NCBI GenBank assembly: GCA_039973685.1
Contig: JBDWKL010000043.1
Location: 62,001-126,000, forward strand
DNA from: Hyphomicrobiales bacterium
GTDB taxonomy: Bacteria > Pseudomonadota > Alphaproteobacteria > Rhizobiales > JACESI01
Reading direction: 5' to 3'
Length of the DNA stretch: 64,000 nucleotides
Shown here: piece after piece, positions 1 through 64,000 of the stretch
How positions within the stretch are numbered: the first letter of the stretch is position 1
Layout: each line of letters starts with the position of its first letter
The notes under the pieces: generated by a model
Told to the model about the DNA's origin: nothing
Seen by the model: the letters and a program-made list of their open reading frames with translations, nothing else
The model's database searches: none
Position numbers and translations under genes: made by a program

Positions 1-269
1 ACGTCATAATGGCCATAAAACAAAACATGCGGTCCGCTTGTCGCGTTTTTATCATGGGCCACAACCATTGGATGGCCGGGGGTCATGCGGAGTGAGGCAT
101 CAAAGCCAATTCCGTTCAGCTCATTCACCAACCATTCGCCACAACTTTGGCAATCAGCTTTATAGGCAGGATCAGTCGAGATGCTTTTGATCCGCATCAA
201 ATCGAAAAGCCGATCTAGGCTAGAAATCAAATTTTGATCGACGTTTTCAAGTACCGCTTCAATGCTCAT
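1..269 (-). CDS. M20 family metallopeptidase (N-terminal part, cut by window edge)
   Basis: This is the first ~89 residues of a protein that runs off the left edge. It begins MSIEAVLENVDQNL and continues through LFDLMRIKSISTDP and HVLFYGHYDV. That layout (an amphipathic first helix, a 'motive for substrate access' segment, then GHYDVxP with the first zinc-ligand His) is typical of the M20/M25/M40 peptidases that include dipeptidases and ArgE/DapE-like amidases. The GHYDV segment sits at the extreme edge, so the other zinc ligands cannot be seen. The ATG lies 5 bases after the stop of the DUF853 gene transcribed in the same direction, so the two are probably cotranscribed. The exact substrate cannot be judged from this fragment. 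Confidence 0.8.
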   Translation of the reverse strand, partial: MSIEAVLENVDQNLISSLDRLFDLMRIKSISTDPAYKADCQSCGEWLVNELNGIGFDASLRMTPGHPMVVAHDKNATSGPHVLFYGHYD

Positions 270-273
270 AGAT

Positions 274-1836
274 TTAGCGCCCACCCTTCAAGCTGCCTAG
301 AATACCGCGCACCAAAGCGCGCCCGAGTGAACTCGCAATTGAGCGTGTCACTGACTTCATCGCCGCTTCTGCAACGCTCTGACGTTTTCTGCCACGGCCG
401 CGTGTCGATTTACGACGCGAGCGGCGCGTTGGGCGATCATCACGGTAGCCTTCATCATCACGGTAGCCACTGCGTGAGCGTTTCATGCGGCCTTTTTCTT
501 CGCGTTCACGTTCTTCTTGTTCGCGCTGTTTTTCCTCAGCCTCAGCCTTTTTCTTGGCGCGGCCTTTCAGTACTTCATAAGCAGATTCACGATCTTGTGC
601 CTCATCATAAAGCCCGTAAATCGGACTGTCTTTAATGGCCGCTTTGCGCTCTGCTTTTGTGAGCGGACCAAGGCGTGATGATGGTGGGCGGATCAACGTG
701 CGCTGAACCATTGACGGAACACCCTTGCGTTCCAGCGTTGAAACAAGTGCTTCACCAACGCCAAGCTCCATAATCACGTCATAAGCGTCAAATTCTGGGT
801 TGGGTCTAAAGGTAGATGCTGCAACTTTAACGGCTTTTTGTTCGCGCGGTGTGTAAGCGCGCAATGCATGTTGTATGCGATTGCCCAATTGCGAGAGAAC
901 CCCATCTGGCACATCAAGCGGGTTTTGTGTGACGAAATAAACGCCAACACCTTTTGAGCGGATGAGTTTGACTACTTGCTCCACTTTTTCAACCAGTGCT
1001 TTTGGCGCTTCATCAAACAGCAAATGCGCTTCATCGAAGAAGAAAACGAGGCGCGGCTTTTCTGGGTCGCCCACTTCTGGCAATTCTTCAAATAATTCAG
1101 ACAAAAGCCACAATAGGAACGTCGCATATAGACGCGGCGAACCCATCAGCTTGTCAGCAGCCAAGATGTTCACAAGGCCCTGCCCCTGACGGTTGGTCCG
1201 CATGATTTCCATGATGTCGAGCGCTGGCTCACCAAAGAAATCTTCGCCGCCTTGCTCTTCCAGCACGAGAAGCTGTCTTTGTATCGCGCCAATTGAGGCT
1301 TTCGATACATTGCCGTATTCGGCTGAAATCTCAGAGGCACGATCAGCAAGGTTTACCAACAGCGCACGCAAGTCTTTCATATCAAGAAGAAGCAGGCCCT
1401 CATCATCCGCAATTTTGAAAGCAATGTTCAACACGCCTTCTTGGGTTGGGTTAAGTTCCATCAAACGCGCAAGAAGCAGCGGTCCCATTTCTGACACTGT
1501 GGTACGAATTGGGTGACCTTGATCACCGAACAAATCCCAAAACACGGTCGGAAAGGACTCAAATTCATATTCATCGGCAAAACCAATTTCATTGGCGCGC
1601 TTATCGAGGAAGTCCTTATATTCGCCCTTCGCACTCAAGCCCGAAAGGTCGCCTTTTACATCTGCACAGAAGACTGGAACGCCAGCGTTTGAAAATCCTT
1701 CTGTCAAAATCTGCAAGGTTACTGTTTTACCTGTACCCGTTGCACCAGTAACCAGCCCGTGGCGGTTTGCACGCTTCAGGTCGAGATATTCTCCCTTCAC
1801 GCTGGTCCCAAGGTAGATTTTGCCGTCCTGATACAT
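274..1836 (-). CDS. DUF853 family HerA/VirB4-like P-loop ATPase (YjgR type)
   Basis: 520 residues. The N-terminus carries a Walker A loop, GATGTGKT, at about residues 32-39. A Walker B stretch, [12 protein letters not shown], lies near residue 263, and [18 protein letters not shown] follows as a sensor-like segment. These are the landmarks of the DUF853/YjgR family, which belongs to the HerA-FtsK superfamily of DNA- or protein-translocating ATPases. The cellular role of the family is not established. The last ~110 residues form a charged low-complexity tail ([14 protein letters not shown], then RSRSGYRDD and [15 protein letters not shown]), likely a nucleic-acid-binding or disordered segment, before a short C-terminal helix. 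It precedes an M20 peptidase gene by only a few bases. The ATG at 1836 fits the family start. Confidence 0.9.
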
Positions 1837-2004
1837 TGCATTTCCTTTGTCGCGCAGTGCTCTTTAATAACTCCTACCGATATAAGCGGATGAGACGACA
1901 ATGAGCAACGGCTTTGCTGCGTTTTACGGAATTAGTTTAATTGTCAAAAAATCACAAATGTTACAATTGCTATTCAAAAATTTGCTGAAAAGCGGTATTT
2001 TTCC

Positions 2005-2022
2005 TTGTTTCCATGGAAACAA
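2005..2022. promoter_or_regulatory. 18-bp perfect palindrome, possible operator
   Basis: TTGTTTCCATGGAAACAA is self-complementary over all 18 positions. It lies in the 260-base space between two divergently oriented genes, 75 bases upstream of the chosen start of the Gly-rich protein gene. The size and centre-symmetric form suit a dimeric repressor (LacI-like or similar), but no regulator gene is adjacent. No downstream T-run makes it look like a terminator. Confidence 0.4.
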
Positions 2023-2096
2023 CGTGCTCAATAATCAGTTCAAGAGTGGGTGCATTCGCAAAAAACCACAACCTTAGATATATGGAGCTTCGGAAT

Positions 2097-2495
2097 ATGG
2101 AAGAATTAATTGGCCGCATCGTTAGCAACGTTGGCATTGACGAGAACCTAGCGCAAAAAGCTGTTGGCATGATCCTTGGTTTTCTTCAAAGCGAAGGTCC
2201 TGCAGACAAAGTTGGCGCACTTATGGGCGCAATGCCCGGTGCTGAAGATTTGATTGCTTCTGCTGGCGGAGAAAGCGGCGGCGGCGGTCTTATGGGCGCT
2301 GTTGGCAGCCTGATGGGCGGCGGTGGCGGCGGCGGCGCTATGGCTCTTATGGGTCAGCTCACAGGCGCAGGCCTTGGCATGGGCGACGTACAAGGCGTTG
2401 CATCAGAAGTTGTTGGCTTCGCAAAAGAAAAAGCTGGCGAAGACACAGTAACTGAAGTGATCAGTGCGATCCCTGGATTGAGCCAGTTCGTCTAA
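2097..2495 (+). CDS. small Gly/Ala-rich helical protein, unknown function
   Basis: 132 residues when started at MEELIGRIVSNVG. This start has GGAG nine bases upstream; an in-frame ATG 15 bases earlier has no comparable site, and the longer ORF begins inside the 18-bp palindrome. Residues 1-55 look like amphipathic helices (KAVGMILGFLQSEGPADKV). Residues ~57-95 are a Gly-rich linker with runs such as GGGGGGGAMALMG, and the C-terminal ~40 residues are again helical and end GLSQFV. The N-terminus resembles short helical domains of the DUF2267/DUF2780 kind, but I cannot assign a family firmly. A strong terminator follows 25 bases after the stop, so this is a monocistronic unit. Confidence 0.7.
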   Translation: MEELIGRIVSNVGIDENLAQKAVGMILGFLQSEGPADKVGALMGAMPGAEDLIASAGGESGGGGLMGAVGSLMGGGGGGGAMALMGQLTGAGLGMGDVQGVASEVVGFAKEKAGEDTVTEVISAIPGLSQFV

Positions 2496-2518
2496 AAGAC
2501 ACTGAATACAGATTTTAA

Positions 2519-2546
2519 AAGGGCCGGAATTTCCGGCCCTTTTTTC
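2519..2546 (+). terminator. rho-independent terminator after the Gly-rich protein gene
   Basis: GGGCCGG and CCGGCCC form a 7-bp GC stem with a short AT loop, followed directly by TTTTTT. It starts 25 bases after the stop codon at 2495. Confidence 0.9.
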
Positions 2547-2640
2547 GTTCTACACATCAAAACCATGTGTGCTGCTATTTTTGATCGACAAAATGAGTAA
2601 ACTTTCATCATCTCCGAATCAGATGGATTGAAATGATTTG

Positions 2641-4032
2641 ATGTTGTTTACGAGACGTCGTTTTTTGCAAAGTGCATCAGGCCTAGGCGCTGTCCTTACG
2701 ACACCGGCCTATGCACTACCGCTTATCCAGCCATTGAGCGCATTTGACGCGACGGCACTCCCAGATAACGTAATACAAGCCCAATCAAACGGCGTGACAC
2801 CCGGTTCTCCTGACGATCAGACTGAGGCATTCCAAAAGCTACTGAACATTTCGGCGGAACGCGACGCTCCGGTTTTCTTGCCTGGTGGCGTTTACAAAGT
2901 AAGCAAACTCAATTTTCCGCGCCGCACTCGATTGATCGGCGTACCCGGTTCAACACGCCTTGCCTTTACGGGCATTGGGTATCTCGCCAAAGCGGAGCGG
3001 GTTGACCTTATCCATATTCACGGCATCATTTTTGATGGTTTGAGCTTCCCTCTATCAGAAGAGGGTCAAGGCCTGCTCACCGTCAATACGGTACGTGATC
3101 TGCGATTATCGTCATGCGATTTTGTTGGCAGTGGACTGCATGGCGTTGATCTTGTCGGCGCTAAAGGCACCATTCGCGATTGTCGTTTCCGTAAAATTGT
3201 TGATACCGCAATTTTCTCCAAACAAAGCCGCGGCATCACGATCACCGATAACGACATCGCTGATTGCGGAAATGGTGGCATTTTGGTTCATCGTTTTACA
3301 ACGGGCGAAGATGGCTCTGTTGTAACCAACAATCGGATCGTTGGCATAAAATCAACCAATGGTGGCACGGGGCAATGGGGCAACGGGGTCAATATTTATC
3401 AAGCCCATGGTGTGATGGTCGCGAACAATAGGATTGCCGATTGTGCGTTTTCATCCGTCAGGGTCAATGCAGGGCACAATGTCCAAATCGTCGGCAATAA
3501 TTGTAGCCGCTCAGGGGAAACCGCAATTTATGGCGAGTTCACTTTTGAAGGCGCAGTCGTCGCGAACAATATCATTGACGGTGGCACGATCGGTGTATCG
3601 CTTGCCAATTTCAATGAAGGCGGAAGGCTTGCAACTGTTAGCGGAAACATCATCCGCAACTTGACCAATAAGCTGCCTTACAAAAACCCTAGCGACTTCA
3701 AACCAGGCATCGGAATTTACGCAGAAGCCGACACCATCATCAATGCAAACGCGATTGAAAACACGCCGCAAGCAGGCATTCATGTTGGCTGGGGTGAGTT
3801 TTGCCGCGACGTAATTGTTAGCAACAATGTTGTACGCGCCGTGCCTTGGGGTGTAACTGCAAGCGTTGTTAAAGGCTCACGCAATGTGCTGGTGCGAGAC
3901 AATGTGTTTTCTGAAATTTCACAGCAGGCTGTTACCGGGTTTGAATGGATAAAACCCGTAACCCGTGAATTGGTTGGCGCACGGCGCACGGGCTATAATC
4001 ATTTGAGCGTATCAGGCAACCGCGTCAGTTAG
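2641..4032 (+). CDS. Tat-exported parallel beta-helix repeat protein (TIGR03808 type)
   Basis: 463 residues from the ATG at 2641; a TTG directly before it is also in frame. The N-terminus has a twin-arginine signal, FTRRRFLQSASG, followed by a hydrophobic stretch, so the folded protein is predicted to be exported by Tat. The body consists of repeating short strands with Asn ladders, for example ITDNDIADCGNGGILV, VTNNRIVGI and VSNNVVRAVPWGV, as in right-handed parallel beta-helix pectate-lyase-like folds. This matches the alphaproteobacterial 'twin-arg-translocated repeat' family TIGR03808, whose function is unknown. A carbohydrate-active role is possible but unproven. The 3' end overlaps the convergent asparaginase gene by 21 bases. 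Confidence 0.9.
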   Translation: MLFTRRRFLQSASGLGAVLTTPAYALPLIQPLSAFDATALPDNVIQAQSNGVTPGSPDDQTEAFQKLLNISAERDAPVFLPGGVYKVSKLNFPRRTRLIGVPGSTRLAFTGIGYLAKAERVDLIHIHGIIFDGLSFPLSEEGQGLLTVNTVRDLRLSSCDFVGSGLHGVDLVGAKGTIRDCRFRKIVDTAIFSKQSRGITITDNDIADCGNGGILVHRFTTGEDGSVVTNNRIVGIKSTNGGTGQWGNGVNIYQAHGVMVANNRIADCAFSSVRVNAGHNVQIVGNNCSRSGETAIYGEFTFEGAVVANNIIDGGTIGVSLANFNEGGRLATVSGNIIRNLTNKLPYKNPSDFKPGIGIYAEADTIINANAIENTPQAGIHVGWGEFCRDVIVSNNVVRAVPWGVTASVVKGSRNVLVRDNVFSEISQQAVTGFEWIKPVTRELVGARRTGYNHLSVSGNRVS

Positions 4033-5034
4033 CTTCTTAAGCAACCCATCGACGGGCTTTACGTTACCCACTTTCCAACCGTTACGGTTTTTTAGTTCTA
4101 AGTTCAAATAGCGCTCTAAGCTTGCTGGGCGCTCTTCCAAGAGAGCGGCAAGACATGCTGCCATCATCGCCTCAGATGCCCGCGTGGTGCCGTCTTCGCA
4201 TTTAAGCGCGATGCCGAGACCGAGCGATGGAATGCTGCCCGCATAAACACCTTCAGCACCCGTTTTCACAAGCACAGCTTTGCCAAATGCTTCCATAACC
4301 ACAGTATCAAAGCGCTTCGTTCCTGCCACTAAATCTGGATGGGCTACACAAGCATCATGGATTTTTCCCATTGCTTGGTCACGGCCTACTGAGCCCGTAT
4401 TTTTAGCCGCAAATTTCGCAAAACCGAGCGCTAAATTCTTCAAGGGCACAGCGTAGGTCGGGATAGAACATCCATCGGTGCCGGTCTGGTTTGGATTTTC
4501 TAGATTGAAGTCATAAAGGTTTTCTAAGATACCCTTTGTCTCACGTTGGGCTGGATGATCTGGCATGATATAGCCCTCAACCGTCTCTCCTAGATGATGG
4601 CTCGCGCAGATAAAGCCTGCATGTTTGCCAGAACAATTATTGTGAAGGGCAACGGGTTTTTCGCCAGCCTTCATAATTACAGCCCGCTCCTCAGTGCTGG
4701 TCGGCCATTGGGTGCCGCACTCAAGACATGTTGCGTCCAACCCTGCTTTATCCAGCATGATTGAGACGCCTTTAGTATGGATAGCCTCGCCGCTATGAGA
4801 CGCGCAGGAAAGGGCAATGTCCAAGGTGCTCAAATTGAAACCATCGACAGCACCACTTTCAACCAGATAAAGCGCTTGCAAAGGTTTAATCGCAGAGCGT
4901 GGGAAAACGGGGTGTTCAACATCGCCGATCGAAACAAGCTCAGTTCCTTTGGCATCAACAATTGAAATAGCGCCGCGATGAACACTTTCAACATAATCAC
5001 CACGGGTAACTTCTACTAAGATTGGGTTTTCCAT
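4012..5034 (-). CDS. L-asparaginase II family protein
   Basis: 340 residues from the ATG that gives MENPILVEVTRGD. A GTG 30 bases upstream is also in frame, but the family begins with the NPxLVEVTRG segment. Recognisable family stretches are HPVFPRSAIKPLQAL, ALSCASHSGE, CGTQWP, HNNCSGKHAGF and TDGCSIPTYAVPL, diagnostic of the Asparaginase_II family (PF06089), the thermolabile rhizobial type described in Rhizobium etli. The predicted reaction is hydrolysis of asparagine to aspartate and ammonium in the cytoplasm. It lies downstream of ald in the same direction but is separated from it by a strong terminator, so it probably has its own promoter or relies on readthrough. Confidence 0.9.
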   Translation of the reverse strand: MENPILVEVTRGDYVESVHRGAISIVDAKGTELVSIGDVEHPVFPRSAIKPLQALYLVESGAVDGFNLSTLDIALSCASHSGEAIHTKGVSIMLDKAGLDATCLECGTQWPTSTEERAVIMKAGEKPVALHNNCSGKHAGFICASHHLGETVEGYIMPDHPAQRETKGILENLYDFNLENPNQTGTDGCSIPTYAVPLKNLALGFAKFAAKNTGSVGRDQAMGKIHDACVAHPDLVAGTKRFDTVVMEAFGKAVLVKTGAEGVYAGSIPSLGLGIALKCEDGTTRASEAMMAACLAALLEERPASLERYLNLELKNRNGWKVGNVKPVDGLLKKLTDAVA

Positions 5035-5116
5035 CGGTCTCTCAAAACAGCCAATAAACACCACTCATCCCTATTCCAAAGAACAGGTTACGGCAAGTTA
5101 TCCCCTTCAATCAGAC

Positions 5117-5151
5117 AAACAAAAACCTCGTTGATCCGAAGATCAACGAGG
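5117..5151 (-). terminator. rho-independent terminator of ald
   Basis: Read on the minus strand, an 11-bp perfect stem (CCTCGTTGATC with GATCAACGAGG) closed by a UUCG tetraloop is followed by TTTTTGTTTG. It lies about 40 bases after the ald stop codon. Confidence 0.93.
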
Positions 5152-5192
5152 CTTGAGGGAATGGGCGTATAGAGGGGGGGAAACGCCCATCG

Positions 5193-6302
5193 CTACGCAG
5201 CGTTTGAAAACGCTACGAAACTCATTTCAAGATCATCTGCAACGGCTTCATGGGTAATGGCACCGTTTGAAACATTCACACCAGCTGCTAGATGCGGGTC
5301 TGCAGCCAAGGCAGCGCTTACGCCGTCAGCAAGTTTCAACACAAAAGGAAGCGTTGCATTGTTCAATGCGTATGCAGATGTTTTCGGCACACCACCTGGC
5401 ATATTCGCCACACAGTAGTGAACCACACCGTCAATGACATAAGTTGGTTCATCATGTGTTGTGGCACGTGATGTTTCAAAACAACCACCTTGGTCGATCG
5501 AAATGTCGACTAGCACAGAACCGTCTTTCATGTGACCCAGCATTTCACGCGTGACCAAGCGAGGAGCCGCAGCACCTGGGATTAAGACAGCACCGATAAC
5601 CAAGTCAGCAGCAAGAACCGCTTCACGAACGGCAGCACCTGTTGAATAAACAACTTTGGCCCGCTCACCATACTGGCGATCAAGGTCAGCAATGCGGTTT
5701 ACGTTGCGTTCAAAGATTGTCACATCAGCGCGCATACCAAGCGCCATTTGCAAAGCATTCTCGCCTGCAACACCGCCGCCCAAAATTACGACCTTCGCTG
5801 GCGCAACACCTGGAACACCCGCAATAAGCAAACCTTCGCCGCCTGCATGTTTCATCAATGCATTTGCACCGACTTGAATAGACAAACGCCCTGCAACTTC
5901 ACTCATTGGCTGAAGCAATGGCAACGTGTTTTGGTTGCTCGTTACAGTCTCATAAGCAATGGCCAAGCAGCCTGAATTGCACAGCGCTTCTGCTTGAGGC
6001 TTATCAGCTGCTAGGTGAAGATAAGTGAAAAGCGTGTGGTGCGGTTTCAGCATCGCGCATTCGCTCAACTGAGGTTCTTTCACCTTAACGATCATTTCAG
6101 CCGCTTCAAAAACGCCTGCAGCCGTGGGTGAGACTTCTGCGCCAGCTGCTTTATAATCGTCATCAGAAGCACCGATACCAGCACCCGCTTGCGTTTCAAC
6201 GATTACTGAATGACCACGCGCTGTAATTTCAGCAACACTGGCTGGCGTTAGGCCAACGCGGAATTCTTTAGTTTTGATTTCTTTTGGTACACCGATTTTC
6301 AT
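5193..6302 (-). CDS. ald: alanine dehydrogenase
   Basis: 369 residues, the normal family length. The N-terminus MKIGVPKEIKTKEFRVGLTP is the alanine dehydrogenase/PNT signature and contains the substrate-binding Arg. KVKEPQ, SEVAGRLSIQ and the NAD-binding loop ILGGGVAGENA (about residues 172-182) follow, with DISIDQGGC and MPGGVPKTSA toward the C-terminus. The enzyme interconverts L-alanine and pyruvate plus ammonium with NAD. An Lrp/AsnC-type regulator is transcribed divergently from a shared 132-base intergenic region, the standard arrangement for amino-acid-inducible ald genes. A UUCG-loop terminator follows. Confidence 0.97.
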   Translation of the reverse strand: MKIGVPKEIKTKEFRVGLTPASVAEITARGHSVIVETQAGAGIGASDDDYKAAGAEVSPTAAGVFEAAEMIVKVKEPQLSECAMLKPHHTLFTYLHLAADKPQAEALCNSGCLAIAYETVTSNQNTLPLLQPMSEVAGRLSIQVGANALMKHAGGEGLLIAGVPGVAPAKVVILGGGVAGENALQMALGMRADVTIFERNVNRIADLDRQYGERAKVVYSTGAAVREAVLAADLVIGAVLIPGAAAPRLVTREMLGHMKDGSVLVDISIDQGGCFETSRATTHDEPTYVIDGVVHYCVANMPGGVPKTSAYALNNATLPFVLKLADGVSAALAADPHLAAGVNVSNGAITHEAVADDLEMSFVAFSNAA

Positions 6303-6434
6303 TTTATTCTCCCGAATTTCACTTCCTAAAAGGGTAGAGGAGAATCCACAGAAAATCTTCGATATTTTCGCTTGAAATTATGACTATTTCGAAATATTTT
6401 TCTTTCTAACCGAAATTTCAGGATAAATTATTGA
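6303..6434. promoter_or_regulatory. shared ald / lrp-type regulatory region
   Basis: This 132-base AT-rich divergent spacer contains TATTTCGAAATA, a 12-bp perfect palindrome near 6384, flanked by several GAAATT/AATTTC-like boxes. Lrp-family proteins bind arrays of degenerate AT-rich sites of this kind. The assignment to the adjacent regulator is inferred from position only. Confidence 0.4.
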
Positions 6435-6905
6435 ATGGATAAATTTGATAGGGAAATTTTATCGCACCTCCAAGTGAATGGCCGTGCTTCTTTCCAAGAA
6501 GTGGGTGACGCTGTGGGATTATCGCTTTCTGCTTGTCACAAACGGGTCAAAGCGCTTGAGAAGGCAGGTGTCATTGAACACTATGCAGCCATTGTGAATG
6601 AAGAAAACGTTGGCTTGGAAACAAGCGCCTATGTGCAAGTAACATTGAAAGATCAAACTCAAGAAACACTCGATGCCTTTGAGGCACAAGTGATTACCCA
6701 CCCTGAGATTATGGGTTGCGTGTTAATGGCGGGGGACTGGGATTATCTGATCCGCATTTTATGCAATGGGGTACAAGACTATGAACGCATCCACCACGAT
6801 ATTTTAACGGCCCTACCAGGCGTTCAGCGGGTCAACTCCAGCTTCGCCCTACGCACCATTTGCCGCCGCACAGAAGTGCCCATTGACCTGATTGATAAGC
6901 GCTAA
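6435..6905 (+). CDS. Lrp/AsnC family transcriptional regulator, probable activator of ald
   Basis: 156 residues. The N-terminal helix-turn-helix (residues ~1-60: DREILSHLQVNGRASFQEV then LSLSACHKRVKALEKAGVI) is followed by the RAM/AsnC_trans_reg effector domain (VQVTLKDQTQETLDAFE, GDWDYLIRILCNGVQDYE, LPGVQRVNSSFALRTIC). It is divergent from alanine dehydrogenase, so it probably senses alanine or another amino acid and controls ald; this is inferred from position. Its 3' end overlaps the convergent acyl-CoA dehydrogenase gene by 4 bases. Confidence 0.93.
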   Translation: MDKFDREILSHLQVNGRASFQEVGDAVGLSLSACHKRVKALEKAGVIEHYAAIVNEENVGLETSAYVQVTLKDQTQETLDAFEAQVITHPEIMGCVLMAGDWDYLIRILCNGVQDYERIHHDILTALPGVQRVNSSFALRTICRRTEVPIDLIDKR

Positions 6906-8071
6906 CTCTTGCGTTTGTTATGCCGATCATCAAGCCCCAGACCTCGGCCAATGATTTCTTTCATGATCTCCGATGAGCCCGCATAGATACGGGAGACGCG
7001 GGCGTCGGCGTATAGTCGGGAAATTTCGTATTCTTCCATGAAACCGGCGCCGCCGTGTAATTGCAGACATTCATCCACCACGCGGGCTTCTACCTCTGAG
7101 GTATAAAGCTTAATCTCCGCCCCCATTTCCCCCGTCAAATTGCCCTCTAAGTGTTCCATCACACAGTGATCAACAAAGGCGTAGGCAGCATCGATTTCGG
7201 CCTTCATGCCAGCCATTTTGAAACGTGAGTTTTGGAAGGTGCCAACAGGGCGACCAAAGGCTTCACGCTCTTTGATGTACTCCAGCGTAATATCAAACGC
7301 CCGCTCGCACCGCGCCACATAACCGACCGCCCCAATCAAGCGCTCTTCGGCAAGGCCCACCATCATGTTCTTGAAACCCTGTGTCGGGTCGCCCAGCACA
7401 TTGAACTTTGGCACTTTTACCGCATCGAAAAATAGCTCTGCCGTGTCTTGAGAATGAAGGCCCAGCTTTTTGAGCTTTTGACCACGACTAAAACCTTCGC
7501 GGTCTTCCTCCACCACAAACAGACCAATGGAATAGGGATTTTCACGCGAGGTTTTGGCCGCTACCAAATAAAGCCCTGCATTAATACCGTTGGAGATGAA
7601 GGTCTTAGACCCACTAAGTTCCCAGTGGTCGCCCTTGTCTTCTGCAAACGTGCGAATGCCCGCAACGTCCGATCCAGCACCCGGTTCCGTCATGCAAATG
7701 GCGAGAATATTCTCACCAGAAATCACGCTTGGCAAAAAATGCTGCTTTTGCTCTTCCGTGCCAAATTTATTAAAGTAAGGGCCGACAATACGGTTGTGAA
7801 GTGGGGCGTAAAAACCTGAATCGCACTTGGTAATTTCTTCGGTCAAAATTTGGTCGAAGCGGAAATCGTCGATACCAGCGCCGCCGTATTTTTCATCCGC
7901 CCACATGCACAGATAACCTTGGCGGCCTGCATCAAGCCAAATGTCTTTTGGGACGATACGGTTTTCATAAAACTCTTCTTTGCGCGGTCGCATAACGGTA
8001 TCGACCCAGCGCTTGACGCTTTCACGAAAGATGATGTGTTCTTCTTCAAAAATGCGTCGTCTAAGTTCCAT
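6902..8071 (-). CDS. acyl-CoA dehydrogenase
   Basis: 389 residues, full family length. Signature stretches are AICMTEPGAGSDVAGI (FAD/substrate-binding signature 1), SGSKTFISNGINAGL, REAFGRPVGTFQN and the C-terminal QLHGGAGFMEEYEISRLYADARV (signature 2). The catalytic-base region ends IYAGSSEIMKEIIGR, where the Glu of GSSEIMKE-type termini lies in the long-chain/isovaleryl group position. The protein is a cytoplasmic flavoprotein that passes electrons to ETF. The preceding nitronate monooxygenase gene ends only 10 bases upstream, so the two form a small operon. The acyl chain specificity cannot be told from sequence alone. Confidence 0.93.
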   Translation of the reverse strand: MELRRRIFEEEHIIFRESVKRWVDTVMRPRKEEFYENRIVPKDIWLDAGRQGYLCMWADEKYGGAGIDDFRFDQILTEEITKCDSGFYAPLHNRIVGPYFNKFGTEEQKQHFLPSVISGENILAICMTEPGAGSDVAGIRTFAEDKGDHWELSGSKTFISNGINAGLYLVAAKTSRENPYSIGLFVVEEDREGFSRGQKLKKLGLHSQDTAELFFDAVKVPKFNVLGDPTQGFKNMMVGLAEERLIGAVGYVARCERAFDITLEYIKEREAFGRPVGTFQNSRFKMAGMKAEIDAAYAFVDHCVMEHLEGNLTGEMGAEIKLYTSEVEARVVDECLQLHGGAGFMEEYEISRLYADARVSRIYAGSSEIMKEIIGRGLGLDDRHNKRKS

Positions 8072-8081
8072 GATATTCCCC

Positions 8082-9074
8082 TTACCCTCTCAATTCTTCA
8101 AGCGTGGCTTTAACGGCAGCCTCATATTCATCCGCCAAACGATCGACCAAAGCGCCTGCTGGCCCTCTGCTTTCAACCGCGCCAATGCCCTGCCCCGCGC
8201 CCCAAATTTCTTTCCATGCTTTTGGTTTGGAAGAGCCACCTGCAAAATTCATTGAGCTTGCATCTGCTGTCTCAAGATTATCAGGGTCAAGCCCAGCGCG
8301 GCTAATGGACGGTTTGAGGTAGTTGCCGGATATGCCTGTGAAGAGCGACGATGTTACGATGTCATCAGCACCACCCTCAACGATCATATCTTTATAGGTG
8401 TCGACAGCATTCGCCTCATCAGTGGAGATGAACGGCGAGCCGATATAACCAAGATCAGCACCCATCACGCGGGCAGCAAGCAGCGCTTTGCCTGTTGCGA
8501 TGGAACCAGAAAGAAGCAGCGGGCCATCGAACCATTCTCTAATTTCTTGGATAAGAGCAATCGGGTTTTGCGGGCCAGCATGTCCGCCAGCACCAGCTGC
8601 AACTGCGATCAGACCATCGGCACCCTTCTCAATCGCCTTTTTAGCAAAGCGATTGTTGATGATGTCGTGCAGCGCAATGCCGCCACAAGAATGTGCCGCC
8701 TCATTCACCTCAACGCGCGCGCCAAGGGAGGTGATCCAAATCGGTACTTTCCACTTTGCACAAATTTCTAAATCACGTTCCAAACGCGCATTTGATTTAT
8801 GAACAATCTGGTTCACCGCATAAGGCGCTGCCGGTCGATCAGGGTTTTCCTGATTGTGCTTATCCAGTTCTTCATTAATACGGGTCAGCCATGCTTCCAA
8901 CATCGGCGGTTCGCCGTCTGCTTCTCTCGCATTAAGGGCGGGGAAGCTACCAACGATGCCTGCTTTGCATTGCGCAATCACCAAGTCAGGCACTGAAATA
9001 ATGAAGAGCGGCGATCCAACAGCGGGGATACGAAGGCCCTGCAGAACTTTGGGAAGATGTTTTTCTGAACGCAT
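8082..9074 (-). CDS. nitronate monooxygenase family FMN protein (2-nitropropane dioxygenase type)
   Basis: 330 residues with a TIM-barrel layout. Key stretches are GSPLFIISVPDLVIAQCKAGIVGS near the N-terminus, ADGLIAVAAGAGGHAG (catalytic His of the GxGGH loop) and LLSGSIATGKALLAARVMGADLGYIGSPF (FMN phosphate-binding region). These define the NMO/2-nitropropane dioxygenase family, which oxidises alkyl nitronates such as propionate 3-nitronate. Many family members have unknown true substrates. It is the first gene of a two-gene unit with the acyl-CoA dehydrogenase and is divergent from a DMT transporter gene. Confidence 0.9.
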   Translation of the reverse strand: MRSEKHLPKVLQGLRIPAVGSPLFIISVPDLVIAQCKAGIVGSFPALNAREADGEPPMLEAWLTRINEELDKHNQENPDRPAAPYAVNQIVHKSNARLERDLEICAKWKVPIWITSLGARVEVNEAAHSCGGIALHDIINNRFAKKAIEKGADGLIAVAAGAGGHAGPQNPIALIQEIREWFDGPLLLSGSIATGKALLAARVMGADLGYIGSPFISTDEANAVDTYKDMIVEGGADDIVTSSLFTGISGNYLKPSISRAGLDPDNLETADASSMNFAGGSSKPKAWKEIWGAGQGIGAVESRGPAGALVDRLADEYEAAVKATLEELRG

Positions 9075-9167
9075 GACAAATCCTAGGTGAATGTTTTGCT
9101 ACACTCTGATACCAGTGGATATCTGGCCTGACCAGCATATAAACCGCAAATTGGCTTGGCGCTTTTC

Positions 9168-10085
9168 ATGACACCTCAAGACATCAAGAAACCGCAACGT
9201 AAGCCAGCCCATTTATGGTTCGTGCTCATTTTCATCGGCATTGCATGGGGTGGCACAGCACCGCTTTCAAAGCTTGCTGTATCGACAGGCTATCATCCAA
9301 TCGGCATTACATTGTGGGCTGATGTCATTGGCGGACTGATACTGACGTGCATTATATTTGCAAGAGGTCGCCGCATACCGATCAGCAAGGGGCACATCCT
9401 CTTTTACATTGCCTGCGGACTTCTTGGTACTGCCCTACCAAGTAGTGTCCTTTATGAGTCTTATAAGCACCTACCTGTCGGTGTGAATATGATTGTGCAG
9501 TCATTGGTGCCTATGATCACCATCGCCATATCAGTTCCTATGCGCCTTGATCATATGAACCTACAACGAGGTTTAGGCTTAGCTTTGGGCATTTTGGCGG
9601 TGATCTTGATTGCAGCGCCTCAAACCAGCTTACCAGATCCCTCCCTTGCCATTTGGATTTTGCTGCCAGTTATCGCCTCCATTTCCTACTCAGCAGAAAA
9701 TGTTGTGATTGCGAAATATCAACCGAGTGATTGTGATGCTGTAACCACGATCTGTGGATTATCATGGGGCGCACTCATTTGGCTTATTCCAGCCTTGATA
9801 ATCTCAGATGGCTGGGTCACCCCAACCTCGTTTGGCCCACCAGAACAAGCAATCTTAGGCACAGCCATCTTACACGTCGTTGCTTATGTTGGCTTTGTTT
9901 GGCTCATCGAGAATGCTGGTCCTGTTTTTGCGGCGCAAGTTGCCTATGTAGTGACAGGGGCTGGCGTCTTGTTTGGCATTCTATTTTACCAAGAGAGCCA
10001 CTCATACTGGATTTGGATGGCGCTGGCCTTGATGATGATCGGTCTGTCGCTGGTCAAGCCAAGTAAAGAACCGTCAAGCAAGTAG
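9168..10085 (+). CDS. DMT superfamily (EamA-type) transporter
   Basis: 305 residues from the ATG giving MTPQDIKKPQRK; a TTG 12 bases upstream is in frame but less likely. About ten hydrophobic segments form two EamA repeats, for example FVLIFIGIAWGGTAPLSKLAV in the first and IWILLPVIASISYSAENVVI at the start of the second. Such proteins export or exchange small metabolites across the inner membrane. The substrate is not predictable. The 3' end overlaps the convergent racemase-like gene by 12 bases. Confidence 0.88.
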   Translation: MTPQDIKKPQRKPAHLWFVLIFIGIAWGGTAPLSKLAVSTGYHPIGITLWADVIGGLILTCIIFARGRRIPISKGHILFYIACGLLGTALPSSVLYESYKHLPVGVNMIVQSLVPMITIAISVPMRLDHMNLQRGLGLALGILAVILIAAPQTSLPDPSLAIWILLPVIASISYSAENVVIAKYQPSDCDAVTTICGLSWGALIWLIPALIISDGWVTPTSFGPPEQAILGTAILHVVAYVGFVWLIENAGPVFAAQVAYVVTGAGVLFGILFYQESHSYWIWMALALMMIGLSLVKPSKEPSSK

Positions 10086-10814
10086 GCGGCCATAGCCCTC
10101 AGCTTTAAGATCAATACCGCTTAATCGAGCAAGATGCCATGCAAGCACTTGGTTGCTCGATAAGACGGGCATGCCGAGCGTGTCTTCAATTTTCTCGATA
10201 ACCTCTAAGGTGCGCAAATTGGTGCAAGACATGAAAAGCGCATCGCAACCTGAGTTAAGCCCCAACGTTACAGCCGCATCATAGACGGACTTGGAAGATA
10301 TTCGCACGACCTTGGAATCGTTACTTTCGTTAAAGGAACCGAAGACTGGTGTTTCAACTCCGTTTTCATTGAGCACATTGCGAAGGCCAGCCGATACCGT
10401 TTCGATATAAGGCGACAAAAACGCGAGCTTCTTAATGTCGAGTTCTTCGCACGCGGCGAGTAATGCTGAGACAGGCTCGCTTACTTGTTTCACCTGCCCG
10501 CGTGAATGGACGAGTTCTGCAATACGCGCTGGCCCAATAACCGATGTGCCCGATGTGCAGCCATAGCCAACCGCATCAAACGACAAGCCTTCAGGCATCA
10601 TGTTAATTGAGGCAGGAAGCGAATGCTCCATCTCACCTAATGTTTCGCGGGTGACTTCTACCTGATTAGGTATGCGGGACACATGAAGCGCGATGTCTGT
10701 GGGCAACATTCGGCGAAAGTCATGTTCGATGGTTTCATCTGATTGCAGCACCACCAAGCCCAGCGTTTTCATCTGGTTTCGTGTCTCATCAAATTCATAC
10801 GCAAATTCGACCAT
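10074..10814 (-). CDS. Asp/Glu racemase / maleate cis-trans isomerase family protein, EutA-like
   Basis: 246 residues. Both family catalytic cysteines are visible, in GYGCTSGTSVIGP (about residue 87) and FMSCTNLRTLEVIE (about residue 199), along with the conserved KLAFLSPYIETVSAGLR core. The family includes maleate isomerase, arylmalonate decarboxylase and the ectoine-utilisation protein EutA. A good ribosome-binding site, GGGGAG, sits 7 bases before the ATG. It is the last gene of the leftward operon whose preceding genes are an M24 peptidase and a diaminopropionate ammonia-lyase-like enzyme. That trio resembles EutD, EutB and EutA of ectoine breakdown, but the EutC and EutE partners are absent, so the substrate here remains open. 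Confidence 0.8.
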   Translation of the reverse strand: MVEFAYEFDETRNQMKTLGLVVLQSDETIEHDFRRMLPTDIALHVSRIPNQVEVTRETLGEMEHSLPASINMMPEGLSFDAVGYGCTSGTSVIGPARIAELVHSRGQVKQVSEPVSALLAACEELDIKKLAFLSPYIETVSAGLRNVLNENGVETPVFGSFNESNDSKVVRISSKSVYDAAVTLGLNSGCDALFMSCTNLRTLEVIEKIEDTLGMPVLSSNQVLAWHLARLSGIDLKAEGYGRLLA

Positions 10815-10841
10815 GATATCACTCCCCTATCTAGTCACGCC

Positions 10842-11990
10842 TTATCCAATTATCGGCAGATCAGGCGCTGCAAGCTTTGAGAGCCAGCGGGCGCCATTGT
10901 TTGTAATTACGATGTTTTCTTCATGCACCATGACGCGCCCATCGAGCACTTCAATACCCGGCTCGAGCGTCATCACCATGCCTTCAACCATTTCAGTATG
11001 ATCATCTGGAATGATCGACGGCCATTCAGTCAATTGCGTGCCAAGGCCGTGGCCTAAACGTCCCGCATCAGATCCGCTTTGCAGCACATCATCCATTGCA
11101 TGAAAAAACTCGGCTGCCGTTGTGCCCGGTTTGGCAATATCAAAGGCTGCTTGTGTCGCTTCAATGAGTTTTGTGTGGGCATCATTGGCGCGTGGGTCTG
11201 GCGTGCCTATTGAGAAATTACGATCGTAGTCGCTATAATACCCGTCCCAAATGAGACCTGTATCCAGCATCAAAATATCGCCATTTTGCAATTGCTGCGG
11301 TCCTGCTGGTGAGATCACATCACCATAACCCGCCTGCCCTGCACCACCTGCAAGATAAGGCACAAAGTCCGCCCCTTCTTCCAAGCATCTAATTTGAAAC
11401 TGGCGAAAGATATTTTCCAAAGACGTGCCTTTGGTTGCAAATTCATGCACACGCTCAAAGGCACGGCCAGCAATTTGTACAGCGGTCTCAATCTTCTCAA
11501 TTTCCAATGGCGACTTCACAATGCGAAGCGAGCGAACAATGCCTGCCGCTCGTGTCACCTCAATTGGCGCAATCATTGTTTTAAGACGGTCAAAATCATG
11601 CATCGGCATGCGCACATGAGATTCGTGCCCTGCCGGAATACCAACACGGCCAGACGTGCCAACGCACTCCTTGATGGTGTGACTGAGCAAGCTCACGCCG
11701 TCATCATTTAAATCGGGTGCACGCCAAGTGCGAATATCCTCAATCCAAGTGGTCGCCATGAGGGCGGCGCCGATGGATGGGATAACGGCGATGGGCTTAC
11801 CTGCGGCTGGCACAACAATAAACCAAGGCCGCGCGGGGCTTTCCCAAAAACGGGTCAAAAAGCCCGTAAAATAACGAACATCAGCTTCGGTTGTTAGCAG
11901 AAGCGCATCGAGCCCCTGCTTTGCCATGAGTGCTTGTGCGCGGCTGGTGCGGGCTTCAAATTCTTGCTCAGGAAATCCGCGCTCAGCCAT
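10842..11990 (-). CDS. M24 family metallopeptidase (Xaa-Pro dipeptidase / ectoine hydrolase-like)
   Basis: 382 residues from MAERGFPEQEFEAR. This ATG comes one base after the stop of the upstream gene (TGA-G-ATG), indicating translational coupling; an ATG 48 bases earlier would overlap that gene. The creatinase-like N-domain occupies residues ~10-150 and the pita-bread catalytic domain the rest. All five dinuclear-metal ligands are visible: two Asp in LMLDTGLIWDGYYSDYDRNF, His in GHGLGT, Glu in MTLEPGIEV and Glu in VHEENIVIT. The family cleaves amide bonds next to Pro or, in DoeA/EutD, the ectoine ring. Neighbouring EutA- and DpaL-like genes suggest it opens or cleaves a diamino-acid-type amide, which is inference. 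Confidence 0.88.
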   Translation of the reverse strand: MAERGFPEQEFEARTSRAQALMAKQGLDALLLTTEADVRYFTGFLTRFWESPARPWFIVVPAAGKPIAVIPSIGAALMATTWIEDIRTWRAPDLNDDGVSLLSHTIKECVGTSGRVGIPAGHESHVRMPMHDFDRLKTMIAPIEVTRAAGIVRSLRIVKSPLEIEKIETAVQIAGRAFERVHEFATKGTSLENIFRQFQIRCLEEGADFVPYLAGGAGQAGYGDVISPAGPQQLQNGDILMLDTGLIWDGYYSDYDRNFSIGTPDPRANDAHTKLIEATQAAFDIAKPGTTAAEFFHAMDDVLQSGSDAGRLGHGLGTQLTEWPSIIPDDHTEMVEGMVMTLEPGIEVLDGRVMVHEENIVITNNGARWLSKLAAPDLPIIG

Positions 11991-11991
11991 C

Positions 11992-13041
11992 TCATGCACA
12001 CTCTGTGATAAAGCATAAAACGCGGCTGTTTTCATCAAGCCCTAACTCTTTGCCACCAGCAAATACAGCACTTAATCCAGCGCCACCAGATGGGGTTGTT
12101 GCAAGATCATGGTCAGCAAGCATTGGCATGTACTGCTCGCCCTGTTCCTCACTAATGGTGATAAAATAATCCGCATCACGAGCAAGTCCAGCAAGCGCAA
12201 TCAAAGATGGTTCTTTACAGTCTAGCCGCCCCATAGAAGATTCACCGCCCGTTGTGTTGAGGCACTTACCGACTTTGATACTCTCGATTAAAGCAGGCGC
12301 TTCATCTGGCTCCACCACATAAATCAGCGGTTCATCCCCCCATTTCTCCCGCAAGAAAGCAGCAATTGCGCCAGCGAACCCGCCAACACCTGCTTGCAAG
12401 AAAATATGGGTTGGCTTTTGAGACGCTTCTCTTACCGCTTCATCCGCGAGGCGCACATAACCTTCCATCAAAAGGTGAGTGATTTTATAATACTCATCCC
12501 ATGAAGTATCTGAAACAAGGGTCCAGCCATTCGCCTCTTTAGCCTTCATTGCCGCAACCATAGAAGCTTCATAGTCATGGCCTTCACGCACAACAGTTGC
12601 TCCTAAGTTGCGCAATCGTTCGGCAAAGTTCTTTGGCACAGTCTCAGCAATATAGACCACAGCATTCGCGCCAAACTTTTGCGCACCAGCTGCAAGTGAC
12701 AAACCATGATTGCCCGCACTTGGCGTGATGAAAGTTTCACCCGCGAGCGCTGTCGACTTATCAGCGTTGCCTGTATTCTTCGCCATGGTCGCGATGACAT
12801 ATGCAGCGCCCAATGCTTTGAAACTACCCAGCCCCATACGGCCGCGTTCATCTTTGATGTGCAAAGACCCGATGCCAAATTCTTGAGCCAAAGCAGTGCT
12901 GTTCACTAAAGGCGTAACGTCTACATTTAGGTATTCTTCCAGCACTTCATCAACCGTTTCGATATCAACACTTGGAAACGGTATATCTGTTGAAATAGAT
13001 CGGAGCCTCGTTCCGCGATATGTATTTTTCAAGATTTCCAC
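11992..13041 (-). CDS. diaminopropionate ammonia-lyase-like PLP enzyme
   Basis: 349 residues from a GTG start that has AGGAG six bases upstream. It is a fold-type II PLP enzyme. DERGRMGLGSFKALGAA holds the Schiff-base Lys (SFKALG), TPSAGNHGLSLA is the Asn loop, and QAGVGGFAGA is the phosphate-binding Gly-rich turn. VEPDEAPALIES and SSMGRLDCKEPS match diaminopropionate ammonia-lyase (DpaL/YgeX) and the related EutB-like threonine dehydratase group. The predicted reaction is alpha,beta-elimination of ammonia from a 2,3-diamino acid or related amino acid to give a 2-oxo acid. It is followed by the M24 peptidase with a one-base gap. Confidence 0.85.
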   Translation of the reverse strand: MEILKNTYRGTRLRSISTDIPFPSVDIETVDEVLEEYLNVDVTPLVNSTALAQEFGIGSLHIKDERGRMGLGSFKALGAAYVIATMAKNTGNADKSTALAGETFITPSAGNHGLSLAAGAQKFGANAVVYIAETVPKNFAERLRNLGATVVREGHDYEASMVAAMKAKEANGWTLVSDTSWDEYYKITHLLMEGYVRLADEAVREASQKPTHIFLQAGVGGFAGAIAAFLREKWGDEPLIYVVEPDEAPALIESIKVGKCLNTTGGESSMGRLDCKEPSLIALAGLARDADYFITISEEQGEQYMPMLADHDLATTPSGGAGLSAVFAGGKELGLDENSRVLCFITECA

Positions 13042-13050
13042 GAGCTGCTC

Positions 13051-13743
13051 CTATTTCTGCTCAAACAATATTTTACGTTCTTCTTCATCCGGTGGTTTGC
13101 GGCGGCGGTGTTCATCACCAAGCGCCACACCACGCTGAACAGCTGGTCGTTCTTTGATACGATTACGCCACGCAGAAACGAGCGGGTATTCTGAGAGCGA
13201 CAATCCAACCGCTTTTACGATCAAAACCCATGGCCATGACATCATGTCAGCAATCGAATACTCACCGACTAGATATTCCCGCCCATCGCCCAATTGCCGC
13301 TCTAACACGCCGAGACAACGATAATATTCATTCATGTAGCGGGTGCGGGCATAGCCTTCTTGTTCGCCTTCGGGGGCGTAGTTTTTGAAGTGACTATATT
13401 GTCCAGCCATCGGCCCAAGATTACCCGTTTGCCAGAAGAGCCATTCCATCAGCTCTTTGCGGCCCAGTGGGTCGGTCGGCGCAAACTGGCCTGTTTTCTC
13501 CGCAAGATGAAGCAGGATCGCGCCTGATTCAAAAATCGAAATCGGATCACCATCCGTGTCATAATCGACGATTGCGGGCATGCGATGATTGGGGCTGATT
13601 TTCAAGAACTCTGGCTTGAACTGATCACCTTTGGAAATGTTTACGGGGATCATATTGTAAGGAAGCCCGCACTCTTCCAGCATGATTGAAACTTTCCAAC
13701 CATTGGGCGTTGGCCAATAATAAAGATCCAGCGGCTTGGTCAT
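13051..13743 (-). CDS. glutathione S-transferase family protein (YfcG/nu-class-like)
   Basis: 230 residues. The thioredoxin-like N-domain contains PTPNGWKVSIMLEECGLPY, with the polar T/N motif typical of YfcG/YghU-type disulfide-bond reductases in place of a catalytic Tyr or Ser. ISPNHRMPAIVDYD holds the cis-Pro and SIFESGAILLHLAEK is the glutathione-binding SESGAI segment. The C-terminal helical domain includes GEYSIADMMSWPW. It starts within the stop of the CoA-transferase gene (ATGA overlap), so it is translated with it. Its role in the pathway is unknown. Confidence 0.88.
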   Translation of the reverse strand: MTKPLDLYYWPTPNGWKVSIMLEECGLPYNMIPVNISKGDQFKPEFLKISPNHRMPAIVDYDTDGDPISIFESGAILLHLAEKTGQFAPTDPLGRKELMEWLFWQTGNLGPMAGQYSHFKNYAPEGEQEGYARTRYMNEYYRCLGVLERQLGDGREYLVGEYSIADMMSWPWVLIVKAVGLSLSEYPLVSAWRNRIKERPAVQRGVALGDEHRRRKPPDEEERKILFEQK

Positions 13744-14939
13744 GCACCCTCTCCTGCTTTCAACACGCCTTCTTCTAACAGCGCCTCAATTTCACTTTGC
13801 TCAACACCGGCAAGGCGCAGCATTTCAATCGTATGTTCGCCCAGCTGAGGCGCGGGCCTATCAAAAGCTGTTGGCGTTTTAGAAAACTGCGGCGCTGGGC
13901 GAGCTTGACGCAAGCGACCAGCCTTTGGGTGATCTATTTCCGCAACGATGCCATTTGCCTCAATTTGCGGATGGCGGATCATGTTTGTCCGGCTTAACAC
14001 AGGTGCCGATGGCACATCATGTTTCTCCAAGATGTCGAGCCATTCTGCCGATGTTTTCTCAAGCAATGCTTCTTGCGTGAGCATCAAACGATCATTGATG
14101 TTCTTGTGGCGAAGGGCCGTGTTGAGAAAGCGAGGATCTTCCAGCCATTCAGGTTTATCGAGCGCTGCGCAAAGGTTCTTCCATTCTTTGTCAGACTGAA
14201 CCGCGACGCTGATATAGCCCTCTTTCGTTTCATAAATGAGGTCGATAAAGCTCTGCGCCGTTTCCTGTTTCAACTCATTGCCAACAAAAGTGTGGCCGCC
14301 CATATCCGACCCCCAGAGGAAAGACACAATGGCATCCAACATGGATAAATGAATATGCTGACCCTCGCCTGTATTCGTGCGCGAATAAAGTGCGGCGGTG
14401 ATGGCCTGTGAGGCGGCGTATCCTGTGAGCTTATCCGGCAAAATGGTGCGCACCAAACGCGGGCGCACATCGTCAGACCCGCCCTGCACTGTTGCAAGGC
14501 CTGAGAGCGCTTGGATCAACGGATCATACACAGGCTTTTTGGCATAGGGCCCTTCGTGGCCAAACCCACTGATGGAGCAATAAATGATGTCGGGCACGAT
14601 CTCGCGAATGACATCCTCACCAAGCCCCATCCGATCGATCACGCCTGGTCTGAAATTTTGAATAAAGACATCACAGCCAGCAACAAGCTTTTTAAGCGCC
14701 GCGATGCCCTTGTCAGATTTCAAATTGATCGCAACAGATTTCTTGTTTCGATTGTTATTCAAAAAGGACGCCGAGAAGCCGTTCTGGCGGGTTGAAACAA
14801 TGCGCGTGTGATCGCCGAAGTTCGGGTTTTCAACCTTAATCACCTCAGCGCCTTGATCCGCTAAGATCAGCGTTGTTGTTGGCCCCGAAATCATCGAGGT
14901 CATATCTAAAATTTTAACGCCGTGTAGCGGACCAGCCAT
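13740..14939 (-). CDS. CaiB/BaiF family CoA-transferase
   Basis: 399 residues, a full-length family III CoA-transferase. LHGVKILDMTSMISGP at the N-terminus, the CoA-binding QNFRPGVIDRMGLG, YCSISGFGHEGPYA and the catalytic Asp segment PVYDPLIQALSG are all present. Such enzymes move CoA between carboxylic acids, for example succinyl-CoA with glutarate, or formyl-CoA with oxalate. In this operon the acceptor could be the acid produced by the aminotransferase or lyase neighbours. It is also the only CoA-transferase in the window and therefore a candidate to make glutaryl-CoA for gcdH 18 kb away. Neither assignment is proven. Confidence 0.9.
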   Translation of the reverse strand: MAGPLHGVKILDMTSMISGPTTTLILADQGAEVIKVENPNFGDHTRIVSTRQNGFSASFLNNNRNKKSVAINLKSDKGIAALKKLVAGCDVFIQNFRPGVIDRMGLGEDVIREIVPDIIYCSISGFGHEGPYAKKPVYDPLIQALSGLATVQGGSDDVRPRLVRTILPDKLTGYAASQAITAALYSRTNTGEGQHIHLSMLDAIVSFLWGSDMGGHTFVGNELKQETAQSFIDLIYETKEGYISVAVQSDKEWKNLCAALDKPEWLEDPRFLNTALRHKNINDRLMLTQEALLEKTSAEWLDILEKHDVPSAPVLSRTNMIRHPQIEANGIVAEIDHPKAGRLRQARPAPQFSKTPTAFDRPAPQLGEHTIEMLRLAGVEQSEIEALLEEGVLKAGEGA

Positions 14940-15002
14940 GTTTATCTCCTATTTGATGCCCGTTCTATTTGGACACCAAATGAGAAAAAATCAAAGAGAA
15001 AA

Positions 15003-16397
15003 CTAAGCCTTAAAGTGACCTTCTCGAACCGCCCAGTCCATTGTCTCATTAAGTGCCAACTCAAGTTTATCAAACAACTCGTTCAATTCATCTTCTGAGA
15101 TGGTCATTGGTGGGCAAAGCGCGATGCTATCGCCGATAGCACGCAAGATCACGCCATGCTCTTGAAGAGCCATGACGCAACGCATGCCCATGGTTACTTT
15201 TGGATCGAATGGTGTGCGGTTTTTCTTATCCGCTGACAGTTCAATCGCACCAACAAGACCTTTAGCGCGCGTATTGCCAACCATTGGATGATCTTCAAAT
15301 GCTGCCACCCGTTTTTCAAATAACGGTGCAATATCGCGCACACGTTGAATGATGTTGCGCTCTTTATAAATCTGCAACGTCTTTACGCCCATCGCAGCTG
15401 AGAATGGATGGCCACCATAGGTATAGCCATGGCCAAAGGTGCCGAGTTTCTTCGACTGCTCCACCATCGCGTCATAAATAAAATCAGGCATCATAATTGC
15501 GCTTAGCGGTGCATAAGACGCCGTCAATTGTTTGGCGCAAGAGATGGTTGTTGGATGCATGTCCATCGTCTCACAACCCCACCAATTGCCTGTACGACAA
15601 AACCCGTTGATCACTTCATCGCTGATCATCAAAATATCGTACTTGTTAAGCACGGCTTGGATGGCTGGATAATACGTTTGAGGTGGAATGATCACACCAC
15701 CTGCACCCATAATCGGCTCTGCAATCATCGCCGCGATTGTATCTGGCCCCTCACGCTGAATGAGGTCTTCCAAATTAGCCGCAAGGCGCGCAACGAAAGA
15801 TGCTTCATCTTCGCCTTCCTCATGGAACAACCAAAAATGCGGGCAATCTGTGTGCAGTACGCGATCTAGCGGCAAGTCAAAATCGCCGTGGTTGGCAGGC
15901 AAGCCAGTCAATGACGCGGCCATAAGCGTTACGCCGTGATAGGCCTTCACCCGCGAGATGATTTTCTTCTTCTCAGGCCGCCCCATGGCATTGTTATAAT
16001 ACCACATCAGCTTGATCTGCGTGTCATTCGCTTCTGAACCAGAAGACGAGAACAACACCTTACCGCAATCCATCGGCGCAATTTCTTTGAGCATTTCAGC
16101 AAGCTCCACCGCAGGCTCTGTGCCTTTGCCAGTGAAGTTGTGATAATAAGGAAGCTTCTCGAGCTGCTCTTTGCCCGCTTCAATCAATTCACGATCATTA
16201 AAGCCGAGGCCAGAGCACCAAAGGCCCGACATACCTTCAAGATAAGCATTGCCGCGATTATCATAAACATAAACACCCTCACCACGCTCAATCATAAGCG
16301 GGCCAAACTCCTTGAGGCGATGCAGCGGTGTATAGGGATGAACGACACTTTCCATGTCGCGCGCTTGCATGTTGCTTGGTGGTGTATCGAATGTCAT
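15003..16397 (-). CDS. class III (omega-) aminotransferase, PLP-dependent
   Basis: 464 residues. RGEGVYVYDNRGNAYLEGMSGLWC at the N-terminus, SSSGSEANDTQIKLMWYYN for phosphate binding, YHGVTLMAASLTGLP, IAEPIMGAGGVIIPP, ISDEVINGFCRTG (PLP-ring Asp) and SCAKQLTASYAPLSA (Schiff-base Lys) identify the pyruvate-dependent omega-transaminase branch that includes beta-alanine:pyruvate and amine:pyruvate enzymes. It converts a terminal amine or beta-amino acid to the aldehyde or keto acid while making alanine. It is the first gene of the operon continuing to the CoA-transferase, GST, lyase, peptidase and racemase-like genes. Confidence 0.92.
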   Translation of the reverse strand: MTFDTPPSNMQARDMESVVHPYTPLHRLKEFGPLMIERGEGVYVYDNRGNAYLEGMSGLWCSGLGFNDRELIEAGKEQLEKLPYYHNFTGKGTEPAVELAEMLKEIAPMDCGKVLFSSSGSEANDTQIKLMWYYNNAMGRPEKKKIISRVKAYHGVTLMAASLTGLPANHGDFDLPLDRVLHTDCPHFWLFHEEGEDEASFVARLAANLEDLIQREGPDTIAAMIAEPIMGAGGVIIPPQTYYPAIQAVLNKYDILMISDEVINGFCRTGNWWGCETMDMHPTTISCAKQLTASYAPLSAIMMPDFIYDAMVEQSKKLGTFGHGYTYGGHPFSAAMGVKTLQIYKERNIIQRVRDIAPLFEKRVAAFEDHPMVGNTRAKGLVGAIELSADKKNRTPFDPKVTMGMRCVMALQEHGVILRAIGDSIALCPPMTISEDELNELFDKLELALNETMDWAVREGHFKA

Positions 16398-16502
16398 GGC
16401 GTTACCTCGAAGAAAAAGAATACCGCCAACGTGTCAGTGGATTTGATTTTAGACAAGCGTTTTTAACAGCGTGCGCACAATTAACCAATGAGGCCCAAAT
16501 TT

Positions 16503-17402
16503 TTAGGTAATCTGGTACGATCCAGTCACGGATGGCATGCCCTCTGTTTTAACAACGCCGCGACCAACAAGGTCTTCCAAATGGGCCAGAACTGACAGAC
16601 CAGCCGCCCCATGAAGCTTAGGGTTCACATCGCGGTACATAACCGCCACCATTTCGGCAATTGTGCGGTCACCTGCTTTTAAGCGCTCAAGAATACCACC
16701 CTCACGCATAAGACGGTGGGTTTTAAGGCCACGCATGAATTTAGCAGGACTTTCCACTCGTCCACCGTGGCCGGGGTAAAACACGGCTTCATCACGCGCC
16801 ATGAGTTTATCGAGCGATGCCATAAAGTCACTCATCGAGCCGTCAGGTGGTGCAACAATGCTGGTGGACCACGCCATCACATGATCCCCAGAAAACAACG
16901 TGTTTTCCTCCCGCAATGAAAACGCCATATGGTTGGCAGTATGACCAGGTGTCGTAACCGCTTCCAGCGTCCAACCGTCACCCGTGATGATCTCGCCATC
17001 TGCCACAATAACATCGGGTACAAAGTCTTTATCCCCACTTGCGTCCAGTGGGTTCACTTCGCCCAAAAACAAATCACGCGACGTGCGGTGAATGCCTTCT
17101 GCATAAGTCGGTGCTTTAAAGTGCTGTTTAAGCGGCTCACAAGCAGGCGAATGATCCGCATGGGTGTGGGTCACGATGATATGAGTGACAGGTCGATTAC
17201 CCACAGCTTGAATAATCGCTTCAATATGGCTTTCGATCACCGGCCCTGGATCAATTATCGCCACACTTTCCTTACCCACGATGTAAGAATTGGTGCCATG
17301 AAAAGTGAATGGGCTGCTATTTGGCGCTGTAATCCGTCCAATCAGGTTAGACAGTTGCACCAGTTCGCCATGCTTTGGCTCAAAGGTCTGTTTTAGTTTC
17401 AT
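16503..17402 (-). CDS. MBL-fold metallohydrolase (glyoxalase II / LACTB2-like)
   Basis: 299 residues. The metal-binding HTHADHSPA motif (HxHxDH) is at about residues 80-85, with TTPGHTANHMAF, FSGDHVMAW and FYPGHGG supplying the later His and Asp ligands. An N-terminal segment, FHGTNSYIVGKESVAIIDPGP, is typical of this subgroup. A winged-helix-like C-terminal part (MREGGILERLKAGDRTIAEMVAVMYRD) is usual for LACTB2-like members. These hydrolases act on thioesters, lactones or RNA. It ends 105 bases before the aminotransferase gene and may be a separate transcript. Confidence 0.88.
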   Translation of the reverse strand: MKLKQTFEPKHGELVQLSNLIGRITAPNSSPFTFHGTNSYIVGKESVAIIDPGPVIESHIEAIIQAVGNRPVTHIIVTHTHADHSPACEPLKQHFKAPTYAEGIHRTSRDLFLGEVNPLDASGDKDFVPDVIVADGEIITGDGWTLEAVTTPGHTANHMAFSLREENTLFSGDHVMAWSTSIVAPPDGSMSDFMASLDKLMARDEAVFYPGHGGRVESPAKFMRGLKTHRLMREGGILERLKAGDRTIAEMVAVMYRDVNPKLHGAAGLSVLAHLEDLVGRGVVKTEGMPSVTGSYQIT

Positions 17403-17479
17403 ATGCCTACTTAATCAGACCAAATTCATTTTGAAACGAAAAATTGCTGAAAAAGTTTGCAAGAAGGCAATTTCACCCG

Positions 17480-17508
17480 TTGCGTACCAAGAAATTTGTC
17501 GCTATACC
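17480..17508 (+). promoter_or_regulatory. predicted promoter of tRNA-Gln
   Basis: TTGCGT and TATACC are separated by 17 bases. A GC-rich discriminator (CCGCGAGCG) follows, as is common for stable-RNA promoters. The mature tRNA begins 30 bases after the -10 element. Confidence 0.55.
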
Positions 17509-17537
17509 CGCGAGCGAAGCGTCAAGCTTCATTGGTT

Positions 17538-17612
17538 TGGGGTGTGGCCAAACGGTAAGGCACCGCTTTTTGGTAGCGTAGATTGTAGGTTCGACTCCTA
17601 CCACCCCAGCCA
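17538..17612 (+). tRNA. tRNA-Gln, anticodon TTG
   Basis: The 75-base cloverleaf includes an encoded 3' CCA. The acceptor stem TGGGGTG pairs with CACCCCA, G is the discriminator, the D stem is GCC/GGC, and the anticodon loop TTTTGGT places TTG at positions 34-36. The T arm GTAGG/CCTAC has loop TTCGACT. The anticodon stem CCGCT/AGCGT has one mismatch at its outer pair (27-43, C against T). No other RNA gene is adjacent. Confidence 0.95.
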
Positions 17613-17954
17613 TTCTTTTTCTGAATTTCATTATACTATGATCCAGCCCGCAATGGGCTTGTGATTCTATGAGCTTTCTGTGCTGTTTTTAAAGCGACGA
17701 GCCATTGGGGACGGGTTATCAGCCGATTGAGCTCTAAAGCGTCTGTGCGCCGTTTTAACGCAGTAATTTGGGGTATCGGACCATCGGGATAATTATTGAT
17801 CAAAATCCGAAGAAACACGCGCAACGGGGAAATGGCGAATGTTGGACGCCACACACACCTCACGTTAGCGCTATGGTTCCAAAAAACCTGACGACGAACA
17901 CTGAAGGTGAATCACCTACCCGCGATCATTAAACTTACTCTACCAAAAATCGGG
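17613..17954. other. stretch with no supported gene between tRNA-Gln and the liv operon
   Basis: About 340 bases downstream of the tRNA. A 75-codon ORF on the minus strand (17636-17863) has no recognisable domain, no good ribosome-binding site and a basic, coding-unlike composition. I see no tRNA-associated integrase remnant or repeat of the tRNA 3' end here. Confidence 0.5.
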
Positions 17955-17990
17955 AAATTACCCTGTTAATTCATCCATAACAGGGAATTT
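17955..17990 (-). terminator. hairpin terminator after livF
   Basis: CCCTGTTA and TAACAGGG form an 8-bp stem around a 9-base loop, extended by AAATT/AATTT past a one-base bulge. On the minus strand it begins 5 bases after the livF stop codon and is followed by CCCGATTTTTGG. Confidence 0.65.
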
Positions 17991-17994
17991 CACC

Positions 17995-18696
17995 TTAGAT
18001 CGCCAAGTATGCCTCTTGAATGGAAGGATCTTTATCAAGATCTTCAAATGTTCCGTCAAAACGCTTTTCACCGCTCTCGATGATGATCGCTCTATCTGCA
18101 ACCAGTCTGGCGAAGTGTAAATTTTGCTCCGAAAGAACGACGGTTAAGCCTTCCGCTTTAATTTTCAAAATGGTCTCGGCCATCTGTTCAACAATCACAG
18201 GCGCAATGCCCTCAGAAGGTTCATCAAGCAGCAAGCACATAGGATTGCCCATCAGCGTGCGCGCAATCGTCAACATTTGCTGTTCACCGCCCGAAAGGTG
18301 TTTCCCGCGATTTTGGCGTCGCTCGCTCAGGTTGGGAAAGAGTTCAAATAAAATCTCTTGTGTCCATTGCGGATAACCCTCACGCGCGGGTTGGCGTCCA
18401 ACTTCCAAGTTTTCTAGGATTGTCAGATCAGTAAAGATTCTCCGTTCTTCAGGCACATAACCCAAACCACGTTTCGCGATCTGGTGCGGTGCTTTGTTGG
18501 AGATATTCTGCCCATCAAATTTCACTGTACCCGTTTTAGGGCGCACCAGTTGCATGATGGATTTCATCGTTGTGGTTTTGCCAGCACCATTGCGGCCCAA
18601 GAGAGACACGACCTCGCCTTTGTTTATTTCGAAACTCAGGTTATTGAGAATGTGTGCTTTTCCGTAATAACTATTGATGTCTTGAAGCTCGATCAT
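17995..18696 (-). CDS. livF: branched-chain-type ABC transporter ATP-binding protein LivF
   Basis: 233 residues, normal for LivF. Walker A GRNGAGKTTTMK is at about residues 35-46, followed by YVPEERRIF, the signature LSGGEQQM, Walker B CLLLDEPSEGIAP and the switch His in VVLSEQNLHFA. It is the last gene of livK-livHM-livG-livF and overlaps livG by 4 bases. The Liv/HAAT class imports branched-chain amino acids, amides or aromatic acids. A TTAGTATGC motif ahead of livK is shared with the nicotinate-pathway promoters, so the transporter probably carries nicotinate or a derivative. Confidence 0.95.
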   Translation of the reverse strand: MIELQDINSYYGKAHILNNLSFEINKGEVVSLLGRNGAGKTTTMKSIMQLVRPKTGTVKFDGQNISNKAPHQIAKRGLGYVPEERRIFTDLTILENLEVGRQPAREGYPQWTQEILFELFPNLSERRQNRGKHLSGGEQQMLTIARTLMGNPMCLLLDEPSEGIAPVIVEQMAETILKIKAEGLTVVLSEQNLHFARLVADRAIIIESGEKRFDGTFEDLDKDPSIQEAYLAI

Positions 18697-19466
18697 GCCC
18701 CATCCTCTTCATCTTCATAGAGGCTGCCGCCGCCGAGATATACTTCTTTTACGCGCTCATTGTTCTTGATTTCCTCAACACTGCCATCCGCGATGAGCTC
18801 ACCACGATTGAGAACCATAATGCGATGGGAGTGAGCAAAAACAACATCCATGTCATGTTCAGTAAATAGAACTGATATGTTCTTGTTCGCAACGATATCC
18901 GACGTTAACTGCATAAGGCTTTCACGCTCGGTTGGCGCCATGCCCGCTGTCGGTTCATCCATGAGGAGTAAGTGCGGGTCATGGCAAAGCGCGATGGCAA
19001 GCTCTAAGCGCTTCAAATCACCGTAAGCAAGCACAGCGCAATGACGTTCCGCCTGATCAGCTAGATTGACCAAATCTAACAATTCCAGCGCGCGGTCTTT
19101 GTACATTTTGTGCGCATAAGAGAACATTGAAAACACCTTGCGATGATGCGAAATCAACGCCATTTGGACATTTTCAACAACCGTCATGGACGAATATGTA
19201 CCGGTGATTTGGAAAGTTCGACCGATACCCTTGCGCCAAATTTGCCGTGTCAAAAGTTTGTCGATGTTTTTGCCTTCAAAAAACACTTCACCTTTTGTTG
19301 GTTTCAACTGGCCCATCAGCATATTAAAACACGTACTCTTGCCCGCACCGTTCGGTCCAATCAGCGCTAAGAGTTCTCCGCGCTTCAAGTCGAAGGAAAC
19401 ATTATCGACCGCTTTGATACCACCAAATGACTTGGAGAGGTTTTTGACTTCTAACAATGAGGTCAT
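18693..19466 (-). CDS. livG: branched-chain-type ABC transporter ATP-binding protein LivG
   Basis: 257 residues. Walker A GPNGAGKSTCFN, the LivG-specific RKGIGRTFQITGTYSSMTV, signature AYGDLKRLELAIALC, Walker B LLLMDEPTAGMAP and switch VLFTEHDMDVVF are all visible. The signature reads AYGDLKR in place of LSGGQ-like, as is usual in LivG. It overlaps livHM and livF by 4 bases each. With LivF it forms the cytoplasmic ATPase pair for the fused LivHM permease. Confidence 0.95.
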   Translation of the reverse strand: MTSLLEVKNLSKSFGGIKAVDNVSFDLKRGELLALIGPNGAGKSTCFNMLMGQLKPTKGEVFFEGKNIDKLLTRQIWRKGIGRTFQITGTYSSMTVVENVQMALISHHRKVFSMFSYAHKMYKDRALELLDLVNLADQAERHCAVLAYGDLKRLELAIALCHDPHLLLMDEPTAGMAPTERESLMQLTSDIVANKNISVLFTEHDMDVVFAHSHRIMVLNRGELIADGSVEEIKNNERVKEVYLGGGSLYEDEEDGA

Positions 19467-21325
19467 TTTGTTTCTCCCTCTGCGCGCATCCAGCCAATAC
19501 GTTCTAACGTTTTGCGTAGAGTGCCGACGATGCCTTCTGGAGCCAAAATGACCACGAAGATGATGAGCAAACCAAGCGTCAAACGCCAGTACTCAAATCG
19601 TGTGATTATGTCTTTGACATATTCAAGAGACGCAGCACCGACAACCGCGCCTGAAAGTGTTTTCACACCGCCCAAGAATATAACGATGAGCGCGTCAAAT
19701 GATCGGCCGACTTCCAATTCTGTTGGGAAAATACTTCCCTTTGAAAAGACAAACAAAGCACCGGACAAACCAGCCATCGCGCCGACAAGTGTAATGGCGA
19801 ACAACTGAACACGCTTTGTGTTTATGCCTGTTGCTTCTGCCTGCCTCGCGGAATCTCGAGATGCTCGTAATGCGTAGCCAAAAGGTGAGTGTGCAACATG
19901 GCGCAAGAACAGGATACCACCAATTGCGAACACCAAAGTGAAGTAATAGTAAGGCGTGGTGCTGTTCAACCAATCTGACGGCCAAATATTCACGAGGCCA
20001 TCATCCCCACCAGTCACCTCGCCCCACTGATACACAAGCGACCAAACCAGCTGAGCAAATGCGAGCGTTAGCATTGCAAAATACACACCTGTCAGTCGTA
20101 GGCACAACCAACCAATTATAACGGCCCCCATAGCAGCGCCAACGGGTGCCAAAAGAAATGCAACCTCCATTGGCGTATCTGAATAAGTTACGAAAAGTGC
20201 CGCCACATAAGCGCCTCCACCAAAGAAGACAGCATGACCAAAAGACACCAAGCCACCCAGCCCAAGCATGAAGTGCAGGCTGGCAGCGAAGAGGCAGAAT
20301 ATAAGAATATCTGCAATCAAGGTTTGTGAGAAGCTTGTGCCGAACACTGGCACGAATGCAAGAACAACAAGTAGTCCTGCAACCAACAATCGAACTGTTT
20401 TCCCAGCTGGCTTAATCGGACGCTCTGGCTCCCCTACTTGGCCATGTTCTCCAGCAGTTTCTTCGCGACCAAATAGACCATAAGGTTTAACCATGAGTAC
20501 CACACCCATAACCACGAACATCAAAACCAAGGTACTTTGTGGAAGATAGGTGACACCAAATACATTCAAGACAGAAATGATGACAGCAGCGATATAAGCG
20601 CCAGGCAACGACCCCATTCCGCCAATGACTACAACAACGAAGATGGCCGCTAGAATATTGAAATCCATCAACAGGTCGGCACCACCCTTAGGCAATTGTA
20701 TTGCACCACCTAACCCTGCCAAAAATGAACCGAGGAAGAACACACCTGTGAACAGCCACGCTTGGTTTACGCCCAAAGCGCCAACCATTTCGCGGTCTTG
20801 CGTCGCAGCCCGCACCAAGATGCCAACTCGGGTTTTCGCCATCAAGTACCATAAACTAAATAAGAAGAACGGCGTGATTGCTATTAAAGCTAAATCATAC
20901 AGCGGAACCGGTTCACCCAAGATGCGTACAACACCTTTTAAACCTGGGGCCCGCGGACCTAAAACATCGTCTGCACCAAACACAAACAAAGCGAGATCTT
21001 GGATCACAAGGATCACACCAAATGTCGCGACAAGCTGGAAGAGTTCTGGCGCTCTATAAACAGGCCGGAGAACTAACATTTCCACTATGATACCGACGAC
21101 ACCGACGGCTAAGCCAGCCAGAAATATCGATGTCCAAAAACCAAATCCACCCGGCAAAATCTGCATGAAGGTGTAACCAAAATAGGCTCCCAACATGTAT
21201 AGCGACCCATGGGCGAAGTTGACGATACGTGTGACACCAAAGATTAGAGACAAGCCAGATGCAACAAGAAATAATGTCGCGGCGTTTGCTAAACCGGTGA
21301 TAAATTGTGCAAGAAATAGTTCCAT
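19463..21325 (-). CDS. fused LivH-LivM ABC permease
   Basis: 620 residues, the sum of the usual LivH (~290) and LivM (~310). Residues ~1-290 are LivH (LFLVASGLSLIFGVTRIVNFAHGSLY, VIGGMGSLPGAYIAAV). A hydrophilic linker (GREETAGEHGQVGEPERPIK) follows, then LivM (LHFMLGLGGLVSFGHAVFFGGGAY, FGYALRASRDSARQAEATGI, IFLGGVKTLSGAVVGA). There are about 16-18 membrane segments in all. Fusion is known in some HAAT systems but uncommon. No frameshift signs are seen; the linker is in frame and looks genuine. It sits between livK and livG. Confidence 0.93.
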   Translation of the reverse strand: MELFLAQFITGLANAATLFLVASGLSLIFGVTRIVNFAHGSLYMLGAYFGYTFMQILPGGFGFWTSIFLAGLAVGVVGIIVEMLVLRPVYRAPELFQLVATFGVILVIQDLALFVFGADDVLGPRAPGLKGVVRILGEPVPLYDLALIAITPFFLFSLWYLMAKTRVGILVRAATQDREMVGALGVNQAWLFTGVFFLGSFLAGLGGAIQLPKGGADLLMDFNILAAIFVVVVIGGMGSLPGAYIAAVIISVLNVFGVTYLPQSTLVLMFVVMGVVLMVKPYGLFGREETAGEHGQVGEPERPIKPAGKTVRLLVAGLLVVLAFVPVFGTSFSQTLIADILIFCLFAASLHFMLGLGGLVSFGHAVFFGGGAYVAALFVTYSDTPMEVAFLLAPVGAAMGAVIIGWLCLRLTGVYFAMLTLAFAQLVWSLVYQWGEVTGGDDGLVNIWPSDWLNSTTPYYYFTLVFAIGGILFLRHVAHSPFGYALRASRDSARQAEATGINTKRVQLFAITLVGAMAGLSGALFVFSKGSIFPTELEVGRSFDALIVIFLGGVKTLSGAVVGAASLEYVKDIITRFEYWRLTLGLLIIFVVILAPEGIVGTLRKTLERIGWMRAEGETK

Positions 21326-21349
21326 CCGGGCATCACTCTATGAAGTTTA

Positions 21350-21384
21350 GAAAAGGACACCCGAACGATTTAGTCGCCCGGGTG
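21350..21384 (-). terminator. intercistronic hairpin between livK and livHM
   Basis: On the minus strand CACCCG and CGGGTG form a 6-bp GC stem, followed by TCCTTTTC, between the livK stop and the livHM start. A second inverted repeat, CTAACTAA-GA-TTAGTTAG (21398-21415), covers the livK stop codon itself. Such partial terminators let the binding protein be made in excess over the permease. Confidence 0.6.
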
Positions 21385-21407
21385 CAAGGTTTCTCAGCTA
21401 ACTAAGA

Positions 21408-22622
21408 TTAGTTAGAAGCTGGACGTAGAGACTTCACTTCTTCATCAGAAAGTGTGTAGTCACCGCCATTTTTATAAGACCAATCAACCACAACGCCGGA
21501 GCCGTCTTTGAGGCCGATTTTGCCTACATAAGCGCCCATTGTGGACTGGTTGTCTTGTTCACGATACTTGATGTTGCCAACTGGCGAAGCCAATTCGAGA
21601 CCTTTGAAAGCACTGACAAGAGCTTCAGTATCTGTTGACCCTGCTTTCTTGATTGCAGCGGCAACTGACTGAATAGTCATATAACCAACAAGCGAACCCA
21701 ACTTAGGGCTTTCACCGTGTTTTGCTTGATAGTCATCAACAAAAGCTTTGCTCGGTCCATCTGTAAAGTCGTACCATGGGTAACCCGTTACATTCCAACC
21801 AACTGGCGCTTCATCTTTAAGTGGCTCTAGGTACTCTGGTTCTCCAGTCAAAAGACCGAAAACTTCGCGACCGTCAAACAAACCACGTGTTGTGCCTTCG
21901 CGTACAAATTTGGCCAAATCACCACCAAACGTAACATTGTAGATGGCATCTGGTTTAGCGCGTTCGATCGCTTGTGCTTCAGCACCAGCATCAATTTTGA
22001 AGAGTGCAGGCCATTGCTCAGCGACAAATTTAGCGTCTGGCTTCAGCTTAAGTAGAGCTTTTTTGAATGCTGCAACAGCGTCTTTACCGTAAGCATAGTT
22101 CGGTGCAATCGTTGCGAATGTTTTAGCGTCTGATTTAGCTGCAACTTCAGCAAGCATTGATGCTTGCATGTAAGTTGAACTGCGCAAACGGTACGTATAT
22201 TTGTTACCCTTTGCCCAAGTCAGACCATCTGCCAAAGGCTCAGATGCAAGATAAAGTACTTTTTTCTCTGCTGCATAAGACGATATTGCCAAACCAACGT
22301 GCGAGAAAATAGAACCAGTGAGCATAACGGCGCCGTCACGGGTTACTAACTCTTCAGCAATTTTAACCGCTTCACCAGGCTTACCTTGGTCATCGCGATA
22401 GATTACTTCCAAAGGTTTTCCGAGCAAACCACCAGCAGCATTCACTTGCTCAATGGCCAATTCCATTCCCTTTTTATAAGGAACAGCAAAAGCAGCAAGG
22501 CGCTTAAAGTGGTTGATTTCACCAATTTTAATTGTGTCTGCAGCATTAGCAAAACTCGACGCAACAACAACTGCTGCACCAGTTAAAGCTGAGGTTAAAA
22601 AATTCCTCAAATTAATCTTCAT
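21408..22622 (-). CDS. periplasmic substrate-binding protein of the Liv-type transporter
   Basis: 404 residues from MKINLRNFLTSALTG, which has GGGAG seven to eight bases upstream; the in-frame region before it is non-coding. It has a Sec signal peptide (AAVVVASSFANAAD, cleavage after ANA). The mature protein has the Peripla_BP_6 fold: IKIGEINHFKRLAAFAVPYKKG, VIYRDDQGKPGEAVKIAEEL and ILTGEPEYLEPLKDEAP-type stretches. Ligands of this class include amino acids and aromatic acids. The operator-like motif at 22720 links its control to the nicotinate genes, so nicotinate or 6-hydroxynicotinate is a reasonable candidate ligand (inference). Confidence 0.9.
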   Translation of the reverse strand: MKINLRNFLTSALTGAAVVVASSFANAADTIKIGEINHFKRLAAFAVPYKKGMELAIEQVNAAGGLLGKPLEVIYRDDQGKPGEAVKIAEELVTRDGAVMLTGSIFSHVGLAISSYAAEKKVLYLASEPLADGLTWAKGNKYTYRLRSSTYMQASMLAEVAAKSDAKTFATIAPNYAYGKDAVAAFKKALLKLKPDAKFVAEQWPALFKIDAGAEAQAIERAKPDAIYNVTFGGDLAKFVREGTTRGLFDGREVFGLLTGEPEYLEPLKDEAPVGWNVTGYPWYDFTDGPSKAFVDDYQAKHGESPKLGSLVGYMTIQSVAAAIKKAGSTDTEALVSAFKGLELASPVGNIKYREQDNQSTMGAYVGKIGLKDGSGVVVDWSYKNGGDYTLSDEEVKSLRPASN

Positions 22623-22719
22623 ATTCTTTCTCCCTTTCCAGTTAAGCGAAGCAAGATTGCTCGCCTTTAACATACAACTCAAACTGATCAAAACCAGCTA
22701 AATTCCCTCGTTCAATATG

Positions 22720-22737
22720 TTAGTATGCAAATGATAA
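22720..22737. promoter_or_regulatory. TTAGYATRC operator copy, upstream of livK
   Basis: TTAGTATGCAAATGATAA lies 98 bases upstream of the livK ATG. The same pattern (TTAG-Y-AT-R-C followed by an A-rich half) occurs at 32164, 32352 and 33854, in front of the other nicotinate-block transcription units. The neighbouring MarR-type regulator is the likely binder. Confidence 0.65.
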
Positions 22738-22806
22738 TATGTAAATAAGCAACTTGCAAAAGTGCCTCTCATCAAAATACATCCAGTTGACTGAAACGTA
22801 AGGTCT

Positions 22807-23385
22807 TTACCTCAAACCATCCTCGCCAATTGCATCACTAGCCTCAAGACCGCCAACTCTCGGCAATGGTCGACCAGAATCTGTAACGGCGATTGCAACC
22901 AAAATTTCGTTAGCGCGCGGTGCATCGTTTATCCGCACTTCCATCCCATCAAAATGCGAGCGAACGTAAGCCGCATCTTTATGGCCAAGCGGTATATCCA
23001 ACGGATGGCCCATTGCGCCCATTTTCTTTGAAGACGGAACCAATGCGGCACCCTTTTCAACTTCAGCACGAAGAGGCTTGCCCATTCTTGGATGAAGAAT
23101 GGCGGCGGCGTGTTCCAACTCACCGTTCTCACCAACTAGCGCTGCTTTACCGTAACTCTCTGCTTGTTCCGGTTTAATGCCGAGCGCCTCAACGCACTTT
23201 TGGCCAAGAAGACCACCAAGTTTTTCACCAATCACCATGAGATCTTCCAGATCAGCCTGAAACTTACCTGCAAAGGGATTGTCAATAACCGCGATCGCTG
23301 CTGCCCGTCTTGTCGGCGGATCAATCGTTTCACCAATTTCAATATGCGTATCTTCGACGGTTGTTACAATTTTGCGAATTTTCAT
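22807..23385 (-). CDS. DUF1185 'amino acid synthesis' family protein, copy 1
   Basis: 192 residues, full length for PF06684. Conserved stretches are AVIDNPFAGKFQADLEDL, ESYGKAALVGENGELEHAAA, VPSSKKMGAMGHPLDIPL and VRSHFDGMEVRINDAPRANEI, ending with EASDAIGEDGLR. The biochemical function of the family is not established despite its database name. It overlaps the second paralogue by 4 bases and is the last gene of the operon that starts with the aldehyde oxidoreductase. Pairing with a paralogue of nearly equal length suggests a heteromeric complex. Its location inside a nicotinate-pathway operon makes it a candidate for an unassigned step such as decarboxylation of 2-formylglutarate. Confidence 0.85.
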   Translation of the reverse strand: MKIRKIVTTVEDTHIEIGETIDPPTRRAAAIAVIDNPFAGKFQADLEDLMVIGEKLGGLLGQKCVEALGIKPEQAESYGKAALVGENGELEHAAAILHPRMGKPLRAEVEKGAALVPSSKKMGAMGHPLDIPLGHKDAAYVRSHFDGMEVRINDAPRANEILVAIAVTDSGRPLPRVGGLEASDAIGEDGLR

Positions 23386-23966
23386 CTTAAGCCATCCTCA
23401 CCTATGATGTCAGCAGCAGCAAGGCCACCAGCACGGTTATGAATACGCGGACCTGTCGTCATGACCAAAATCACCATCATTTCATCAGCGCGCGGCGCGT
23501 CATTAATGCCAACTTCGATGGAATCGAAATGAGAGCGCACATAAGAGGCATTGCAGTGCGTGACAGGCACATCAATGCGGGTTCCCATTCCACCCACTTT
23601 TTTGCTTGAAGGCACAATTGCATTGGACGCTGGCAGATGTTCACGCATCGAATATCCGCCGGGTGCATGCCACAAAGCGCCATGTTCAAGCTCGCCCGCC
23701 TCACCAACAATCGCCGCCTTACCGTAGCCTTCAACAATAGAGCCATCGCCACCAAGCGATTCAATTAGCTGCTTCGCCATAGACATACCAAGCGGCTTAA
23801 GATCGTCAATGAAACCGATGATTTCTTCAACATACTTACCAGCAAATGGGTTTTGAATAACGGCTGCAGCTGTTGCTCTTCTCAAAGGCACATTAGAAAC
23901 TGGGCCTCCTTCGTGGAAAATTTCTTCCACAGTGACAAACCGTTTTCTGACGATAACTTCAGGCAT
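23382..23966 (-). CDS. DUF1185 'amino acid synthesis' family protein, copy 2
   Basis: 194 residues. It aligns end to end with the preceding paralogue: AVIQNPFAGKYVEEIIGF, EGYGKAAIVGEAGELEHGA, VPSSKKVGGMGTRIDVPV, VRSHFDSIEVGINDAPRADEM and ADIIGEDGLR. Copy 2 has His where copy 1 has His or Asp around residue 140 (THCNASYVRSHFD against GHKDAAYVRSHFD). Gene duplication followed by joint retention argues for distinct roles in one complex. It overlaps the UPF0280 gene by 8 bases. Confidence 0.85.
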   Translation of the reverse strand: MPEVIVRKRFVTVEEIFHEGGPVSNVPLRRATAAAVIQNPFAGKYVEEIIGFIDDLKPLGMSMAKQLIESLGGDGSIVEGYGKAAIVGEAGELEHGALWHAPGGYSMREHLPASNAIVPSSKKVGGMGTRIDVPVTHCNASYVRSHFDSIEVGINDAPRADEMMVILVMTTGPRIHNRAGGLAAADIIGEDGLR

Positions 23967-24888
23967 AAACTAACTCCTTTGATGCCATGTTAGATGGGTG
24001 ACTAGTTTCACCTCTAAGGACATTTTGGCAGGCGCCCTGATTAAATGTTTGACCGCGCAAATTTGCGAAGACTGCCTCTATATGGCCGTGCCCAATCATT
24101 GAGCTTGCTAACGCTCGGCCTCGGCTCAACGCCAATTCAATCTCGTGATCCTGTAACATACCCACAGCGACCGTCACTGGTCTATGACCTAAATCAGAAT
24201 CGGGAGAAAGTTCACTTGCAGGGACACGCGTTATTTCAGCATGATTGGGTAAATCAATGGCATTCGCAATAAGGGTTGCCGCCACATCCGCGCTCGCGGC
24301 ATTCTTGGCCAGCACGGTCACCGCATCTGCAATGCCTAAAGAATGGCTTCGTCCTTGCCATCCACTGGTCGCGATGCCGCCCACCTTATGATCGCTTGCA
24401 ATATGCGCTTTTGACATGATCTCGCCTGTTTCAATATCGGCGCAAATCCCAATATCAAAATGGGCTTCGTTGGAAAGATACAACGCAATATCTCCACCAT
24501 TGTTTACGTAAGCACGTTCAAGGAAGGTTCCAGCTTTCATGGCAGCCAATATGTAATCAGCAACCGCTCCGGCGACTGATATCATGGGTGATGCAAACAA
24601 AGACCCAGCAATCTTCGACGTTGCTCGGTACATGTTCTGTGCAATTTCACCTTGCAAGATCGGTTGCGCTGGCCCGAGCGGTTTTCTCAAAATATCCAAC
24701 TCAACGACAAGGTTCGTTAAAACCGTTTCAAAAGCCGCTACTGCTTTTTGATAAGCCAAAGCAACTTGATCTGCATTGCCTGTGGCCTCAATGACTAAAT
24801 CTATAGGTCCATGCCTTAACGCAAACCGCTTCCCATCGGGTAGCCATCCTGTTTCGACATTCTCTGTAAATTTATTTGTCATCGACAT
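23959..24888 (-). CDS. UPF0280 family protein (ApbE-like fold)
   Basis: 309 residues. The stretches MISVAGAVADYILAAM, YVNNGGDIALYLS, GGIATSGWQGRSHSLGIADAVTVLAKNAA and ADVAATLIANAID match UPF0280. That family is related to ApbE flavin transferases by the NNGGD and ATSG motifs but usually lacks the complete FAD site. The role is unknown. It is located between hydroxynicotinate reductase and the DUF1185 pair in one operon, with a 4-base gap to the former. A flavin-loading or an enzymatic role in the pathway are both possible. Confidence 0.85.
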   Translation of the reverse strand: MSMTNKFTENVETGWLPDGKRFALRHGPIDLVIEATGNADQVALAYQKAVAAFETVLTNLVVELDILRKPLGPAQPILQGEIAQNMYRATSKIAGSLFASPMISVAGAVADYILAAMKAGTFLERAYVNNGGDIALYLSNEAHFDIGICADIETGEIMSKAHIASDHKVGGIATSGWQGRSHSLGIADAVTVLAKNAASADVAATLIANAIDLPNHAEITRVPASELSPDSDLGHRPVTVAVGMLQDHEIELALSRGRALASSMIGHGHIEAVFANLRGQTFNQGACQNVLRGETSHPSNMASKELVYA

Positions 24889-24892
24889 AAGC

Positions 24893-26383
24893 TCATTTTG
24901 CTACCACTGGCCATGCGTTATCGGCATGAGGTTCAACCTGTCTTTGCCCTTTTAACAGATGATCTTTTTGCAACCCTGTGCCGCCTGCAACAGCATCTTC
25001 AATTGGAATGATGTATTCCATATGGCCACCAAGCGCTTCAAAATCTTCACGGCGCATTGTGAATTCAATAGGTGCGACAAGCGCAGGTGTCGGGACATAA
25101 CCAAATGAATTATCCGGCATACGAGCGACATCAGACATGATGGTTATGCCACCACCAGGCCACCGATAGGCATCTGTGCCGCCACAGGTAACAGTGGTCA
25201 ATGCGGCTTGCGCCGACCGTGTTAATTTAACAGGGTTTTCCGTAACGCCTGCACGAAGCGAGCCACCTGCTCCGCCCATAAACAGGACGGAACATAATGC
25301 AGGTTCACAGTTTTCTTCAATGCGCTCAATTGAGTTTTGCAAACGATCAGGAATGTCTTTTTGAATTGGTTTTAAATCCGCATCCAATTCGTAATAGGCA
25401 AAGTGCTCGCCGGTTGTTGAAACCATCAACAGTGATTGCCCTTCAACCGCCACCTTGGCGTTGAAATCACCCAAAATCACCAACGGATCGTCAAGGTTTG
25501 TGCCGCCCCATCCTGTGCCCGGTCCAGCGACTTGAAAATACCGACCTGGAGTTGAACGGCGGCCCTTAATTTTTATGCCTGTTTCTTTCCATCCAATCAC
25601 TTTACCCGCTTGGTGTTCAGACATTACGCCTGTGATGTGGTCATCAACCACCACAACTTCATCAACGAGATCTTTCCATTGGGAGGCAAACATACCGACA
25701 GTTGCAGAACCACAACCAACCCGCATTCGCTCCTCAACAACGCCATTTATGATGGGAGCTTTATCTGCTTGGACGACAATTTCTGACCCTTCATCAATGG
25801 TAAGAGTAACGGCCTCACCGTTGCACAATGCCAATAGAGTTGAGCAGGTAACGCGGCCTTCTTTTTTGCCACCACCAGTAAGGTGATGCACACCACCGAG
25901 TGACAACATTTGAGAGCCGTATTCACCAGTCGTTACGTGGCCAATTGGCTCTCCATTTGCACGCACAAGATTGCGTTCAGGCCCAAGATGTCGATCTGTG
26001 TCGATTTTTACTTTTGCGCCGCAATAACTAAAGATACCTTCGGTCACGACGGTGATCATATCAACCCCGTCAACTTCACTAGAAACAATGAACGGCGCTG
26101 GTTTGTAATCTGGGTATGTTGTGCCAGCCCCGATAGCCGTTACAAACTGATCTTTCGGTTTGACGACGTTGCCATCCCAAGGCTTGTCCTCTTCAAGAAA
26201 AGGAACCACGTCACCACCGTCTTCTATGCGTCGTTCCAACACGACCAGCGGGTCAAGTCGAACTAAGTTGCCGCCTTCATTAGCATAGCGGTCACATGCA
26301 CCTGATTTCCCATCAGCGATATAACACATGACGGGGCACGCATCGCAGCGGATTTTTTCTGGTTTTACTGGAGCTTCAGTCAC
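24893..26383 (-). CDS. 6-hydroxynicotinate reductase, iron-sulfur protein
   Basis: 496 residues from a GTG start that follows the TAA of the dehydrogenase gene directly and has GGAG eight bases upstream. The N-terminal CDACPVMCYIADGKSGAC gives four Cys (13, 16, 20, 30) for a [4Fe-4S] cluster. The family is that of Eubacterium barkeri hydroxynicotinate reductase (EC 1.3.7.1), which uses reduced ferredoxin to convert 6-hydroxynicotinate to 1,4,5,6-tetrahydro-6-oxonicotinate. The family call rests on the Cys-rich N-terminus, the length and the neighbours: nicotinate dehydrogenase upstream, enamidase nearby and a ferredoxin in the operon. Other conserved-looking parts are TTGEYGSQMLSLGGVHHL, GPGTGWGGTNLDDP and YRWPGGGITIMSDV. 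Confidence 0.85.
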   Translation of the reverse strand: MTEAPVKPEKIRCDACPVMCYIADGKSGACDRYANEGGNLVRLDPLVVLERRIEDGGDVVPFLEEDKPWDGNVVKPKDQFVTAIGAGTTYPDYKPAPFIVSSEVDGVDMITVVTEGIFSYCGAKVKIDTDRHLGPERNLVRANGEPIGHVTTGEYGSQMLSLGGVHHLTGGGKKEGRVTCSTLLALCNGEAVTLTIDEGSEIVVQADKAPIINGVVEERMRVGCGSATVGMFASQWKDLVDEVVVVDDHITGVMSEHQAGKVIGWKETGIKIKGRRSTPGRYFQVAGPGTGWGGTNLDDPLVILGDFNAKVAVEGQSLLMVSTTGEHFAYYELDADLKPIQKDIPDRLQNSIERIEENCEPALCSVLFMGGAGGSLRAGVTENPVKLTRSAQAALTTVTCGGTDAYRWPGGGITIMSDVARMPDNSFGYVPTPALVAPIEFTMRREDFEALGGHMEYIIPIEDAVAGGTGLQKDHLLKGQRQVEPHADNAWPVVAK

Positions 26384-29125
26384 TTATTGAACTCCATTCA
26401 AAGATTTCAATGCTGATAATACTTTATCAGGCGTTGCAGGAAGGTCTGAGATGATTGCGCCAGTGGCATCGCGAATAGCATTCAAGATTGAAGGAGCCGT
26501 TGGAATAAGAACGTGTTCACCCAGTCCCTTTGCGCCATACGGACCTTCGGCATCTTCAACTTCCAAAATGATGTTTTCAAACTCAGGCATATCACCAATT
26601 GTCGGCATCAAATAATCATGCAAATTTTCTGTACGGCCTGGCAAATAATCTTCCATCAGTGCCAATCCAATTCCCTGTGCCACGCCGCCTTCTATTTGAC
26701 CTTCCACCAACATTGGATTGATCGCTCTGCCCACATCATGGGCCGTGGTGATCTTATCCAGTTTGATGGTGCCAAGGCGGGTATCGACAGTAAGTTCCAT
26801 AAGCTGCGCACCATAGCCGTAGACCGCATAAGGGATACCCTGCCCCTTTTCATCCAACGCCGAAGTTGGCGGATCATAAGTCTCTTCAGCCATGAAAACA
26901 TAACCATATTCATTGGCTGCAATTTCTTCTGTGTGAATAGATACTGTTTCACCTTCATCCGAGATATTGATGACGTTCCCTGAGATGGAAATTGTCGCCG
27001 TCTCTCCAACATTTACCTGACGCAATAAGGTTTGACGCAATTGCTCACCTGAGAGCTTTGCAGCACACCCTGTAACGTAGGTCTGACGGGAAGCGGATGT
27101 TTTACCGCAATCTGGTGTTAAGTCGGTGTCACCATCAATCAACGTGATCGAATGAACAGGAACCCCCAGCGCATCAGCCGCAATTTGCGTAATCACTGTA
27201 TTAGCACCTTGCCCAATATCCATAGCGCCTTGGTGCAAAACAACGTCTCCATTGTTGCGAATACCCATTCTGATTGTCGACGGATTAGGCAGTGATGTAT
27301 TGCCACATCCATACCAGCAAGACCCAAGCCCGACACCTTTTCTCAGGCCCGTTTCACTTTGAGATTGGTTGAATGCTTTTGCTGCATCATTAGCTTTTTC
27401 CCATGCAGGCTTAAGCGCTTCAAGACATTCTACAATGCCAACGCCTTTGTTGAAAACCTGCCCCGTAACGGTCGGCTGATTGTTGCGAAGACCGTTCTTT
27501 ATTCTAAATTCTAAGCGGTCAATTCCAACTTTATCTGCCAGCTGATCAAAAGCTGTTTCTTGCGCAATGGCAGACTGCGGCACACCAAAACCTCTGAATG
27601 CGCCAGAAGGTGGTGTGTTCGTGTGAACAGCCACTGAATGCGCGCAATAATCGGGCGTAAAATATGGACCAGATGCGTGAACAGGCACCCTGTTGGCAAC
27701 TGTCGGGCCCCAACTTGCATAAGCGCCAGTATTGAAGGTACCGTCGAAGTCAAACCCACTTAATAAGCCATCATCATCACAACCCACCGTTAGCGAGATT
27801 TCGGATGGATGCCGTTTTGTGGTGGCACGCATGGATTCAGTGCGCGTGTAGCAAATTGTAACGGGTCGGTTCAACCGCCAAGCAGCTAGCGCTACATAGG
27901 GTTGAAATGAGATATCTAGTTTCGACCCGAAACCTCCCCCGCATGCCGATGGCATAACCCGTATGGCGCTTTTATCCATACCAAGAATTTCAGACAAACT
28001 ATCACGGTCCATTTGGGCTGCTTGCGTACAGCCATAAATCTCAAGCCGATCACCTTTGCGCATGCAATAGCCAGCCTCTGGTTCGATATACCCATGCTCA
28101 ATAAAAGGCGTGGAGGTTGCAACCGTTACTGTGTGTGCGGCATTAGCGAGAGCTTCCTTCGTATTGCCCCGCTCAACATAACCACGCACCAAAACATTGC
28201 CTTCGCGCGTTTTATGGAGCTGGTCCATAGAGGGCGCCAGAGCTTCACTCGGCAATAAGGCGTGATTGCGTTTTGTCCATTTGACGGGAAACGCATCGCC
28301 TTTCAATTGCTTGATTGCGGCAGGCTCTCCGACGATCGCAGCGATTGCTTCACCGCGATAAATTGCCGTGCCTTCTGCAAAGACCGGCTGGTCAGCAAAG
28401 GGTGGGATAACGCCAAAGCAATTGACGCCTTCAATATCGGACGCATCAAATACCGCAACGATGCCAGCGTTATTTTCAACAAACCCATCTTTGTCGCCAA
28501 TTTCAAAATCAGCAAAATGATGAGGGCTTCTGACAACAAGAACTTGCAAAGCATCTTGCGGAATAACATCCGAACCGTAGGCCAATTCACCGGTTACTTT
28601 TGGCACCCCATCCAAATGAGAAATAGCCGCCCCAACGCCTGCACCTGCCTGAGGTGGTGTGACGTTGCTTATTGGACGATGTGTATTGGCAACAGCTTCA
28701 ACGATCTTTTTGTACCCTGTGCACCTGCAAAGTACGCCGCCCAATGCATCTTCAATTTCTAGGTGCGTTGGATGCGGGTTTTCGTTCAACAACGCATTTG
28801 CCGAGATCAACATGCCAGGTGTGCATATGCCACATTGAGCTGCGCCATGACGCAAAAAACTTTCCTGCAACGCACTCAAAGTGCCGTTATCTGAAAGCCC
28901 TTCTGCTGTCTCAACAGCCGCCCCCTCAACTTGGTTTGCAGGCGTTAAGCAAGCGCAGGCCGTTTGACCATCTATAAGCACAGTACACGCACCACAGTCA
29001 CCGGCGTTGCAACCAATTTTAGTCGCAGTCAAACCAAGATTATCGCGCAAAACATCAGACAAGCGATCGGTCGGATTGGCTTCAATCTCGACGGCTTTAT
29101 CATTTACTTTAAATGCTATTTGCAT
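26384..29125 (-). CDS. fused [2Fe-2S]/molybdopterin dehydrogenase, probable nicotinate dehydrogenase
   Basis: 913 residues from the ATG preceded by GGGAGG (7-base spacing); a 27-base upstream extension is not needed. Residues ~1-155 hold both [2Fe-2S] clusters: GCNAGDCGACTVL and the helical-domain QCGICTPGM with LCRCTGY. The rest is the xanthine-dehydrogenase-type molybdopterin domain (ACGGGFGSKLDI, FRGFGVPQ, DIGQGANTV, QIEGGVAQGIGLALMEDY, GAKGLGEHVL). GAKGLGE carries the catalytic Glu. The predicted reaction is hydroxylation of nicotinate at C6 with water as oxygen donor. In E. barkeri the same functions are spread over separate small and split large subunits. The FAD subunit is encoded just upstream. 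Confidence 0.9.
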   Translation of the reverse strand: MQIAFKVNDKAVEIEANPTDRLSDVLRDNLGLTATKIGCNAGDCGACTVLIDGQTACACLTPANQVEGAAVETAEGLSDNGTLSALQESFLRHGAAQCGICTPGMLISANALLNENPHPTHLEIEDALGGVLCRCTGYKKIVEAVANTHRPISNVTPPQAGAGVGAAISHLDGVPKVTGELAYGSDVIPQDALQVLVVRSPHHFADFEIGDKDGFVENNAGIVAVFDASDIEGVNCFGVIPPFADQPVFAEGTAIYRGEAIAAIVGEPAAIKQLKGDAFPVKWTKRNHALLPSEALAPSMDQLHKTREGNVLVRGYVERGNTKEALANAAHTVTVATSTPFIEHGYIEPEAGYCMRKGDRLEIYGCTQAAQMDRDSLSEILGMDKSAIRVMPSACGGGFGSKLDISFQPYVALAAWRLNRPVTICYTRTESMRATTKRHPSEISLTVGCDDDGLLSGFDFDGTFNTGAYASWGPTVANRVPVHASGPYFTPDYCAHSVAVHTNTPPSGAFRGFGVPQSAIAQETAFDQLADKVGIDRLEFRIKNGLRNNQPTVTGQVFNKGVGIVECLEALKPAWEKANDAAKAFNQSQSETGLRKGVGLGSCWYGCGNTSLPNPSTIRMGIRNNGDVVLHQGAMDIGQGANTVITQIAADALGVPVHSITLIDGDTDLTPDCGKTSASRQTYVTGCAAKLSGEQLRQTLLRQVNVGETATISISGNVINISDEGETVSIHTEEIAANEYGYVFMAEETYDPPTSALDEKGQGIPYAVYGYGAQLMELTVDTRLGTIKLDKITTAHDVGRAINPMLVEGQIEGGVAQGIGLALMEDYLPGRTENLHDYLMPTIGDMPEFENIILEVEDAEGPYGAKGLGEHVLIPTAPSILNAIRDATGAIISDLPATPDKVLSALKSLNGVQ

Positions 29126-29969
29126 GATCAAGCCTCCCTTGTACGTCGGCAATAACGCGGCCTACCAATTCTCGGCTTGCATCCATTCGATAAACTCCAC
29201 TTGCCCGCACATCATCAATTGGGGCTAAGTCTTTCATGTGTTCAGCTAAGATGAATTCTGGCGTAATTTTATCGAGCGGTTGACCAACAAGTGCCGCTTC
29301 CAGTGCCGTTAGCCGCTTTGCGACAAGTGAACACGAACCAACACTAATAGCAGCGCCTAAAATTGTATTTTGATCATCCACTTCAATTCTCGCTGCAACC
29401 ATGGAAATTGAGATGACTAAATATTTTCGTGCGCCAAGCTTCAAAAAGCTCGAAGCACCTTTTGCCGCGTCTGCTGGAATAATGATCGCGGTTACAATTT
29501 CATCATCGCTCAAATCAATTTTACGGTTGCCCAAAACAAAGGCAGAGATTGGAAGCCGACGATTGCCGTCGATTGACGTTATTTCGACCAATGCATCTAG
29601 CGATAACAAAGGAGGCATGCCATCAGCTGCCGGAGATGCATTGCAAATGTTGCCTGCTAATGTTGCTCTATTTTGAATTTGCACGGACCCTACTTCGCGA
29701 GCCGCTAATTTCAAGCCATCAAAAGCTGGAGGCAGATCAGCTTTAATCACATCAGTCCACGTAACCAACGCACCAATCGACCAAGAACCATCAGACCGTT
29801 TCGTAATTTTCTTCAGGCCAGCTATTTTTGAAATATCCAGTATATTTCCTTCAGGCTGCCGATCTTGCAGACTAGGATAGAAGTCTGTTCCTCCCGACAA
29901 CATTGACCACTTATTCGAAGATAAAAGATCAAGAGCTGCATCCAGCGTTTTTGGACATTCAAATATCAT
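29109..29969 (-). CDS. FAD-binding subunit (subunit M) of the molybdenum hydroxylase
   Basis: 286 residues, normal for the CoxM/XdhB FAD chain. WSMLSGGTDFYPSLQDRQ is the FAD-binding loop near residue 25. VGSVQIQNRATLAGNICNASPAADGMP is the second FAD motif and includes NRATLAGN. LKLGARKYLVISISMVAARIEV belongs to the CO_deh_flav_C domain. It passes electrons from the iron-sulfur clusters of the next gene product to an acceptor. Its last 17 bases overlap the start of the fused chain, so the two are translated together. Confidence 0.92.
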   Translation of the reverse strand: MIFECPKTLDAALDLLSSNKWSMLSGGTDFYPSLQDRQPEGNILDISKIAGLKKITKRSDGSWSIGALVTWTDVIKADLPPAFDGLKLAAREVGSVQIQNRATLAGNICNASPAADGMPPLLSLDALVEITSIDGNRRLPISAFVLGNRKIDLSDDEIVTAIIIPADAAKGASSFLKLGARKYLVISISMVAARIEVDDQNTILGAAISVGSCSLVAKRLTALEAALVGQPLDKITPEFILAEHMKDLAPIDDVRASGVYRMDASRELVGRVIADVQGRLDHANSI

Positions 29970-30043
29970 ATTCTATCTCATTGGTTCACAAACGAGCTCA
30001 ACGGCATTTTCAAATTCTATAGAGCGCATATCGATTAAACGTC

Positions 30044-30379
30044 TCAATCACCAACACCCGGTTCAGGTGATAGATGAGCCTCTTTCGATGCCACTCCATC
30101 CCACTTTGCAGCATCAGCAGGAGCCTCACCTTGCTCTGTGATATTTGGCCAAACCTTTGCATATTTTGCGTTGATTTCTAACCACTTCTCCAGCCCAGGT
30201 TCTGTATCTGCTTTAATTGCCTCAGCAGGGCATTCAGGCTCACAAACACCGCAGTCGATACATTCATCAGGATGGATCACAATGAAATTTTCACCGATGT
30301 AAAAACAATCGACAGGACAAACTTCAATGCAGTCTTGATACTTACATTTAATGCAGTTTTCAGTTACGACGTACGTCAA
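30044..30379 (-). CDS. fdxA: 7Fe ferredoxin, FdxA type
   Basis: 111 residues. [18 protein letters not shown] at the N-terminus and [12 protein letters not shown] around residues 40-51 are the Cys pattern of Azotobacter ferredoxin I-type [3Fe-4S]/[4Fe-4S] proteins. The extended tail ends SPEPGVGD. The start is TTG: TTGA overlaps the stop of the aldehyde oxidoreductase gene, and GAGGG lies seven bases before it. Being cotranscribed with an aldehyde:ferredoxin oxidoreductase and 6-hydroxynicotinate reductase, it is the natural electron shuttle between them (inference). Confidence 0.93.
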
Positions 30380-32100
30380 TACACCACCCTCGTTTCAATC
30401 AAATTGGCCATATATTCGTTGATTTCACCACTCTTCAAGCGCGCCTTTTGGCCCGTTGGTGGAAGCTCTTCTTTTAAGAAAAATTCTGGCAACTCATCAT
30501 CTTCAGCGGTGAATCCAGCATCATCATTGAACGCCTTTTCAAGCCGCAACGTTTCAATTCCAATATCCTTGATGAAATCAGGATCAACATCACATTGATG
30601 GGCATCATTTATGGCATCGGCGATGAGCTTTAAATTGTCATCTGTTACTGATCTACCGAAAACACAAAGACCAAAAGAGTCAGCAACGGCACTATTGACC
30701 TGCATTCTGAAGCTTTCAGCGACCAGCTCCTCAATGGACTTATCATCACACTTGAAACCTGGCGCATTTCCAACGGTGTGATCAGCGCCTTGGGCCGTCA
30801 ACATCATTGAAATTCCGGTGACTTCAATGATACGCGGATCATAAGCACTAATTGCCTGCTTCTTGATGACGGGAACACGCTCCACACCAAGCCCCTCGCC
30901 AACACGTGCTGTTCCTTGCGCGAGAAATTCCCCACGTTCGCCACCAGCACGAATTTCCGTCAAACAATGTTTCATGAATTCCAGATCGCCAAATTCGGCT
31001 TCACCAGCCTCCATCAACACCCCAATGGTTGCACCAAGTTCGATACTATCCACACCGAGATCGTTGGCCGTTTCATTGAGCAGTGCGACATCATCAGGTT
31101 CGGTCAACCCGCAGTTAGTGCCAAGCAAACCAATGGTCTCGTACTCCAAGGGAGAAACAAGCTCTCGGCCATCTTTATCAACGTACACATTGCTACATTT
31201 GATCAAACAACCAGGCATACATGCGTGTGAAATTTCACCACCCCGCGAGGAATTTAACTCACGAATGTAATCACCGCCCATCTTCAACGGGCCACCGTCT
31301 GGAGGTGTTAGTTGTCCTGATGAAAAATTGCGAACGGGCAATGCGCCCATGTAGTTTGTGAGATCCCCCACCATTGCTGTCCCTGTGGACTTCAACGTTT
31401 GGATCGGAACCGCCTCATTCAGCATTTTGCCATATTCTTTTACCGCACCCATGACCTTTTTACGATCATGCACAGGCGGCATTTTGTGCTTATCGATGAC
31501 GATCGCTTTAATTTTCTTAGCGCCCATCACTGCACCCACACCACCTCTAGCCGCTAAGCGTGATGGTCTGTTATCGGTATCTGAAAACGCGATACCAGCC
31601 ATAAGGCCGAGATATTCGCCAACAGGACCGCAAAGCGCGAGGGATACTTTTTGCCCATATTCTTCATGGAGTTTGGCGGCGCAATCAAAATTACCTAGCC
31701 CCATATAAGGTGCTGCATCATGAAAAGTGATGGGGCCTTCTTTTGGAATATGCAGGACAACCCAATCATCTGAGGCGCCATTGAATATGATCGTGCCAAT
31801 TTCCAATTGGCCCATTGCATAAGCAAAAGTGCCGCCGCTATTGGCTTCCTTTATTCCGCCAGTCAAAGGGCTCTTACACCCCACACTCAATCTATTGGCA
31901 TTGGAAAAATTAGTTCCTGCAAAAGGGCCTGCGGAGAAAATCAGCGGGTTTTCTGGTGCAAGCGGATCAACCTTTGCCACATCTCGCTCAACCAAGGTGC
32001 GAGCAATTAAATATCTCCCAGCCTCAGCAACAGCACGCGCTGACATCTCTTGACTTTCAATAGCCTGCGACTTCAGATCAATCTCAATATGCTTCCTCAT
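30376..32100 (-). CDS. aldehyde:ferredoxin oxidoreductase family tungsten/molybdenum enzyme
   Basis: 574 residues from MRKHIEIDL, whose ATG has GGAGGGG seven bases upstream. [20 protein letters not shown] and [18 protein letters not shown] are the AOR N-domain pterin-binding stretches. CMPGCLIKC (CxxCxxxC) plus Cys in FGLCVFG give the [4Fe-4S] ligands of the C-domains. Family members oxidise aldehydes to acids and reduce ferredoxin. They are common in anaerobes and less usual in alphaproteobacteria. In this operon the expected substrate is the aldehyde made by enamidase (2-formylglutarate) or its decarboxylation product glutarate semialdehyde. It is the first gene of the seven-gene operon 32100-22807 and is divergent from gcdH. 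Confidence 0.9.
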
Positions 32101-32163
32101 AGCAAATCCCCTCCAATGCAAGCACAACCCTAAAGAAGCTTAGTGATAGCACTCTATTATTAA

Positions 32164-32182
32164 TTAGCATACGAACAAATAA
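32164..32182. promoter_or_regulatory. TTAGYATRC operator copy, upstream of the AOR operon
   Basis: TTAGCATACGAACAAATAA, 64 bases upstream of the AOR ATG. It shares TTAG-Y-AT-R-C and the A-rich right half with the copies at 22720, 32352 and 33854. Confidence 0.65.
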
Positions 32183-32322
32183 AATGTTTGTAAACTGCGA
32201 ATGATAAACAATTAAACAAAGCGCAAAAAAACACAATCTACATTCCCGTGCGAGTGTGCAGACATTAAGCCCTGCTGTTTATTCACGAGTAATCTGTTGA
32301 TGACTTATTAGGTGACAATGAC

Positions 32323-32351
32323 TTGACATTTTTCAGTCGCCTACATTATCG
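32323..32351 (+). promoter_or_regulatory. predicted promoter of gcdH
   Basis: TTGACA at 32323-32328 is followed after 17 bases by TTATCG, a weak -10. The operator copy at 32352 begins immediately downstream, where a bound repressor would block the start site. Confidence 0.5.
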
Positions 32352-32371
32352 TTAGTATGCATATGAAATAA
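32352..32371. promoter_or_regulatory. TTAGYATRC operator copy, upstream of gcdH
   Basis: TTAGTATGCATATGAAATAA directly abuts the predicted gcdH -10 element. The centre TTAGTATGCATA is close to a full palindrome. Confidence 0.65.
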
Positions 32372-32601
32372 AAATCGAACATTCATATTTTTAGCGCTTA
32401 GTTTAAGAGCCTACAGAAATGATCGGCAGTAAATGAGCGTGCAAAGGCTTGCGGTGCAAATGTTTAAATGAATAATCCGTAATCTTGAGATTGCTTAGGA
32501 TTGGAAACAACGGTTGTCACTCTTGTGAGACGACTCGTTTTAATTGGCCAACTTCTCTGCAACAGCCGTTCAAAAGTGACAACCAGTATTTAGGAATTAA
32601 C

Positions 32602-33816
32602 ATGACCAACAATATCTCACCTGCCAGCAGGCCTGATCTTTCTACATTTGTCTGGGACGATGCATTTAAGCTGGAAGGTCAGCTGTCAGAAGAAGAACGG
32701 CTCATTCGAGATTCTGCGCGACAATACGCACAAGAAAAGCTGCAACCGAGAATCATAGAAGCCTTTGAAAACGAAACGACCGATCCTGAAATCTTTCGAG
32801 AAATGGGTGAGATGGGTCTTCTCGGCGTCACCACCCCCGAAGCTTACGGCGGCGTTGAGGCTGGTTATGTAAGTTATGGCCTTGTCGCCAGAGAAATTGA
32901 GCGTGTTGATAGCGGTTACCGCTCAATGATGTCGGTTCAATCATCGCTCGTCATGTACCCCATCTACGCCTACGGGTCTGAAGAACAACGCAACAAGTTC
33001 CTTCCCAAGCTTGCATCGGGTGAATGGATTGGCTGTTTTGGCCTGACCGAACCGGACGCGGGTTCTGATCCGGCTGGCATGAAAACAACCGCGAAGAAAG
33101 TTGATGGAGGATACGTATTATCCGGCAGCAAAATGTGGATCTCAAACAGTCCAATTGCAGATGTATTTGTGATTTGGGCAAAATCAGACGCACACGACGG
33201 CAAAATTAGAGGCTTCGTTCTTGAAAAGGGCATGAAGGGTCTTTCAGCACCGAAGATTGGCGCAAAACTATCCCTGCGCGCTTCTATTACCGGTGAAATC
33301 GTTATGGACGGTGTCGAAGTAGGTGAAGATGCACTGCTTCCCAATGTTCAAGGATTAAAAGGCCCGTTTGGTTGCCTCAACCGCGCCCGCTATGGCATCA
33401 GCTGGGGTGTATTAGGTGCCGCAGAATTTTGCTGGCATGCAGCGCGCCAATATGGCCTCGATAGAAAACAGTTCAATCGTCCTTTGGCGCAGACTCAGCT
33501 TTTTCAAAAGAAGCTCGCAGACATGCAGACGGAAATTACATTAGGCCTTCAAGGCTCACTGCGGGTCGGTAGATTGATGGATGAAGCTGATGCGGCTCCA
33601 GAAATGATTAGCCTGATGAAACGCAACAACTGCGGCAAAGCATTGGACGTGGCCCGCATGTCGCGCGACATGCACGGCGGCAACGGGATAAGCCAAGAGT
33701 TTCAGGTCATTCGCCACATGGTCAATCTAGAGACTGTGAATACCTACGAGGGAACGCATGACGTGCACGCCTTGATTTTAGGCCGCGCGCAAACTGACTT
33801 GCAGGCTTTCTTCTAA
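32602..33816 (+). CDS. gcdH: glutaryl-CoA dehydrogenase (decarboxylating)
   Basis: 404 residues from [11 protein letters not shown], with AGGA six bases before the ATG; the upstream in-frame stretch is not conserved. It is very close to human GCDH throughout: [20 protein letters not shown] (substrate-carboxylate Arg in SGYRS), [57 protein letters not shown] and the catalytic Glu in [15 protein letters not shown]. It oxidises and decarboxylates glutaryl-CoA to crotonyl-CoA in the cytoplasm, passing electrons to ETF. Placement beside nicotinate genes and the shared operator support a role in the last part of nicotinate breakdown. Confidence 0.97.
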
Positions 33817-33853
33817 AATTAGAAACGGCTTGTTGTTCCAAAATGCTATTATG

Positions 33854-33877
33854 TTAGCATACAAATAATAATGCTAA
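33854..33877. promoter_or_regulatory. TTAGYATRC operator copy with full inverted repeat, upstream of enamidase
   Basis: TTAGCAT-N10-ATGCTAA is a perfect 7-bp inverted repeat in the 75 bases between gcdH and the enamidase gene, ending 14 bases before the enamidase ATG. This is the most symmetric of the four copies. The left half reads TTAGCATACAAATAATAA, nearly identical to the livK copy. Confidence 0.7.
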
Positions 33878-33891
33878 ATCTTGAGGCTCAC

Positions 33892-35070
33892 ATGAACTCG
33901 GAATCGAAAAAACTGGTTATCCGAAATATCGGACTATTGCTCTCAGGCAAAATGGAAGCCCCCATATATGATGGCGACTGTGTGATTGCGATCGATGGCA
34001 AGATCACCGAATGGGGATATGAAAAAGACCTCGATACTGAAGGCGCGACAACTGAGGTCGACGCCAATGGCGTGACGCTGGCGCCTGGTTTGATCGATAG
34101 CCACATTCACCCTGTGATTGGCGATTACACACCCCGCCAACAACAATTACATTGGATCGATTCAACTCTTCACGGCGGGGTCACCACGCTCATTTCTGCT
34201 GGTGAAGTTCATATGCCTGGCCGCCCGAAGGATATTGTTGGTCTCAAAGCAATGGCGATTGCGGCACAGCGTTGGTATGAAAACTTTCGCCCCTCTGGTG
34301 TGAAGGTTCATGCTGGTGCGCCAGTAATTGAACACGGCATGGTGGAGCAAGATTTTAAAGACCTTGCTGATGCAGGCGTAAAGCTTCTTGGCGAAGTTGG
34401 GCTTGGCACTGTTAAAGACGGCAAGACAGCCAAGGAGATGGTGGGTTGGGCACGCAAATATGGCATCCAAAGCACCATTCACACAGGCGGGCCTTCAATA
34501 CCCGGTTCAGGTTTGATTGATGCTGACATGGTTCTTGAAACAGGCACAGATGTGATCGGCCACGTGAACGGCGGACACTCTGCCCTTCCAGACGATCAGA
34601 TTATTTGCCTTTGCGAAAGCTGCACCAGCGGCCTTGAAATCGTCCACAATGGCAATGAACGCGCGGGCCTTCTAGCATTAAACACCGCCCGCGAACTCAA
34701 GCAGATGGACCGCATTATATTGGGAACAGATGGACCAGCTGGTTCAGGCGTGCAACCGCTTGGCATCATGCGCATGGTTGCGATGCTCTCTAGCCTTGGC
34801 CATGTGCCAGCGGAAGTAGCGTTTTGCTTCGCCAATGGTAATACAGCGCGCCAACGTGAGCTTGATACGGGCCTTATCGAAAAGGGTTATTGCGCTGACT
34901 TTGTGCTTATGGACCAAGCGCAACACGCGCCGGGCAAAACAATATTGGAATCTGTTGAACAGGGTAATTTACCAGGTATCGGCATGACCATCATTGATGG
35001 CGCGATCACCAGCGAACGTAGTCGCAACACCCCACCTGCCACCCGACTTCCAATCATCGTAAAACAGTAG
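33892..35070 (+). CDS. enamidase (1,4,5,6-tetrahydro-6-oxonicotinate hydrolase), amidohydrolase family
   Basis: 392 residues from MNSESKKLVIRN, whose ATG has GAGG five bases upstream; an ATG at 33871 lies inside the operator repeat and is less likely. It matches Eubacterium barkeri enamidase (EC 3.5.2.18): GDYTPRQ, LHGGVTTLISAG, PGRPKD, GVKVHAGAPV, LLGEVGLGTV, HTGGPSIPGSG, HVNGGHSALP and GTDGPAGSGVQPLGI. The metal ligands are seen in DSHIHP (HxH), the Glu of GEVGLG, the His of IHTGG and HVNGGH, and the Asp of GTDGP. It opens the ring to 2-formylglutarate and ammonium. It follows gcdH in the same direction. Confidence 0.92.
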   Translation: MNSESKKLVIRNIGLLLSGKMEAPIYDGDCVIAIDGKITEWGYEKDLDTEGATTEVDANGVTLAPGLIDSHIHPVIGDYTPRQQQLHWIDSTLHGGVTTLISAGEVHMPGRPKDIVGLKAMAIAAQRWYENFRPSGVKVHAGAPVIEHGMVEQDFKDLADAGVKLLGEVGLGTVKDGKTAKEMVGWARKYGIQSTIHTGGPSIPGSGLIDADMVLETGTDVIGHVNGGHSALPDDQIICLCESCTSGLEIVHNGNERAGLLALNTARELKQMDRIILGTDGPAGSGVQPLGIMRMVAMLSSLGHVPAEVAFCFANGNTARQRELDTGLIEKGYCADFVLMDQAQHAPGKTILESVEQGNLPGIGMTIIDGAITSERSRNTPPATRLPIIVKQ

Positions 35071-35293
35071 AAACGGTTGCTGTCGCCTTTGATAACCCAC
35101 AAATCTAAAACCGCGAGTTAAAGTTCATTTATGATGGTGTGATGGGTGTAAGAGCCCCAGTGGGTTTCCCACACACCAACTAACTCTAGGCTAGGTCTTT
35201 CCGATTTCGCATGGAAATTAGGCTGTGTGTAAAGTTGCCATGTTGTGCTATTGATCAAAGCGGGAAACGACTAGAGCTTTATTTTGAGCAAAC

Positions 35294-35713
35294 ATGAAAA
35301 CGACAGAATATAAAATCGATCAACAAATTGGCTATCTGCTTCGCCTTGCACACCAAAGGCACAGCATGATTTTCCAGCAACATATGATTGCGGATTTAAC
35401 GCCTACCCAATTTTCGGCACTCGTGCGAATTCATGAAGAAAAATCCTGTTCGCAAAACCTTCTAGGCCGCATGATTTCTGTCGATGTTGCCACAATGAAA
35501 GGCGTCATTGACCGATTGAAGAAGAAGGAGCTCATTAATTTAAATGCTGATCCTACCGACAAGCGCAGAACGCTCATTAGTCTAACTCCTGATACAGAGG
35601 AAATGATGAGCGACCTTCTAAAAACAGGCTCTAAAATTTCTGACGAAACACTACGCCCCCTTACAGCAACCGAAAAAAATCGCCTGCTTCAGCTTCTAAC
35701 AAGAATTACATAG
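35294..35713 (+). CDS. MarR family regulator, probable nicotinate-pathway repressor (NicR-like)
   Basis: 139 residues. The winged helix-turn-helix runs from QIGYLLRLAHQRHSMIFQQH through LTPTQFSALVRIHE, DVATMKGVIDRLKKKELI and the wing NADPTDKRRTLISLTP. The N-terminal pattern resembles NicR/BpsR, the MarR proteins that control nicotinate degradation in other proteobacteria. It lies directly after the enamidase gene and is the only regulator gene in the block. I find no TTAGYATRC copy in its own 223-base upstream region, so it may not autoregulate through that motif. Confidence 0.88.
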   Translation: MKTTEYKIDQQIGYLLRLAHQRHSMIFQQHMIADLTPTQFSALVRIHEEKSCSQNLLGRMISVDVATMKGVIDRLKKKELINLNADPTDKRRTLISLTPDTEEMMSDLLKTGSKISDETLRPLTATEKNRLLQLLTRIT

Positions 35714-35848
35714 TTCTGTAATCTTGAGACTGGCGTGAGACTGAGCAATCACCTCCATCAACACCCAATGGATAATTGAGCACTTAGGTTATGGGCGGGA
35801 TGCCAAACCTCAAGCTCCAATGAAGCACGGACCGTGGTTTAAACGTCC

Positions 35849-36784
35849 TCATTTTTTATGACCGTAAAGCGATCCCAACAACGTTGGTGTGAGATACATC
35901 GGGATTTGGTAGCAAGCAATAAACAGCAAAATTGGGTCCGTCACACTTAACGGCAATGCTGCAAGGAAAATTGCCAAATTACGGTTTCCCGCTGAAATAG
36001 AATAAGCGGCCCTGCTCTTTCCAATTTTGAAAAATCCCAGCCCATGCCATGTCATAATTTGCGTTCCAATATTTGCGGCAAAAGCCACACATAGGGTCAC
36101 GACGATTTCAAATGGTCGGTTGATTGCCGCATCTCCAAACCCTGTCATCAAACCTGTGACAATGACGGCCATCATAATTGTCGTTAAACCATCGATTGAT
36201 TTTACCTTAGGCTTGGATATTTCAGGGACAAAGAAACGGCGAATAGCAAAGGCCAGCATTGACGCTGCAAATATTATGAAGAACAGCTTCGCAGCGATCC
36301 AAACAATCATTTCAGGATCACCAAATGCTGGCATCAACCAGAGCGGAAGAAGGATCGTTAGCGGAAGCAGTGCAGTGGCGACGATCAGCAACCGCAGGGA
36401 CGGTGCAGGGTCGTTTCCGGTTATCATTGTTAGGCTGGGACTTGCTGATATTGGCGCTGATGAAAACACCAGAAGCAGCGCCACATAGATTGGATTGACC
36501 GTGTCAGTCAGCAGAAAGATGACGGCAAGCAGACACGGCAGTGTCACTTGAAAAATTGCGATGAAAAGCAAAACACCGCGCAGGTCACTTAGTTTGCCCA
36601 AGGCTTCGGCAGGTTTGATCCTAAGCGCTGCGAGAAACAGCAAAATGGCAATGCAATACCCAACCCAAGGGCGCACAGCATCCGCAATTGGCGGAACGAA
36701 AATTCCCACCAATAACCCACACACCAAAACCCATTTGCTGTGGGTGGAGGCCAGATGAAGAATGCTTTGGCGGGCAACCATCAC
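35849..36784 (-). CDS. bile acid:sodium symporter (BASS) family transporter
   Basis: 311 residues with about ten hydrophobic helices: VLVCGLLVGIFVPPIADAV, GVLLFIAIFQVTLPCLLAVIF, VALLLVFSSAPISASPSL and a final block SISAGNRNLAIFLAALP, which carries the family G-N-R-N motif. BASS proteins move organic anions, with Salmonella PanS moving ketopantoate. It starts inside the stop of the TRAP large-permease gene (4-base overlap) and is therefore part of that operon. A ketopantoate-reductase-like gene lies upstream of the same cluster. Substrate unknown. Confidence 0.85.
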   Translation of the reverse strand: MMVARQSILHLASTHSKWVLVCGLLVGIFVPPIADAVRPWVGYCIAILLFLAALRIKPAEALGKLSDLRGVLLFIAIFQVTLPCLLAVIFLLTDTVNPIYVALLLVFSSAPISASPSLTMITGNDPAPSLRLLIVATALLPLTILLPLWLMPAFGDPEMIVWIAAKLFFIIFAASMLAFAIRRFFVPEISKPKVKSIDGLTTIMMAVIVTGLMTGFGDAAINRPFEIVVTLCVAFAANIGTQIMTWHGLGFFKIGKSRAAYSISAGNRNLAIFLAALPLSVTDPILLFIACYQIPMYLTPTLLGSLYGHKK

Positions 36785-38091
36785 GAAGGATTGCTGCGAA
36801 TAGTCTCAGGCAACCAAGTCGCAAGCTCGGGGAAGAATATCAATACAAAGACCATCAAGATCATGATCCCAAACATCGGCAGCGCGGCCCTAGCGATGTA
36901 GTTCATCTGGTGATCGGTCATGCCTTGCAAGACGAACAGATTAAAGCCTATTGGCGGTGTGATTTGTGCCATCTCGATGACCACGGTTACGAATATACCG
37001 AACCAAATAACATCGATGCCCGCCTCGCGGATCATTGGTTCGACAATCGCCATTGTTAAGACGACGGCAGAGATGCCATCCAAAAAACAACCCAAAATGA
37101 TGTAAAAAACCAACAGGGCCATCAACAGCTCAAATCTTGATAGCTGCATGGTCGCGATCCAATCGGCCAATGCGCGTGGCAGACCTGTGTAGCCCATTGC
37201 TAAAGATAAAAAGGCCGCACCCGCCAAGATGAGCGTAATCATTGCCGAGGTTCGTACAGCACCCATTAGGGATTGTGAGAAGGAGCTGATGTTTAACGAC
37301 CCTTGGAAGGCTGCAAGCACCAAGGCACCCAGCACACCAAAGGCGGCAGCTTCGGTCGCGGAAGCAATGCCGTAATACATTGAGCCGATGACCAAAACAA
37401 TCAGAAGGATAACCGGAATAAGATAGGCAGAGTTTTTAACCTTCTGACTAAAGGGCATCTTCGCTTCGGGGGTTGGCTTATAGTTCGGTGAGACCAACGC
37501 ATAAATCGCGACATAAGCCATAAACATAGACGCCAAAACCAAACCCGGAATGACGCCTGCAATAAACAGTTCTCTAATCGATTCATTGATGCTGACACCA
37601 TAGACAATCAATGTCAGAGACGGCGGGATCATAAGGCCAAGCGTCGCAGCGCCTGCAAGTGTTCCAATGACCATGTGCTCTGGATAACCACGTTCTCGCA
37701 ACTCAGGGATCGACATGCGCCCAACGGTTGTAAGTGTTGCAGCCGATGAACCGGAAACGGCGGCAAAGACGGTGCAGCCGACGATATTGGTATGCACCAA
37801 ACCACCAGGCAAATAGGCCATCCATGGCGACAGCCCTTTGAACATGTCTTGCGATAATCGTGTTCGAAACAGAATTTCACCCATCCACACAAACAGGGGC
37901 AATGCCGTGAGTGTCCAAGAAGATGATGCGCCCCAGATCGTGTTGATCATCGCGCTACCAGCAGGCCTTCCCGCCAGCAGTTCAATGCCTATATAGGCAA
38001 CGCCCATAAGCGACAGGCCGACCCAAACACCCGACCCAAGAAAGAGGAAAAGTATGCCAAGAAAAATGCTAACGGCTACGAGCTGCTCCAT
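36781..38091 (-). CDS. dctM: TRAP transporter large permease subunit DctM
   Basis: 436 residues and about 12 membrane segments. Family stretches include AAVSGSSAATLTTVGRMSIPELRERGYP, AGAATLGLMIPPSLTLIVYG, MITLILAGAAFLSLAMGYTG and a C-terminal QITPPIGFNLFVLQGMT. It is the ion-coupled translocation subunit. It lies 3 bases after the small subunit, with the binding protein upstream in the same direction. Confidence 0.95.
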   Translation of the reverse strand: MEQLVAVSIFLGILFLFLGSGVWVGLSLMGVAYIGIELLAGRPAGSAMINTIWGASSSWTLTALPLFVWMGEILFRTRLSQDMFKGLSPWMAYLPGGLVHTNIVGCTVFAAVSGSSAATLTTVGRMSIPELRERGYPEHMVIGTLAGAATLGLMIPPSLTLIVYGVSINESIRELFIAGVIPGLVLASMFMAYVAIYALVSPNYKPTPEAKMPFSQKVKNSAYLIPVILLIVLVIGSMYYGIASATEAAAFGVLGALVLAAFQGSLNISSFSQSLMGAVRTSAMITLILAGAAFLSLAMGYTGLPRALADWIATMQLSRFELLMALLVFYIILGCFLDGISAVVLTMAIVEPMIREAGIDVIWFGIFVTVVIEMAQITPPIGFNLFVLQGMTDHQMNYIARAALPMFGIMILMVFVLIFFPELATWLPETIRSNPS

Positions 38092-38094
38092 CTC

Positions 38095-38625
38095 TTAATC
38101 AGCTCCAGTTTCTGTCATGCTGGTTTCGCGCACATTGGGCTTTCCCGTCATAACTAGCGTTATCAAGTTGTCCCAAAAACAAATGGCTAAAAGTACTGAG
38201 CCAACGGCCATGCTAATTTGCGGAATCCACAAGGGCGTCGCATCAAGGCCTGATGAAATGTCATTAAATTTGTGGGACTGAATTGTGAACTTGCAAGCAA
38301 ACCATGCAAACAATGTTGTAATCACTGTCCCAGCACCGTAGCTCCAAACCTCGCCCCAAAATTTGTATTTCCCAAGGGCTGTTAAAAGCAATGAAACGCG
38401 AATATGTGACCCATGATTAAAGGCATAAGCGAAGCCAAAAAAACTTGCCGCTGCCATCGCATAACCCGCATAATCTGGACCGCCTCTAAAGGGGAAACCG
38501 AAGTTGCGTGAGGCGATCTGTAAGACAATCATGCAAACGATTGTAATAAGGCACAGCGCTGAAGCGATCCCGCCAGCGAGATAAGCGCCATCTAAAATTC
38601 GTCTGACAGACTTCCCCATATTCAC
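38095..38625 (-). CDS. dctQ: TRAP transporter small permease subunit DctQ
   Basis: 176 residues with four hydrophobic segments: AYLAGGIASALCLITIVCMIVLQ, GYAMAAASFFGFAYAF, GAGTVITTLFAWFACKF and SMAVGSVLLAICFWDNLI. The GxHIRVSLL motif (HGSHIRVSLLLTAL) between segments 2 and 3 is typical. It partners with the DctM encoded next. Confidence 0.93.
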   Translation of the reverse strand: MNMGKSVRRILDGAYLAGGIASALCLITIVCMIVLQIASRNFGFPFRGGPDYAGYAMAAASFFGFAYAFNHGSHIRVSLLLTALGKYKFWGEVWSYGAGTVITTLFAWFACKFTIQSHKFNDISSGLDATPLWIPQISMAVGSVLLAICFWDNLITLVMTGKPNVRETSMTETGAD

Positions 38626-38663
38626 CCTCGATTGACTTGCAAATTATTCATACTGCAAAAGAG

Positions 38664-38702
38664 TGAGTGGCAACGATTATTGAATGATATCATTGTCACT
38701 CA
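38664..38702 (-). terminator. intercistronic hairpin between dctP and dctQ
   Basis: TGAGTGACAATGAT pairs with ATCGTTGCCACTCA on the minus strand with one mismatch and one GT wobble, and is followed by CTCTTTTGC. It separates the highly expressed binding-protein gene from the permease genes. Confidence 0.6.
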
Positions 38703-38719
38703 TTTTGTAATCAGGCCGC

Positions 38720-39697
38720 TTAATTAGCCTTGAAAGTGTCGACGATTGACTTGCCGGTATCACCAGCTGCATCCAACCATTCATTGGTCATGGTTACGCC
38801 AATTGCCTGCAATTCAGCTTTCAGACCATCTGACGCTGCTTCGACAGTCATACCGCCCTTACGAAGACCGTCGTAAGTGAATTGAGTATAATCCTTTGAC
38901 TGCTGCAATCCCCGCGCTTGTGCTTCCGTTCCACATGAAGTGAGCGCTGCTTTTTGACTATCGTCAAGTTTTGCATAAGCATCTTTATTGACCATCACAG
39001 TATTACGTGGAAGCCAAGAATCGACCTCGTAGAAATTTGTGACGCCTGCATCAAACACTTTTCTGTCGAAGCCAGTAGCGCCTGATGAAACCATTGATTC
39101 AACAGCATTGGTTGAAAATGCCTGCTGAATTTCCGCCGCTTCAATCTGTGTTGGCTGCATGCCAGCTAGCTCAGCGAAACGTGATGTTGCCGCATTATAA
39201 GCGCGGAATTTTACGCCCTTCATGTCTGCAACTGAGTTTACTTCTTTCTTGAAATACAAGCCCTGCGGTGGCCACGGAACGGAATAAAGAAGTTGTAGGT
39301 TTTGCTCATCAAGCGCTTTTTCAAGTTCACCTTTGGCAGCATTAAATAGCTTTACAGACTCATCAAAAGACGTTGCAAGAAACGGTACGGAATCGACACC
39401 AAACACTGGGTTCTCGTTGGCATGGGCAGAAAGCAGCCGTTCGCCGATGGAGACATCACCTGTTTGTATCGCCCGCTTAATTTCGCCGCCCTTAAATAGT
39501 GAGCCGCCAGGATGGGTTACGATTTCAAGCCCACCGCCTGTTTTGTCTGTCACGCATTTAGCAAATTCTGCGCCATTTTTTGAATGAAAATTGGATGCGG
39601 AATAGGCCATTGGCATATCCCATTTTTCTGCAAAAGCAGCTGAGGTCATGGCGAGGCCAACGGCTGTCGCTGACACAAGAACAGTAATACTTTTCAT
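38720..39697 (-). CDS. dctP: TRAP transporter solute-binding protein DctP
   Basis: 325 residues from MKSITVLVSATAVG, whose ATG has GGGAGGA six bases upstream; the longer ORF adds 30 unlikely residues. It has a Sec signal peptide ending SAAFAEKWD. Mature stretches AYSASNFHSKNGAEFAKCV, ETGDVSIGE-type (AIQTGDVSIGERLLSAHA), MKGVKFRAYNAATSRFAELAG and the family-diagnostic STNAVESMVSSGATG are visible. It delivers a small carboxylate to DctQM. The ligand is unknown. Confidence 0.92.
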   Translation of the reverse strand: MKSITVLVSATAVGLAMTSAAFAEKWDMPMAYSASNFHSKNGAEFAKCVTDKTGGGLEIVTHPGGSLFKGGEIKRAIQTGDVSIGERLLSAHANENPVFGVDSVPFLATSFDESVKLFNAAKGELEKALDEQNLQLLYSVPWPPQGLYFKKEVNSVADMKGVKFRAYNAATSRFAELAGMQPTQIEAAEIQQAFSTNAVESMVSSGATGFDRKVFDAGVTNFYEVDSWLPRNTVMVNKDAYAKLDDSQKAALTSCGTEAQARGLQQSKDYTQFTYDGLRKGGMTVEAASDGLKAELQAIGVTMTNEWLDAAGDTGKSIVDTFKAN

Positions 39698-39998
39698 CTT
39701 ATTCCTCCCATTGTTAATACCATATGGAAGCGTTTTACTGGTGAGGTTGCAAGGCCTAATCTGAATAAATTGTTTTGAGTCATTCAAGGTTATTCATGCC
39801 AGCAGCAATTCGCCGACTATTGGTATTTAATGTTGGGATCTAGACGGCGTGTGTCGCAATTTCGTTCCCGTTCCTGAATGGACCAATGACCGCTTAAAAG
39901 TTTTTAGAGAGCGCTCCAAAGCTCAGAGCGCCCGCTCTCAACTGAGATTTTTAGACTTTAAATATCCCGTCATTCGCAAAATAACACCAACCTTACAA
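39698..39998. promoter_or_regulatory. 301-base spacer: TRAP promoter region plus a hairpin
   Basis: No gene is seen between dctP and the ketopantoate-reductase-like gene. A hairpin with GAGAGCG/CGCTCTC arms (39907-39939) and nested GCGCTC repeats lies about 60 bases after the reductase stop and is followed on the minus strand by TAAAAACTTTT; it could be a weak terminator. The dctP promoter must lie in the remaining 200 bases, where no clear consensus was found. Confidence 0.4.
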
Positions 39999-41048
39999 TT
40001 AGGCCGCGGCGCGGTTTGCCTGTAGTTTTTCGTCAACAGTTTCAACGATTTCGTCGATCACAGATGAGTTCATGTTTCGTTGACGTCCGATCATTTGAAC
40101 CACGCGATCAACCCGTTCTATGTAAGGTGCGCCCGCGTAAACAGCCCGTGCTGCTGATGATGGATTGAGAAGGTTTTGTGCAGCAGCTGCATATTTTTCA
40201 AACGGCACTTGATCGCTCGCGTCAGCGCCAAGATCACGGGCGAGTGTATTGACCCATTCATATATCGCGCGAGACTGCTCCACGTCACCGTGAACCGCTT
40301 CTTTAATCGGCTTCACTTCACCTCTGGTAATGCAACGATAATTCCCCGTCAAAAGCATGCTCCACTTAGCGATTGGGACAAAGATTGAATCGTGCGTGCG
40401 AAGTTTCACTGGAATTTCGCGATCACTCAACCGCACGTTTTCGACGTCTGTTTCTAGTTCTCTTAGAATATTCGTATAGGCATTGTCTTCAAAAGCGGCG
40501 GCTTTAAAATTCGTTGGTAGGCCCACTTGAAGAACGTTGAGCCCTTCTTCTGGAGGCCGAACAGCTTGGGGGTCTGGGCTACAAAGGGTGACAAGCGTCG
40601 GATCGAAATCGGCCCACACACTCGCATCAGTGTAGCATGTTTCTAATTCCCCATGATCCAAACCTTTGATCCGCTTTAAGTATGGCAACGGTGGCATGTT
40701 CATAATTGAAAGGCATGGCTTGCCGCTTTTTGCAATTTTAGCCAAGAGGTTTTTGATCACGTCAACGCGGTATTGTGGCTCCTGCATTGCAAACCCAATC
40801 AAATCATATTCTTCAGGCTTCGCTTCAGCAGGCGTAATTGCCTTGAGATTTCCAGGAAACGCCGACGACATTAAAACAGTAAAGTCAGCATCGCCACGCA
40901 GTTTAATACGAACGATGGTTCCTTTTTCATTGATAAGCTCAGCCTCCTCTGGGAGACACACCAAAGTCACGTTGTGACCAGCCATCAAAAGTTTGGTAGA
41001 AAGAAGCGACCCGTAGGACGCGCCTAAGATGAGAACATTATAAGCCAT
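39999..41048 (-). CDS. ketopantoate reductase (ApbA/PanE)-like oxidoreductase
   Basis: 349 residues. The N-terminal Rossmann segment NVLILGASYGSLLSTKLLMAGHNV (about residues 4-27) is followed by EEYDLIGFAMQEPQYRVDV. The C-terminal helical domain has PIAKWSMLLTGNYRCITRGEV, which keeps the Lys and an Asn expected of the PanE active site. The GxGxxG motif appears as GASYGS, a variant. Overall identity to true PanE looks low, so it is better called a relative of unknown substrate, perhaps a 2-oxo or 2-hydroxy acid. It precedes the TRAP operon by 301 bases. Confidence 0.65.
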   Translation of the reverse strand: MAYNVLILGASYGSLLSTKLLMAGHNVTLVCLPEEAELINEKGTIVRIKLRGDADFTVLMSSAFPGNLKAITPAEAKPEEYDLIGFAMQEPQYRVDVIKNLLAKIAKSGKPCLSIMNMPPLPYLKRIKGLDHGELETCYTDASVWADFDPTLVTLCSPDPQAVRPPEEGLNVLQVGLPTNFKAAAFEDNAYTNILRELETDVENVRLSDREIPVKLRTHDSIFVPIAKWSMLLTGNYRCITRGEVKPIKEAVHGDVEQSRAIYEWVNTLARDLGADASDQVPFEKYAAAAQNLLNPSSAARAVYAGAPYIERVDRVVQMIGRQRNMNSSVIDEIVETVDEKLQANRAAA

Positions 41049-41095
41049 TATTTCCTCCCCGTTTAATCAATTAATAAAATAGACGGAAAGACTGA

Positions 41096-41119
41096 CATTG
41101 ATGTTGAGCAACATCAATG
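41096..41119. promoter_or_regulatory. 24-bp perfect inverted repeat, possible operator
   Basis: CATTGATGTTG-AG-CAACATCAATG has 11-bp perfect arms and a 2-base centre. It lies 48 bases upstream of the start of the ketopantoate-reductase-like gene, inside its 217-base leader. There is no T-run after it on either strand, so an operator is more likely than a terminator. Confidence 0.55.
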
Positions 41120-41265
41120 CGATATTATAAACTATTTGGACTAACACTTATTCATATTAGTTGAAAATTTACATGGCTTTATTTAACTCATAGACCGAGT
41201 CCAACTGCTGGTTCCGCGTTAGCATCAATAGAACCGAATTGGCTGATTGGATGAGTATCTAATAC

Positions 41266-42411
41266 CTAAATCAAAGCCTCAAACAGCGCTCTTGTGTTTT
41301 CTGCGGTCATCTCAATCGGATTACCACCCGTACTAGGATCGCGAAGAGCAGCATCTGTAAGCGCATCAATATCTGGATCAGTTACGCCTAACTCAGTGAG
41401 TGTTTTGGGAATGGCGAACGATGCATTGAAATCATCTACGAACGCACAGAACCCGTCAAACCCGCCATCGATACCAAGATAACCTGCTGCCGTATCAAAT
41501 CGGCTGCGAATGGCATCGGCATTAAACTTCAGCACCTCAGGCATGCAAACAGCATTGGTTGTGCCGTGATGGGTGTGGTGCATTGCGCCAATTGGATGGC
41601 TTAGGGCGTGGATTGCGCCTAAGCCTTTTTGAAAGGCTGTAGAACCCATTGCAGCTGCACTCATCATATGCGCGCGCGCTTCAATATTAGCCCCATCATT
41701 GTAGGCAGTGGGCAGATAGTCTTTCACAAGCCGCATCCCTTCGAGCGCGATACCTTGGCTCATTGGATGATAATGCGGCGAAGAATAAGCTTCCACGCAA
41801 TGGGCAAAGGCATCCAAGCCTGTACCCGCCGTAATGAACTTTGGCATACCCACCGTGAGCTCAGGGTCGGCTATCACCACCACTGGCAGCATCTTGGGAT
41901 GGAAGATGATTTTCTTCTCATTCGTTTCTGAATTGGTGATTACGCTTGCACGCCCAACTTCTGACCCTGTGCCAGCCGTGGTTGGTACAGCAACAACGGG
42001 CGCAATGCCGTCAGGGTCTGCCCGTGTCCACCAGTCTCCAATGTCCTCAAAGTCCCACATAGGGCGCGTTTGCCCTGCCATGAAGGCGATGACCTTCGCA
42101 AGATCCAAACCGGATCCACCACCAAATGCGATCACGCCGTCAAACCCACCATCGCGGTAGAACTTCACGCCCTCCTCCGCGTTTTTGTCTGTTGGGTTCG
42201 GATCAACATCCGCAAAAATTGCAGCACCCAGTCCCGCCTCTTCCAGCAAGCTCAAAGTGCGCTTGGTGATTTCCATCTCCGCAAGGCCACGGTCAGTCAC
42301 GAGCAGCGGCTTCGTGATGCCTGCGGTCGCACATGCATGGGCAATTTCATCAATACGGCCAGCACCAAAACGGATCGGGGTTGGGTAATTCCAATTAGCG
42401 TTCAAAGTCAT
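41266..42411 (-). CDS. iron-containing (type III) alcohol dehydrogenase
   Basis: 381 residues. The NAD-binding GFDGVIAFGGGSGLDLAKVIA, VPTTAGTGSEVGRASVI, and metal ligands in GTGLDAFAHCVEAY (Asp and His) and HALSHPIGAMHHTHHG (two His) identify the Fe-ADH family. It reduces or oxidises a short-chain alcohol/aldehyde or hydroxy/semialdehyde acid. The ATG overlaps the stop of the aldehyde dehydrogenase gene (ATGA), so it is the last gene of the operon that starts at the N-formylglutamate amidohydrolase gene. Confidence 0.95.
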   Translation of the reverse strand: MTLNANWNYPTPIRFGAGRIDEIAHACATAGITKPLLVTDRGLAEMEITKRTLSLLEEAGLGAAIFADVDPNPTDKNAEEGVKFYRDGGFDGVIAFGGGSGLDLAKVIAFMAGQTRPMWDFEDIGDWWTRADPDGIAPVVAVPTTAGTGSEVGRASVITNSETNEKKIIFHPKMLPVVVIADPELTVGMPKFITAGTGLDAFAHCVEAYSSPHYHPMSQGIALEGMRLVKDYLPTAYNDGANIEARAHMMSAAAMGSTAFQKGLGAIHALSHPIGAMHHTHHGTTNAVCMPEVLKFNADAIRSRFDTAAGYLGIDGGFDGFCAFVDDFNASFAIPKTLTELGVTDPDIDALTDAALRDPSTGGNPIEMTAENTRALFEALI

Positions 42412-43814
42412 TTGGTACTCTTCTTCATATGATAGGATTTAGGGCGCGTGAGATTGTGATATCCAATCACAGACAATCCTCCACCGCGACCAGTATTCTT
42501 GCATCCAGTCCAACACAATGCTGGGTCCAGATAATCACATCGGTTCATGAACACAGTGCCGGTTTCCAGCTGACGGCCAATTTCAAACGCCTTGTCTGCG
42601 TCATCCGTCCATAGAGAACAGGTGAGACCAAACTCACTATCGTTCATGAGGGCAATGGCTTCCTCATCATCTTTAACAGACATAATACCAACAGCGGGGC
42701 CAAAGGTTTCGTCCCGCATGATCCGCATATCGTGGGTGACACCTGTCAGAATTTGTGGCGTCACATAAGCACCGCCATCATCTTCGGCAAAGGTTGGAAT
42801 ATGGGCCATCGCGCCCTGCCCGACAGCTTCATCAATTTGCGCACGCACTTCCGCGGCAAAGCGAACATTCGCCATTGGACCAATCGTGGTATCTTCATCA
42901 AACGGATTGCCAAGCTTGTAAGTTTTAACAAGGGCGACTGCCTTTTCAACGAAGGCATCAAAGAGACTTTCATGCACATAAATGCGCTCTATCCCGCAGC
43001 AGCATTGGCCAGCATTAAACATGGCACCATCAATCAATGTATCAACAGCCGCATCAAGGTCAGCATCTGCTCGCACGTAGCCTGGGTCTTTACCGCCAAG
43101 CTCCGTAGAGACGGCAGTAAATGTGCCTGCTGCTGCCCGCTCCATCGCTTGGCCACCGCCAACAGAACCTGTGAAATTCACAAAGCCGAACGAGCGCTCG
43201 GAAATCAGTTTAGACGTTGTGTCATGATCTAAAACCACATTGGTGAAAACGCCCTTCGGCACACCCGCTGCTTCAAAAGCATCAGCTAAATGCTCGCCCA
43301 CAAGCAACGTTTGCGAAGCGTGTTTTAGCACCACCGCATTGCCTGCAATCAGCGCTGGCGCGACCGTATTGATCGCGGTCATATAGGGATAGTTCCACGG
43401 TGCCACAACCAAAACCACGCCATGCGGTTCGCGCTCAATTTTGCGGATAAAATTATCAGACTGTTCAAGCTCAATCGGGGCCAATGCCTCTTCAGCAATG
43501 GATGCCATATAATCTGCCCGCTCTTTAAAGCCACCAAACTCACCGCCATAGCGAACAGGACGCCCCATTTGATTGGCAATGATGGAAACCATGCGGTCGG
43601 TCGTCTGGCCGATATAGGCAACGGCTTTATTGACGGCATCAATACGCTCAGCTAAAGGCCGCGCCCCCCATGCTTTTTGCGCTTCTTTTGCCTGCTCTAC
43701 AGTGCTTCTCGCTTCGTCCGCAGATAAAATAGCACGCTCTGCGTAAACCGACCCGTCAATTGGGGAGATGCATTTAATCGTATTGCTCAAGTTATTAGGC
43801 CTTTTCAAATCCAC
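42408..43814 (-). CDS. NAD(P)-dependent aldehyde dehydrogenase
   Basis: 468 residues, taken from a GTG that overlaps the ligase gene by 20 bases; a TTG further in is an alternative. VLVVAPWNYPY, NFTGSVGGGQAMER (cofactor loop), STELGGKDPGYV (catalytic Glu) and FNAGQCCCGIERIYVHE (catalytic Cys in GQCC) are in the right order. With the ligase-like gene upstream it may oxidise a gamma-glutamyl aldehyde, as in the Puu polyamine route; that is inference. The C-terminus ends in a basic tail. Confidence 0.93.
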   Translation of the reverse strand: MDLKRPNNLSNTIKCISPIDGSVYAERAILSADEARSTVEQAKEAQKAWGARPLAERIDAVNKAVAYIGQTTDRMVSIIANQMGRPVRYGGEFGGFKERADYMASIAEEALAPIELEQSDNFIRKIEREPHGVVLVVAPWNYPYMTAINTVAPALIAGNAVVLKHASQTLLVGEHLADAFEAAGVPKGVFTNVVLDHDTTSKLISERSFGFVNFTGSVGGGQAMERAAAGTFTAVSTELGGKDPGYVRADADLDAAVDTLIDGAMFNAGQCCCGIERIYVHESLFDAFVEKAVALVKTYKLGNPFDEDTTIGPMANVRFAAEVRAQIDEAVGQGAMAHIPTFAEDDGGAYVTPQILTGVTHDMRIMRDETFGPAVGIMSVKDDEEAIALMNDSEFGLTCSLWTDDADKAFEIGRQLETGTVFMNRCDYLDPALCWTGCKNTGRGGGLSVIGYHNLTRPKSYHMKKSTK

Positions 43815-45159
43815 GTGCGATTTCCCAATCGGTCACGGTCTGGTCAAATTCTTCCTGCTCCCATTCGGCGCAGCGTGTGTAATGGTCTACAACATAATCC
43901 CCCATCGCCTCGCGCATAAACGCAGAAGAGCGAAGGCTTTCAGTCGCAGTGATAAGGGTGCGCGGCACATCCGGCACGGCGTCATTGTTATACATATCAC
44001 CGTCAGCGGGTGGTGCCAGTTCCAATTTATCTTCAATCCCTTTAAGGCCAGCCGCAATGAGGGCGGCTTGTGCTAAATAAGGGTTCATATCGGAACCTGG
44101 AATACGGCACTCAACGCGAACCCCCTTGGTGTCAGCGCCACATAGTCGGAAGCCTGCGGTTCGATTATCCACCGACCATGCCGTCTTTGTCGGTGCAAAC
44201 GAGCCTTTAGAAAACCGCTTATAAGAATTGACATAGGGCGCAAAGAAATACGTGCATTCACTGGCATAAGCGATGAGGCCCGCCACGAAATGTTCCATCA
44301 GCTTCGACATACCATGCTTGCCATTGGGATCATGAAAGATATTCTTGCCATCTTGCCAAAGCGACATATGCACGTGGCTTGCACTGCCAACACGGTCTTT
44401 ATGCCATTTCGGTAAGAAGCTTGCAGAATGCCCCTTTTGCCATGCGATCTCTTTGGTCGCGTGCTTGGCAATGGTGTGGTGATCGGCACAGGCAAGCGCA
44501 TCAGCATATTTGATATTCAACTCCTCCTGCCCCGCTTCCGCTTCCCCTTTCGTATTCTCAACAGGGATGCCAGCCGCATACAAATGATTACGCAACGGGC
44601 GCATCACGTGTTCTTCTTTTGAGGTTTGGAGGATGTTGTAATCTTCGTTATAGGGACCGAGTGGTTGAAGGTCGCGATATCCTTCGCGCCGCAATTCATC
44701 CAAAGGCTTTTGGAAGATGAAAAACTCAAGCTCCGTTGCCATCTTCGGGCTTAAGCCGCTAGCTTCTAACTTTGCAATTTGTTCTTTTAAAATTTGGCGC
44801 GGTGAATGCGGCACCGGCTTGTGGGTGTGGTGATCTAAAATATCGCAAAGAACCATCGCCGTTCCCTCTAACCAAGGCATTAGGCGCAGGGTTGAAAGAT
44901 CTGGTTTCATCACATAGTCGCCATACCCTTCACGCCAACTGGTAGAGGCATAACCATCTGGTGTTGCCATCTCCAAATCAGTCGCAAGCAAATAATTGCA
45001 GCAATGAGTTTCTTGGTGAGAGCTTTCGAGGAAATTTGAGACGTGGAACCGCTTACCCATTAATCGACCTTGCATATCGACAAGGCAAACAAGAACAGTG
45101 TCTATCGTTCCGCTTGCGGCAAGTTCTTTCAGCGTATCAAAGGTCAATGGCGATGTCAT
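43795..45159 (-). CDS. glutamine synthetase-like gamma-glutamyl-amine ligase (PuuA/GlnA3 type)
   Basis: 454 residues. VDMQGRLMGKRFHVSNF at the N-terminus is the beta-grasp part. MATELEFFIF (metal-binding Glu), GEAEAGQEELNIKYADAL, ASHVHMSLW (His of the ammonium/glutamate site region), FAPYVNSYKRFSKGSFAP, and RLCGADTKGVRVECRIPGSDMNPYLAQAALIAAGL follow in family order. These are GS catalytic motifs, but the sequence belongs to the non-housekeeping branch that glutamylates amines such as putrescine, ethanolamine or isopropylamine. Neighbouring aldehyde and alcohol dehydrogenase genes support an amine- or amino-alcohol-catabolic role. Confidence 0.9.
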   Translation of the reverse strand: MTSPLTFDTLKELAASGTIDTVLVCLVDMQGRLMGKRFHVSNFLESSHQETHCCNYLLATDLEMATPDGYASTSWREGYGDYVMKPDLSTLRLMPWLEGTAMVLCDILDHHTHKPVPHSPRQILKEQIAKLEASGLSPKMATELEFFIFQKPLDELRREGYRDLQPLGPYNEDYNILQTSKEEHVMRPLRNHLYAAGIPVENTKGEAEAGQEELNIKYADALACADHHTIAKHATKEIAWQKGHSASFLPKWHKDRVGSASHVHMSLWQDGKNIFHDPNGKHGMSKLMEHFVAGLIAYASECTYFFAPYVNSYKRFSKGSFAPTKTAWSVDNRTAGFRLCGADTKGVRVECRIPGSDMNPYLAQAALIAAGLKGIEDKLELAPPADGDMYNNDAVPDVPRTLITATESLRSSAFMREAMGDYVVDHYTRCAEWEQEEFDQTVTDWEIARGFEKA

Positions 45160-45195
45160 GAAGCGATGTCTTTCTGATTAGTGATTAGATAAAGA

Positions 45196-45225
45196 CTGCG
45201 AGGAAAATTGGGGAATCCCCCGCAG
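45196..45225 (-). terminator. intercistronic hairpin between the binding-protein and ligase genes
   Basis: CTGCG and CGCAG arms enclose an inner GGGG-ATT-CCCC stem followed on the minus strand by AATTTTCC. Lying 18 bases after the TRAP binding-protein stop, it probably lowers transcription into the enzyme genes without ending it. Confidence 0.5.
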
Positions 45226-45242
45226 CCTTCATTGCATAAGCT

Positions 45243-46277
45243 TTAACCGTATCGGTAAGGACGGCCAGCTTTTTGCATATCGGCGTTGTATTTACGGAAA
45301 ATATCAACGATTTTTGCTTTGGTTTCTGATTCTGCTGCGATCTCGTCCCAGAACTTAATCGCGGCATTTTCAACCTGCGCCCATTCAGCATCTGGAATGG
45401 ATGTCAGTTTCATTTTCGGACCATTGACGCGAAGGTTCGCTTCGCCGCCCCAATACCACCACTGACGGTAGTAATGGCTTTGCTCCATACAAACTGTAAG
45501 CAGCGCTTTCAGGTCATCAGGAAGCTCGTTCCAACGCTCCATGTTGGAGAAGAAGTGACCAATCCATGCACCAGAAATATTATTGGTGAGGAAGTAGTTT
45601 GTCACGTCAGCCCAACCAACGGTGTAGTCTTCGGTGATGCCTGACCATGCGATGCCATCAAGTTCGCCGGTTTGAACAGCAACCTCAATATCTTCCCAAG
45701 GAAGGGTTACTGGCACAACACCAAACTGTGCAAGGAAGCGGCCCGCTGTTGGGAATGTGAAGACCTTTTTGCCCTTCAAGTCAGCCAATGAATTGATTGG
45801 GTCTTTGGTTGCAAAATGGCATGGATCCCAAGCGCCCGCAGAAATGTGCTTCACGCCAACTTTGGAATATTCTTCATCCCAAATTTCTTTCAAACCATAT
45901 TGGTTGAATAAAACTGGCACATCCAAAGAGTAGCGAGAACCAAATGGGAAATAGCCGCCGAAAACGGTTACTTCAGTTGGTGATGCCATTGAATCATCAT
46001 CTGATTGCACAGCATCAATGGTGCCGCGTTGCATCGCTTGGAAGAGCTCACCTGTTGGAACCAATTGATCAGCGAAGAACAGTTCAATCTGCATTCTATC
46101 GCCAGCAATTTTATTGAATGTGTCGATAGCAGGTTTCACCACATGCTCAGCCAAAGCGGCACCTGCATAAGTCTGCATGCGCCACTTAATTGTCGATTGC
46201 CCAATGGCGGGTGTCGCCAAAGCAGCGGCTGGGGCTGCCATTGCAGCGCCCTTGATAAAGGTACGTCTTGTTGTCAT
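45243..46277 (-). CDS. TRAP transporter substrate-binding protein, TakP-like, Tat signal
   Basis: 344 residues. The N-terminus TTRRTFIKGAAMAAPAAALATPAIGQS is a twin-arginine signal, so the protein is predicted to be exported folded by Tat. IKWRMQTYAGAALAEHVVKPAID, AVQTGELDGIAWSG (ligand carboxylate site region) and FFSNMERWNELPDDLKALL are typical of the DctP subgroup that includes the 2-oxo-acid binding protein TakP. The large permease gene lies upstream, so in this operon the binding protein follows the permease genes. Confidence 0.92.
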   Translation of the reverse strand: MTTRRTFIKGAAMAAPAAALATPAIGQSTIKWRMQTYAGAALAEHVVKPAIDTFNKIAGDRMQIELFFADQLVPTGELFQAMQRGTIDAVQSDDDSMASPTEVTVFGGYFPFGSRYSLDVPVLFNQYGLKEIWDEEYSKVGVKHISAGAWDPCHFATKDPINSLADLKGKKVFTFPTAGRFLAQFGVVPVTLPWEDIEVAVQTGELDGIAWSGITEDYTVGWADVTNYFLTNNISGAWIGHFFSNMERWNELPDDLKALLTVCMEQSHYYRQWWYWGGEANLRVNGPKMKLTSIPDAEWAQVENAAIKFWDEIAAESETKAKIVDIFRKYNADMQKAGRPYRYG

Positions 46278-46332
46278 CTCAGTATCTCCTTGCTGTTAAT
46301 CGTATCGTTTTTAATCACGCTTCTTAGGGCGC

Positions 46333-47658
46333 TTAGTTTCCGTAAACCGTTTGTGGCAACCACAAAGCAATCTGCGGGAAAATCATAATTGTCACCAAGG
46401 CCAAAACCATGACGGCAACGAAGGGAATGATAGAGCGGTAAATATCGCTCAACGTAATTTCGGGTGGCGACATGGCCCGCATCAAAAATAAATTGTAGCC
46501 AAACGGCGGCGTCATATAAGCGATTTGGGTCGTGATCGTATAAAGCACGCCATACCAAATGAGATTGAACTCAAGCGCACCCACCAGCGGAATATAAAGC
46601 GGCGCGACAATCACAAGCATGGCTGTGTCGTCTAAGAATGTACCCATCAAAATGAAGCTAAGTTGCATCAAGATGAGGATCACCCAAGGGGATAGGCCAA
46701 GCCGCTCGGTGAACAAGGCTTCAATCGCCTTCACTGCGCCTAAGCCATCAAACACCGCGCCAAAGGCAAGAGCTGCAAGAATGATCCACATGAACATGCA
46801 AGTTATGCCGAGCGTGTTTTTCAGCGATGTCTCAAACACCTGCCACGTCATGCGACGTTTTGCGACAGCGGCGAGGAAAGCGGTGATTGCGCCGATGGCG
46901 GAACTTTCAACCAGCGATGTCCAGCCGTTCACAAACGGGATCATCATCGCAAAGAAAATGCCGAACGGTAGCAGGCCTGCAAAGAGCAAACGGATCTTCT
47001 CCGCTTTCGGCATGTCGCGTTCTTCTTCCGATAAAACCGGACCAAGTGACGGGTTCATACGGCAGCGAACAGCAATGTAAATTACGAACATTGCGGCCAT
47101 CAATAAGCCCGGCACAATGCCTGCCAACCAAAGCTGACCAACCGGCTGACGCGCAATCATCGCGTAGAGCACCAACACAACAGACGGTGGGACGAGGATA
47201 CCAAGCGAACTGCCCGCCTGCACAACACCCGTCACCATGCGTTTGTCATAACCACGGCGCAAAAGTTCAGGCAGCGCAATGGTCGCGCCAATCGCCATGC
47301 CTGCAACGGAGAGGCCGTTCATAGCGGAAATCAACACCATCAAACCAATGGTCCCAATCGCCAATCCGCCGCGCAACCCGCCCATCCACACATGGAACAT
47401 ACGGTAGAGGTCGTCAGCAATGCGGCTTTCAGAAAGGATGTAGCCCATGAAAACAAACATTGGCACGGTCAACAACGGATACCAGCGCATGAGTTTGATG
47501 CTTTGTGAAAACGCAATATCAAAGCCACCGCGATCCCCCCAAAGAGCAAGGGCTGCAATAACGGCGACGAAACCAATAGCACCGAACACACGTTGGCCTG
47601 TAAACAGCAGCACCATCATGGTCGCAAACATGAATATGGCGATCATCTCATAAGACAT
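46333..47658 (-). CDS. TRAP transporter large permease subunit
   Basis: 441 residues, ~12 membrane segments. AMNGLSVAGMAIGATIALPELLRRGYDKRM, VQAGSSLGILVPPSVVLVLYAMIAR, SFILMGTFLDDTAMLVIVAPLYIP and AYMTPPFGYNLFLMRAM match DctM of the TakP-associated subgroup (DUF-like FLDD motif). It lies 2 bases after the small subunit gene. Confidence 0.94.
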   Translation of the reverse strand: MSYEMIAIFMFATMMVLLFTGQRVFGAIGFVAVIAALALWGDRGGFDIAFSQSIKLMRWYPLLTVPMFVFMGYILSESRIADDLYRMFHVWMGGLRGGLAIGTIGLMVLISAMNGLSVAGMAIGATIALPELLRRGYDKRMVTGVVQAGSSLGILVPPSVVLVLYAMIARQPVGQLWLAGIVPGLLMAAMFVIYIAVRCRMNPSLGPVLSEEERDMPKAEKIRLLFAGLLPFGIFFAMMIPFVNGWTSLVESSAIGAITAFLAAVAKRRMTWQVFETSLKNTLGITCMFMWIILAALAFGAVFDGLGAVKAIEALFTERLGLSPWVILILMQLSFILMGTFLDDTAMLVIVAPLYIPLVGALEFNLIWYGVLYTITTQIAYMTPPFGYNLFLMRAMSPPEITLSDIYRSIIPFVAVMVLALVTIMIFPQIALWLPQTVYGN

Positions 47659-47660
47659 GG

Positions 47661-48227
47661 CTAGACCTCCTCCCCGCGCAACCGAAGGACATCTTTGGCA
47701 AGTTCAGACAGTGCCTGCGCCAGCATGAGTAATATTCCGACGCACATCAGTGATTTGATCGGCCACAGATAGGGCCGCCAAATGGTGCGGCTTCGTTCTA
47801 AAGTGCCGGTTTCCTTTTCACCTGTTGCCAGATCAAAGAAAAAGCTAAGCGGTTCTGAGCCAAAATATCCAAGCGAATAAGCCGTTGAACTCAAACCACC
47901 CCATAACAAAACACCGAGATAACCAAGCAGACAGAAGACCGTGATTGCATCAACCGTCGCCTTCTTCTTTGGCGACCAGTCGTCGTAAAATAAGTCCATC
48001 CGCACATGAGAACCCATCTGAATGGCATAAGGCCCACCGAGGAAGAAATAAGCGATCATCCCAAATTGTGCGACTTCCAGCGTCCATAGGGATGGCTGAT
48101 CTGCAAACTTGCTGATGGTTGACCAAAGCAGCACGGCCATCATGGCGAAAATGCCATACATAATGATGCGGCCAATGCGGTAGTTGAAACCATCGACAAC
48201 GGTGATGAAGGTTCTTAGCGACTTCAT
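47661..48227 (-). CDS. TRAP transporter small permease subunit
   Basis: 188 residues with four membrane segments (YGIFAMMAVLLWSTISKFAD, FGMIAYFFLGGPYAIQMG, ITVFCLLGYLGVLLWGGL, LWPIKSLMCVGILLMLAQALSEL). GSHVRMDLFYDDWSPKKKA in the cytoplasmic loop is the standard small-subunit motif. The start overlaps the stop of the amidohydrolase gene by 4 bases. Confidence 0.92.
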   Translation of the reverse strand: MKSLRTFITVVDGFNYRIGRIIMYGIFAMMAVLLWSTISKFADQPSLWTLEVAQFGMIAYFFLGGPYAIQMGSHVRMDLFYDDWSPKKKATVDAITVFCLLGYLGVLLWGGLSSTAYSLGYFGSEPLSFFFDLATGEKETGTLERSRTIWRPYLWPIKSLMCVGILLMLAQALSELAKDVLRLRGEEV

Positions 48228-49006
48228 TGCGCTACCTCCGTCACCGGTTCATCAACGCAGAGCTTTACAGCATCCTCAATCCAACTGACTAAAGTGTCGG
48301 CCATTGCGTTGCATTGTTTTGAGGTGGCAATCAAATCGCTGCGAACTTCAAGCATGACATTGAGCAGCCCTCTTTGAACCCCATGAAGCGCTAATGTGTG
48401 GGTTACCCCATCTTGCTTGCCATAGGGCTGATTTAAACGAATGTCATAGCCAGCAGCCACCTGCATTAAAGCGTCCGCAAATCGGTCATCATCATCATGC
48501 AATACACCGATCTCAACTGCGCGCTTTTCCCCTTTGTAAACGGGGGTAAAACTATGGATGGTGATAAGTACTGTTGGCGCATCACTCTTATCCAAGACAT
48601 CACTCAACAATTGTTCAAATGGACGATAACAAGCCTCAATGCGCTCGTTCTTTTGCTCGTCGCTCAAATTTTGATTGCCCGAAATTGTATAGACTTCGCT
48701 CGTTTCAGGCATAGCGTCCGTAGCTTCTGGCGGGCGATTACAATCATAGACGAGACGTGAAATCTTGCTAGAAACCAAAGGTGCATCGAGCTTTTCAGCC
48801 ATATGCTTGGCCGTCTCAAATGCACCTAAATCCCAAGCGATATGGCTACGTTGCGCTTCATCACTAAGACCGAGGCTATCAAAACGTTCTGGAATGAAGG
48901 CGCTTGCATGTTCGCAGACGAGAATAACGCTGTGGTTCCCTGCCGAGTTTACCACCGAAGCTATCTCTCCATACTCTGAACGAACCACAACTTGTTTCAA
49001 ACGCAC
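48224..49006 (-). CDS. N-formylglutamate amidohydrolase family protein
   Basis: 260 residues. VILVCEHASAFIPERFDSLGLS, HIAWDLGAFETAKHMAEKLDAPLVSSKISRLVYDCNRP and TVLITIHSFTPVYKG are conserved blocks of the HutG/N-formylglutamate deformylase family. Residues in CEHAS, HIAWD and IHSF are likely zinc ligands or catalytic. The tabulated start is GTG; a TTG two codons later has GAGG at the better distance (8 bases). It heads the operon with a TRAP importer, a GS-like ligase and two dehydrogenases, so the natural substrate may be an N-acyl amino acid other than formylglutamate. No other hut genes are present. Confidence 0.88.
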   Translation of the reverse strand: MRLKQVVVRSEYGEIASVVNSAGNHSVILVCEHASAFIPERFDSLGLSDEAQRSHIAWDLGAFETAKHMAEKLDAPLVSSKISRLVYDCNRPPEATDAMPETSEVYTISGNQNLSDEQKNERIEACYRPFEQLLSDVLDKSDAPTVLITIHSFTPVYKGEKRAVEIGVLHDDDDRFADALMQVAAGYDIRLNQPYGKQDGVTHTLALHGVQRGLLNVMLEVRSDLIATSKQCNAMADTLVSWIEDAVKLCVDEPVTEVAQ

Positions 49007-49060
49007 ACCCTCTTAATGTAAAATATTCTTCAGAGCACACGCTGATGTCAATCCTTTTTC

Positions 49061-49074
49061 GTAAAAATTTTTAC
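49061..49074. promoter_or_regulatory. GTAAAAATTTTTAC palindrome, possible RpiR-family operator
   Basis: A 14-bp perfect palindrome in the 150 bases between the amidohydrolase operon and the divergent RpiR regulator gene. A related half-site, TGTAAAATATT, occurs at 49017. Operators of several RpiR-family proteins have TGTAA...TTACA form. A possible regulator promoter, TTGACG-N18-TAAGAT, lies at 49099-49128. Confidence 0.5.
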
Positions 49075-49156
49075 ATTCGGTTGCATAATGTGCAAATTTT
49101 GACGTTTTATTTTAATTTAGTCTAAGATATAGGCAATTAACCGCGAGGATCAGACG

Positions 49157-50020
49157 TTGAGTTCGGAAACAATTGCAGAAAAGCTACGTCTTAAAGATGA
49201 ACAGCTCACGCGCTCAGAGCGCCAACTGAGCGATGTTATTCTGCAAAATTATCCTGTCTCCGGCCTCGGCACGATTACCACGCTTGCCAGTGCTGCCAAG
49301 GTTTCAACACCAACGGTTGCACGGCTTGTTCAAAAACTTGGATTTAGTGGCTTTTCAAACTTTCAAAATGCATTGAAAGCAGAGCTTGATGAAAAAATTT
49401 CAAGCCCTCTCACCAAGCGCGACAAATGGGTAGATGACGCGCCAGACGCGCATTTGTTGAACCGCTTCACCAAAGCAGTGATTGATAATATCAGCCAATC
49501 AATGGCTAAAATCGATCCGCAAGATTTCGATAAAGCATGTGGGCTTTTAAGCGACCCTGAAAGAAACATCTTCGTTATGGGTGGGCGCATCACGCGGGCA
49601 CTTAGCGATTATTTCTTCCTGCATATGCAGGTCATCCGCGAGAATGTTGTCCACATTCCTTCCAACTCAAACGCATGGCCGCACTACTTGCTTGATTTCA
49701 AAAAGGGCGATGTCGTGGTGGTTTATGATATTCGCCGTTATGAAAATGGCACCTTAAAGTTTGCTGAAATGGCGCGTGAACGTGGGGTTGAGATTATTCT
49801 CTTTTCTGACCAATGGGTGTCCCCTGTCGCCAATCATGCAACCGTTTGCTTCACCAACCACATCGCCGCCCCGTCTGCATGGGATTCGAATATCTCGACC
49901 ATGTTGATTTCAGAAATCGTGATTGCAGAAGTTCAAGAACGCAATTGGGACAAAACCCGCCCGCGCATGGAAGCGCTGGAAGTGATGTTTGATCGAACAC
50001 GATTTTTCCGGAAATTTTAG
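49157..50020 (+). CDS. MurR/RpiR family transcriptional regulator
   Basis: 287 residues from a TTG start with GAGGA eight bases upstream; there is no in-frame ATG near the N-terminus. The RpiR helix-turn-helix spans residues ~1-80 (LTRSERQLSDVILQNYP, TTLASAAKVSTPTVARLVQKLGFSGFSNFQ). The SIS sugar-isomerase domain follows, with NIFVMGGRITRALSDYFFLHMQ and KKGDVVVVYDIRRYENGTLKFAEMARERGVEIILFSD. It is divergent from the N-formylglutamate amidohydrolase/TRAP operon and probably represses it. The effector is unknown. Confidence 0.93.
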   Translation: MSSETIAEKLRLKDEQLTRSERQLSDVILQNYPVSGLGTITTLASAAKVSTPTVARLVQKLGFSGFSNFQNALKAELDEKISSPLTKRDKWVDDAPDAHLLNRFTKAVIDNISQSMAKIDPQDFDKACGLLSDPERNIFVMGGRITRALSDYFFLHMQVIRENVVHIPSNSNAWPHYLLDFKKGDVVVVYDIRRYENGTLKFAEMARERGVEIILFSDQWVSPVANHATVCFTNHIAAPSAWDSNISTMLISEIVIAEVQERNWDKTRPRMEALEVMFDRTRFFRKF

Positions 50021-50075
50021 GACCCTGCCACCGCGCGATGCAAAGCGATAAAAAGCATGCGTTGTCCGTCAGAAC

Positions 50076-50105
50076 TGATCACCCCAACTTCAATCGGGGT
50101 GATCA
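50076..50105. terminator. bidirectional hairpin between the RpiR and BMP genes
   Basis: TGATCACCCC and GGGGTGATCA form a perfect 10-bp stem with a 10-base loop in the convergent 102-base spacer. The plus-strand side continues ATCTATTTTAC. The flanking T-runs are short, so efficiency is uncertain. Confidence 0.7.
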
Positions 50106-50122
50106 ATCTATTTTACTCGAGC

Positions 50123-51211
50123 TTAGTTAGGGATGCGTGTTTCAACGCCCTTCACGAGCCAGTTGATGCCAAGCATGTCGCCATCAGAAATCGCAGACCC
50201 TGCAGCAACCTTCTCAGCGCCATCTTGATCAACAATCGGGCCGCTCATTGGGTGAAACGCACCGCTCTTGATGCTGGCCGTAACTTTGTCGATTTCAGCT
50301 CTTTGTTCAGCACTCAAGTCACTGGACAATGAGGCAACGCTCACTGCATCGTCAGCCATTCCACCCCAATAAGGCTCGCCTTTAAAAGTGCCATCCATCG
50401 CCGCTTTCACGCGCTCAGTGAAATAAGGAACCCAATCGATTGCAAGAGACGCAAGCAATTTAGTTGGTGCGTATTTCTTCATGTCGGATGATGTGTTGAT
50501 GACATAAACACCTTCTTCTTCACCCACAGTCACAACGGATGGTGTGTCTTGGTAAAGCGAGAAAACCACATCGGCTGATTGTGAAATCAGTGAGCGTGCA
50601 GATTCTTGTGCTTTGGATGGATTGAACCAAGAGTTCAGCCAAACAACCTTCACTGTCACATCTGGGTTCACCTTCTGCGCACCAAGTGTGAATGTGTTGA
50701 TGATGCCAACCACTTCTGGAATTGGGTAAGCAGCAACAATGCCAAATGTGTTTGACTTCGTTAGATAGCCAGCAGCAATACCTGCGATATAAGCGCTCTC
50801 ATAATTGCGGGTTTGGAAATTGCCGAAATTATCAGCGGTTTTGAAACCACTGGCATGAATAAAGCTCATGTCTTTTTTACGTGCGGCAAGTTTCAAACCG
50901 TCGTTCATATAACCGAACGAACCAAGCATGATCATGTCCGCGCCTTGAGAGGCCATTTGGTTCATGATGCGTGCAGCGTCTGGTCCTTCAGGGACATTTT
51001 CAACAACAACGGTTTCCACCTTGTCACCAAAAGCTGCTTCAATGCCCTTGCGGCCTTTATCAAGCTCTTGCGCCCAACCCACGTCACCCACTGGTGATGG
51101 ATAAACAAATCCAACTTTGAATTTGTCGGCAGCACTTGCTGTTAAGCTAAGTCCCGCTGTTAACGCTGCTGCGACCAGCGTCTTTGTTAATGTTCTCGAT
51201 AGTTTCTTCAT
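50123..51211 (-). CDS. BMP family ABC transporter substrate-binding protein (nucleoside/purine type)
   Basis: 362 residues. It has a Sec signal peptide (LVAAALTAGLSLTASAADKF). The mature protein has the Bmp/Med/TmpC fold: FVYPSPVGDVGWAQELDKGRKGIEAAFG, ADMIMLGSFGYMNDGLKLA, ARNYESAYIAG-type (FQTRNYESAYIAGIAAGYLT) and VYQDTPSVV-like stretches. The family binds nucleosides, purines or simple ring compounds. It is the last gene of a seven-gene operon with two permeases, a double ATPase, a GST and a split Rieske oxygenase, so the ligand is probably the oxygenase substrate. Confidence 0.93.
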   Translation of the reverse strand: MKKLSRTLTKTLVAAALTAGLSLTASAADKFKVGFVYPSPVGDVGWAQELDKGRKGIEAAFGDKVETVVVENVPEGPDAARIMNQMASQGADMIMLGSFGYMNDGLKLAARKKDMSFIHASGFKTADNFGNFQTRNYESAYIAGIAAGYLTKSNTFGIVAAYPIPEVVGIINTFTLGAQKVNPDVTVKVVWLNSWFNPSKAQESARSLISQSADVVFSLYQDTPSVVTVGEEEGVYVINTSSDMKKYAPTKLLASLAIDWVPYFTERVKAAMDGTFKGEPYWGGMADDAVSVASLSSDLSAEQRAEIDKVTASIKSGAFHPMSGPIVDQDGAEKVAAGSAISDGDMLGINWLVKGVETRIPN

Positions 51212-51234
51212 AATGGTCTCCCTTTTGTTGTAAT

Positions 51235-52158
51235 CTACGAATTGGCTTTAAACGTTTCCCCCAAACTCATCGGACTTTTCTGTCTAATGAGAATTGGGTT
51301 TCTTGAAATTATGGCAAGAACGACAATCGTGATGATGTAGGGCGATGCCGACAAAATCTGGGATGGGACGTTAAATCCAATTCCCTGAATTGACAGTTCA
51401 AGCAATGTGAGTGCGCCAAATAAATATGCACCAAACATAACACGCGGCACCATCCATGTGCCAAAGACGATAAGAGCAACGACAATCCAGCCTCGCCCTG
51501 CGACCATGCCATCTGCCCATAACGGTGTATAGGCCGTGGAAAGATAAGCGCCGCCGATGCCTGCCATCGCTCCACCAAAAGCCACACATGACAAACGTAT
51601 GAGCGCGACATTATATCCCAGTACATGGGAGGAGTGAGGCGATTCACCCACGGCACGAATGATCAAGCCTAGTTTGGTTTTCTCAAGCAAATACCAAATC
51701 AAAATCGCAAGCGCGATCGCGCCATAAACCAGAATATCTTGATCAAAAATTGCACGGCCCAAGAAGGGTATATCGCTCAAAATTGGCAGGTCCAATTTCG
51801 CAAAAGTCGTAACAGTCGTGCCTTCATATTCTTTGCCGATGGCCGCTGAAATGCCGAGCCCCAAGATGCCGATGGAAAGACCAGACGCCACCTGATTTGC
51901 CAAGAACACAATCGTAAGCGCTGCATAGACAAGCGACAGAAGCATCGCAACAACGGCACCACCTAAAAAACCAAGGGCATGGGAACCGGTAAGCGCCACA
52001 ATGACGAAACCTGACGCGGCACCAACTGCCATCATGCCCTCAACGCCAAGGTTCAACATACCGGATTTCTCCGCCACCAATTCGCCCAACGCTGCATATA
52101 AAAGAGGTGTGGCAGCAGCCAATGTTCCGGCGAGAATAAAGATTAAAGGTTCAATCAT
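51235..52158 (-). CDS. BPL/BMP-type ABC transporter permease, second subunit
   Basis: 307 residues from MIEPLIFILAGTLAAATPL; the ATG overlaps the preceding permease stop (ATGA). The in-frame ~118 residues upstream are shadow sequence of the neighbouring gene in another frame and have no membrane-protein character. ELVAEKSGMLNLGVEGMMAVGAASGFVI, VRAVGESPHSSHVLGYNVALIRLSC and GAMAGIGGAYLSTAY are typical of the NupQ/YufQ type. There are about 8-9 membrane helices. Confidence 0.93.
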   Translation of the reverse strand: MIEPLIFILAGTLAAATPLLYAALGELVAEKSGMLNLGVEGMMAVGAASGFVIVALTGSHALGFLGGAVVAMLLSLVYAALTIVFLANQVASGLSIGILGLGISAAIGKEYEGTTVTTFAKLDLPILSDIPFLGRAIFDQDILVYGAIALAILIWYLLEKTKLGLIIRAVGESPHSSHVLGYNVALIRLSCVAFGGAMAGIGGAYLSTAYTPLWADGMVAGRGWIVVALIVFGTWMVPRVMFGAYLFGALTLLELSIQGIGFNVPSQILSASPYIITIVVLAIISRNPILIRQKSPMSLGETFKANS

Positions 52159-53255
52159 TCTGCAGCCTCCGGCGTTGATTTCACGCTCACTGTCGTCGTT
52201 GAAAACCGAAGCTTGTGAGTGAGCAAGAAGCTGCTTGCGAGATAGAAGGTAAGCAGCATGCCCTGAAAGATCGCCGTCACCGCACTGGGGAGCCCGATGG
52301 ATAGCCTTGCGAAATCTCCACCAACATAAATGAGCGCCATGAGTGCGCTGGATAAAACAATGCCAATAGGGTTCAACCCACCTAGAAACGCTACGATGAT
52401 CGCCGCAAAGCCATAACCGGGTGAGATGTTTCGTTGCAACATTCCCAGAGGTCCAGCGACTTCTGCAACCCCTGCCGCTCCTGCCGCAGCGCCGCCAATC
52501 AACAATGCCATCCACACCGAACGGTTCGCTGAAAAACCTGCATAGCGAGAAGCCGCAGGCGCCAATCCGCCGACGATTAATTGATAACCGAGCAGACTAC
52601 GCTGGATGAAAACCCATGCAATCACCGTTGCAAAAAGCCCTAGAAAGAGCGACGCATTAACGCGGGTGTCTTCCATAATAATGGGGAAGAGTGCGGCCTC
52701 TCCAAAGGTGATGGATTGCGGGAAGTTAAAGCCTGCGGGATCTTTTAAGGGCCCTGTCACGAGGAAATATAAAAGCTGCAAGGCAATGCTCGACATCATG
52801 AAGGTGACAAGAATTTCGTTGGCATTGAAGCGCACTTTAAGCCATGCAGCGACACCTGCCCAAGCCATGCCACCCAAAGCACCAACGACGACCATGGCGA
52901 CCAGCAAAAACGGAGACGATGAGCCTTCAAACAGGATTGCCAAATAGCCACCACAGATCGCACCGATAAGAAGTTGGCCTTCTGCGCCAATATTCCAAAC
53001 CTTTGCCCGAAATCCAATCGCGAGCCCTTGAGCAATCAACAAAAGCGGCCCCATTTTCAAAAGCACTTCGCCGATACCGTAGGTCGATTGAAGCGGTTCA
53101 ATGAAAAAAGCATGGAAGCCGGCGCTTGGGGATTTTCCGTAAAAGAGGAACAAGCCACTCCCTGCAATCGCGGTTAGAAAAATCGCAATCGAGCTAACCA
53201 GCAAAGGAGCAAACAGCGAATTTTCGGTTCTTGGTTCAATTTTAAATCTAGCCAT
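52155..53255 (-). CDS. BMP-type ABC transporter permease, first subunit
   Basis: 366 residues from MARFKIEPRTENS; this ATG overlaps the end of the ATPase gene by 8 bases. About 9-10 membrane helices include FAPLLVSSIAIFLTAIAGSGLFLFYG. LIAQGLAIGFRAKVWNIGAEGQLLIGAICGGYL and GAAAGAAGVAEVAGPLGMLQRNISPGYGFAAIIVAFLGGLNPIGI are conserved in the NupP/YufP type. It pairs with the following permease. Confidence 0.93.
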   Translation of the reverse strand: MARFKIEPRTENSLFAPLLVSSIAIFLTAIAGSGLFLFYGKSPSAGFHAFFIEPLQSTYGIGEVLLKMGPLLLIAQGLAIGFRAKVWNIGAEGQLLIGAICGGYLAILFEGSSSPFLLVAMVVVGALGGMAWAGVAAWLKVRFNANEILVTFMMSSIALQLLYFLVTGPLKDPAGFNFPQSITFGEAALFPIIMEDTRVNASLFLGLFATVIAWVFIQRSLLGYQLIVGGLAPAASRYAGFSANRSVWMALLIGGAAAGAAGVAEVAGPLGMLQRNISPGYGFAAIIVAFLGGLNPIGIVLSSALMALIYVGGDFARLSIGLPSAVTAIFQGMLLTFYLASSFLLTHKLRFSTTTVSVKSTPEAAE

Positions 53256-54795
53256 TTGCCACCGCCTTTCCCTCTTGATTTGAAAGGGCATCAAAATTTC
53301 CAGTCATGGCAAGACCGATCCGGTCCACGCTCATGTCTTTGCGGTCAACAGACGGCGACAGGCGGCCACGGAAGATTACGTGAAGACGGTCGCAAACTTC
53401 TAACAGCTCACTTAATTCTTCTGAGATAATGATGAGAGCGACGCCTTCGTTTTTCAATTCCAAAAGCCGTTGACGGATGGCAGCCGCCGCCCCAACATCA
53501 ACGCCCCAAGTGGGTTGTGATACAATCAGCACTCTTGGTTTCAGGCTGATCTCACGCCCAACGATGAACTTTTGCAAGTTACCACCAGAAAGACTACGTG
53601 CGTCACTCGCCTCCCCGCCACACCGCACATCATAGTCTTCAATGACCGATTTGGCGAAGCGCTTCATGGCGCCAAAATTCAAAAAGCCCTTCGAAGTCAG
53701 GCCAGCGTTATAGCCCGTCAAAACGCCATTGTTTGAAAGCGAAAGCCCCTGCACGGCACCGCGCCCGATGCGCTCTTCGGGAATAAGATGCAAACCACGT
53801 TTGCGCCGTTCTGCTGGGCCGAGCGAGCTGATCCCTTCGCCGTCCAATGTAATAAATTCATTGTGCGCTGTTGGCAGTTTGGTTTCACCTGAAAGCAGAG
53901 CCGCCAGCGTTTGTTGGCCATTACCAGACACGCCCGCGATACCGACAACCTCTCCTGCTTTAACCGACATATCAACTTGATCAAGCGAGGTCGCAAAGGG
54001 GTCTTCGGGCTTATAGGTCAACGCATTAAGGCGGATCATTTCCTTAGCCGTGGTCTTATCATCGCCCCGATCAATAATCGGGATGTCGTGGCCAATCATC
54101 AAACGAGTGAGCGATTCATTCGTCTCTTCTCTCGGGTTGACCCGCCCCATCAATTTACCACCACGCAAGATCGTCGCGACATCACAAAGCTCTCGAATTT
54201 CGTCGAGCTTATGGGAAATGAAAATGATGCCATACCCCTCTTTGGCAAATGCTCGGAGCGTATCAAACAACTGCTCAATGCCCTGCGGCGACAAAACAGA
54301 AGTCGGCTCATCCAGCACTAACAATTTGGGTTTACGCAAAATACTGCGCAAAATTTCAACCCGTTGACGCTCGCCCACAGTGAGTGACTGCACCTTTGCA
54401 TCAGGGTTTATATCAAGTCCAAAGCGGCTTGCAGCTTCTTCGATGTTCTTCGTGAGTTCAGGTATTGAACCAGGCACGGCGAGCGAAATGTTTTCGACGA
54501 CACTCAATGTTTCAAACAGCGAGAAATGCTGAAAAACCATCCCGATACCGACCGAACGCGCATGGGCAGGATTACGAATTTTGATCGACTGACCCTGCCA
54601 TTTCATCTCGCCTTTATCGGGCGGGTGAACACCATAGATGGTCTTCATCAAGGTTGATTTGCCAGCCCCATTCTCACCCAAGACGGCGTGGATTTCACCA
54701 TTATAAACGGTCAAATCAATATCATCATTGGCGACAACCGACGGGTAGATTTTCGTGACGCCTTTAAGTTCTAGCAATGGCACTTTACTCGTCAT
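53248..54795 (-). CDS. BMP-type ABC transporter ATPase with two nucleotide-binding domains
   Basis: 515 residues from MTSKVPLLELKG, whose ATG has GGAG seven bases upstream; it overlaps the GST stop by 11 bases. NBD1 has Walker A GENGAGKSTLMK, SLTVGERQRVEILR and LLVLDEPTSVLSPQ. NBD2 has GVSGNGQQTLAALLSG in place of a full Walker A, LSGGNLQKFIVGREIS, and VLIVSQPTWGVDVGAA. The Glu of NBD2 Walker B is Gln (SQPTWGVD), as is common in this family, and leaves one hydrolytic site. It energises the paired permeases. Confidence 0.94.
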   Translation of the reverse strand: MTSKVPLLELKGVTKIYPSVVANDDIDLTVYNGEIHAVLGENGAGKSTLMKTIYGVHPPDKGEMKWQGQSIKIRNPAHARSVGIGMVFQHFSLFETLSVVENISLAVPGSIPELTKNIEEAASRFGLDINPDAKVQSLTVGERQRVEILRSILRKPKLLVLDEPTSVLSPQGIEQLFDTLRAFAKEGYGIIFISHKLDEIRELCDVATILRGGKLMGRVNPREETNESLTRLMIGHDIPIIDRGDDKTTAKEMIRLNALTYKPEDPFATSLDQVDMSVKAGEVVGIAGVSGNGQQTLAALLSGETKLPTAHNEFITLDGEGISSLGPAERRKRGLHLIPEERIGRGAVQGLSLSNNGVLTGYNAGLTSKGFLNFGAMKRFAKSVIEDYDVRCGGEASDARSLSGGNLQKFIVGREISLKPRVLIVSQPTWGVDVGAAAAIRQRLLELKNEGVALIIISEELSELLEVCDRLHVIFRGRLSPSVDRKDMSVDRIGLAMTGNFDALSNQEGKAVANG

Positions 54796-55477
54796 CAGCC
54801 CGCTCCAACTCTTTTTGCACCGAAGGAAGTGGCTTATCTGGGCTTTCGTGGATCGGATGAATTCCAGGCATTTCGATAAAACGATCAAGCTTGCGCAAGG
54901 TCACCATCCATCGGTTGATCGCAGGATAATCATCAAGCATCACACCACCATCCGGTGCGAGGGCCACGTAAGGAAAACAAGCAATATCCGCAATGGTGAG
55001 GTGCTCACCAACGAGGAAAGGTGAGCCATCAAACTCTTGTTCGCTCAAACGTTCCTCCAACAATCTAAGCGCTTGGTACGCGCCTGTCTGTGCGGCTTGA
55101 AGGTCCGTTTTGATGTCCAGCATTTCATGAACCCGCGCGGCACCTGCTGTCTTGGTGATCGCATTTGAAAACGACAACCAGTTCATCACCTCGCCCAAAA
55201 GAGCGCTTGGTTGCTTTGGAAAGAAACGTCCGCTTTGGTCGAACTTATCGGCGATATAAACCAGTATCGCAGAGGTTTCAGTGAGCACGAGATCACCATG
55301 CGTCAAAACCGGAATAGTGCCCGCCGGATTGATCTTCAAGAAAGCTTGGCTCTTATGCTCTTTACCCGGATAAAAATCGACGGGAACAGCGTCATATTCA
55401 ACCGCCAAAAACGAAAGCAGCAAGCGCACCTTATAGCAATTGCCAGACAAGATATAATCATAGAGGCGAAGCGTCAT
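54785..55477 (-). CDS. glutathione S-transferase-like protein in a Rieske oxygenase operon (NdmE-like context)
   Basis: 230 residues from MTLRLYDYILSGNCYK; its ATG overlaps the oxygenase stop (ATGA). The N-domain has SGNCYKVRLLLSFLAVEYDAV, INPAGTIPVLTHGD (cis-Pro) and LTETSAILVYIADKF. The C-domain has GEHLTIADIACFPYVALAPDGG. Sequence alone suggests a normal GST. The context is unusual: it sits between a split Rieske oxygenase and a purine-type importer. In caffeine-degrading Pseudomonas, NdmE is a GST homologue that assembles the Rieske-less oxygenase NdmC with the Rieske donor NdmD, so a structural role here is possible (inference). Confidence 0.9.
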   Translation of the reverse strand: MTLRLYDYILSGNCYKVRLLLSFLAVEYDAVPVDFYPGKEHKSQAFLKINPAGTIPVLTHGDLVLTETSAILVYIADKFDQSGRFFPKQPSALLGEVMNWLSFSNAITKTAGAARVHEMLDIKTDLQAAQTGAYQALRLLEERLSEQEFDGSPFLVGEHLTIADIACFPYVALAPDGGVMLDDYPAINRWMVTLRKLDRFIEMPGIHPIHESPDKPLPSVQKELERADDE

Positions 55478-56316
55478 GCGGCCTCCGTTTCTGCGCCATA
55501 ATAAAGGCCACGTTTTTTCAACCAACGACGATAAGCAATAGAGGTTAGATCCGCTTTTGTTGGCACTTCAGATTTTGGATCAAGCGGCAGCAACTTGGGT
55601 ATTTGGTTTTCCAAAATTGAACGATCTTGCAGAAAAATCGTCTGCTGAAAGTGGATCAGGTCAGTGTGACCATTTTCATCATCATAAAGCGACATCCAAG
55701 GCCAAACCGCGCATTCTTGTTCGCCAGTTGGTTGGACAAACAAAGTGATAATGTCCCACTCATCTTCCTTGGCTGGGCAGGTTTTATAAAGCACGGCAAC
55801 CGTTGGCGCTGGTACGCGGTACATGTAATCCGTGATAATACCACCTTCAGCAGAAACGGCTGCTTGAGGTTGGAAGAATTGAACCTTCCTAGCCCAAATT
55901 TCGTTGTCTTCTTCGCTCACTTTATAAGCCCGCACTTCGGGATGATCTTCCTCGCCCAAAATGCCCGTATGCACATAGGGAAAATGCGCGATATCGAGGA
56001 AGTTCTCAACGGCACGAAGAGGTGAGCATCTCACCTTGATACATCCACACGGCACGTGTCTGCGTCCATCATGTAAGGCCTCAGGCATTTCGAATACATC
56101 GTGTACTGGTTTGCCGAGCGACGTCCATAGATGGTCAAAGCGGGTGCATGATGAAAGCTTCGAGCCATCAGGGCCAATGACCTCGGCATTCCCCTCATCC
56201 AATCGGGTGATGGTAATTTCCTGCCCCATCAAAACCGTCTCGCGCGGGGCATTTAACTCAAGCCCACCAAACCAAGCAACGGGATACCATTCATCAATAG
56301 AAGCCTGAGTGATCAT
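55474..56316 (-). CDS. Rieske-type oxygenase catalytic component lacking a functional Rieske domain
   Basis: 280 residues, shorter than the ~340-440 usual for oxygenase alpha subunits. AVENFLDIAHFPYVHTG carries the mononuclear-iron His-x4-His pair, and the C-terminal IFLQDRSILENQ supplies the usual Asp and Glu region. The first ~100 residues (DEWYPVAWFGGLEL, ETVLMGQEITITR) follow a Rieske-like layout but contain no CxH...CxxH ligands. The cluster must therefore come from another protein, most likely the Rieske protein encoded directly upstream with an ATGA overlap. The substrate may be an N-methyl or other purine-type compound given the adjacent importer; this is inference. Confidence 0.88.
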   Translation of the reverse strand: MITQASIDEWYPVAWFGGLELNAPRETVLMGQEITITRLDEGNAEVIGPDGSKLSSCTRFDHLWTSLGKPVHDVFEMPEALHDGRRHVPCGCIKVRCSPLRAVENFLDIAHFPYVHTGILGEEDHPEVRAYKVSEEDNEIWARKVQFFQPQAAVSAEGGIITDYMYRVPAPTVAVLYKTCPAKEDEWDIITLFVQPTGEQECAVWPWMSLYDDENGHTDLIHFQQTIFLQDRSILENQIPKLLPLDPKSEVPTKADLTSIAYRRWLKKRGLYYGAETEAA

Positions 56317-56972
56317 GTCGTACCCTGCTCTAATTCAATTTCACGACGCGCCTGTTCAGCCCACCGCGATAGAACTTTCTTTTGTTCAGGTTCCATTGGT
56401 TCTTGTGACAAAATATGGAGATTAGTTTTGTTATCTGAAAGGGCCTGCAAGGCCAATATGGATGGAATTTTCTCAACATTAACCTTGGATGAAATAGCAT
56501 CATCCATGCCAAGTGCTGATCTAACATTTTGTAAGGGCGCATTGATCACTAAACTGCGCACCCCATGACCTTCTGGGCCATTTAAAGCCGCTTTATTTGC
56601 ATCTTCCTTTCCAACCCAGATTAATCCACCTTTTTGCACGCAATTAAATGCGGTCGCTTGGATTGTATCTGGCGGTGTTAATTCTGGATGCGCAGGGATG
56701 TATCGACACACAGTGTCTTCGCCGTAATGCCAACCGTGATAGATACAGGCCAGCATTTCACCGCGCACAAAGCCATAAGATAAGCGCATTCCACGATGGG
56801 GACAGCGATTTAACCACGCATGAACTTTACCTGAAAACGACCGCCATAATGCAATGTCATGGTCGCCGACAAAACTTCGAACAACCGCGCCTGCCTTTAA
56901 AAAATCATCAAGATAGACGGGCGTCCAATCATTCATCCCTTGTGTCTTGCTTTGAGTGGTCTGACCGGACAT
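56313..56972 (-). CDS. stand-alone Rieske [2Fe-2S] protein, partner of the oxygenase
   Basis: 219 residues. The Rieske domain (about residues 13-120) has CPHRGM and CIYHGWHYG, a complete C-x-H...C-x2-H set. A further ~85-residue C-terminal part (VRSLVINAPLQNVRSALGMDD and a charged helix ending ELEQGTT) has no recognised domain and no catalytic-iron His pair. It is the first gene of the seven-gene operon. A reductase that would feed it electrons is not encoded in the window. An alternative start, MNDWTPVYLDDF, lies 12 codons in. Confidence 0.88.
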   Translation of the reverse strand: MSGQTTQSKTQGMNDWTPVYLDDFLKAGAVVRSFVGDHDIALWRSFSGKVHAWLNRCPHRGMRLSYGFVRGEMLACIYHGWHYGEDTVCRYIPAHPELTPPDTIQATAFNCVQKGGLIWVGKEDANKAALNGPEGHGVRSLVINAPLQNVRSALGMDDAISSKVNVEKIPSILALQALSDNKTNLHILSQEPMEPEQKKVLSRWAEQARREIELEQGTT

Positions 56973-57048
56973 TTTACGCTCTTAAAAAATTACGGGCCGA
57001 GTTAACCACCTGCTTAAAGAACATACAAGCGAGCGAGTGCTAATAAGT

Positions 57049-57345
57049 TTAGCAGGCTGCCCTGATATTAAACTCTTCACATTTTTCTACGTCATCAGGT
57101 CCCACATAGGGGGTACGATTGATCTCCTCGACGGTCGAACTGAAAGGGCCAAGGCTACAGGCGACTTCCATCGCATCTATCAACTCTGGTTCACCGCAAA
57201 CCGCTACTTCCACTTTTTGTTGCGATATTGCCCGAACCCAGCCAACAAGCCCCAAGCGGTCAGCTCGGTGTCTCACCCACTCGCAAAATTCGTTGGATGA
57301 AAAATCACCTACAAACTCTAATTGTTCTGCAATTTTCAAAATCAA
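57049..57345 (-). CDS. acylphosphatase-like protein with lost catalytic residues
   Basis: Up to 98 residues. The fold signature is present: FCEWVRHRADRLGLVGWVRAIS, VEVAVCGEPELIDAMEVAC, GPFSSTVEEI. In true acylphosphatases the first loop is GxVQGVxFR with a catalytic Arg, and GWVRN supplies a catalytic Asn. Here the loop reads GDFSSNEFC and the second motif GWVRAIS, so both residues are replaced. It is therefore probably not an active acylphosphatase. There is no ATG; TTG at 57345 or, better, TTG at 57339 with GAGG seven bases upstream. It is a single gene between the oxygenase operon and the urt operon. Confidence 0.7.
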   Translation of the reverse strand: MILKIAEQLEFVGDFSSNEFCEWVRHRADRLGLVGWVRAISQQKVEVAVCGEPELIDAMEVACSLGPFSSTVEEINRTPYVGPDDVEKCEEFNIRAAC

Positions 57346-57450
57346 ACCTCATGGGCTTTAGCTGGATGAAACCAACATTAAAGCTTTGAACTGATTTATT
57401 GCAACACATTGGCATAGTATGATCGCAGTGCTTTCAACGGACGCCTTACA

Positions 57451-58146
57451 TTACACCGAGACGCTGGCCAAAAGGTCTTTCTTATCGAGCGTTTGTTTCG
57501 ACCCTGAAAGCTCAATGGCTCCGCGTTTCATAACGTAGAACTCATCCGCCAAACCGTAAGCAAATTCGAAATACTGCTCGACCAGCACAATTGCCATTGT
57601 ACCTTGATCACGCAAATATTCGATCACTCGGCCAATCTGCTGGATGATGTTCGGTTGAATGCCTTCTGTCGGTTCATCCAGAAGCAAGAGCTTTGGTTTT
57701 GTCACCAATGCACGCCCAATAGAAAGTTGCTGTTGTTGCCCACCAGACAAATCCCCGCCGCGACGGTTTTCCATCTCTTTCAAGACGGGAAAAAGTTCGA
57801 AAATTTCGTCTGGAATAATCCGATCATTTCGCGGCAAGCAGGCAAAACCGGTTTCCAGATTTTCGCGCACCGTAAGAAGTGGAAAAATTTCACGCCCCTG
57901 CGGCACATAGGCAACGCCCTTTTGGGCCAACAATCGCGCCGGAGTTTTGCCGAGCGTCTCTCCATCCAGCGACATATCCCCACCTGAGCGTTGATGCACG
58001 CCAGCAATCGCTTTCAACAAGCTCGTTTTACCAACGCCATTGGTCCCCATAATACAGGTAACGGCACCGCGCTCTGCTTCAACGGAAACATCATAGAGAA
58101 TTTGTGACTGCCCATAATGCAAAGTAAGATTATCGATATTCAACAT
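57451..58146 (-). CDS. urtE: urea ABC transporter ATP-binding protein UrtE
   Basis: 231 residues. Walker A GTNGVGKTSLLK, YVPQGREIFPLLTV, GGDLSGGQQQQLSIGRAL, LLLLDEPTEGIQP and VLVEQYFEFAYGLADEFYVMKRG are the LivF-like features in the UrtE form (TIGR03410). It is the last gene of urtABCDE, 3 bases after urtD. No terminator was clear in the 105 bases that follow. Confidence 0.95.
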   Translation of the reverse strand: MLNIDNLTLHYGQSQILYDVSVEAERGAVTCIMGTNGVGKTSLLKAIAGVHQRSGGDMSLDGETLGKTPARLLAQKGVAYVPQGREIFPLLTVRENLETGFACLPRNDRIIPDEIFELFPVLKEMENRRGGDLSGGQQQQLSIGRALVTKPKLLLLDEPTEGIQPNIIQQIGRVIEYLRDQGTMAIVLVEQYFEFAYGLADEFYVMKRGAIELSGSKQTLDKKDLLASVSV

Positions 58147-58149
58147 GAT

Positions 58150-58890
58150 TTAACGCCCTAGATAAACTTCAATTACGGATTCATTTGCGGTCACATGATC
58201 GAGGCTTCCTTCCGCCAAAACAGAACCCTCATGCAGAACCGTCACCTTGCAATCAAGGCGGCGCACAAATTCCATGTCATGCTCCACGACGATGACGGCG
58301 CGGGTTTCAGCTGCTTTTTTCAAAATGTCTGTCGTCTTTTCGCGCTCCCCAACCGTCATGCCTGCGGCTGGCTCATCGACCAACAAAACCTTCGGATCTT
58401 GGGCGAGCAGCATGCCGATTTCGAGCCATTGTTTTTGCCCATGGGAGAGTTCGCCAGACGCGCGGCGTAATTGGTCTGCAAGGCCAACTTGTTCTGCCAG
58501 CGCTTCAATCTTTTCCATGTCGTTTGATGAGCGTTTGTAAAACAACACATCCAAGGGACCACGTTGATTTGCGAGCGCCATTTGTAGGTTTTCAAGAACC
58601 GTTTGGTTTTCAAACACAGTGGGGCGCTGAAATTTGCGGCCAATACCAAGCCTTGCAATGGCACTCTCATTTTCGCGCAATAAATCACGCGGCGGCGAGC
58701 CATAGGAAACCACGCCTTCATCTGGTTTGGTTTTGCCCGTTACGATATCCATAAAGGTTGTTTTACCCGCACCATTTGGCCCGATAACCGCGCGTAGTTC
58801 GGCTTCATTGATTGAGAACGAAAGGTTGTTGATTGCCTTAAACCCATCAAAGGAAACGGATACGCCAGAAACTTCTAAAAGCGCACTCAT
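58150..58890 (-). CDS. urtD: urea ABC transporter ATP-binding protein UrtD
   Basis: 246 residues. GPNGAGKTTFMDIVTGKTKPDEG, IARLGIGRKFQRPTVFENQTV, ELSHGQKQWLEIGMLL (UrtD-type LSHGQKQ signature), VLLVDEPAAGMTVGE and VVEHDMEFVRRLDCKVTVLH are present. It overlaps urtC by 4 bases. Confidence 0.95.
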   Translation of the reverse strand: MSALLEVSGVSVSFDGFKAINNLSFSINEAELRAVIGPNGAGKTTFMDIVTGKTKPDEGVVSYGSPPRDLLRENESAIARLGIGRKFQRPTVFENQTVLENLQMALANQRGPLDVLFYKRSSNDMEKIEALAEQVGLADQLRRASGELSHGQKQWLEIGMLLAQDPKVLLVDEPAAGMTVGEREKTTDILKKAAETRAVIVVEHDMEFVRRLDCKVTVLHEGSVLAEGSLDHVTANESVIEVYLGR

Positions 58891-60062
58891 GATGCTTCCT
58901 TTCTAACGAGTTTATCAATCAACCCACCGATGCCAGATGGCGCATAAAGCGTGACGGCGACAAAACCGAAGCCAAGCAGAACAAGCCACCAATCCACCCA
59001 TTTGATTGTGTAGAACCCAAGCGGCACATCAGGGGCTTGGCCGCCAGTGAACCAACTTGAAAGGAGCGACACCAGCGCTGCTCCAATCACCGCACCATAA
59101 AGCTTGCCGCGCCCACCAATGGCGACCCAGACGGCCAGATAAATTGATGCAATAGGTGCTACTTCAGCAGGGTTGATGATACCCGCCTGCGGGTAATAGA
59201 GAGCGCCTGCAACAGCGGCAATGACAGCGGTGATGGTGAAGACGAAAAGTTTGTAACCTTCGACAGAATAACCCAAGAACCGCACCCGCGTTTCATCATC
59301 ACGAATGCCTTCCACCACAGATCCAAATTTACCTGATGTGATGAAGGCTGCACCAATATAAACAAGGCCAAGCGTGACGGCGGATGCCCAGAAGAAAATG
59401 ATAGAAATCGTCGCTTGAGGCACGGCGTCGAACCCTGGAATATTTTGCAAACCAGAAAGCCCATTATTGCCACGCAAGCCGCTATCATTTTGGAAGAGGT
59501 AAAGCGATAGCGCCAATGTCATGGCTTGTGTCAAAATGGAGAGATAAACACCTGTCACGCGAGAGCGAAAAGCAAGCCAGCCGAATACAAACGCCAACAA
59601 GCTAGGCACGAGTACGACCAGCAATAATTGCATCAACAGACTATCTGCGAAAAACCAAATTAGCGGTATGTCTGCGCCGCCAACAACACCAAAAATCTGC
59701 GTCCCAATCGCATCACTGACTTCTTGTGCCGTCGGTGGCAATTCGGCATTTTCAAAAGACGTAACAACGATGTCTTTCGTGCGCTCATACATCAACCACA
59801 TACCAATCATGTAACCGCCAAGGCCAAAGAAAGCGAAGTGGCCCAGCGATAAAATACCGCAATAGCCCCAGACCAAATCCATGGCGATTGCGATGAGACA
59901 GAGGCACAATGTTTTGCCAAGCGTCTTGACGAAGCTCGTCGATAAGAACGCAACGCCAAAGGCTTCCGACATAATAGTCACGGCTACTGTGAAGACAGCG
60001 AGCAACGCGATGAAGATGAGGACCGAAGGGTTTTGAGAAATGAAACTTTTTTGCACGATCAA
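58887..60062 (-). CDS. urtC: urea ABC transporter permease UrtC
   Basis: 391 residues. DLVWGYCGILSLGHFAFFGLGGYMIGMWLM, FQNDSGLRGNNGLSGLQ, GIRDDETRVRFLGYSVEGYKLFVF and VAIGGRGKLYGAVIGA are UrtC-type LivM-like blocks (TIGR03408). It has about nine membrane helices and overlaps urtB by 4 bases. Confidence 0.95.
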   Translation of the reverse strand: MIVQKSFISQNPSVLIFIALLAVFTVAVTIMSEAFGVAFLSTSFVKTLGKTLCLCLIAIAMDLVWGYCGILSLGHFAFFGLGGYMIGMWLMYERTKDIVVTSFENAELPPTAQEVSDAIGTQIFGVVGGADIPLIWFFADSLLMQLLLVVLVPSLLAFVFGWLAFRSRVTGVYLSILTQAMTLALSLYLFQNDSGLRGNNGLSGLQNIPGFDAVPQATISIIFFWASAVTLGLVYIGAAFITSGKFGSVVEGIRDDETRVRFLGYSVEGYKLFVFTITAVIAAVAGALYYPQAGIINPAEVAPIASIYLAVWVAIGGRGKLYGAVIGAALVSLLSSWFTGGQAPDVPLGFYTIKWVDWWLVLLGFGFVAVTLYAPSGIGGLIDKLVRKEAS

Positions 60063-62002
60063 TCTCCCGCCGCGCGACCTTTGAGGGCAATAATGCCTTT
60101 AGGTCGGAATTGAATGAAAATGATGATGAAGATGATCATATAGGTCTGGGCTGCCAGCGTGTTTGATGGGTTCAACCATTCCACCGCTTTTTGGAATGAC
60201 CCAATCATGCCCGCCCCTGCAAGCGTGCCCCAGATGTTACCAACACCGCCGACCACAACGGTCATAAAACTCTGCACGATGTAGCTGGACCCAAGCTCGG
60301 ATGTGACCTGCGCAAACAAACCAATGGCAACACCAGCAATGCCCGCAATGCCTGAGCCAAGACCAAAGGTCAGCATGTTGACGCGGTCTGTGTTGATGCC
60401 CATGGAACTTGCCATGCGTGGGTTCTGCGTGACAGCACGGACCTCAAGGCCGAGGCGGGTTTTGTTCAAGATGAAAAGCAAGAGGAACAGGAACAAGACG
60501 GCAAGCACGAAAATAGCGATGCGAATATAGCTGATCGAAATCACATCATTCACCACCCACGATCCATCCAACCATGCTGGTGATGTAAGGGGGCGCGCTT
60601 GTGTGCCGAAGATGTTTTTCGCAATTTGTTGAAGCGCCACCGATATGCCGAAGGTTGCAAGCAGCGTTTCAAGCGGGCGATGCATAAGATGCCGGATCAC
60701 CAAACGTTCCAACGCCACACCAGCTGCTGCAGCAATAATAAAAGCAAGCGGCAAAGCGATGATGATGGAGGCGGTATAATTGGGCACATATTGCTGCACC
60801 ACATAGCCTGTGTAAGCGCCAATCATAATGAACTCACCATGAGCCATATTGATGACACCCATCACGCCAAAGGTAATGGCAAGACCGATGGCTGCGAGAA
60901 AATAAATCGACGCAAGCGAAAGACCATCAAGGGATAGGTCAAGGAAGCTGAAGAAGCCCACTGTGTTTTCAATATCTTTAAGAGCCGTCGATGCTGCATC
61001 TGTAACGGCTTTGTTTGGCTCTTGATACGCAGCGTAAAAAACATGAGAAGCTAAAATCGCTGACTGCTCTTTTGTCGTTAGCAGAGCTGGAACCAGTTTT
61101 TGTTCTGCCAGCGTGTTATAAGCTTTGTCGCGTGCTGCTTGGTCTGCTAAATCGGCCACAGGAATACCCGCGACAGCGCCGTTTGAAATGTTAGCAATCA
61201 GCGCCTTTTTGCGGGCTTCAATGTCGGGGATTGCTTTGGCTAAATTAGCGGTCACGAGAAGTTCGTAAGCAGCTTCTCTCTCTATGTCTTCGCCGACCTT
61301 CAAAACCTTCGCGACATTAGCGTTCTTGTCGAGGGTTTTGGCAGCCTTCGTTTGTGATGTCAGAATGGTGTTCAGCATGGCGCGAACATCCACAGACACG
61401 TCATCTTCAAAGCTCTCAATAGCTTTCACTCGTGCAGCATTATCTTTATCAAAACGAGCTGTCAAAAGACGTTCCAGCCGCTCTTTGCGAACTTTCAAAT
61501 CAGCTCGTGGTTCGCCATCAATAGAAGCGCGCAATGCGGTTAGTTGTGATGCTTCTGGGTCTCGCTCAATCGCGGTGAGTGCAGCAATGCGGCGCTGATC
61601 ATTGGGATCGGATAATTGGAATTGCACGAGTGCAGCAGCGATCACGCCGCGCACGCCGCTGTTTGGTTTTAGTTGCTTGATGTCGCGCTTGCCGGCGGTT
61701 GCAGTGGTTTTTCCCGTTTCAATATCGATCAGTGCAAATGTCTTGGCATCTTGCTTATCTGCAAAGAAGAAAAGACGGTCCTCCTTACGCATATAGACTT
61801 CCTTATTGCGCCACTTTTCCAGAAAAGATGCAAGATTTGGATTGCCGCTCACAATAAGTCGATCAAGAACTGAGCCAACCGTTTTACGAGAAGCACGCTC
61901 TATCTTTTTGCTGTCTTCTTGCAGGAGGGTTTGCAGCGATTGTGCGCCAACTTGCGGTGTCCACACGAATAGCGCGAAAACGAAAATAAGATATCGAAGC
62001 AT
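60059..62002 (-). CDS. urtB: urea ABC transporter permease UrtB (long form)
   Basis: 647 residues. A signal-like N-terminus (VFALFVWTPQVGAQS) is followed by a ~330-residue soluble, helix-rich, probably periplasmic region (for example RKKALIANISNGAVAGIPVADL) before the LivH-like permease part. The latter starts at SLASIYFLAAIGLAITFGVMGVINMAHGEFIMIGAY and includes TQNPRMASSMGINTDRVNML and VVVGGVGNIWGTLAGA. The long N-terminal region is usual for the UrtB family (TIGR03409), though its role is unknown; this copy is toward the long end. It is separated from urtA by a strong terminator-like hairpin. Confidence 0.95.
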   Translation of the reverse strand: MLRYLIFVFALFVWTPQVGAQSLQTLLQEDSKKIERASRKTVGSVLDRLIVSGNPNLASFLEKWRNKEVYMRKEDRLFFFADKQDAKTFALIDIETGKTTATAGKRDIKQLKPNSGVRGVIAAALVQFQLSDPNDQRRIAALTAIERDPEASQLTALRASIDGEPRADLKVRKERLERLLTARFDKDNAARVKAIESFEDDVSVDVRAMLNTILTSQTKAAKTLDKNANVAKVLKVGEDIEREAAYELLVTANLAKAIPDIEARKKALIANISNGAVAGIPVADLADQAARDKAYNTLAEQKLVPALLTTKEQSAILASHVFYAAYQEPNKAVTDAASTALKDIENTVGFFSFLDLSLDGLSLASIYFLAAIGLAITFGVMGVINMAHGEFIMIGAYTGYVVQQYVPNYTASIIIALPLAFIIAAAAGVALERLVIRHLMHRPLETLLATFGISVALQQIAKNIFGTQARPLTSPAWLDGSWVVNDVISISYIRIAIFVLAVLFLFLLLFILNKTRLGLEVRAVTQNPRMASSMGINTDRVNMLTFGLGSGIAGIAGVAIGLFAQVTSELGSSYIVQSFMTVVVGGVGNIWGTLAGAGMIGSFQKAVEWLNPSNTLAAQTYMIIFIIIFIQFRPKGIIALKGRAAGD

Positions 62003-62025
62003 GAAATTTCAACTTGTACAGGGCA

Positions 62026-62055
62026 TAAAAAGAGAGGCCCGAAACGGGCCTCTCT
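62026..62055 (-). terminator. strong hairpin between urtA and urtB
   Basis: AGAGAGGCCCG and CGGGCCTCTCT form a perfect 11-bp stem with a 3-base loop, and the minus strand continues TTTTATG. It begins about 20 bases after the urtA stop. Partial termination would give more UrtA than permease. Confidence 0.85.
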
Positions 62056-62073
62056 ATCTTGCTTGGGAGGGGC

Positions 62074-63363
62074 TTAGTAGATTGATTTAATCTGAACGCA
62101 AGACTTCGTTTCGGTGTTGTACATACCGCAACCAAGGTCTTTCCAATCTGATTTCAAGATTTTTGATTCAGGAAGGAAGTCAGTCCATGCATCGCCAGCA
62201 ACTTCTTTAGTTTGGCTGATAATATCAAACTGACCGTCTTCTTGAATTTCACCAATCAACACAGGTTTAGCAAGGTGGTGGTTTGGCAACATAACGGCTT
62301 TGCCGCCTGTTAGGTTTTCAAACTCTTGTCCGTACATGGCAGTGCGAACAGCGTCGACATCTGTTGTGCCTGCTTTTTCAACAGCATTCACCCACATGTT
62401 GAAACCGATGAAATGTGCTTCCATCGGATCGTTCGTCACGCGCTTTTCGCCCATGCGTGCTTTCCATGTTTTCACAAATTCAGCGTTCACTTCGGTATCT
62501 GCTGATTGGAAGTAATTCCAAGCCGCAAGGTGACCAACAAGGTTTGCTGTATCAAGACCAGAGAGCTCTTCTTCACCCACAGAGAATGCGACAACAGGAA
62601 TGTCATCTGCTGAAATGCCTGCGGCTGCTAGTTCTTTGTAGAAGCCCACATTTGCATCGCCATTGATGGTAGAGATCACGCCAACTTTTTTGCCATCTGC
62701 GCCAAGAGCCACAACGTCTGCTACAATCTTAGACCAATCAGAATGACCGAATGGTGTGTAGTTGACGAAAATATCTTCTTTCTTGATGCCTTTGTCTTGA
62801 AGGTATTGATCAAGAATTTTGTTTGTTGTGCGTGGGTAGACATAATCTGTTCCAAGAAGCGCGAATTTTTCAACGCCTAGCTCTTCGAGGAAGTAATCTG
62901 TCGCAGGGATCGCCTGTTGGTTTGGCGCTGCACCTGTGTAGAAAACATTCTTTGAAGATTCTTCACCTTCATATTGAACAGGGTAGAACAAAAGACCGTT
63001 GAGCTCTTCGATCACAGGAAGAACTGATTTGCGAGACACAGAAGTCCAGTTACCAAAAGTAACATCCACTTTGTGAACGGATAAAAGTTCGCGTGCTTTT
63101 TCTGCAAAGAGCGGCCAATCTGACGCTGGATCGACAACAACAGCTTCTAGCTGCTTGCCAAGAACGCCGCCCTTTTTGTTCTGCTGCTCGATGAGCATCA
63201 GCATTGTGTCTTTTAGTGTTGTCTCTGAAATAGCCATAGTGCCAGACAAAGAATGAAGCACGCCAACTTTAATCGTGTCGGCTGCATGCGCTGCGAATGT
63301 AGCCATGGCAGTGGATGCCATTACCGCGCCAGCGATGAGAGATTTGCTTGGGAGTTTGAACAT
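62074..63363 (-). CDS. urtA: urea ABC transporter substrate-binding protein UrtA
   Basis: 429 residues. A Sec signal peptide ends ATFAAHAADT. TIKVGVLHSLSGTMAISETTLKDTMLMLIEQ, VVDPASDWPLFAEKARELL, FYPVQYEGEESSKNVFYTGAAPNQQ and YPRTTNKILDQYL are the UrtA form (TIGR03407) of the Peripla_BP_5/6 fold. It is the first gene of urtABCDE and divergent from ureD, so urea uptake and hydrolysis are linked. Confidence 0.96.
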   Translation of the reverse strand: MFKLPSKSLIAGAVMASTAMATFAAHAADTIKVGVLHSLSGTMAISETTLKDTMLMLIEQQNKKGGVLGKQLEAVVVDPASDWPLFAEKARELLSVHKVDVTFGNWTSVSRKSVLPVIEELNGLLFYPVQYEGEESSKNVFYTGAAPNQQAIPATDYFLEELGVEKFALLGTDYVYPRTTNKILDQYLQDKGIKKEDIFVNYTPFGHSDWSKIVADVVALGADGKKVGVISTINGDANVGFYKELAAAGISADDIPVVAFSVGEEELSGLDTANLVGHLAAWNYFQSADTEVNAEFVKTWKARMGEKRVTNDPMEAHFIGFNMWVNAVEKAGTTDVDAVRTAMYGQEFENLTGGKAVMLPNHHLAKPVLIGEIQEDGQFDIISQTKEVAGDAWTDFLPESKILKSDWKDLGCGMYNTETKSCVQIKSIY

Positions 63364-63862
63364 GATAATCCTCGTAATTTACTAAACGTTAAGGACTTAG
63401 CAGATTTCATGCCAGTTTCATTTTTCTTCATAAATCATTGTTCTATAATAGAAAAATTAATTTGTACAAATTCAGACTTCTTGCTTTTGCTTAAAAATTA
63501 ATCGAGCCTATTTTTTGGGCGCTTATTTTTAGCGCACATCAAAACTCTGCTTCACCCCACATAGGGTGATCAGGATTTTTCAAATTTTTTACGTATAATT
63601 TTTGCCAAACAAACTTTGGGCTAAGGACAATAATACCAGCCAATGCCCCGCATTTGGTCGCTGCAATCCATGCTCAAAATATAGGCATTAGAGTAAGGGT
63701 GAGGCAGTTTTCGGCGTTTATTTTCTATACAATCAGGGAGTGCGATTATATTTTAGCACGTAGAAGGTCGATAAATGGTCTAGGCAAAAATGGTGTAGGA
63801 ACTTTAATGCACCGCCATCGTCTACGCGCATTCATTCAATTCTAAATTGAGGAGTGACCACG
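63364..63862. promoter_or_regulatory. urtA / ureD divergent control region
   Basis: 499 AT-rich bases with no supported gene; a 63-codon plus-strand ORF (63654-63845) looks non-coding. An inverted repeat TCACCC-N6-GGGTGA lies at 63552-63569. A possible urtA promoter, TTGTAC-N16-TATAGA, reads leftward at 63469-63442. Urea genes are usually NtrC/sigma-54 controlled, but I did not find a convincing GG-N10-GC -24/-12 pair by eye. Confidence 0.45.
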
Positions 63863-64000
63863 TTGAATATTGCAGAAAATCCGGCAAGCTTCCAACAACA
63901 ATCACGCCATCAGCGCGTTTCGGCATCCGCATCGATTTCATTTCATCATCGTGACACGCAAACGAGATTGGACACCTTGTATCAACAAGGAAGTGCCAAA
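63863..64000 (+). CDS. ureD: urease accessory protein UreD (N-terminal part, cut by window edge)
   Basis: The first 46 residues run off the right edge. Starting at TTG (GGAG eight bases upstream) it reads MNIAENPASFQQQ, then RVSASASISFHHRD and TRLDTLYQQGSAK. The RxxGxAxxxF...TRLxxLYQxGxAK pattern is the N-terminus of UreD/UreH, which loads nickel into urease with UreF and UreG. An in-frame GTG nine bases earlier overlaps the ribosome-binding site and is less likely. The urease genes should follow beyond the window. Confidence 0.85.
   Translation, partial: MNIAENPASFQQQSRHQRVSASASISFHHRDTQTRLDTLYQQGSAK

Follow-up and report, generated by a model that had tools for sequence, protein, structure and literature searches.

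The nicotinate operon in the 64,000-nucleotide stretch of DNA analysed here (the window; part of genome G000, contig C43) raises the question of how 2-formylglutarate is taken on to glutarate semialdehyde and CO2 after ring opening, and what is done by three proteins encoded inside the operon, two paralogues of the DUF1185 family (AAs1 and AAs2) and one UPF0280 protein. DUF1185 (PF06684) is currently named AA_synth. A preliminary description of the window had put forward all three proteins as candidates for a missing decarboxylation step. The comparison covered 397 genomes of the phylum, 91 AA_synth neighbourhoods and the best 80 of 591 matches to 6-hydroxynicotinate reductase (Hnr) from named genomes, none of these 80 being from Firmicutes. 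Gene calls in the neighbouring loci were mechanical.

Gene organization of the nicotinate locus

The minus-strand genes were arranged in the transcription order of aldehyde ferredoxin oxidoreductase (AOR), ferredoxin, molybdenum hydroxylase (FAD subunit, then the fused 2Fe-2S/Mo subunit), Hnr, UPF0280, AAs2, AAs1 and a branched-chain-type ABC transporter, and the genes for acyl-CoA dehydrogenase and enamidase (Ena) were on the plus strand upstream of this operon (Table 1). UPF0280, AAs2 and AAs1 were all located downstream of Hnr on the same strand. The overlaps were exactly 4 bases between AAs1 and AAs2 and 8 bases between AAs2 and UPF0280, as expected for translationally coupled genes. The three genes, the 4-base overlap and the operon shared with reductase and enamidase were thus real and had been placed correctly in the preliminary description.

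Table 1. Annotated features of the nicotinate locus, with positions in the window
Feature	Position	Strand	Assignment
AAs1	22807..23385	-	PF06684/AA_synth (DUF1185) protein, 192 aa; Ena-linked paralogue
AAs2	23382..23966	-	PF06684/AA_synth (DUF1185) protein, 194 aa; paralogue constant with HyuAB ring opening
UPF0280	23959..24888	-	ApbE-like fold; putative Hnr flavin maturation factor
Hnr	24893..26383	-	6-hydroxynicotinate reductase, partner of UPF0280
Molybdenum hydroxylase	26384..29969	-	Fused 2Fe-2S + Mo subunit, plus FAD subunit; presumed nicotinate 6-hydroxylase
FdxA-type ferredoxin and AOR-family aldehyde ferredoxin oxidoreductase	30044..32127	-	Profile matches
Acyl-CoA dehydrogenase	32485..33816	+	Presumed glutaryl-CoA dehydrogenase; profile matches
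Ena	33871..35070	+	Enamidase (amidohydrolase); match to structure 2vun

The Ena protein aligned along its entire length with the solved structure of Eubacterium barkeri enamidase (2vun; residues 14-394, 342 bits, E 2.9e-101), and the enamidase call is considered sound on sequence grounds. Hnr was 60-73% identical to plasmid-borne relatives annotated as 6-hydroxynicotinate reductase, with Cys 13, 16, 20, 30, 121, 224 and 359 invariant in the alignment. The molybdenum hydroxylase contained MoCoBD_1/2, Fer2 and FAD_binding_5 domains, and nicotinate dehydrogenase 3hrd was among its matches. AAs1 and AAs2, which were 48% identical, matched the Pfam HMM of PF06684 at full length with 244 and 230 bits, respectively (curated cut-off 27 bits), and UPF0280 scored 329.8 bits with NCBIfam NF003322/PRK04334, above the cut-off of 290. 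The window genes therefore appear to include both the enamidase and the 6-hydroxynicotinate reductase by which the THON-type nicotinate pathway of E. barkeri and Azorhizobium is recognised. In the E. barkeri pathway, 2-formylglutarate is reportedly reduced and not decarboxylated.

A total of 20 loci with Ena were compared for recurring families. Those found in at least 10 of the 20 loci were AA_synth, Hnr, Ena, UPF0280, ABC transporter parts, a MarR regulator, a NicB-type hydroxylase and a ferredoxin-NADP reductase-like protein. No decarboxylase-like family recurred among them, which agrees with the statement of the preliminary description that the cluster encodes no recognisable decarboxylase.

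Relatives of AOR were found in four of the 80 best Hnr loci (of 591), all with Ena, and other clusters carried ferredoxin-NADP reductase. By oxidising glutarate semialdehyde, AOR could feed two electrons back to a ferredoxin-dependent Hnr in each turn and form a closed electron loop. In addition, a plasmid of Sulfitobacter sp. CB2047 (L222) carried a nicotinate cluster in which Hnr was annotated as a hypothetical protein.

Association of UPF0280 with 6-hydroxynicotinate reductase

Strong matches to Hnr and to UPF0280 were found in an identical set of 38 of the 397 genomes (Fisher 6e-54, a descriptive value as are all p-values here, since genomes share ancestry and independence is overstated). 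UPF0280 lay directly 3' of Hnr in 77 of the best 80 of 591 Hnr-seeded loci. One of the three exceptions was at a contig end (L129), and the other two, in G407 (L155) and G411 (L203), had an intact UPF0280 elsewhere in the genome. An apparent stop inside UPF0280 of G407 was rejected as the position was the natural gene end, and an apparent UPF0280-DUF1185 fusion in L077 was rejected as an open-frame artefact.

The predicted structure of the window UPF0280 (AF2, pLDDT 87.8) aligned best with DVU1097 (Z 19.6) and gave a Z of 16.9 over 220 residues with the FMN transferase TP0796 (4ifu; Foldseek E 2.7e-4). Overall, the ApbE/Ftp/FmnB flavin transferases aligned over about 210 to 220 residues with Z of 14 to 17, and the first fold of another kind was urate oxidase at Z 7.8. 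With Pfam ApbE (PF02424), the orthologue in L033 scored 26.1 bits against a cut-off of 25.6 bits, and the window protein gave no match. Profile alignment showed that the catalytic His-Asp-Pro loop which follows the ATSG motif in ApbE was absent from UPF0280, the nearest aligned position being His in the window protein and Phe in most relatives; the protein is therefore termed ApbE-fold here and not an ApbE member. No paper on UPF0280 was found in the literature searched.

The canonical ApbE acceptor motif is D-x-x-S/T-G-A-S/T, and inspection of the Hnr alignment by eye gave no clear instance of it. The Thr of GCGSAT was not conserved in Hnr, and an invariant D-D-H-I-T-G-V (247-253) bore a resemblance to the motif and nothing closer. 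The Hnr of E. barkeri reportedly contains covalently bound flavin.

UPF0280 almost certainly serves Hnr, the ring-reducing enzyme, and most likely matures it or loads its flavin; the identical genome sets, the ApbE fold and the covalent flavin reported for Hnr make this the simplest reading. With an ApbE-type fold and a genome set equal to that of Hnr, UPF0280 is not a candidate for decarboxylation, contrary to the first proposal. The same proposal had added in passing that the three proteins might load a cofactor, which fits UPF0280 best.

Distribution of the DUF1185 pair and ring-opening genes

AA_synth was present in 74 of the 397 genomes, half of them without Hnr, and in 37 of the 38 Hnr genomes. 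All 14 genomes with a tandem AA_synth pair had Hnr and 13 of them had Ena, so the pairs were not found mostly apart from nicotinate genes, the outcome which the preliminary description had named as speaking against its proposal; the co-occurrence that it had suggested checking was borne out. The DUF1185 pair belongs to nicotinate breakdown.

The two paralogues differed in their partners. Among Hnr genomes, AAs1 was found in 23 of 24 with Ena compared to 0 of 14 without Ena (descriptive p 1.6e-9), and AAs2 alone went with clusters which had hydantoinase A/B (HyuAB) in place of Ena. Similarly, in the Hnr-seeded loci (best 80 of 591), AAs1 was present in 29/29 Ena loci, and the 17 HyuAB loci had AAs2 in every case and AAs1 in 8. 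HyuAB instead of Ena was seen in many Hnr clusters (L074:11233-15011, minus strand; L051; L124) and, judging from the genes, would be a second, ATP-dependent route for opening the reduced ring. When clusters were split (G409, G122 and G170), the pair was with Ena and UPF0280 was with Hnr, and the AA_synth pair thus usually stays with Ena. G407, with AAs1 directly after Hnr and UPF0280 elsewhere, spoke against strict modules.

Since AAs1 tracks Ena and the pair usually remains with Ena in split clusters, the DUF1185 pair probably acts at the step immediately following ring opening, in which glutarate semialdehyde and CO2 are formed from 2-(aminomethylene)/2-formylglutarate. This placement is the best supported part of the earlier assignment of the pair to the decarboxylation step, and decarboxylation itself is the part that we infer. 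G134 had an Hnr-UPF0280-HyuA-ABC transporter cluster in a genome without any AA_synth, so the step would be dispensable or spontaneous there, and an uncatalysed course may also be possible more generally.

In two loci without Hnr (L102, 5071-6848; L114, 4080-5910), an amidohydrolase with 40% identity to Ena came directly after AA_synth. This arrangement perhaps belongs to another ring-opening pathway and, like the linkage to Ena, it points to the ring-opening product.

The joint action of UPF0280 and DUF1185 as the decarboxylation step, as first proposed, would account for their being neighbours in the majority of Hnr clusters. However, UPF0280 occurred without AA_synth nearby in G134, L141, L142 and L170. 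UPF0280 was present in all 36 AA_synth neighbourhoods with Hnr, but 55 of the 91 neighbourhoods had AA_synth without UPF0280. As the distributions separate, and with UPF0280 having the ApbE fold, a joint step is largely refuted and is considered highly improbable.

Structure and conserved residues of DUF1185

AAs1 matched 2qtp with 305 bits (E 1e-90), and its AF2 model (pLDDT 93.7) had the PF06684 fold, with Z of 27.0 to 3byq and 25.3 to 2qtp. A total of 104 AA_synth sequences showed invariant R4, N36, K80, G85, E91, H92, R106, P132, P156, E160 and R176, and almost invariant E89, R142, H144, D154 and R172; these counts left out L057:10326-10889 and L090:9789-10322, which were apparently mis-framed and had very long branches. 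In PF06684, E/R salt bridges occur together with a His cluster at the dimer interface, and adjoining them is a cavity of roughly 1000 cubic angstroms whose walls are formed by helix H4, the beta5-H5 loop and the C-terminus (PMC2954203). Among the salt-bridge and His-cluster residues, E89, E91, H92, H144, R172 and R176 were conserved. By our own mapping, R106, R142 and H144 fall in cavity-lining parts, with H144 in the loop bordering the dimer-interface cavity of 3byq. Neither a metal nor a cofactor motif was evident, and these features would fit acid-base or electrostatic catalysis acting on a dicarboxylate substrate. The 2010 structure paper proposed amino-acid metabolism for the family, without a pathway or substrate (PMC2954203).

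Beyond AA_synth, the fold neighbours were Rid proteins (best PA0814, Z 6.7, and ACIAD3089, Z 6.0), chorismate mutase and cyanuric acid hydrolase. Their Z of 5 to 7 is in the range of common arrangements, below 8, and too weak for choosing a reaction, and no Rid family was among the Pfam matches of the window. One alternative that draws on these neighbours is that AA_synth acts as a RidA/RutC-like enamine deaminase which hydrolyses the aminomethylene-dicarboxylate, with decarboxylation then spontaneous. An enamine is said to occur at this point in both the nicotinate and the trigonelline routes, and clusters opened by HyuAB have no bifunctional enamidase and always have AAs2. However, enamidase already releases NH3 and 2-formylglutarate (PMC9304392), yet AAs1 is obligatory with Ena, and coumarin-type clusters have no nitrogen at the corresponding step. 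Deamination by AA_synth is therefore regarded as unlikely.

DUF1185 outside nicotinate breakdown

Most other AA_synth copies were in a cluster of genes for a GntR regulator, alpha/beta hydrolase, flavin reductase, luciferase-like monooxygenase and aldehyde dehydrogenase. On an annotated Acinetobacter plasmid, genes of this cluster were named tgnA, tgnB and tgnC, and a succinate-semialdehyde dehydrogenase was nearby. Such trigonelline-type loci, defined by three or more of four tested genes, made up 32 of the 91 neighbourhoods, and their AA_synth proteins formed one clade (32 rows, SH-aLRT 100) in a quick tree. In both the trigonelline route and the nicotinate route of Azorhizobium, a 2-(aminomethylene)/2-formyl-dicarboxylate is reportedly converted to a semialdehyde and CO2, and the missing step of the window would therefore be chemically equivalent to that of TgnF. 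TgnF and the DUF1185 protein HcdD are homologues that had already been placed in trigonelline and 7-hydroxycoumarin breakdown, respectively (PMC7913881). Nicotinate breakdown would thus not be the first concrete pathway for DUF1185, contrary to the earlier suggestion, because half of the DUF1185 genomes are without Hnr, mostly with trigonelline clusters in which TgnF assists the equivalent step.

TgnF has been described as a stimulator of TgnE-dependent succinate-semialdehyde oxidation (PMC7913881), and AA_synth is hexameric with highly conserved interfaces (PMC2954203). Both points are consistent with AA_synth having no catalytic activity of its own and instead passing the unstable aldehyde to its dehydrogenase or binding the ring-opening hydrolase. 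Such a role seems quite unlikely, as AA_synth occurs with differing aldehyde oxidisers, AOR in the window and aldehyde dehydrogenases in the trigonelline clusters.

Smaller DUF1185 groups were in extradiol/FAA-hydrolase or monooxygenase/ThDP clusters, where 2-formyl-dicarboxylate chemistry is not expected, and this counts against a step shared by the whole family. An enol-keto tautomerase for beta-dicarbonyls, supplying the keto form for the next decarboxylation or cleavage, would unite the nicotinate, trigonelline and FAA-hydrolase/extradiol clusters, settings with enolised intermediates, and the cofactor-free conserved set rich in His, Arg and Glu would suit it. Tautomerisation is, however, often fast without an enzyme, and we give this function a low probability.

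An arrangement resembling the 7-hydroxycoumarin hcd cluster was seen in L103, L104, L106, L108, L109, L112, L116 and L117, with AA_synth adjacent to genes for FAA hydrolase, an extradiol dioxygenase-like protein and zinc alcohol dehydrogenase. A third AA_synth gene of G000 (L120, contig C27, 9738-10334) was in a looser trigonelline-like cluster, adjoined by a ThDP enzyme similar to sulfoacetaldehyde acetyltransferase.

Proposed roles of UPF0280 and the DUF1185 pair

On balance we lean towards two separate jobs, UPF0280 acting for the Hnr flavin and the AA_synth pair after the ring-opening hydrolase. UPF0280 would be an ApbE-fold protein dedicated to Hnr, which would bind a flavin nucleotide and attach or load the Hnr flavin, with no part in decarboxylation. 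The AA_synth pair would act directly after the ring-opening hydrolase as a hexamer, whose dimer-interface cavity may present Arg, Lys, Glu and His residues that fit a dicarboxylate and need no cofactor, and would speed the formation of glutarate semialdehyde and CO2 from 2-(aminomethylene)glutarate/2-formylglutarate, which is probably enolised in part. Co-occurrence, gene linkage, fold and residue conservation were observed, and from these the flavin loading, the substrate and the chemical step are inferred. Decarboxylation, enamine hydrolysis and tautomerisation are not distinguishable from sequence. Decarboxylation of the 2-formyl-dicarboxylate is slightly preferred as the elementary step over enamine hydrolysis or enol-keto tautomerisation, because ammonia is already freed by enamidase and AAs1 is still obligatory with Ena.

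A bolder proposal, put forward tentatively, is that DUF1185/AA_synth may be a new class of cofactor-free enzymes, sequence-unrelated to known decarboxylases and deaminases, which convert 2-(aminomethylene)/2-formyl-dicarboxylates to omega-semialdehydes and CO2 in nicotinate and trigonelline breakdown, and that UPF0280 may at the same time be a new class of flavin transferases dedicated to Hnr. Crystal structures of DUF1185 have existed since 2007-2008, still with no substrate, and the present data give definite partner enzymes for both DUF1185 and UPF0280. Nicotinate and trigonelline breakdown would share a helper family for steps that are chemically equivalent, and the proposed role of UPF0280 suggests how a flavin reductase may acquire its cofactor.

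Comparison with known systems

AAs1 shares family and fold with SPO0826 (2qtp), a close relative, and BB2672 (3byq), both hexamers in solution, and the gene of SPO0826 adjoins a branched-chain ABC transporter as the window pair does (PMC2954203). The four-His cluster described for PF06684 includes His174 (PMC2954203), which is Leu in AAs1, the only such change at the interface. UPF0280 resembles the ApbE/Ftp FMN transferases (TP0796, Vibrio cholerae ApbE) in its fold over 220 residues and in the ATSG and AD..AT motifs, and differs from them in its missing His-Asp-Pro loop. From the nicotinate cluster described for Azorhizobium, Bradyrhizobium and strain SG-6C, where no function was assigned (PMC3511419), the window differs by two DUF1185 copies, the fused molybdenum hydroxylase and AOR with ferredoxin.

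HcdD of Pseudomonas mandelii is, like the window pair, a DUF1185/BCM-like protein in an inducible ring-breakdown operon, but the 7-hydroxycoumarin pathway is without nitrogen, unlike that of nicotinate, and no effect of HcdD could be demonstrated in vitro (PMC7913881). TgnF of Acinetobacter baylyi belongs to a separate clade of the tree, acts on a substrate one carbon shorter and is accompanied by neither Hnr nor UPF0280. However, like AAs1 and AAs2, it is a DUF1185 homologue which adjoins a hydrolase giving an intermediate of the formyl-dicarboxylate type, and it assists the step to succinate semialdehyde.

Follow-up and report, generated by a model that had tools for sequence, protein, structure and literature searches.

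A predicted GST-associated Rieske oxygenase of the NdmCDE family, encoded with a purine-type importer in a Hyphomicrobiales bacterium

Operon organization and conservation

An operon in a Hyphomicrobiales bacterium appears to encode a Rieske oxygenase of the NdmC/NdmD/NdmE family, in which two complementary chains are associated with a glutathione S-transferase (GST) homologue, together with its own ABC importer for purine bases. We assign this explanation as a whole a probability of roughly 60%. The operon lies within the window, the 64,000-nucleotide stretch of contig JBDWKL010000043.1 analyzed here, and its genes are listed in Table 1. A preliminary description had linked seven of them (positions 50123–56972) by overlaps or very short gaps. 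Their coordinates and order were right, with overlaps of 4 to 11 nt and a gap of 23 nt, and Pfam agrees with the families named. The membership was incomplete, as an eighth gene encoding an acylphosphatase-like protein was missed. This gene is located 76 nt upstream of the Rieske gene, and the same placement is kept in 78 of 80 related loci.

Table 1. Genes of the operon and the adjacent candidate regulator.
Feature	Coordinates	Strand	Evidence and arrangement
RpiR/MurR-type protein, candidate regulator	49157..50020	+	HTH_6 and SIS
BMP-type periplasmic binding protein, predicted purine-base binder	50123..51211	-	Bmp; 23-nt gap from permease 2 gene
ABC importer permease 2	51235..52158	-	BPD_transp_2; 4-nt overlap with permease 1 gene
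ABC importer permease 1	52155..53255	-	BPD_transp_2; 8-nt overlap with ATPase gene
ABC importer ATPase, two ABC domains	53248..54795	-	ABC_tran, two stretches; 11-nt overlap with GST gene
GST-family protein, NdmE homologue	54785..55477	-	GST_N and GST_C; 4-nt overlap with catalytic gene
Catalytic chain	55474..56316	-	VanA_C, E 7e-20; 4-nt overlap with Rieske gene
Rieske chain, 219 aa	56313..56972	-	Pfam Rieske
Acylphosphatase-like protein, 98 aa, probably non-catalytic	57049..57345	-	Pfam PF00708, E 6e-9; probable first operon gene

The preliminary description had made its reading depend on the GST gene being conserved beside the oxygenase genes in relatives, and had proposed a survey of operon conservation. 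Such a survey found the Rieske, catalytic and GST genes together, with the GST gene adjacent, in all 80 window-like loci (56–65% catalytic-chain identity). The three genes again co-occur in wider samples chosen irrespective of closeness to the window, with gene order shuffled among lineages. The grouping was present in every further sampled cluster with a readable neighbourhood, one catalytic gene lying about 10 kb from its partners. This co-occurrence rules out a chance neighbourhood of the oxygenase genes. Many free-living rhizobia and marine Rhodobacteraceae share operons of this kind. In Rhizobium johnstonii 3841, the pRL10 genes RL_RS29065–29080 encode the acylphosphatase-like, Rieske, catalytic and GST homologues, and RL_RS29085 encodes an amidohydrolase. 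The catalytic chain is missing from three other species of the window’s genus, so the operon is accessory in the genus and may have been recently acquired.

The RpiR/MurR-type protein is a candidate regulator of the operon. In one related locus (L118), its homologue immediately precedes the acylphosphatase-like gene and is transcribed in the same direction. In the window, where the gene is convergent with the operon, a regulatory role is less certain. With respect to riboswitch control, an Rfam search of the window matched only a tRNA.

Complementary oxygenase chains

The preliminary description regarded the oxygenase as split. The two chains are indeed separate, but they are not the halves of a cut gene. 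The Rieske chain retains an intact [2Fe-2S] site (C57, H59, C76, H79), the ligands of which are invariant across 59 sequences, together with a shrunken catalytic domain from which the iron ligands are absent. Conversely, the catalytic chain carries a mononuclear-iron domain (D108, H111, H116, D231; motif invariant across 28 sequences) and a remnant Rieske domain without the cluster segment, its only Pfam match being VanA_C. In AlphaFold2 models, residues 10–219 of the Rieske chain (pLDDT 92) align to residues 5–288 of the whole oxygenase GxtA (Z 18.7), and the catalytic chain aligns to residues 3–334 of whole SxtT (Z 29.5). A simple gene split was rejected because both predicted chains align nearly full-length to whole oxygenase chains.

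Profile comparison also matched the N-termini of the two chains to each other (probability 95.6, E 1e-8). The same kind of comparison between the Rieske-chain C-terminus and the catalytic domain was not significant, making that match a structural one only. On the basis of these models, each protein is best described as a whole oxygenase chain that lacks the metal site retained by the other. In sequence as well as fold, the two chains most closely match the one-piece Rieske oxygenases SxtT/GxtA and NdmA/NdmB. Unlike the window’s proteins, these enzymes carry both metal sites on one chain, have no associated GST and fall outside the complementary-chain clade described below.

Relationship to NdmCDE

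NdmCDE is the 7-methylxanthine N7-demethylase of Pseudomonas putida CBB5, and oxygenases of this kind perform the last demethylation step of bacterial caffeine breakdown. The resemblance to this system pointed out in the preliminary description reflects true homology. Sequence identity is 39.6% over 278 aa between the catalytic chain and NdmC, 31% between the Rieske chain and the NdmD N-terminus, and 46.5% over 215 aa between the GST and NdmE. Complementary-chain proteins form a single clade in both the catalytic-chain tree (support 100/99) and the Rieske-chain tree (support 100/98), with an identical two-subclade division. These trees indicate that the GST-associated oxygenases, including the window’s, are a family of single origin distinct from one-piece Rieske oxygenases. 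Within this family, the window falls in the subclade whose Rieske chain stands alone; its catalytic chain belongs to a well-supported subclade apart from the NdmC proteins of caffeine clusters. A genuine caffeine cluster was recovered among the sampled loci (L188), in which NdmB matches PDB 6icl full-length and frmA, frmB and a GntR gene are present.

Both systems encode a homologous catalytic chain, Rieske chain and GST together. They differ in that the Rieske domain of NdmD is fused to a reductase whereas that of the window is unfused, and that a BMP/ABC importer takes the place of the nucleobase symporter. The window also has the acylphosphatase-like gene and lacks NdmA and NdmB. While a 2015 review termed NdmCDE “very unique” among Rieske oxygenases (PMC4408171), homologues were already reported from rhizobia in 2013 and the window is a variant of this known type. 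According to that review’s account of Summers 2013, NdmCDE-homologous clusters occur in 18 organisms including Sinorhizobium and Mesorhizobium (cited in PMC4408171). These clusters have the same general gene set as the window. The NdmCDE-type cluster on pSymA of S. meliloti is accompanied by a BMP-type importer, as in the window; the clusters examined from S. meliloti and S. medicae encode a Rieske-reductase fusion, which the window does not. A literature search on the present operon found nothing direct.

The reductase was described at the outset as neither fused to the Rieske chain nor encoded nearby, and our analysis agrees: the 219-aa Rieske chain is reductase-free and no reductase gene lies near the operon. 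No Ndm-type Rieske-fused reductase was found near the 80 window-like relatives. Elsewhere in the family, Ndm-type clusters join the reductase to the Rieske chain and a Variovorax locus (L134) joins it to the catalytic chain, while Paracoccus and Komagataeibacter encode it as a separate neighbouring gene, the Paracoccus product being a PDR/VanB protein. No dedicated reductase was seen in the window’s genome, where one further FNR-type protein is present. A VanB-like match was rejected for this role, as it is PaaE in a phenylacetate operon.

Accessory proteins

Ordinary Rieske oxygenases are homotrimers in which each subunit passes electrons to its neighbour. Such alternation round a trimer is impossible for two chains that each carry a single metal site, and a scaffold that keeps the two in register is therefore plausible; we propose the GST for this role. 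NdmE has been postulated to be structural and is needed for solubility and activity (PMC4408171). The GST could instead be a working glutathione enzyme and no scaffold, for example with glutathione capturing formaldehyde as S-hydroxymethylglutathione at its site of release. Ser11, Cys14 and cis-Pro56 are conserved in the window’s GST, the Glu/Asp-Ser/Thr glutathione-binding motif is kept in most GSTs of the window’s kind, and an S-(hydroxymethyl)glutathione dehydrogenase is encoded beside several modules. Given that the motif serine is alanine in NdmE and several relatives, and given the evidence on NdmE itself, we consider an enzymatic role unlikely.

The catalytic arginine and asparagine of acylphosphatases are replaced throughout the acylphosphatase-like family (Cys22 and Ala39 in the window). 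By this criterion the protein is probably non-catalytic; it is perhaps an assembly or structural subunit.

Importer and substrate

As proposed previously, the importer is predicted to be of purine type, judging from the nearest solved structures and from the ligand-site residues that it keeps. Those structures are the purine-binding proteins 3s99 of Brucella and AtzT of the AtzSTUVW importer (6pi5), to which the BMP protein is homologous over its full length (E 8e-87 and 4e-80). The AtzT guanine-site positions Tyr45, Ser97, Phe98, Glu165, Trp194, Asn218 and Asn220 correspond to W, S, F, E, W, Y and D in the window. Hence, the aromatic sandwich, Ser, Phe and Glu are retained and two positions are changed, the Asp at the second being shared with 3s99, which was modelled with adenine. 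The ATPase resembles the putative B6 ABC transporter ATPase NF047930 below cut-off. A B6 transporter was rejected because all scores are far under the curated cut-off and the solved relatives bind purines.

Gene context also links these operons to purines. Guanine deaminase is encoded directly after the BMP gene in two loci above cut-off (L118, L120) and in a third just under it (L126), and is recognizable by similarity in two others (L123, L216). A further cluster contains 8-oxoguanine deaminase (L135). In the window’s genome, xdh, guaD and urease genes are located beyond the window’s right end. A non-purine N-heterocycle or xenobiotic, such as an s-triazine or methylated pyrimidine, would require an importer that is only purine-like. 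AtzT binds 2-hydroxyatrazine and ammeline in addition to guanine (PMC6834077), and the window’s protein differs at the Asn218 and Asn220 positions. Yet such a substrate seems very doubtful in view of the purine genes near several lineages’ operons and the conservation over free-living rhizobia and marine Rhodobacteraceae.

The reaction is most likely oxidative N-demethylation of an imported methylated guanine-type purine, a prediction drawn from sequence relationships. In four loci (L211, L213, L214, L227), frmA adjoins the module, often with frmB, and a partial frmA lies about 6 kb away in another (L220). None of the 80 window-like loci had a frmA or frmB match above the counting threshold, so this evidence for demethylation comes from relatives outside the window’s closest subclade. 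Alternatively, the oxygenase might hydroxylate the purine ring independently of molybdenum, for example from guanine to 8-oxoguanine, which a neighbouring 8-oxoguanine-deaminase-like enzyme would convert to urate. HpxDE provides a molybdenum-independent route from xanthine to urate, and an HpxD-annotated oxygenase is a distant homologue. HpxO adjoins the module in one locus (L130); the Paracoccus operon encodes 8-oxoguanine deaminase and most rhizobial operons a sub-threshold relative of it, as fits C8 oxidation. Against this, the nearest characterised homologue is an N-demethylase, several sister clusters contain formaldehyde-detoxification genes, and xanthine dehydrogenase genes are already present close to guanine deaminase in the window’s genome. 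The window’s closest operon relatives also adjoin guanine deaminase rather than 8-oxoguanine deaminase. Ring hydroxylation is thus improbable in our assessment.

For N-demethylation, the BMP protein and ABC permeases would import a guanine-like purine, as their homology and site residues suggest. An external reductase would reduce the Rieske cluster on one chain, from which an electron would pass between the chains to the mononuclear iron of the partner, where O2 would be activated. The substrate would then be oxidised, most likely with loss of an N-methyl group as formaldehyde. Based on gene context, guanine deaminase and xanthine dehydrogenase could convert the demethylated purine to urate and finally urea. 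We tentatively suggest 7-methylguanine or 7-methylxanthine from RNA turnover as the substrate, at well below even odds; it may instead be another methylated guanine or a methylated adenine. A literature search on bacterial 7-methylguanine demethylation found nothing direct.

Implications

With each chain having lost the metal site that the other keeps, the pair offers a clear example of paired degeneration following duplication. NdmCDE becomes one branch of a larger family that arose once, is common outside caffeine clusters in rhizobia and marine bacteria, and is usually found with a purine importer. The family opens two questions to testing: what a Rieske oxygenase needs a GST for, and how electrons are transferred between metal sites on different chains. 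More speculatively, salvage of RNA-derived methylated guanines might be widespread in rhizobia and marine Rhodobacteraceae, with the GST and the non-catalytic acylphosphatase-like protein replacing trimer contacts missing between duplicated chains that each lost one metal site. To our knowledge, little bacterial catabolism of methylated purines from nucleic-acid turnover has been described. As the likely substrate class, these compounds would be a nitrogen source, and the relatives suggest a role for the operon in recycling modified purines for this purpose in soil and marine bacteria.

Operon composition and conservation

The preliminary description, made from the sequence alone, had proposed a seven-gene, NdmCDE-like operon. 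Translations, domain matches and junction lengths bear out its gene composition and close packing: the junctions include five overlaps of 4-11 nt, and the final gap is 23 nt. Its extent was right for these seven genes but overlooked an eighth, which encodes an acylphosphatase-like protein.

Features of the oxygenase/importer operon and neighbouring gene runs
Feature	Position	Strand	Size	Remarks
Seven-gene run	56972-50123	-		Translated, families identified
Rieske protein	within 56972-50123	-	219 aa	
Catalytic protein	within 56972-50123	-	280 aa	VanA_C domain, without Rieske domain
GST	within 56972-50123	-	230 aa	
ABC ATPase, two permeases, BMP-type binding protein	within 56972-50123	-		
Acylphosphatase-like protein	57049-57345		98 aa	76 nt upstream of the seven-gene run
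N-formylglutamate amidohydrolase-family gene, TRAP transporter	45243-49006	-		Adjoin RpiR regulator
AA_synth/molybdenum hydroxylase gene run	22807-32127	-		Adjoins branched-chain-type ABC importer
ORF in the preceding run	24893-26383	-	496 aa	No Pfam match at E 1e-8
ORF in the preceding run	23959-24888	-	309 aa	No Pfam match at E 1e-8

The oxygenase module is widely conserved as a unit. A class-wide sample of 385 genomes yielded nine short-type catalytic chains besides that of the window, and for seven of these, Rieske and GST genes lie no more than a few kb away. The eighth has a fused Rieske gene, with the GST interrupted by the contig end, and the ninth shares its contig with a Rieske/GST-type cluster at a distance of about 10 kb. 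Scanning a named genome collection by catalytic-chain similarity selected 80 window-like loci (56-65% identity) in Rhizobium, Mesorhizobium, Rhodobacteraceae and others. All 80 encode the Rieske, catalytic and GST proteins; the acylphosphatase-like gene occurs in 78, an amidohydrolase within 10 kb in 75 and the BMP protein in 73. In all 19 further clusters from genome surveys, Rieske and GST genes accompany the catalytic gene; one of these clusters also has another catalytic gene, at a distance of about 14 kb. Module gene order is shuffled from lineage to lineage.

A domain search identified the acylphosphatase domain in the eighth protein. Cys22 and Ala39 occupy its catalytic Arg and Asn positions, which are also filled by other residues in aligned representative relatives; the family instead keeps a new motif, roughly LIDAMEMGCSLGP. 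Judged from these alignments, the protein is read as a putative non-catalytic operon partner.

Two gene runs in the window lie outside the operon. The N-formylglutamate amidohydrolase/TRAP block also adjoins the same oxygenase operon in the related locus L118 (DctP 81% identity, FGase 50%), suggesting shared transfer or function. Besides two adjacent AA_synth (PF06684) proteins and the FAD and Mo subunits of a molybdenum hydroxylase, the other run encodes an aldehyde ferredoxin oxidoreductase, in an alphaproteobacterium that looks aerobic.

Complementary loss of metal sites

Ligand roles were assigned following established Rieske oxygenase motifs. The Rieske ligands C57, H59, C76 and H79 are invariant in 59 sequences, as are the iron ligands H111, H116 and D231 and the bridging D108 in 28 sequences. 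Profile comparison shows that the catalytic chain has an N-terminal Rieske domain (probability 95.6, E 1e-8); a weaker, collinear second stretch of the match follows the missing cluster segment. The AF2 model of this chain (mean pLDDT 84) covers nearly all of the one-piece oxygenase SxtT (264 residues, Z 29.5). The Rieske-chain model (mean pLDDT 92) aligns to GxtA 5-288 (208 residues, Z 18.7), and its C-terminal part, which lacks the DxxHxxxxH motif, therefore sits in the place of the catalytic domain. From the profile comparison and structure alignments together, each chain is best interpreted as a complete oxygenase chain in which one metal site has been lost. The Rieske-chain half of this reading rests on structure, since profile comparison of its C-terminus gave no significant catalytic-domain signal.

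Relation to the caffeine N7-demethylase

L188, a locus on a Pseudomonas putida plasmid, was verified as a caffeine cluster by an NdmB homologue with a full-length match to PDB 6icl and by the presence of frmA, frmB and a GntR gene; frmA and frmB also appear on the published caffeine-cluster map (PMC4408171). The window proteins share 39.6% identity with the NdmC of L188 (278 aa), 31% with NdmD (177 aa) and 46.5% with NdmE (215 aa). In a tree that sets 62 short-type catalytic chains against 31 one-piece Rieske oxygenases (NdmA and NdmB among them), the short-type chains fall on one side of a branch with support of 100/99; the corresponding branch for their Rieske chains has support of 100/98. 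Homology, cofactor motifs, complementary metal-site loss and co-conservation of the oxygenase parts are established.

Both trees contain two main subclades. The Rieske chain is mostly reductase-fused in the Ndm-type subclade, many of whose clusters join the two, and stands alone in that of the window. Paracoccus and Komagataeibacter have a separate reductase gene, and in Variovorax paradoxus (L134:8989-10803) the catalytic chain, not the Rieske chain, carries the fused reductase. The window genome gave two FNR-type reductase matches, one being PaaE as judged by its neighbours.

The NdmCDE-like family was already known, since NdmCDE-homologous clusters of unknown function were reported in 2013 from 18 organisms, mainly Sinorhizobium and Mesorhizobium (PMC4408171). 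The open-licence papers searched yielded no description of the subclade with stand-alone Rieske chains, of complementary degeneration as a reading of the two chains, of the acylphosphatase-like partner or of the importer's link with guanine deaminase.

Two other arrangements were observed. Plasmid pKNA08 of Komagataeibacter nataicola, from kombucha tea culture (L132), carries two Rieske-catalytic-GST modules, a PDR/VanB reductase, a partial frmA and two one-piece oxygenases grouping with NdmA/NdmB proteins; the set resembles a methylxanthine pathway, in an acetic acid bacterium grown on tea. Sinorhizobium meliloti pSymA and relatives (L131, L142, L143, L145) have two adjacent catalytic chains, one Rieske-reductase fusion and, where the flank could be read, one GST, as if two catalytic subunits shared one electron-transfer partner.

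Predicted substrate and physiological role

The nearest solved relatives of the BMP-type protein are AtzT, which binds guanine (0.11 uM), adenine (2.5 uM) and 2-hydroxyatrazine (2.2 uM), and 3s99, in which adenine was modelled (PMC6834077). The AtzT guanine-site residues Ser97, Phe98, Glu165 and Trp194 are retained; Tyr45 is replaced by Trp and Asn218 by Tyr, and Asn220 gives way to Asp, a residue that 3s99 has there too. On this residue comparison, the protein likely binds purines.

Gene context was surveyed for purine metabolism. In five operons with the window's gene order, guanine deaminase lies 3' of the BMP gene: in L118 and L120 its score passes the curated cut-off, in L126 it falls just short, and in L123 and L216 the assignment is by similarity. 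Most rhizobial operons instead carry an 8-oxoguanine-deaminase-related amidohydrolase below the 8-oxoguanine deaminase cut-off; that of Paracoccus is above it. AtzB homologues, a related enzyme group, were recently assigned to N2,N2-dimethylguanine (PMC13054789). Urease, guanine deaminase and xanthine dehydrogenase genes lie on the window's contig, at most about 20 kb past the right end of the window. Genes that adjoin the operon and encode branched-chain-type ABC proteins with a Peripla_BP_5 binding protein are read as the urea ABC importer. Elsewhere in the genome (L195, G000:C21:90481-91821), an 8-oxoguanine deaminase scores 646 bits, which exceeds the curated cut-off; its neighbours, as read by eye, are an amidase, a molybdenum hydroxylase and a creatininase-like protein.

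Formaldehyde-detoxification genes immediately adjoin the module in four relatives (L211, L213, L214, L227) and occur in both caffeine clusters, which favours N-demethylation for the NdmCDE-like family. In L220 a partial frmA is found some 6 kb from the module; no such genes were counted beside the 80 window-like loci.

We propose that the Rieske chain, catalytic chain and GST may form a complex, with electrons passing across chains and the GST as a putative scaffold. The oxygenase would N-demethylate a methylated guanine-type purine, and its product would feed into guanine deaminase and xanthine dehydrogenase.
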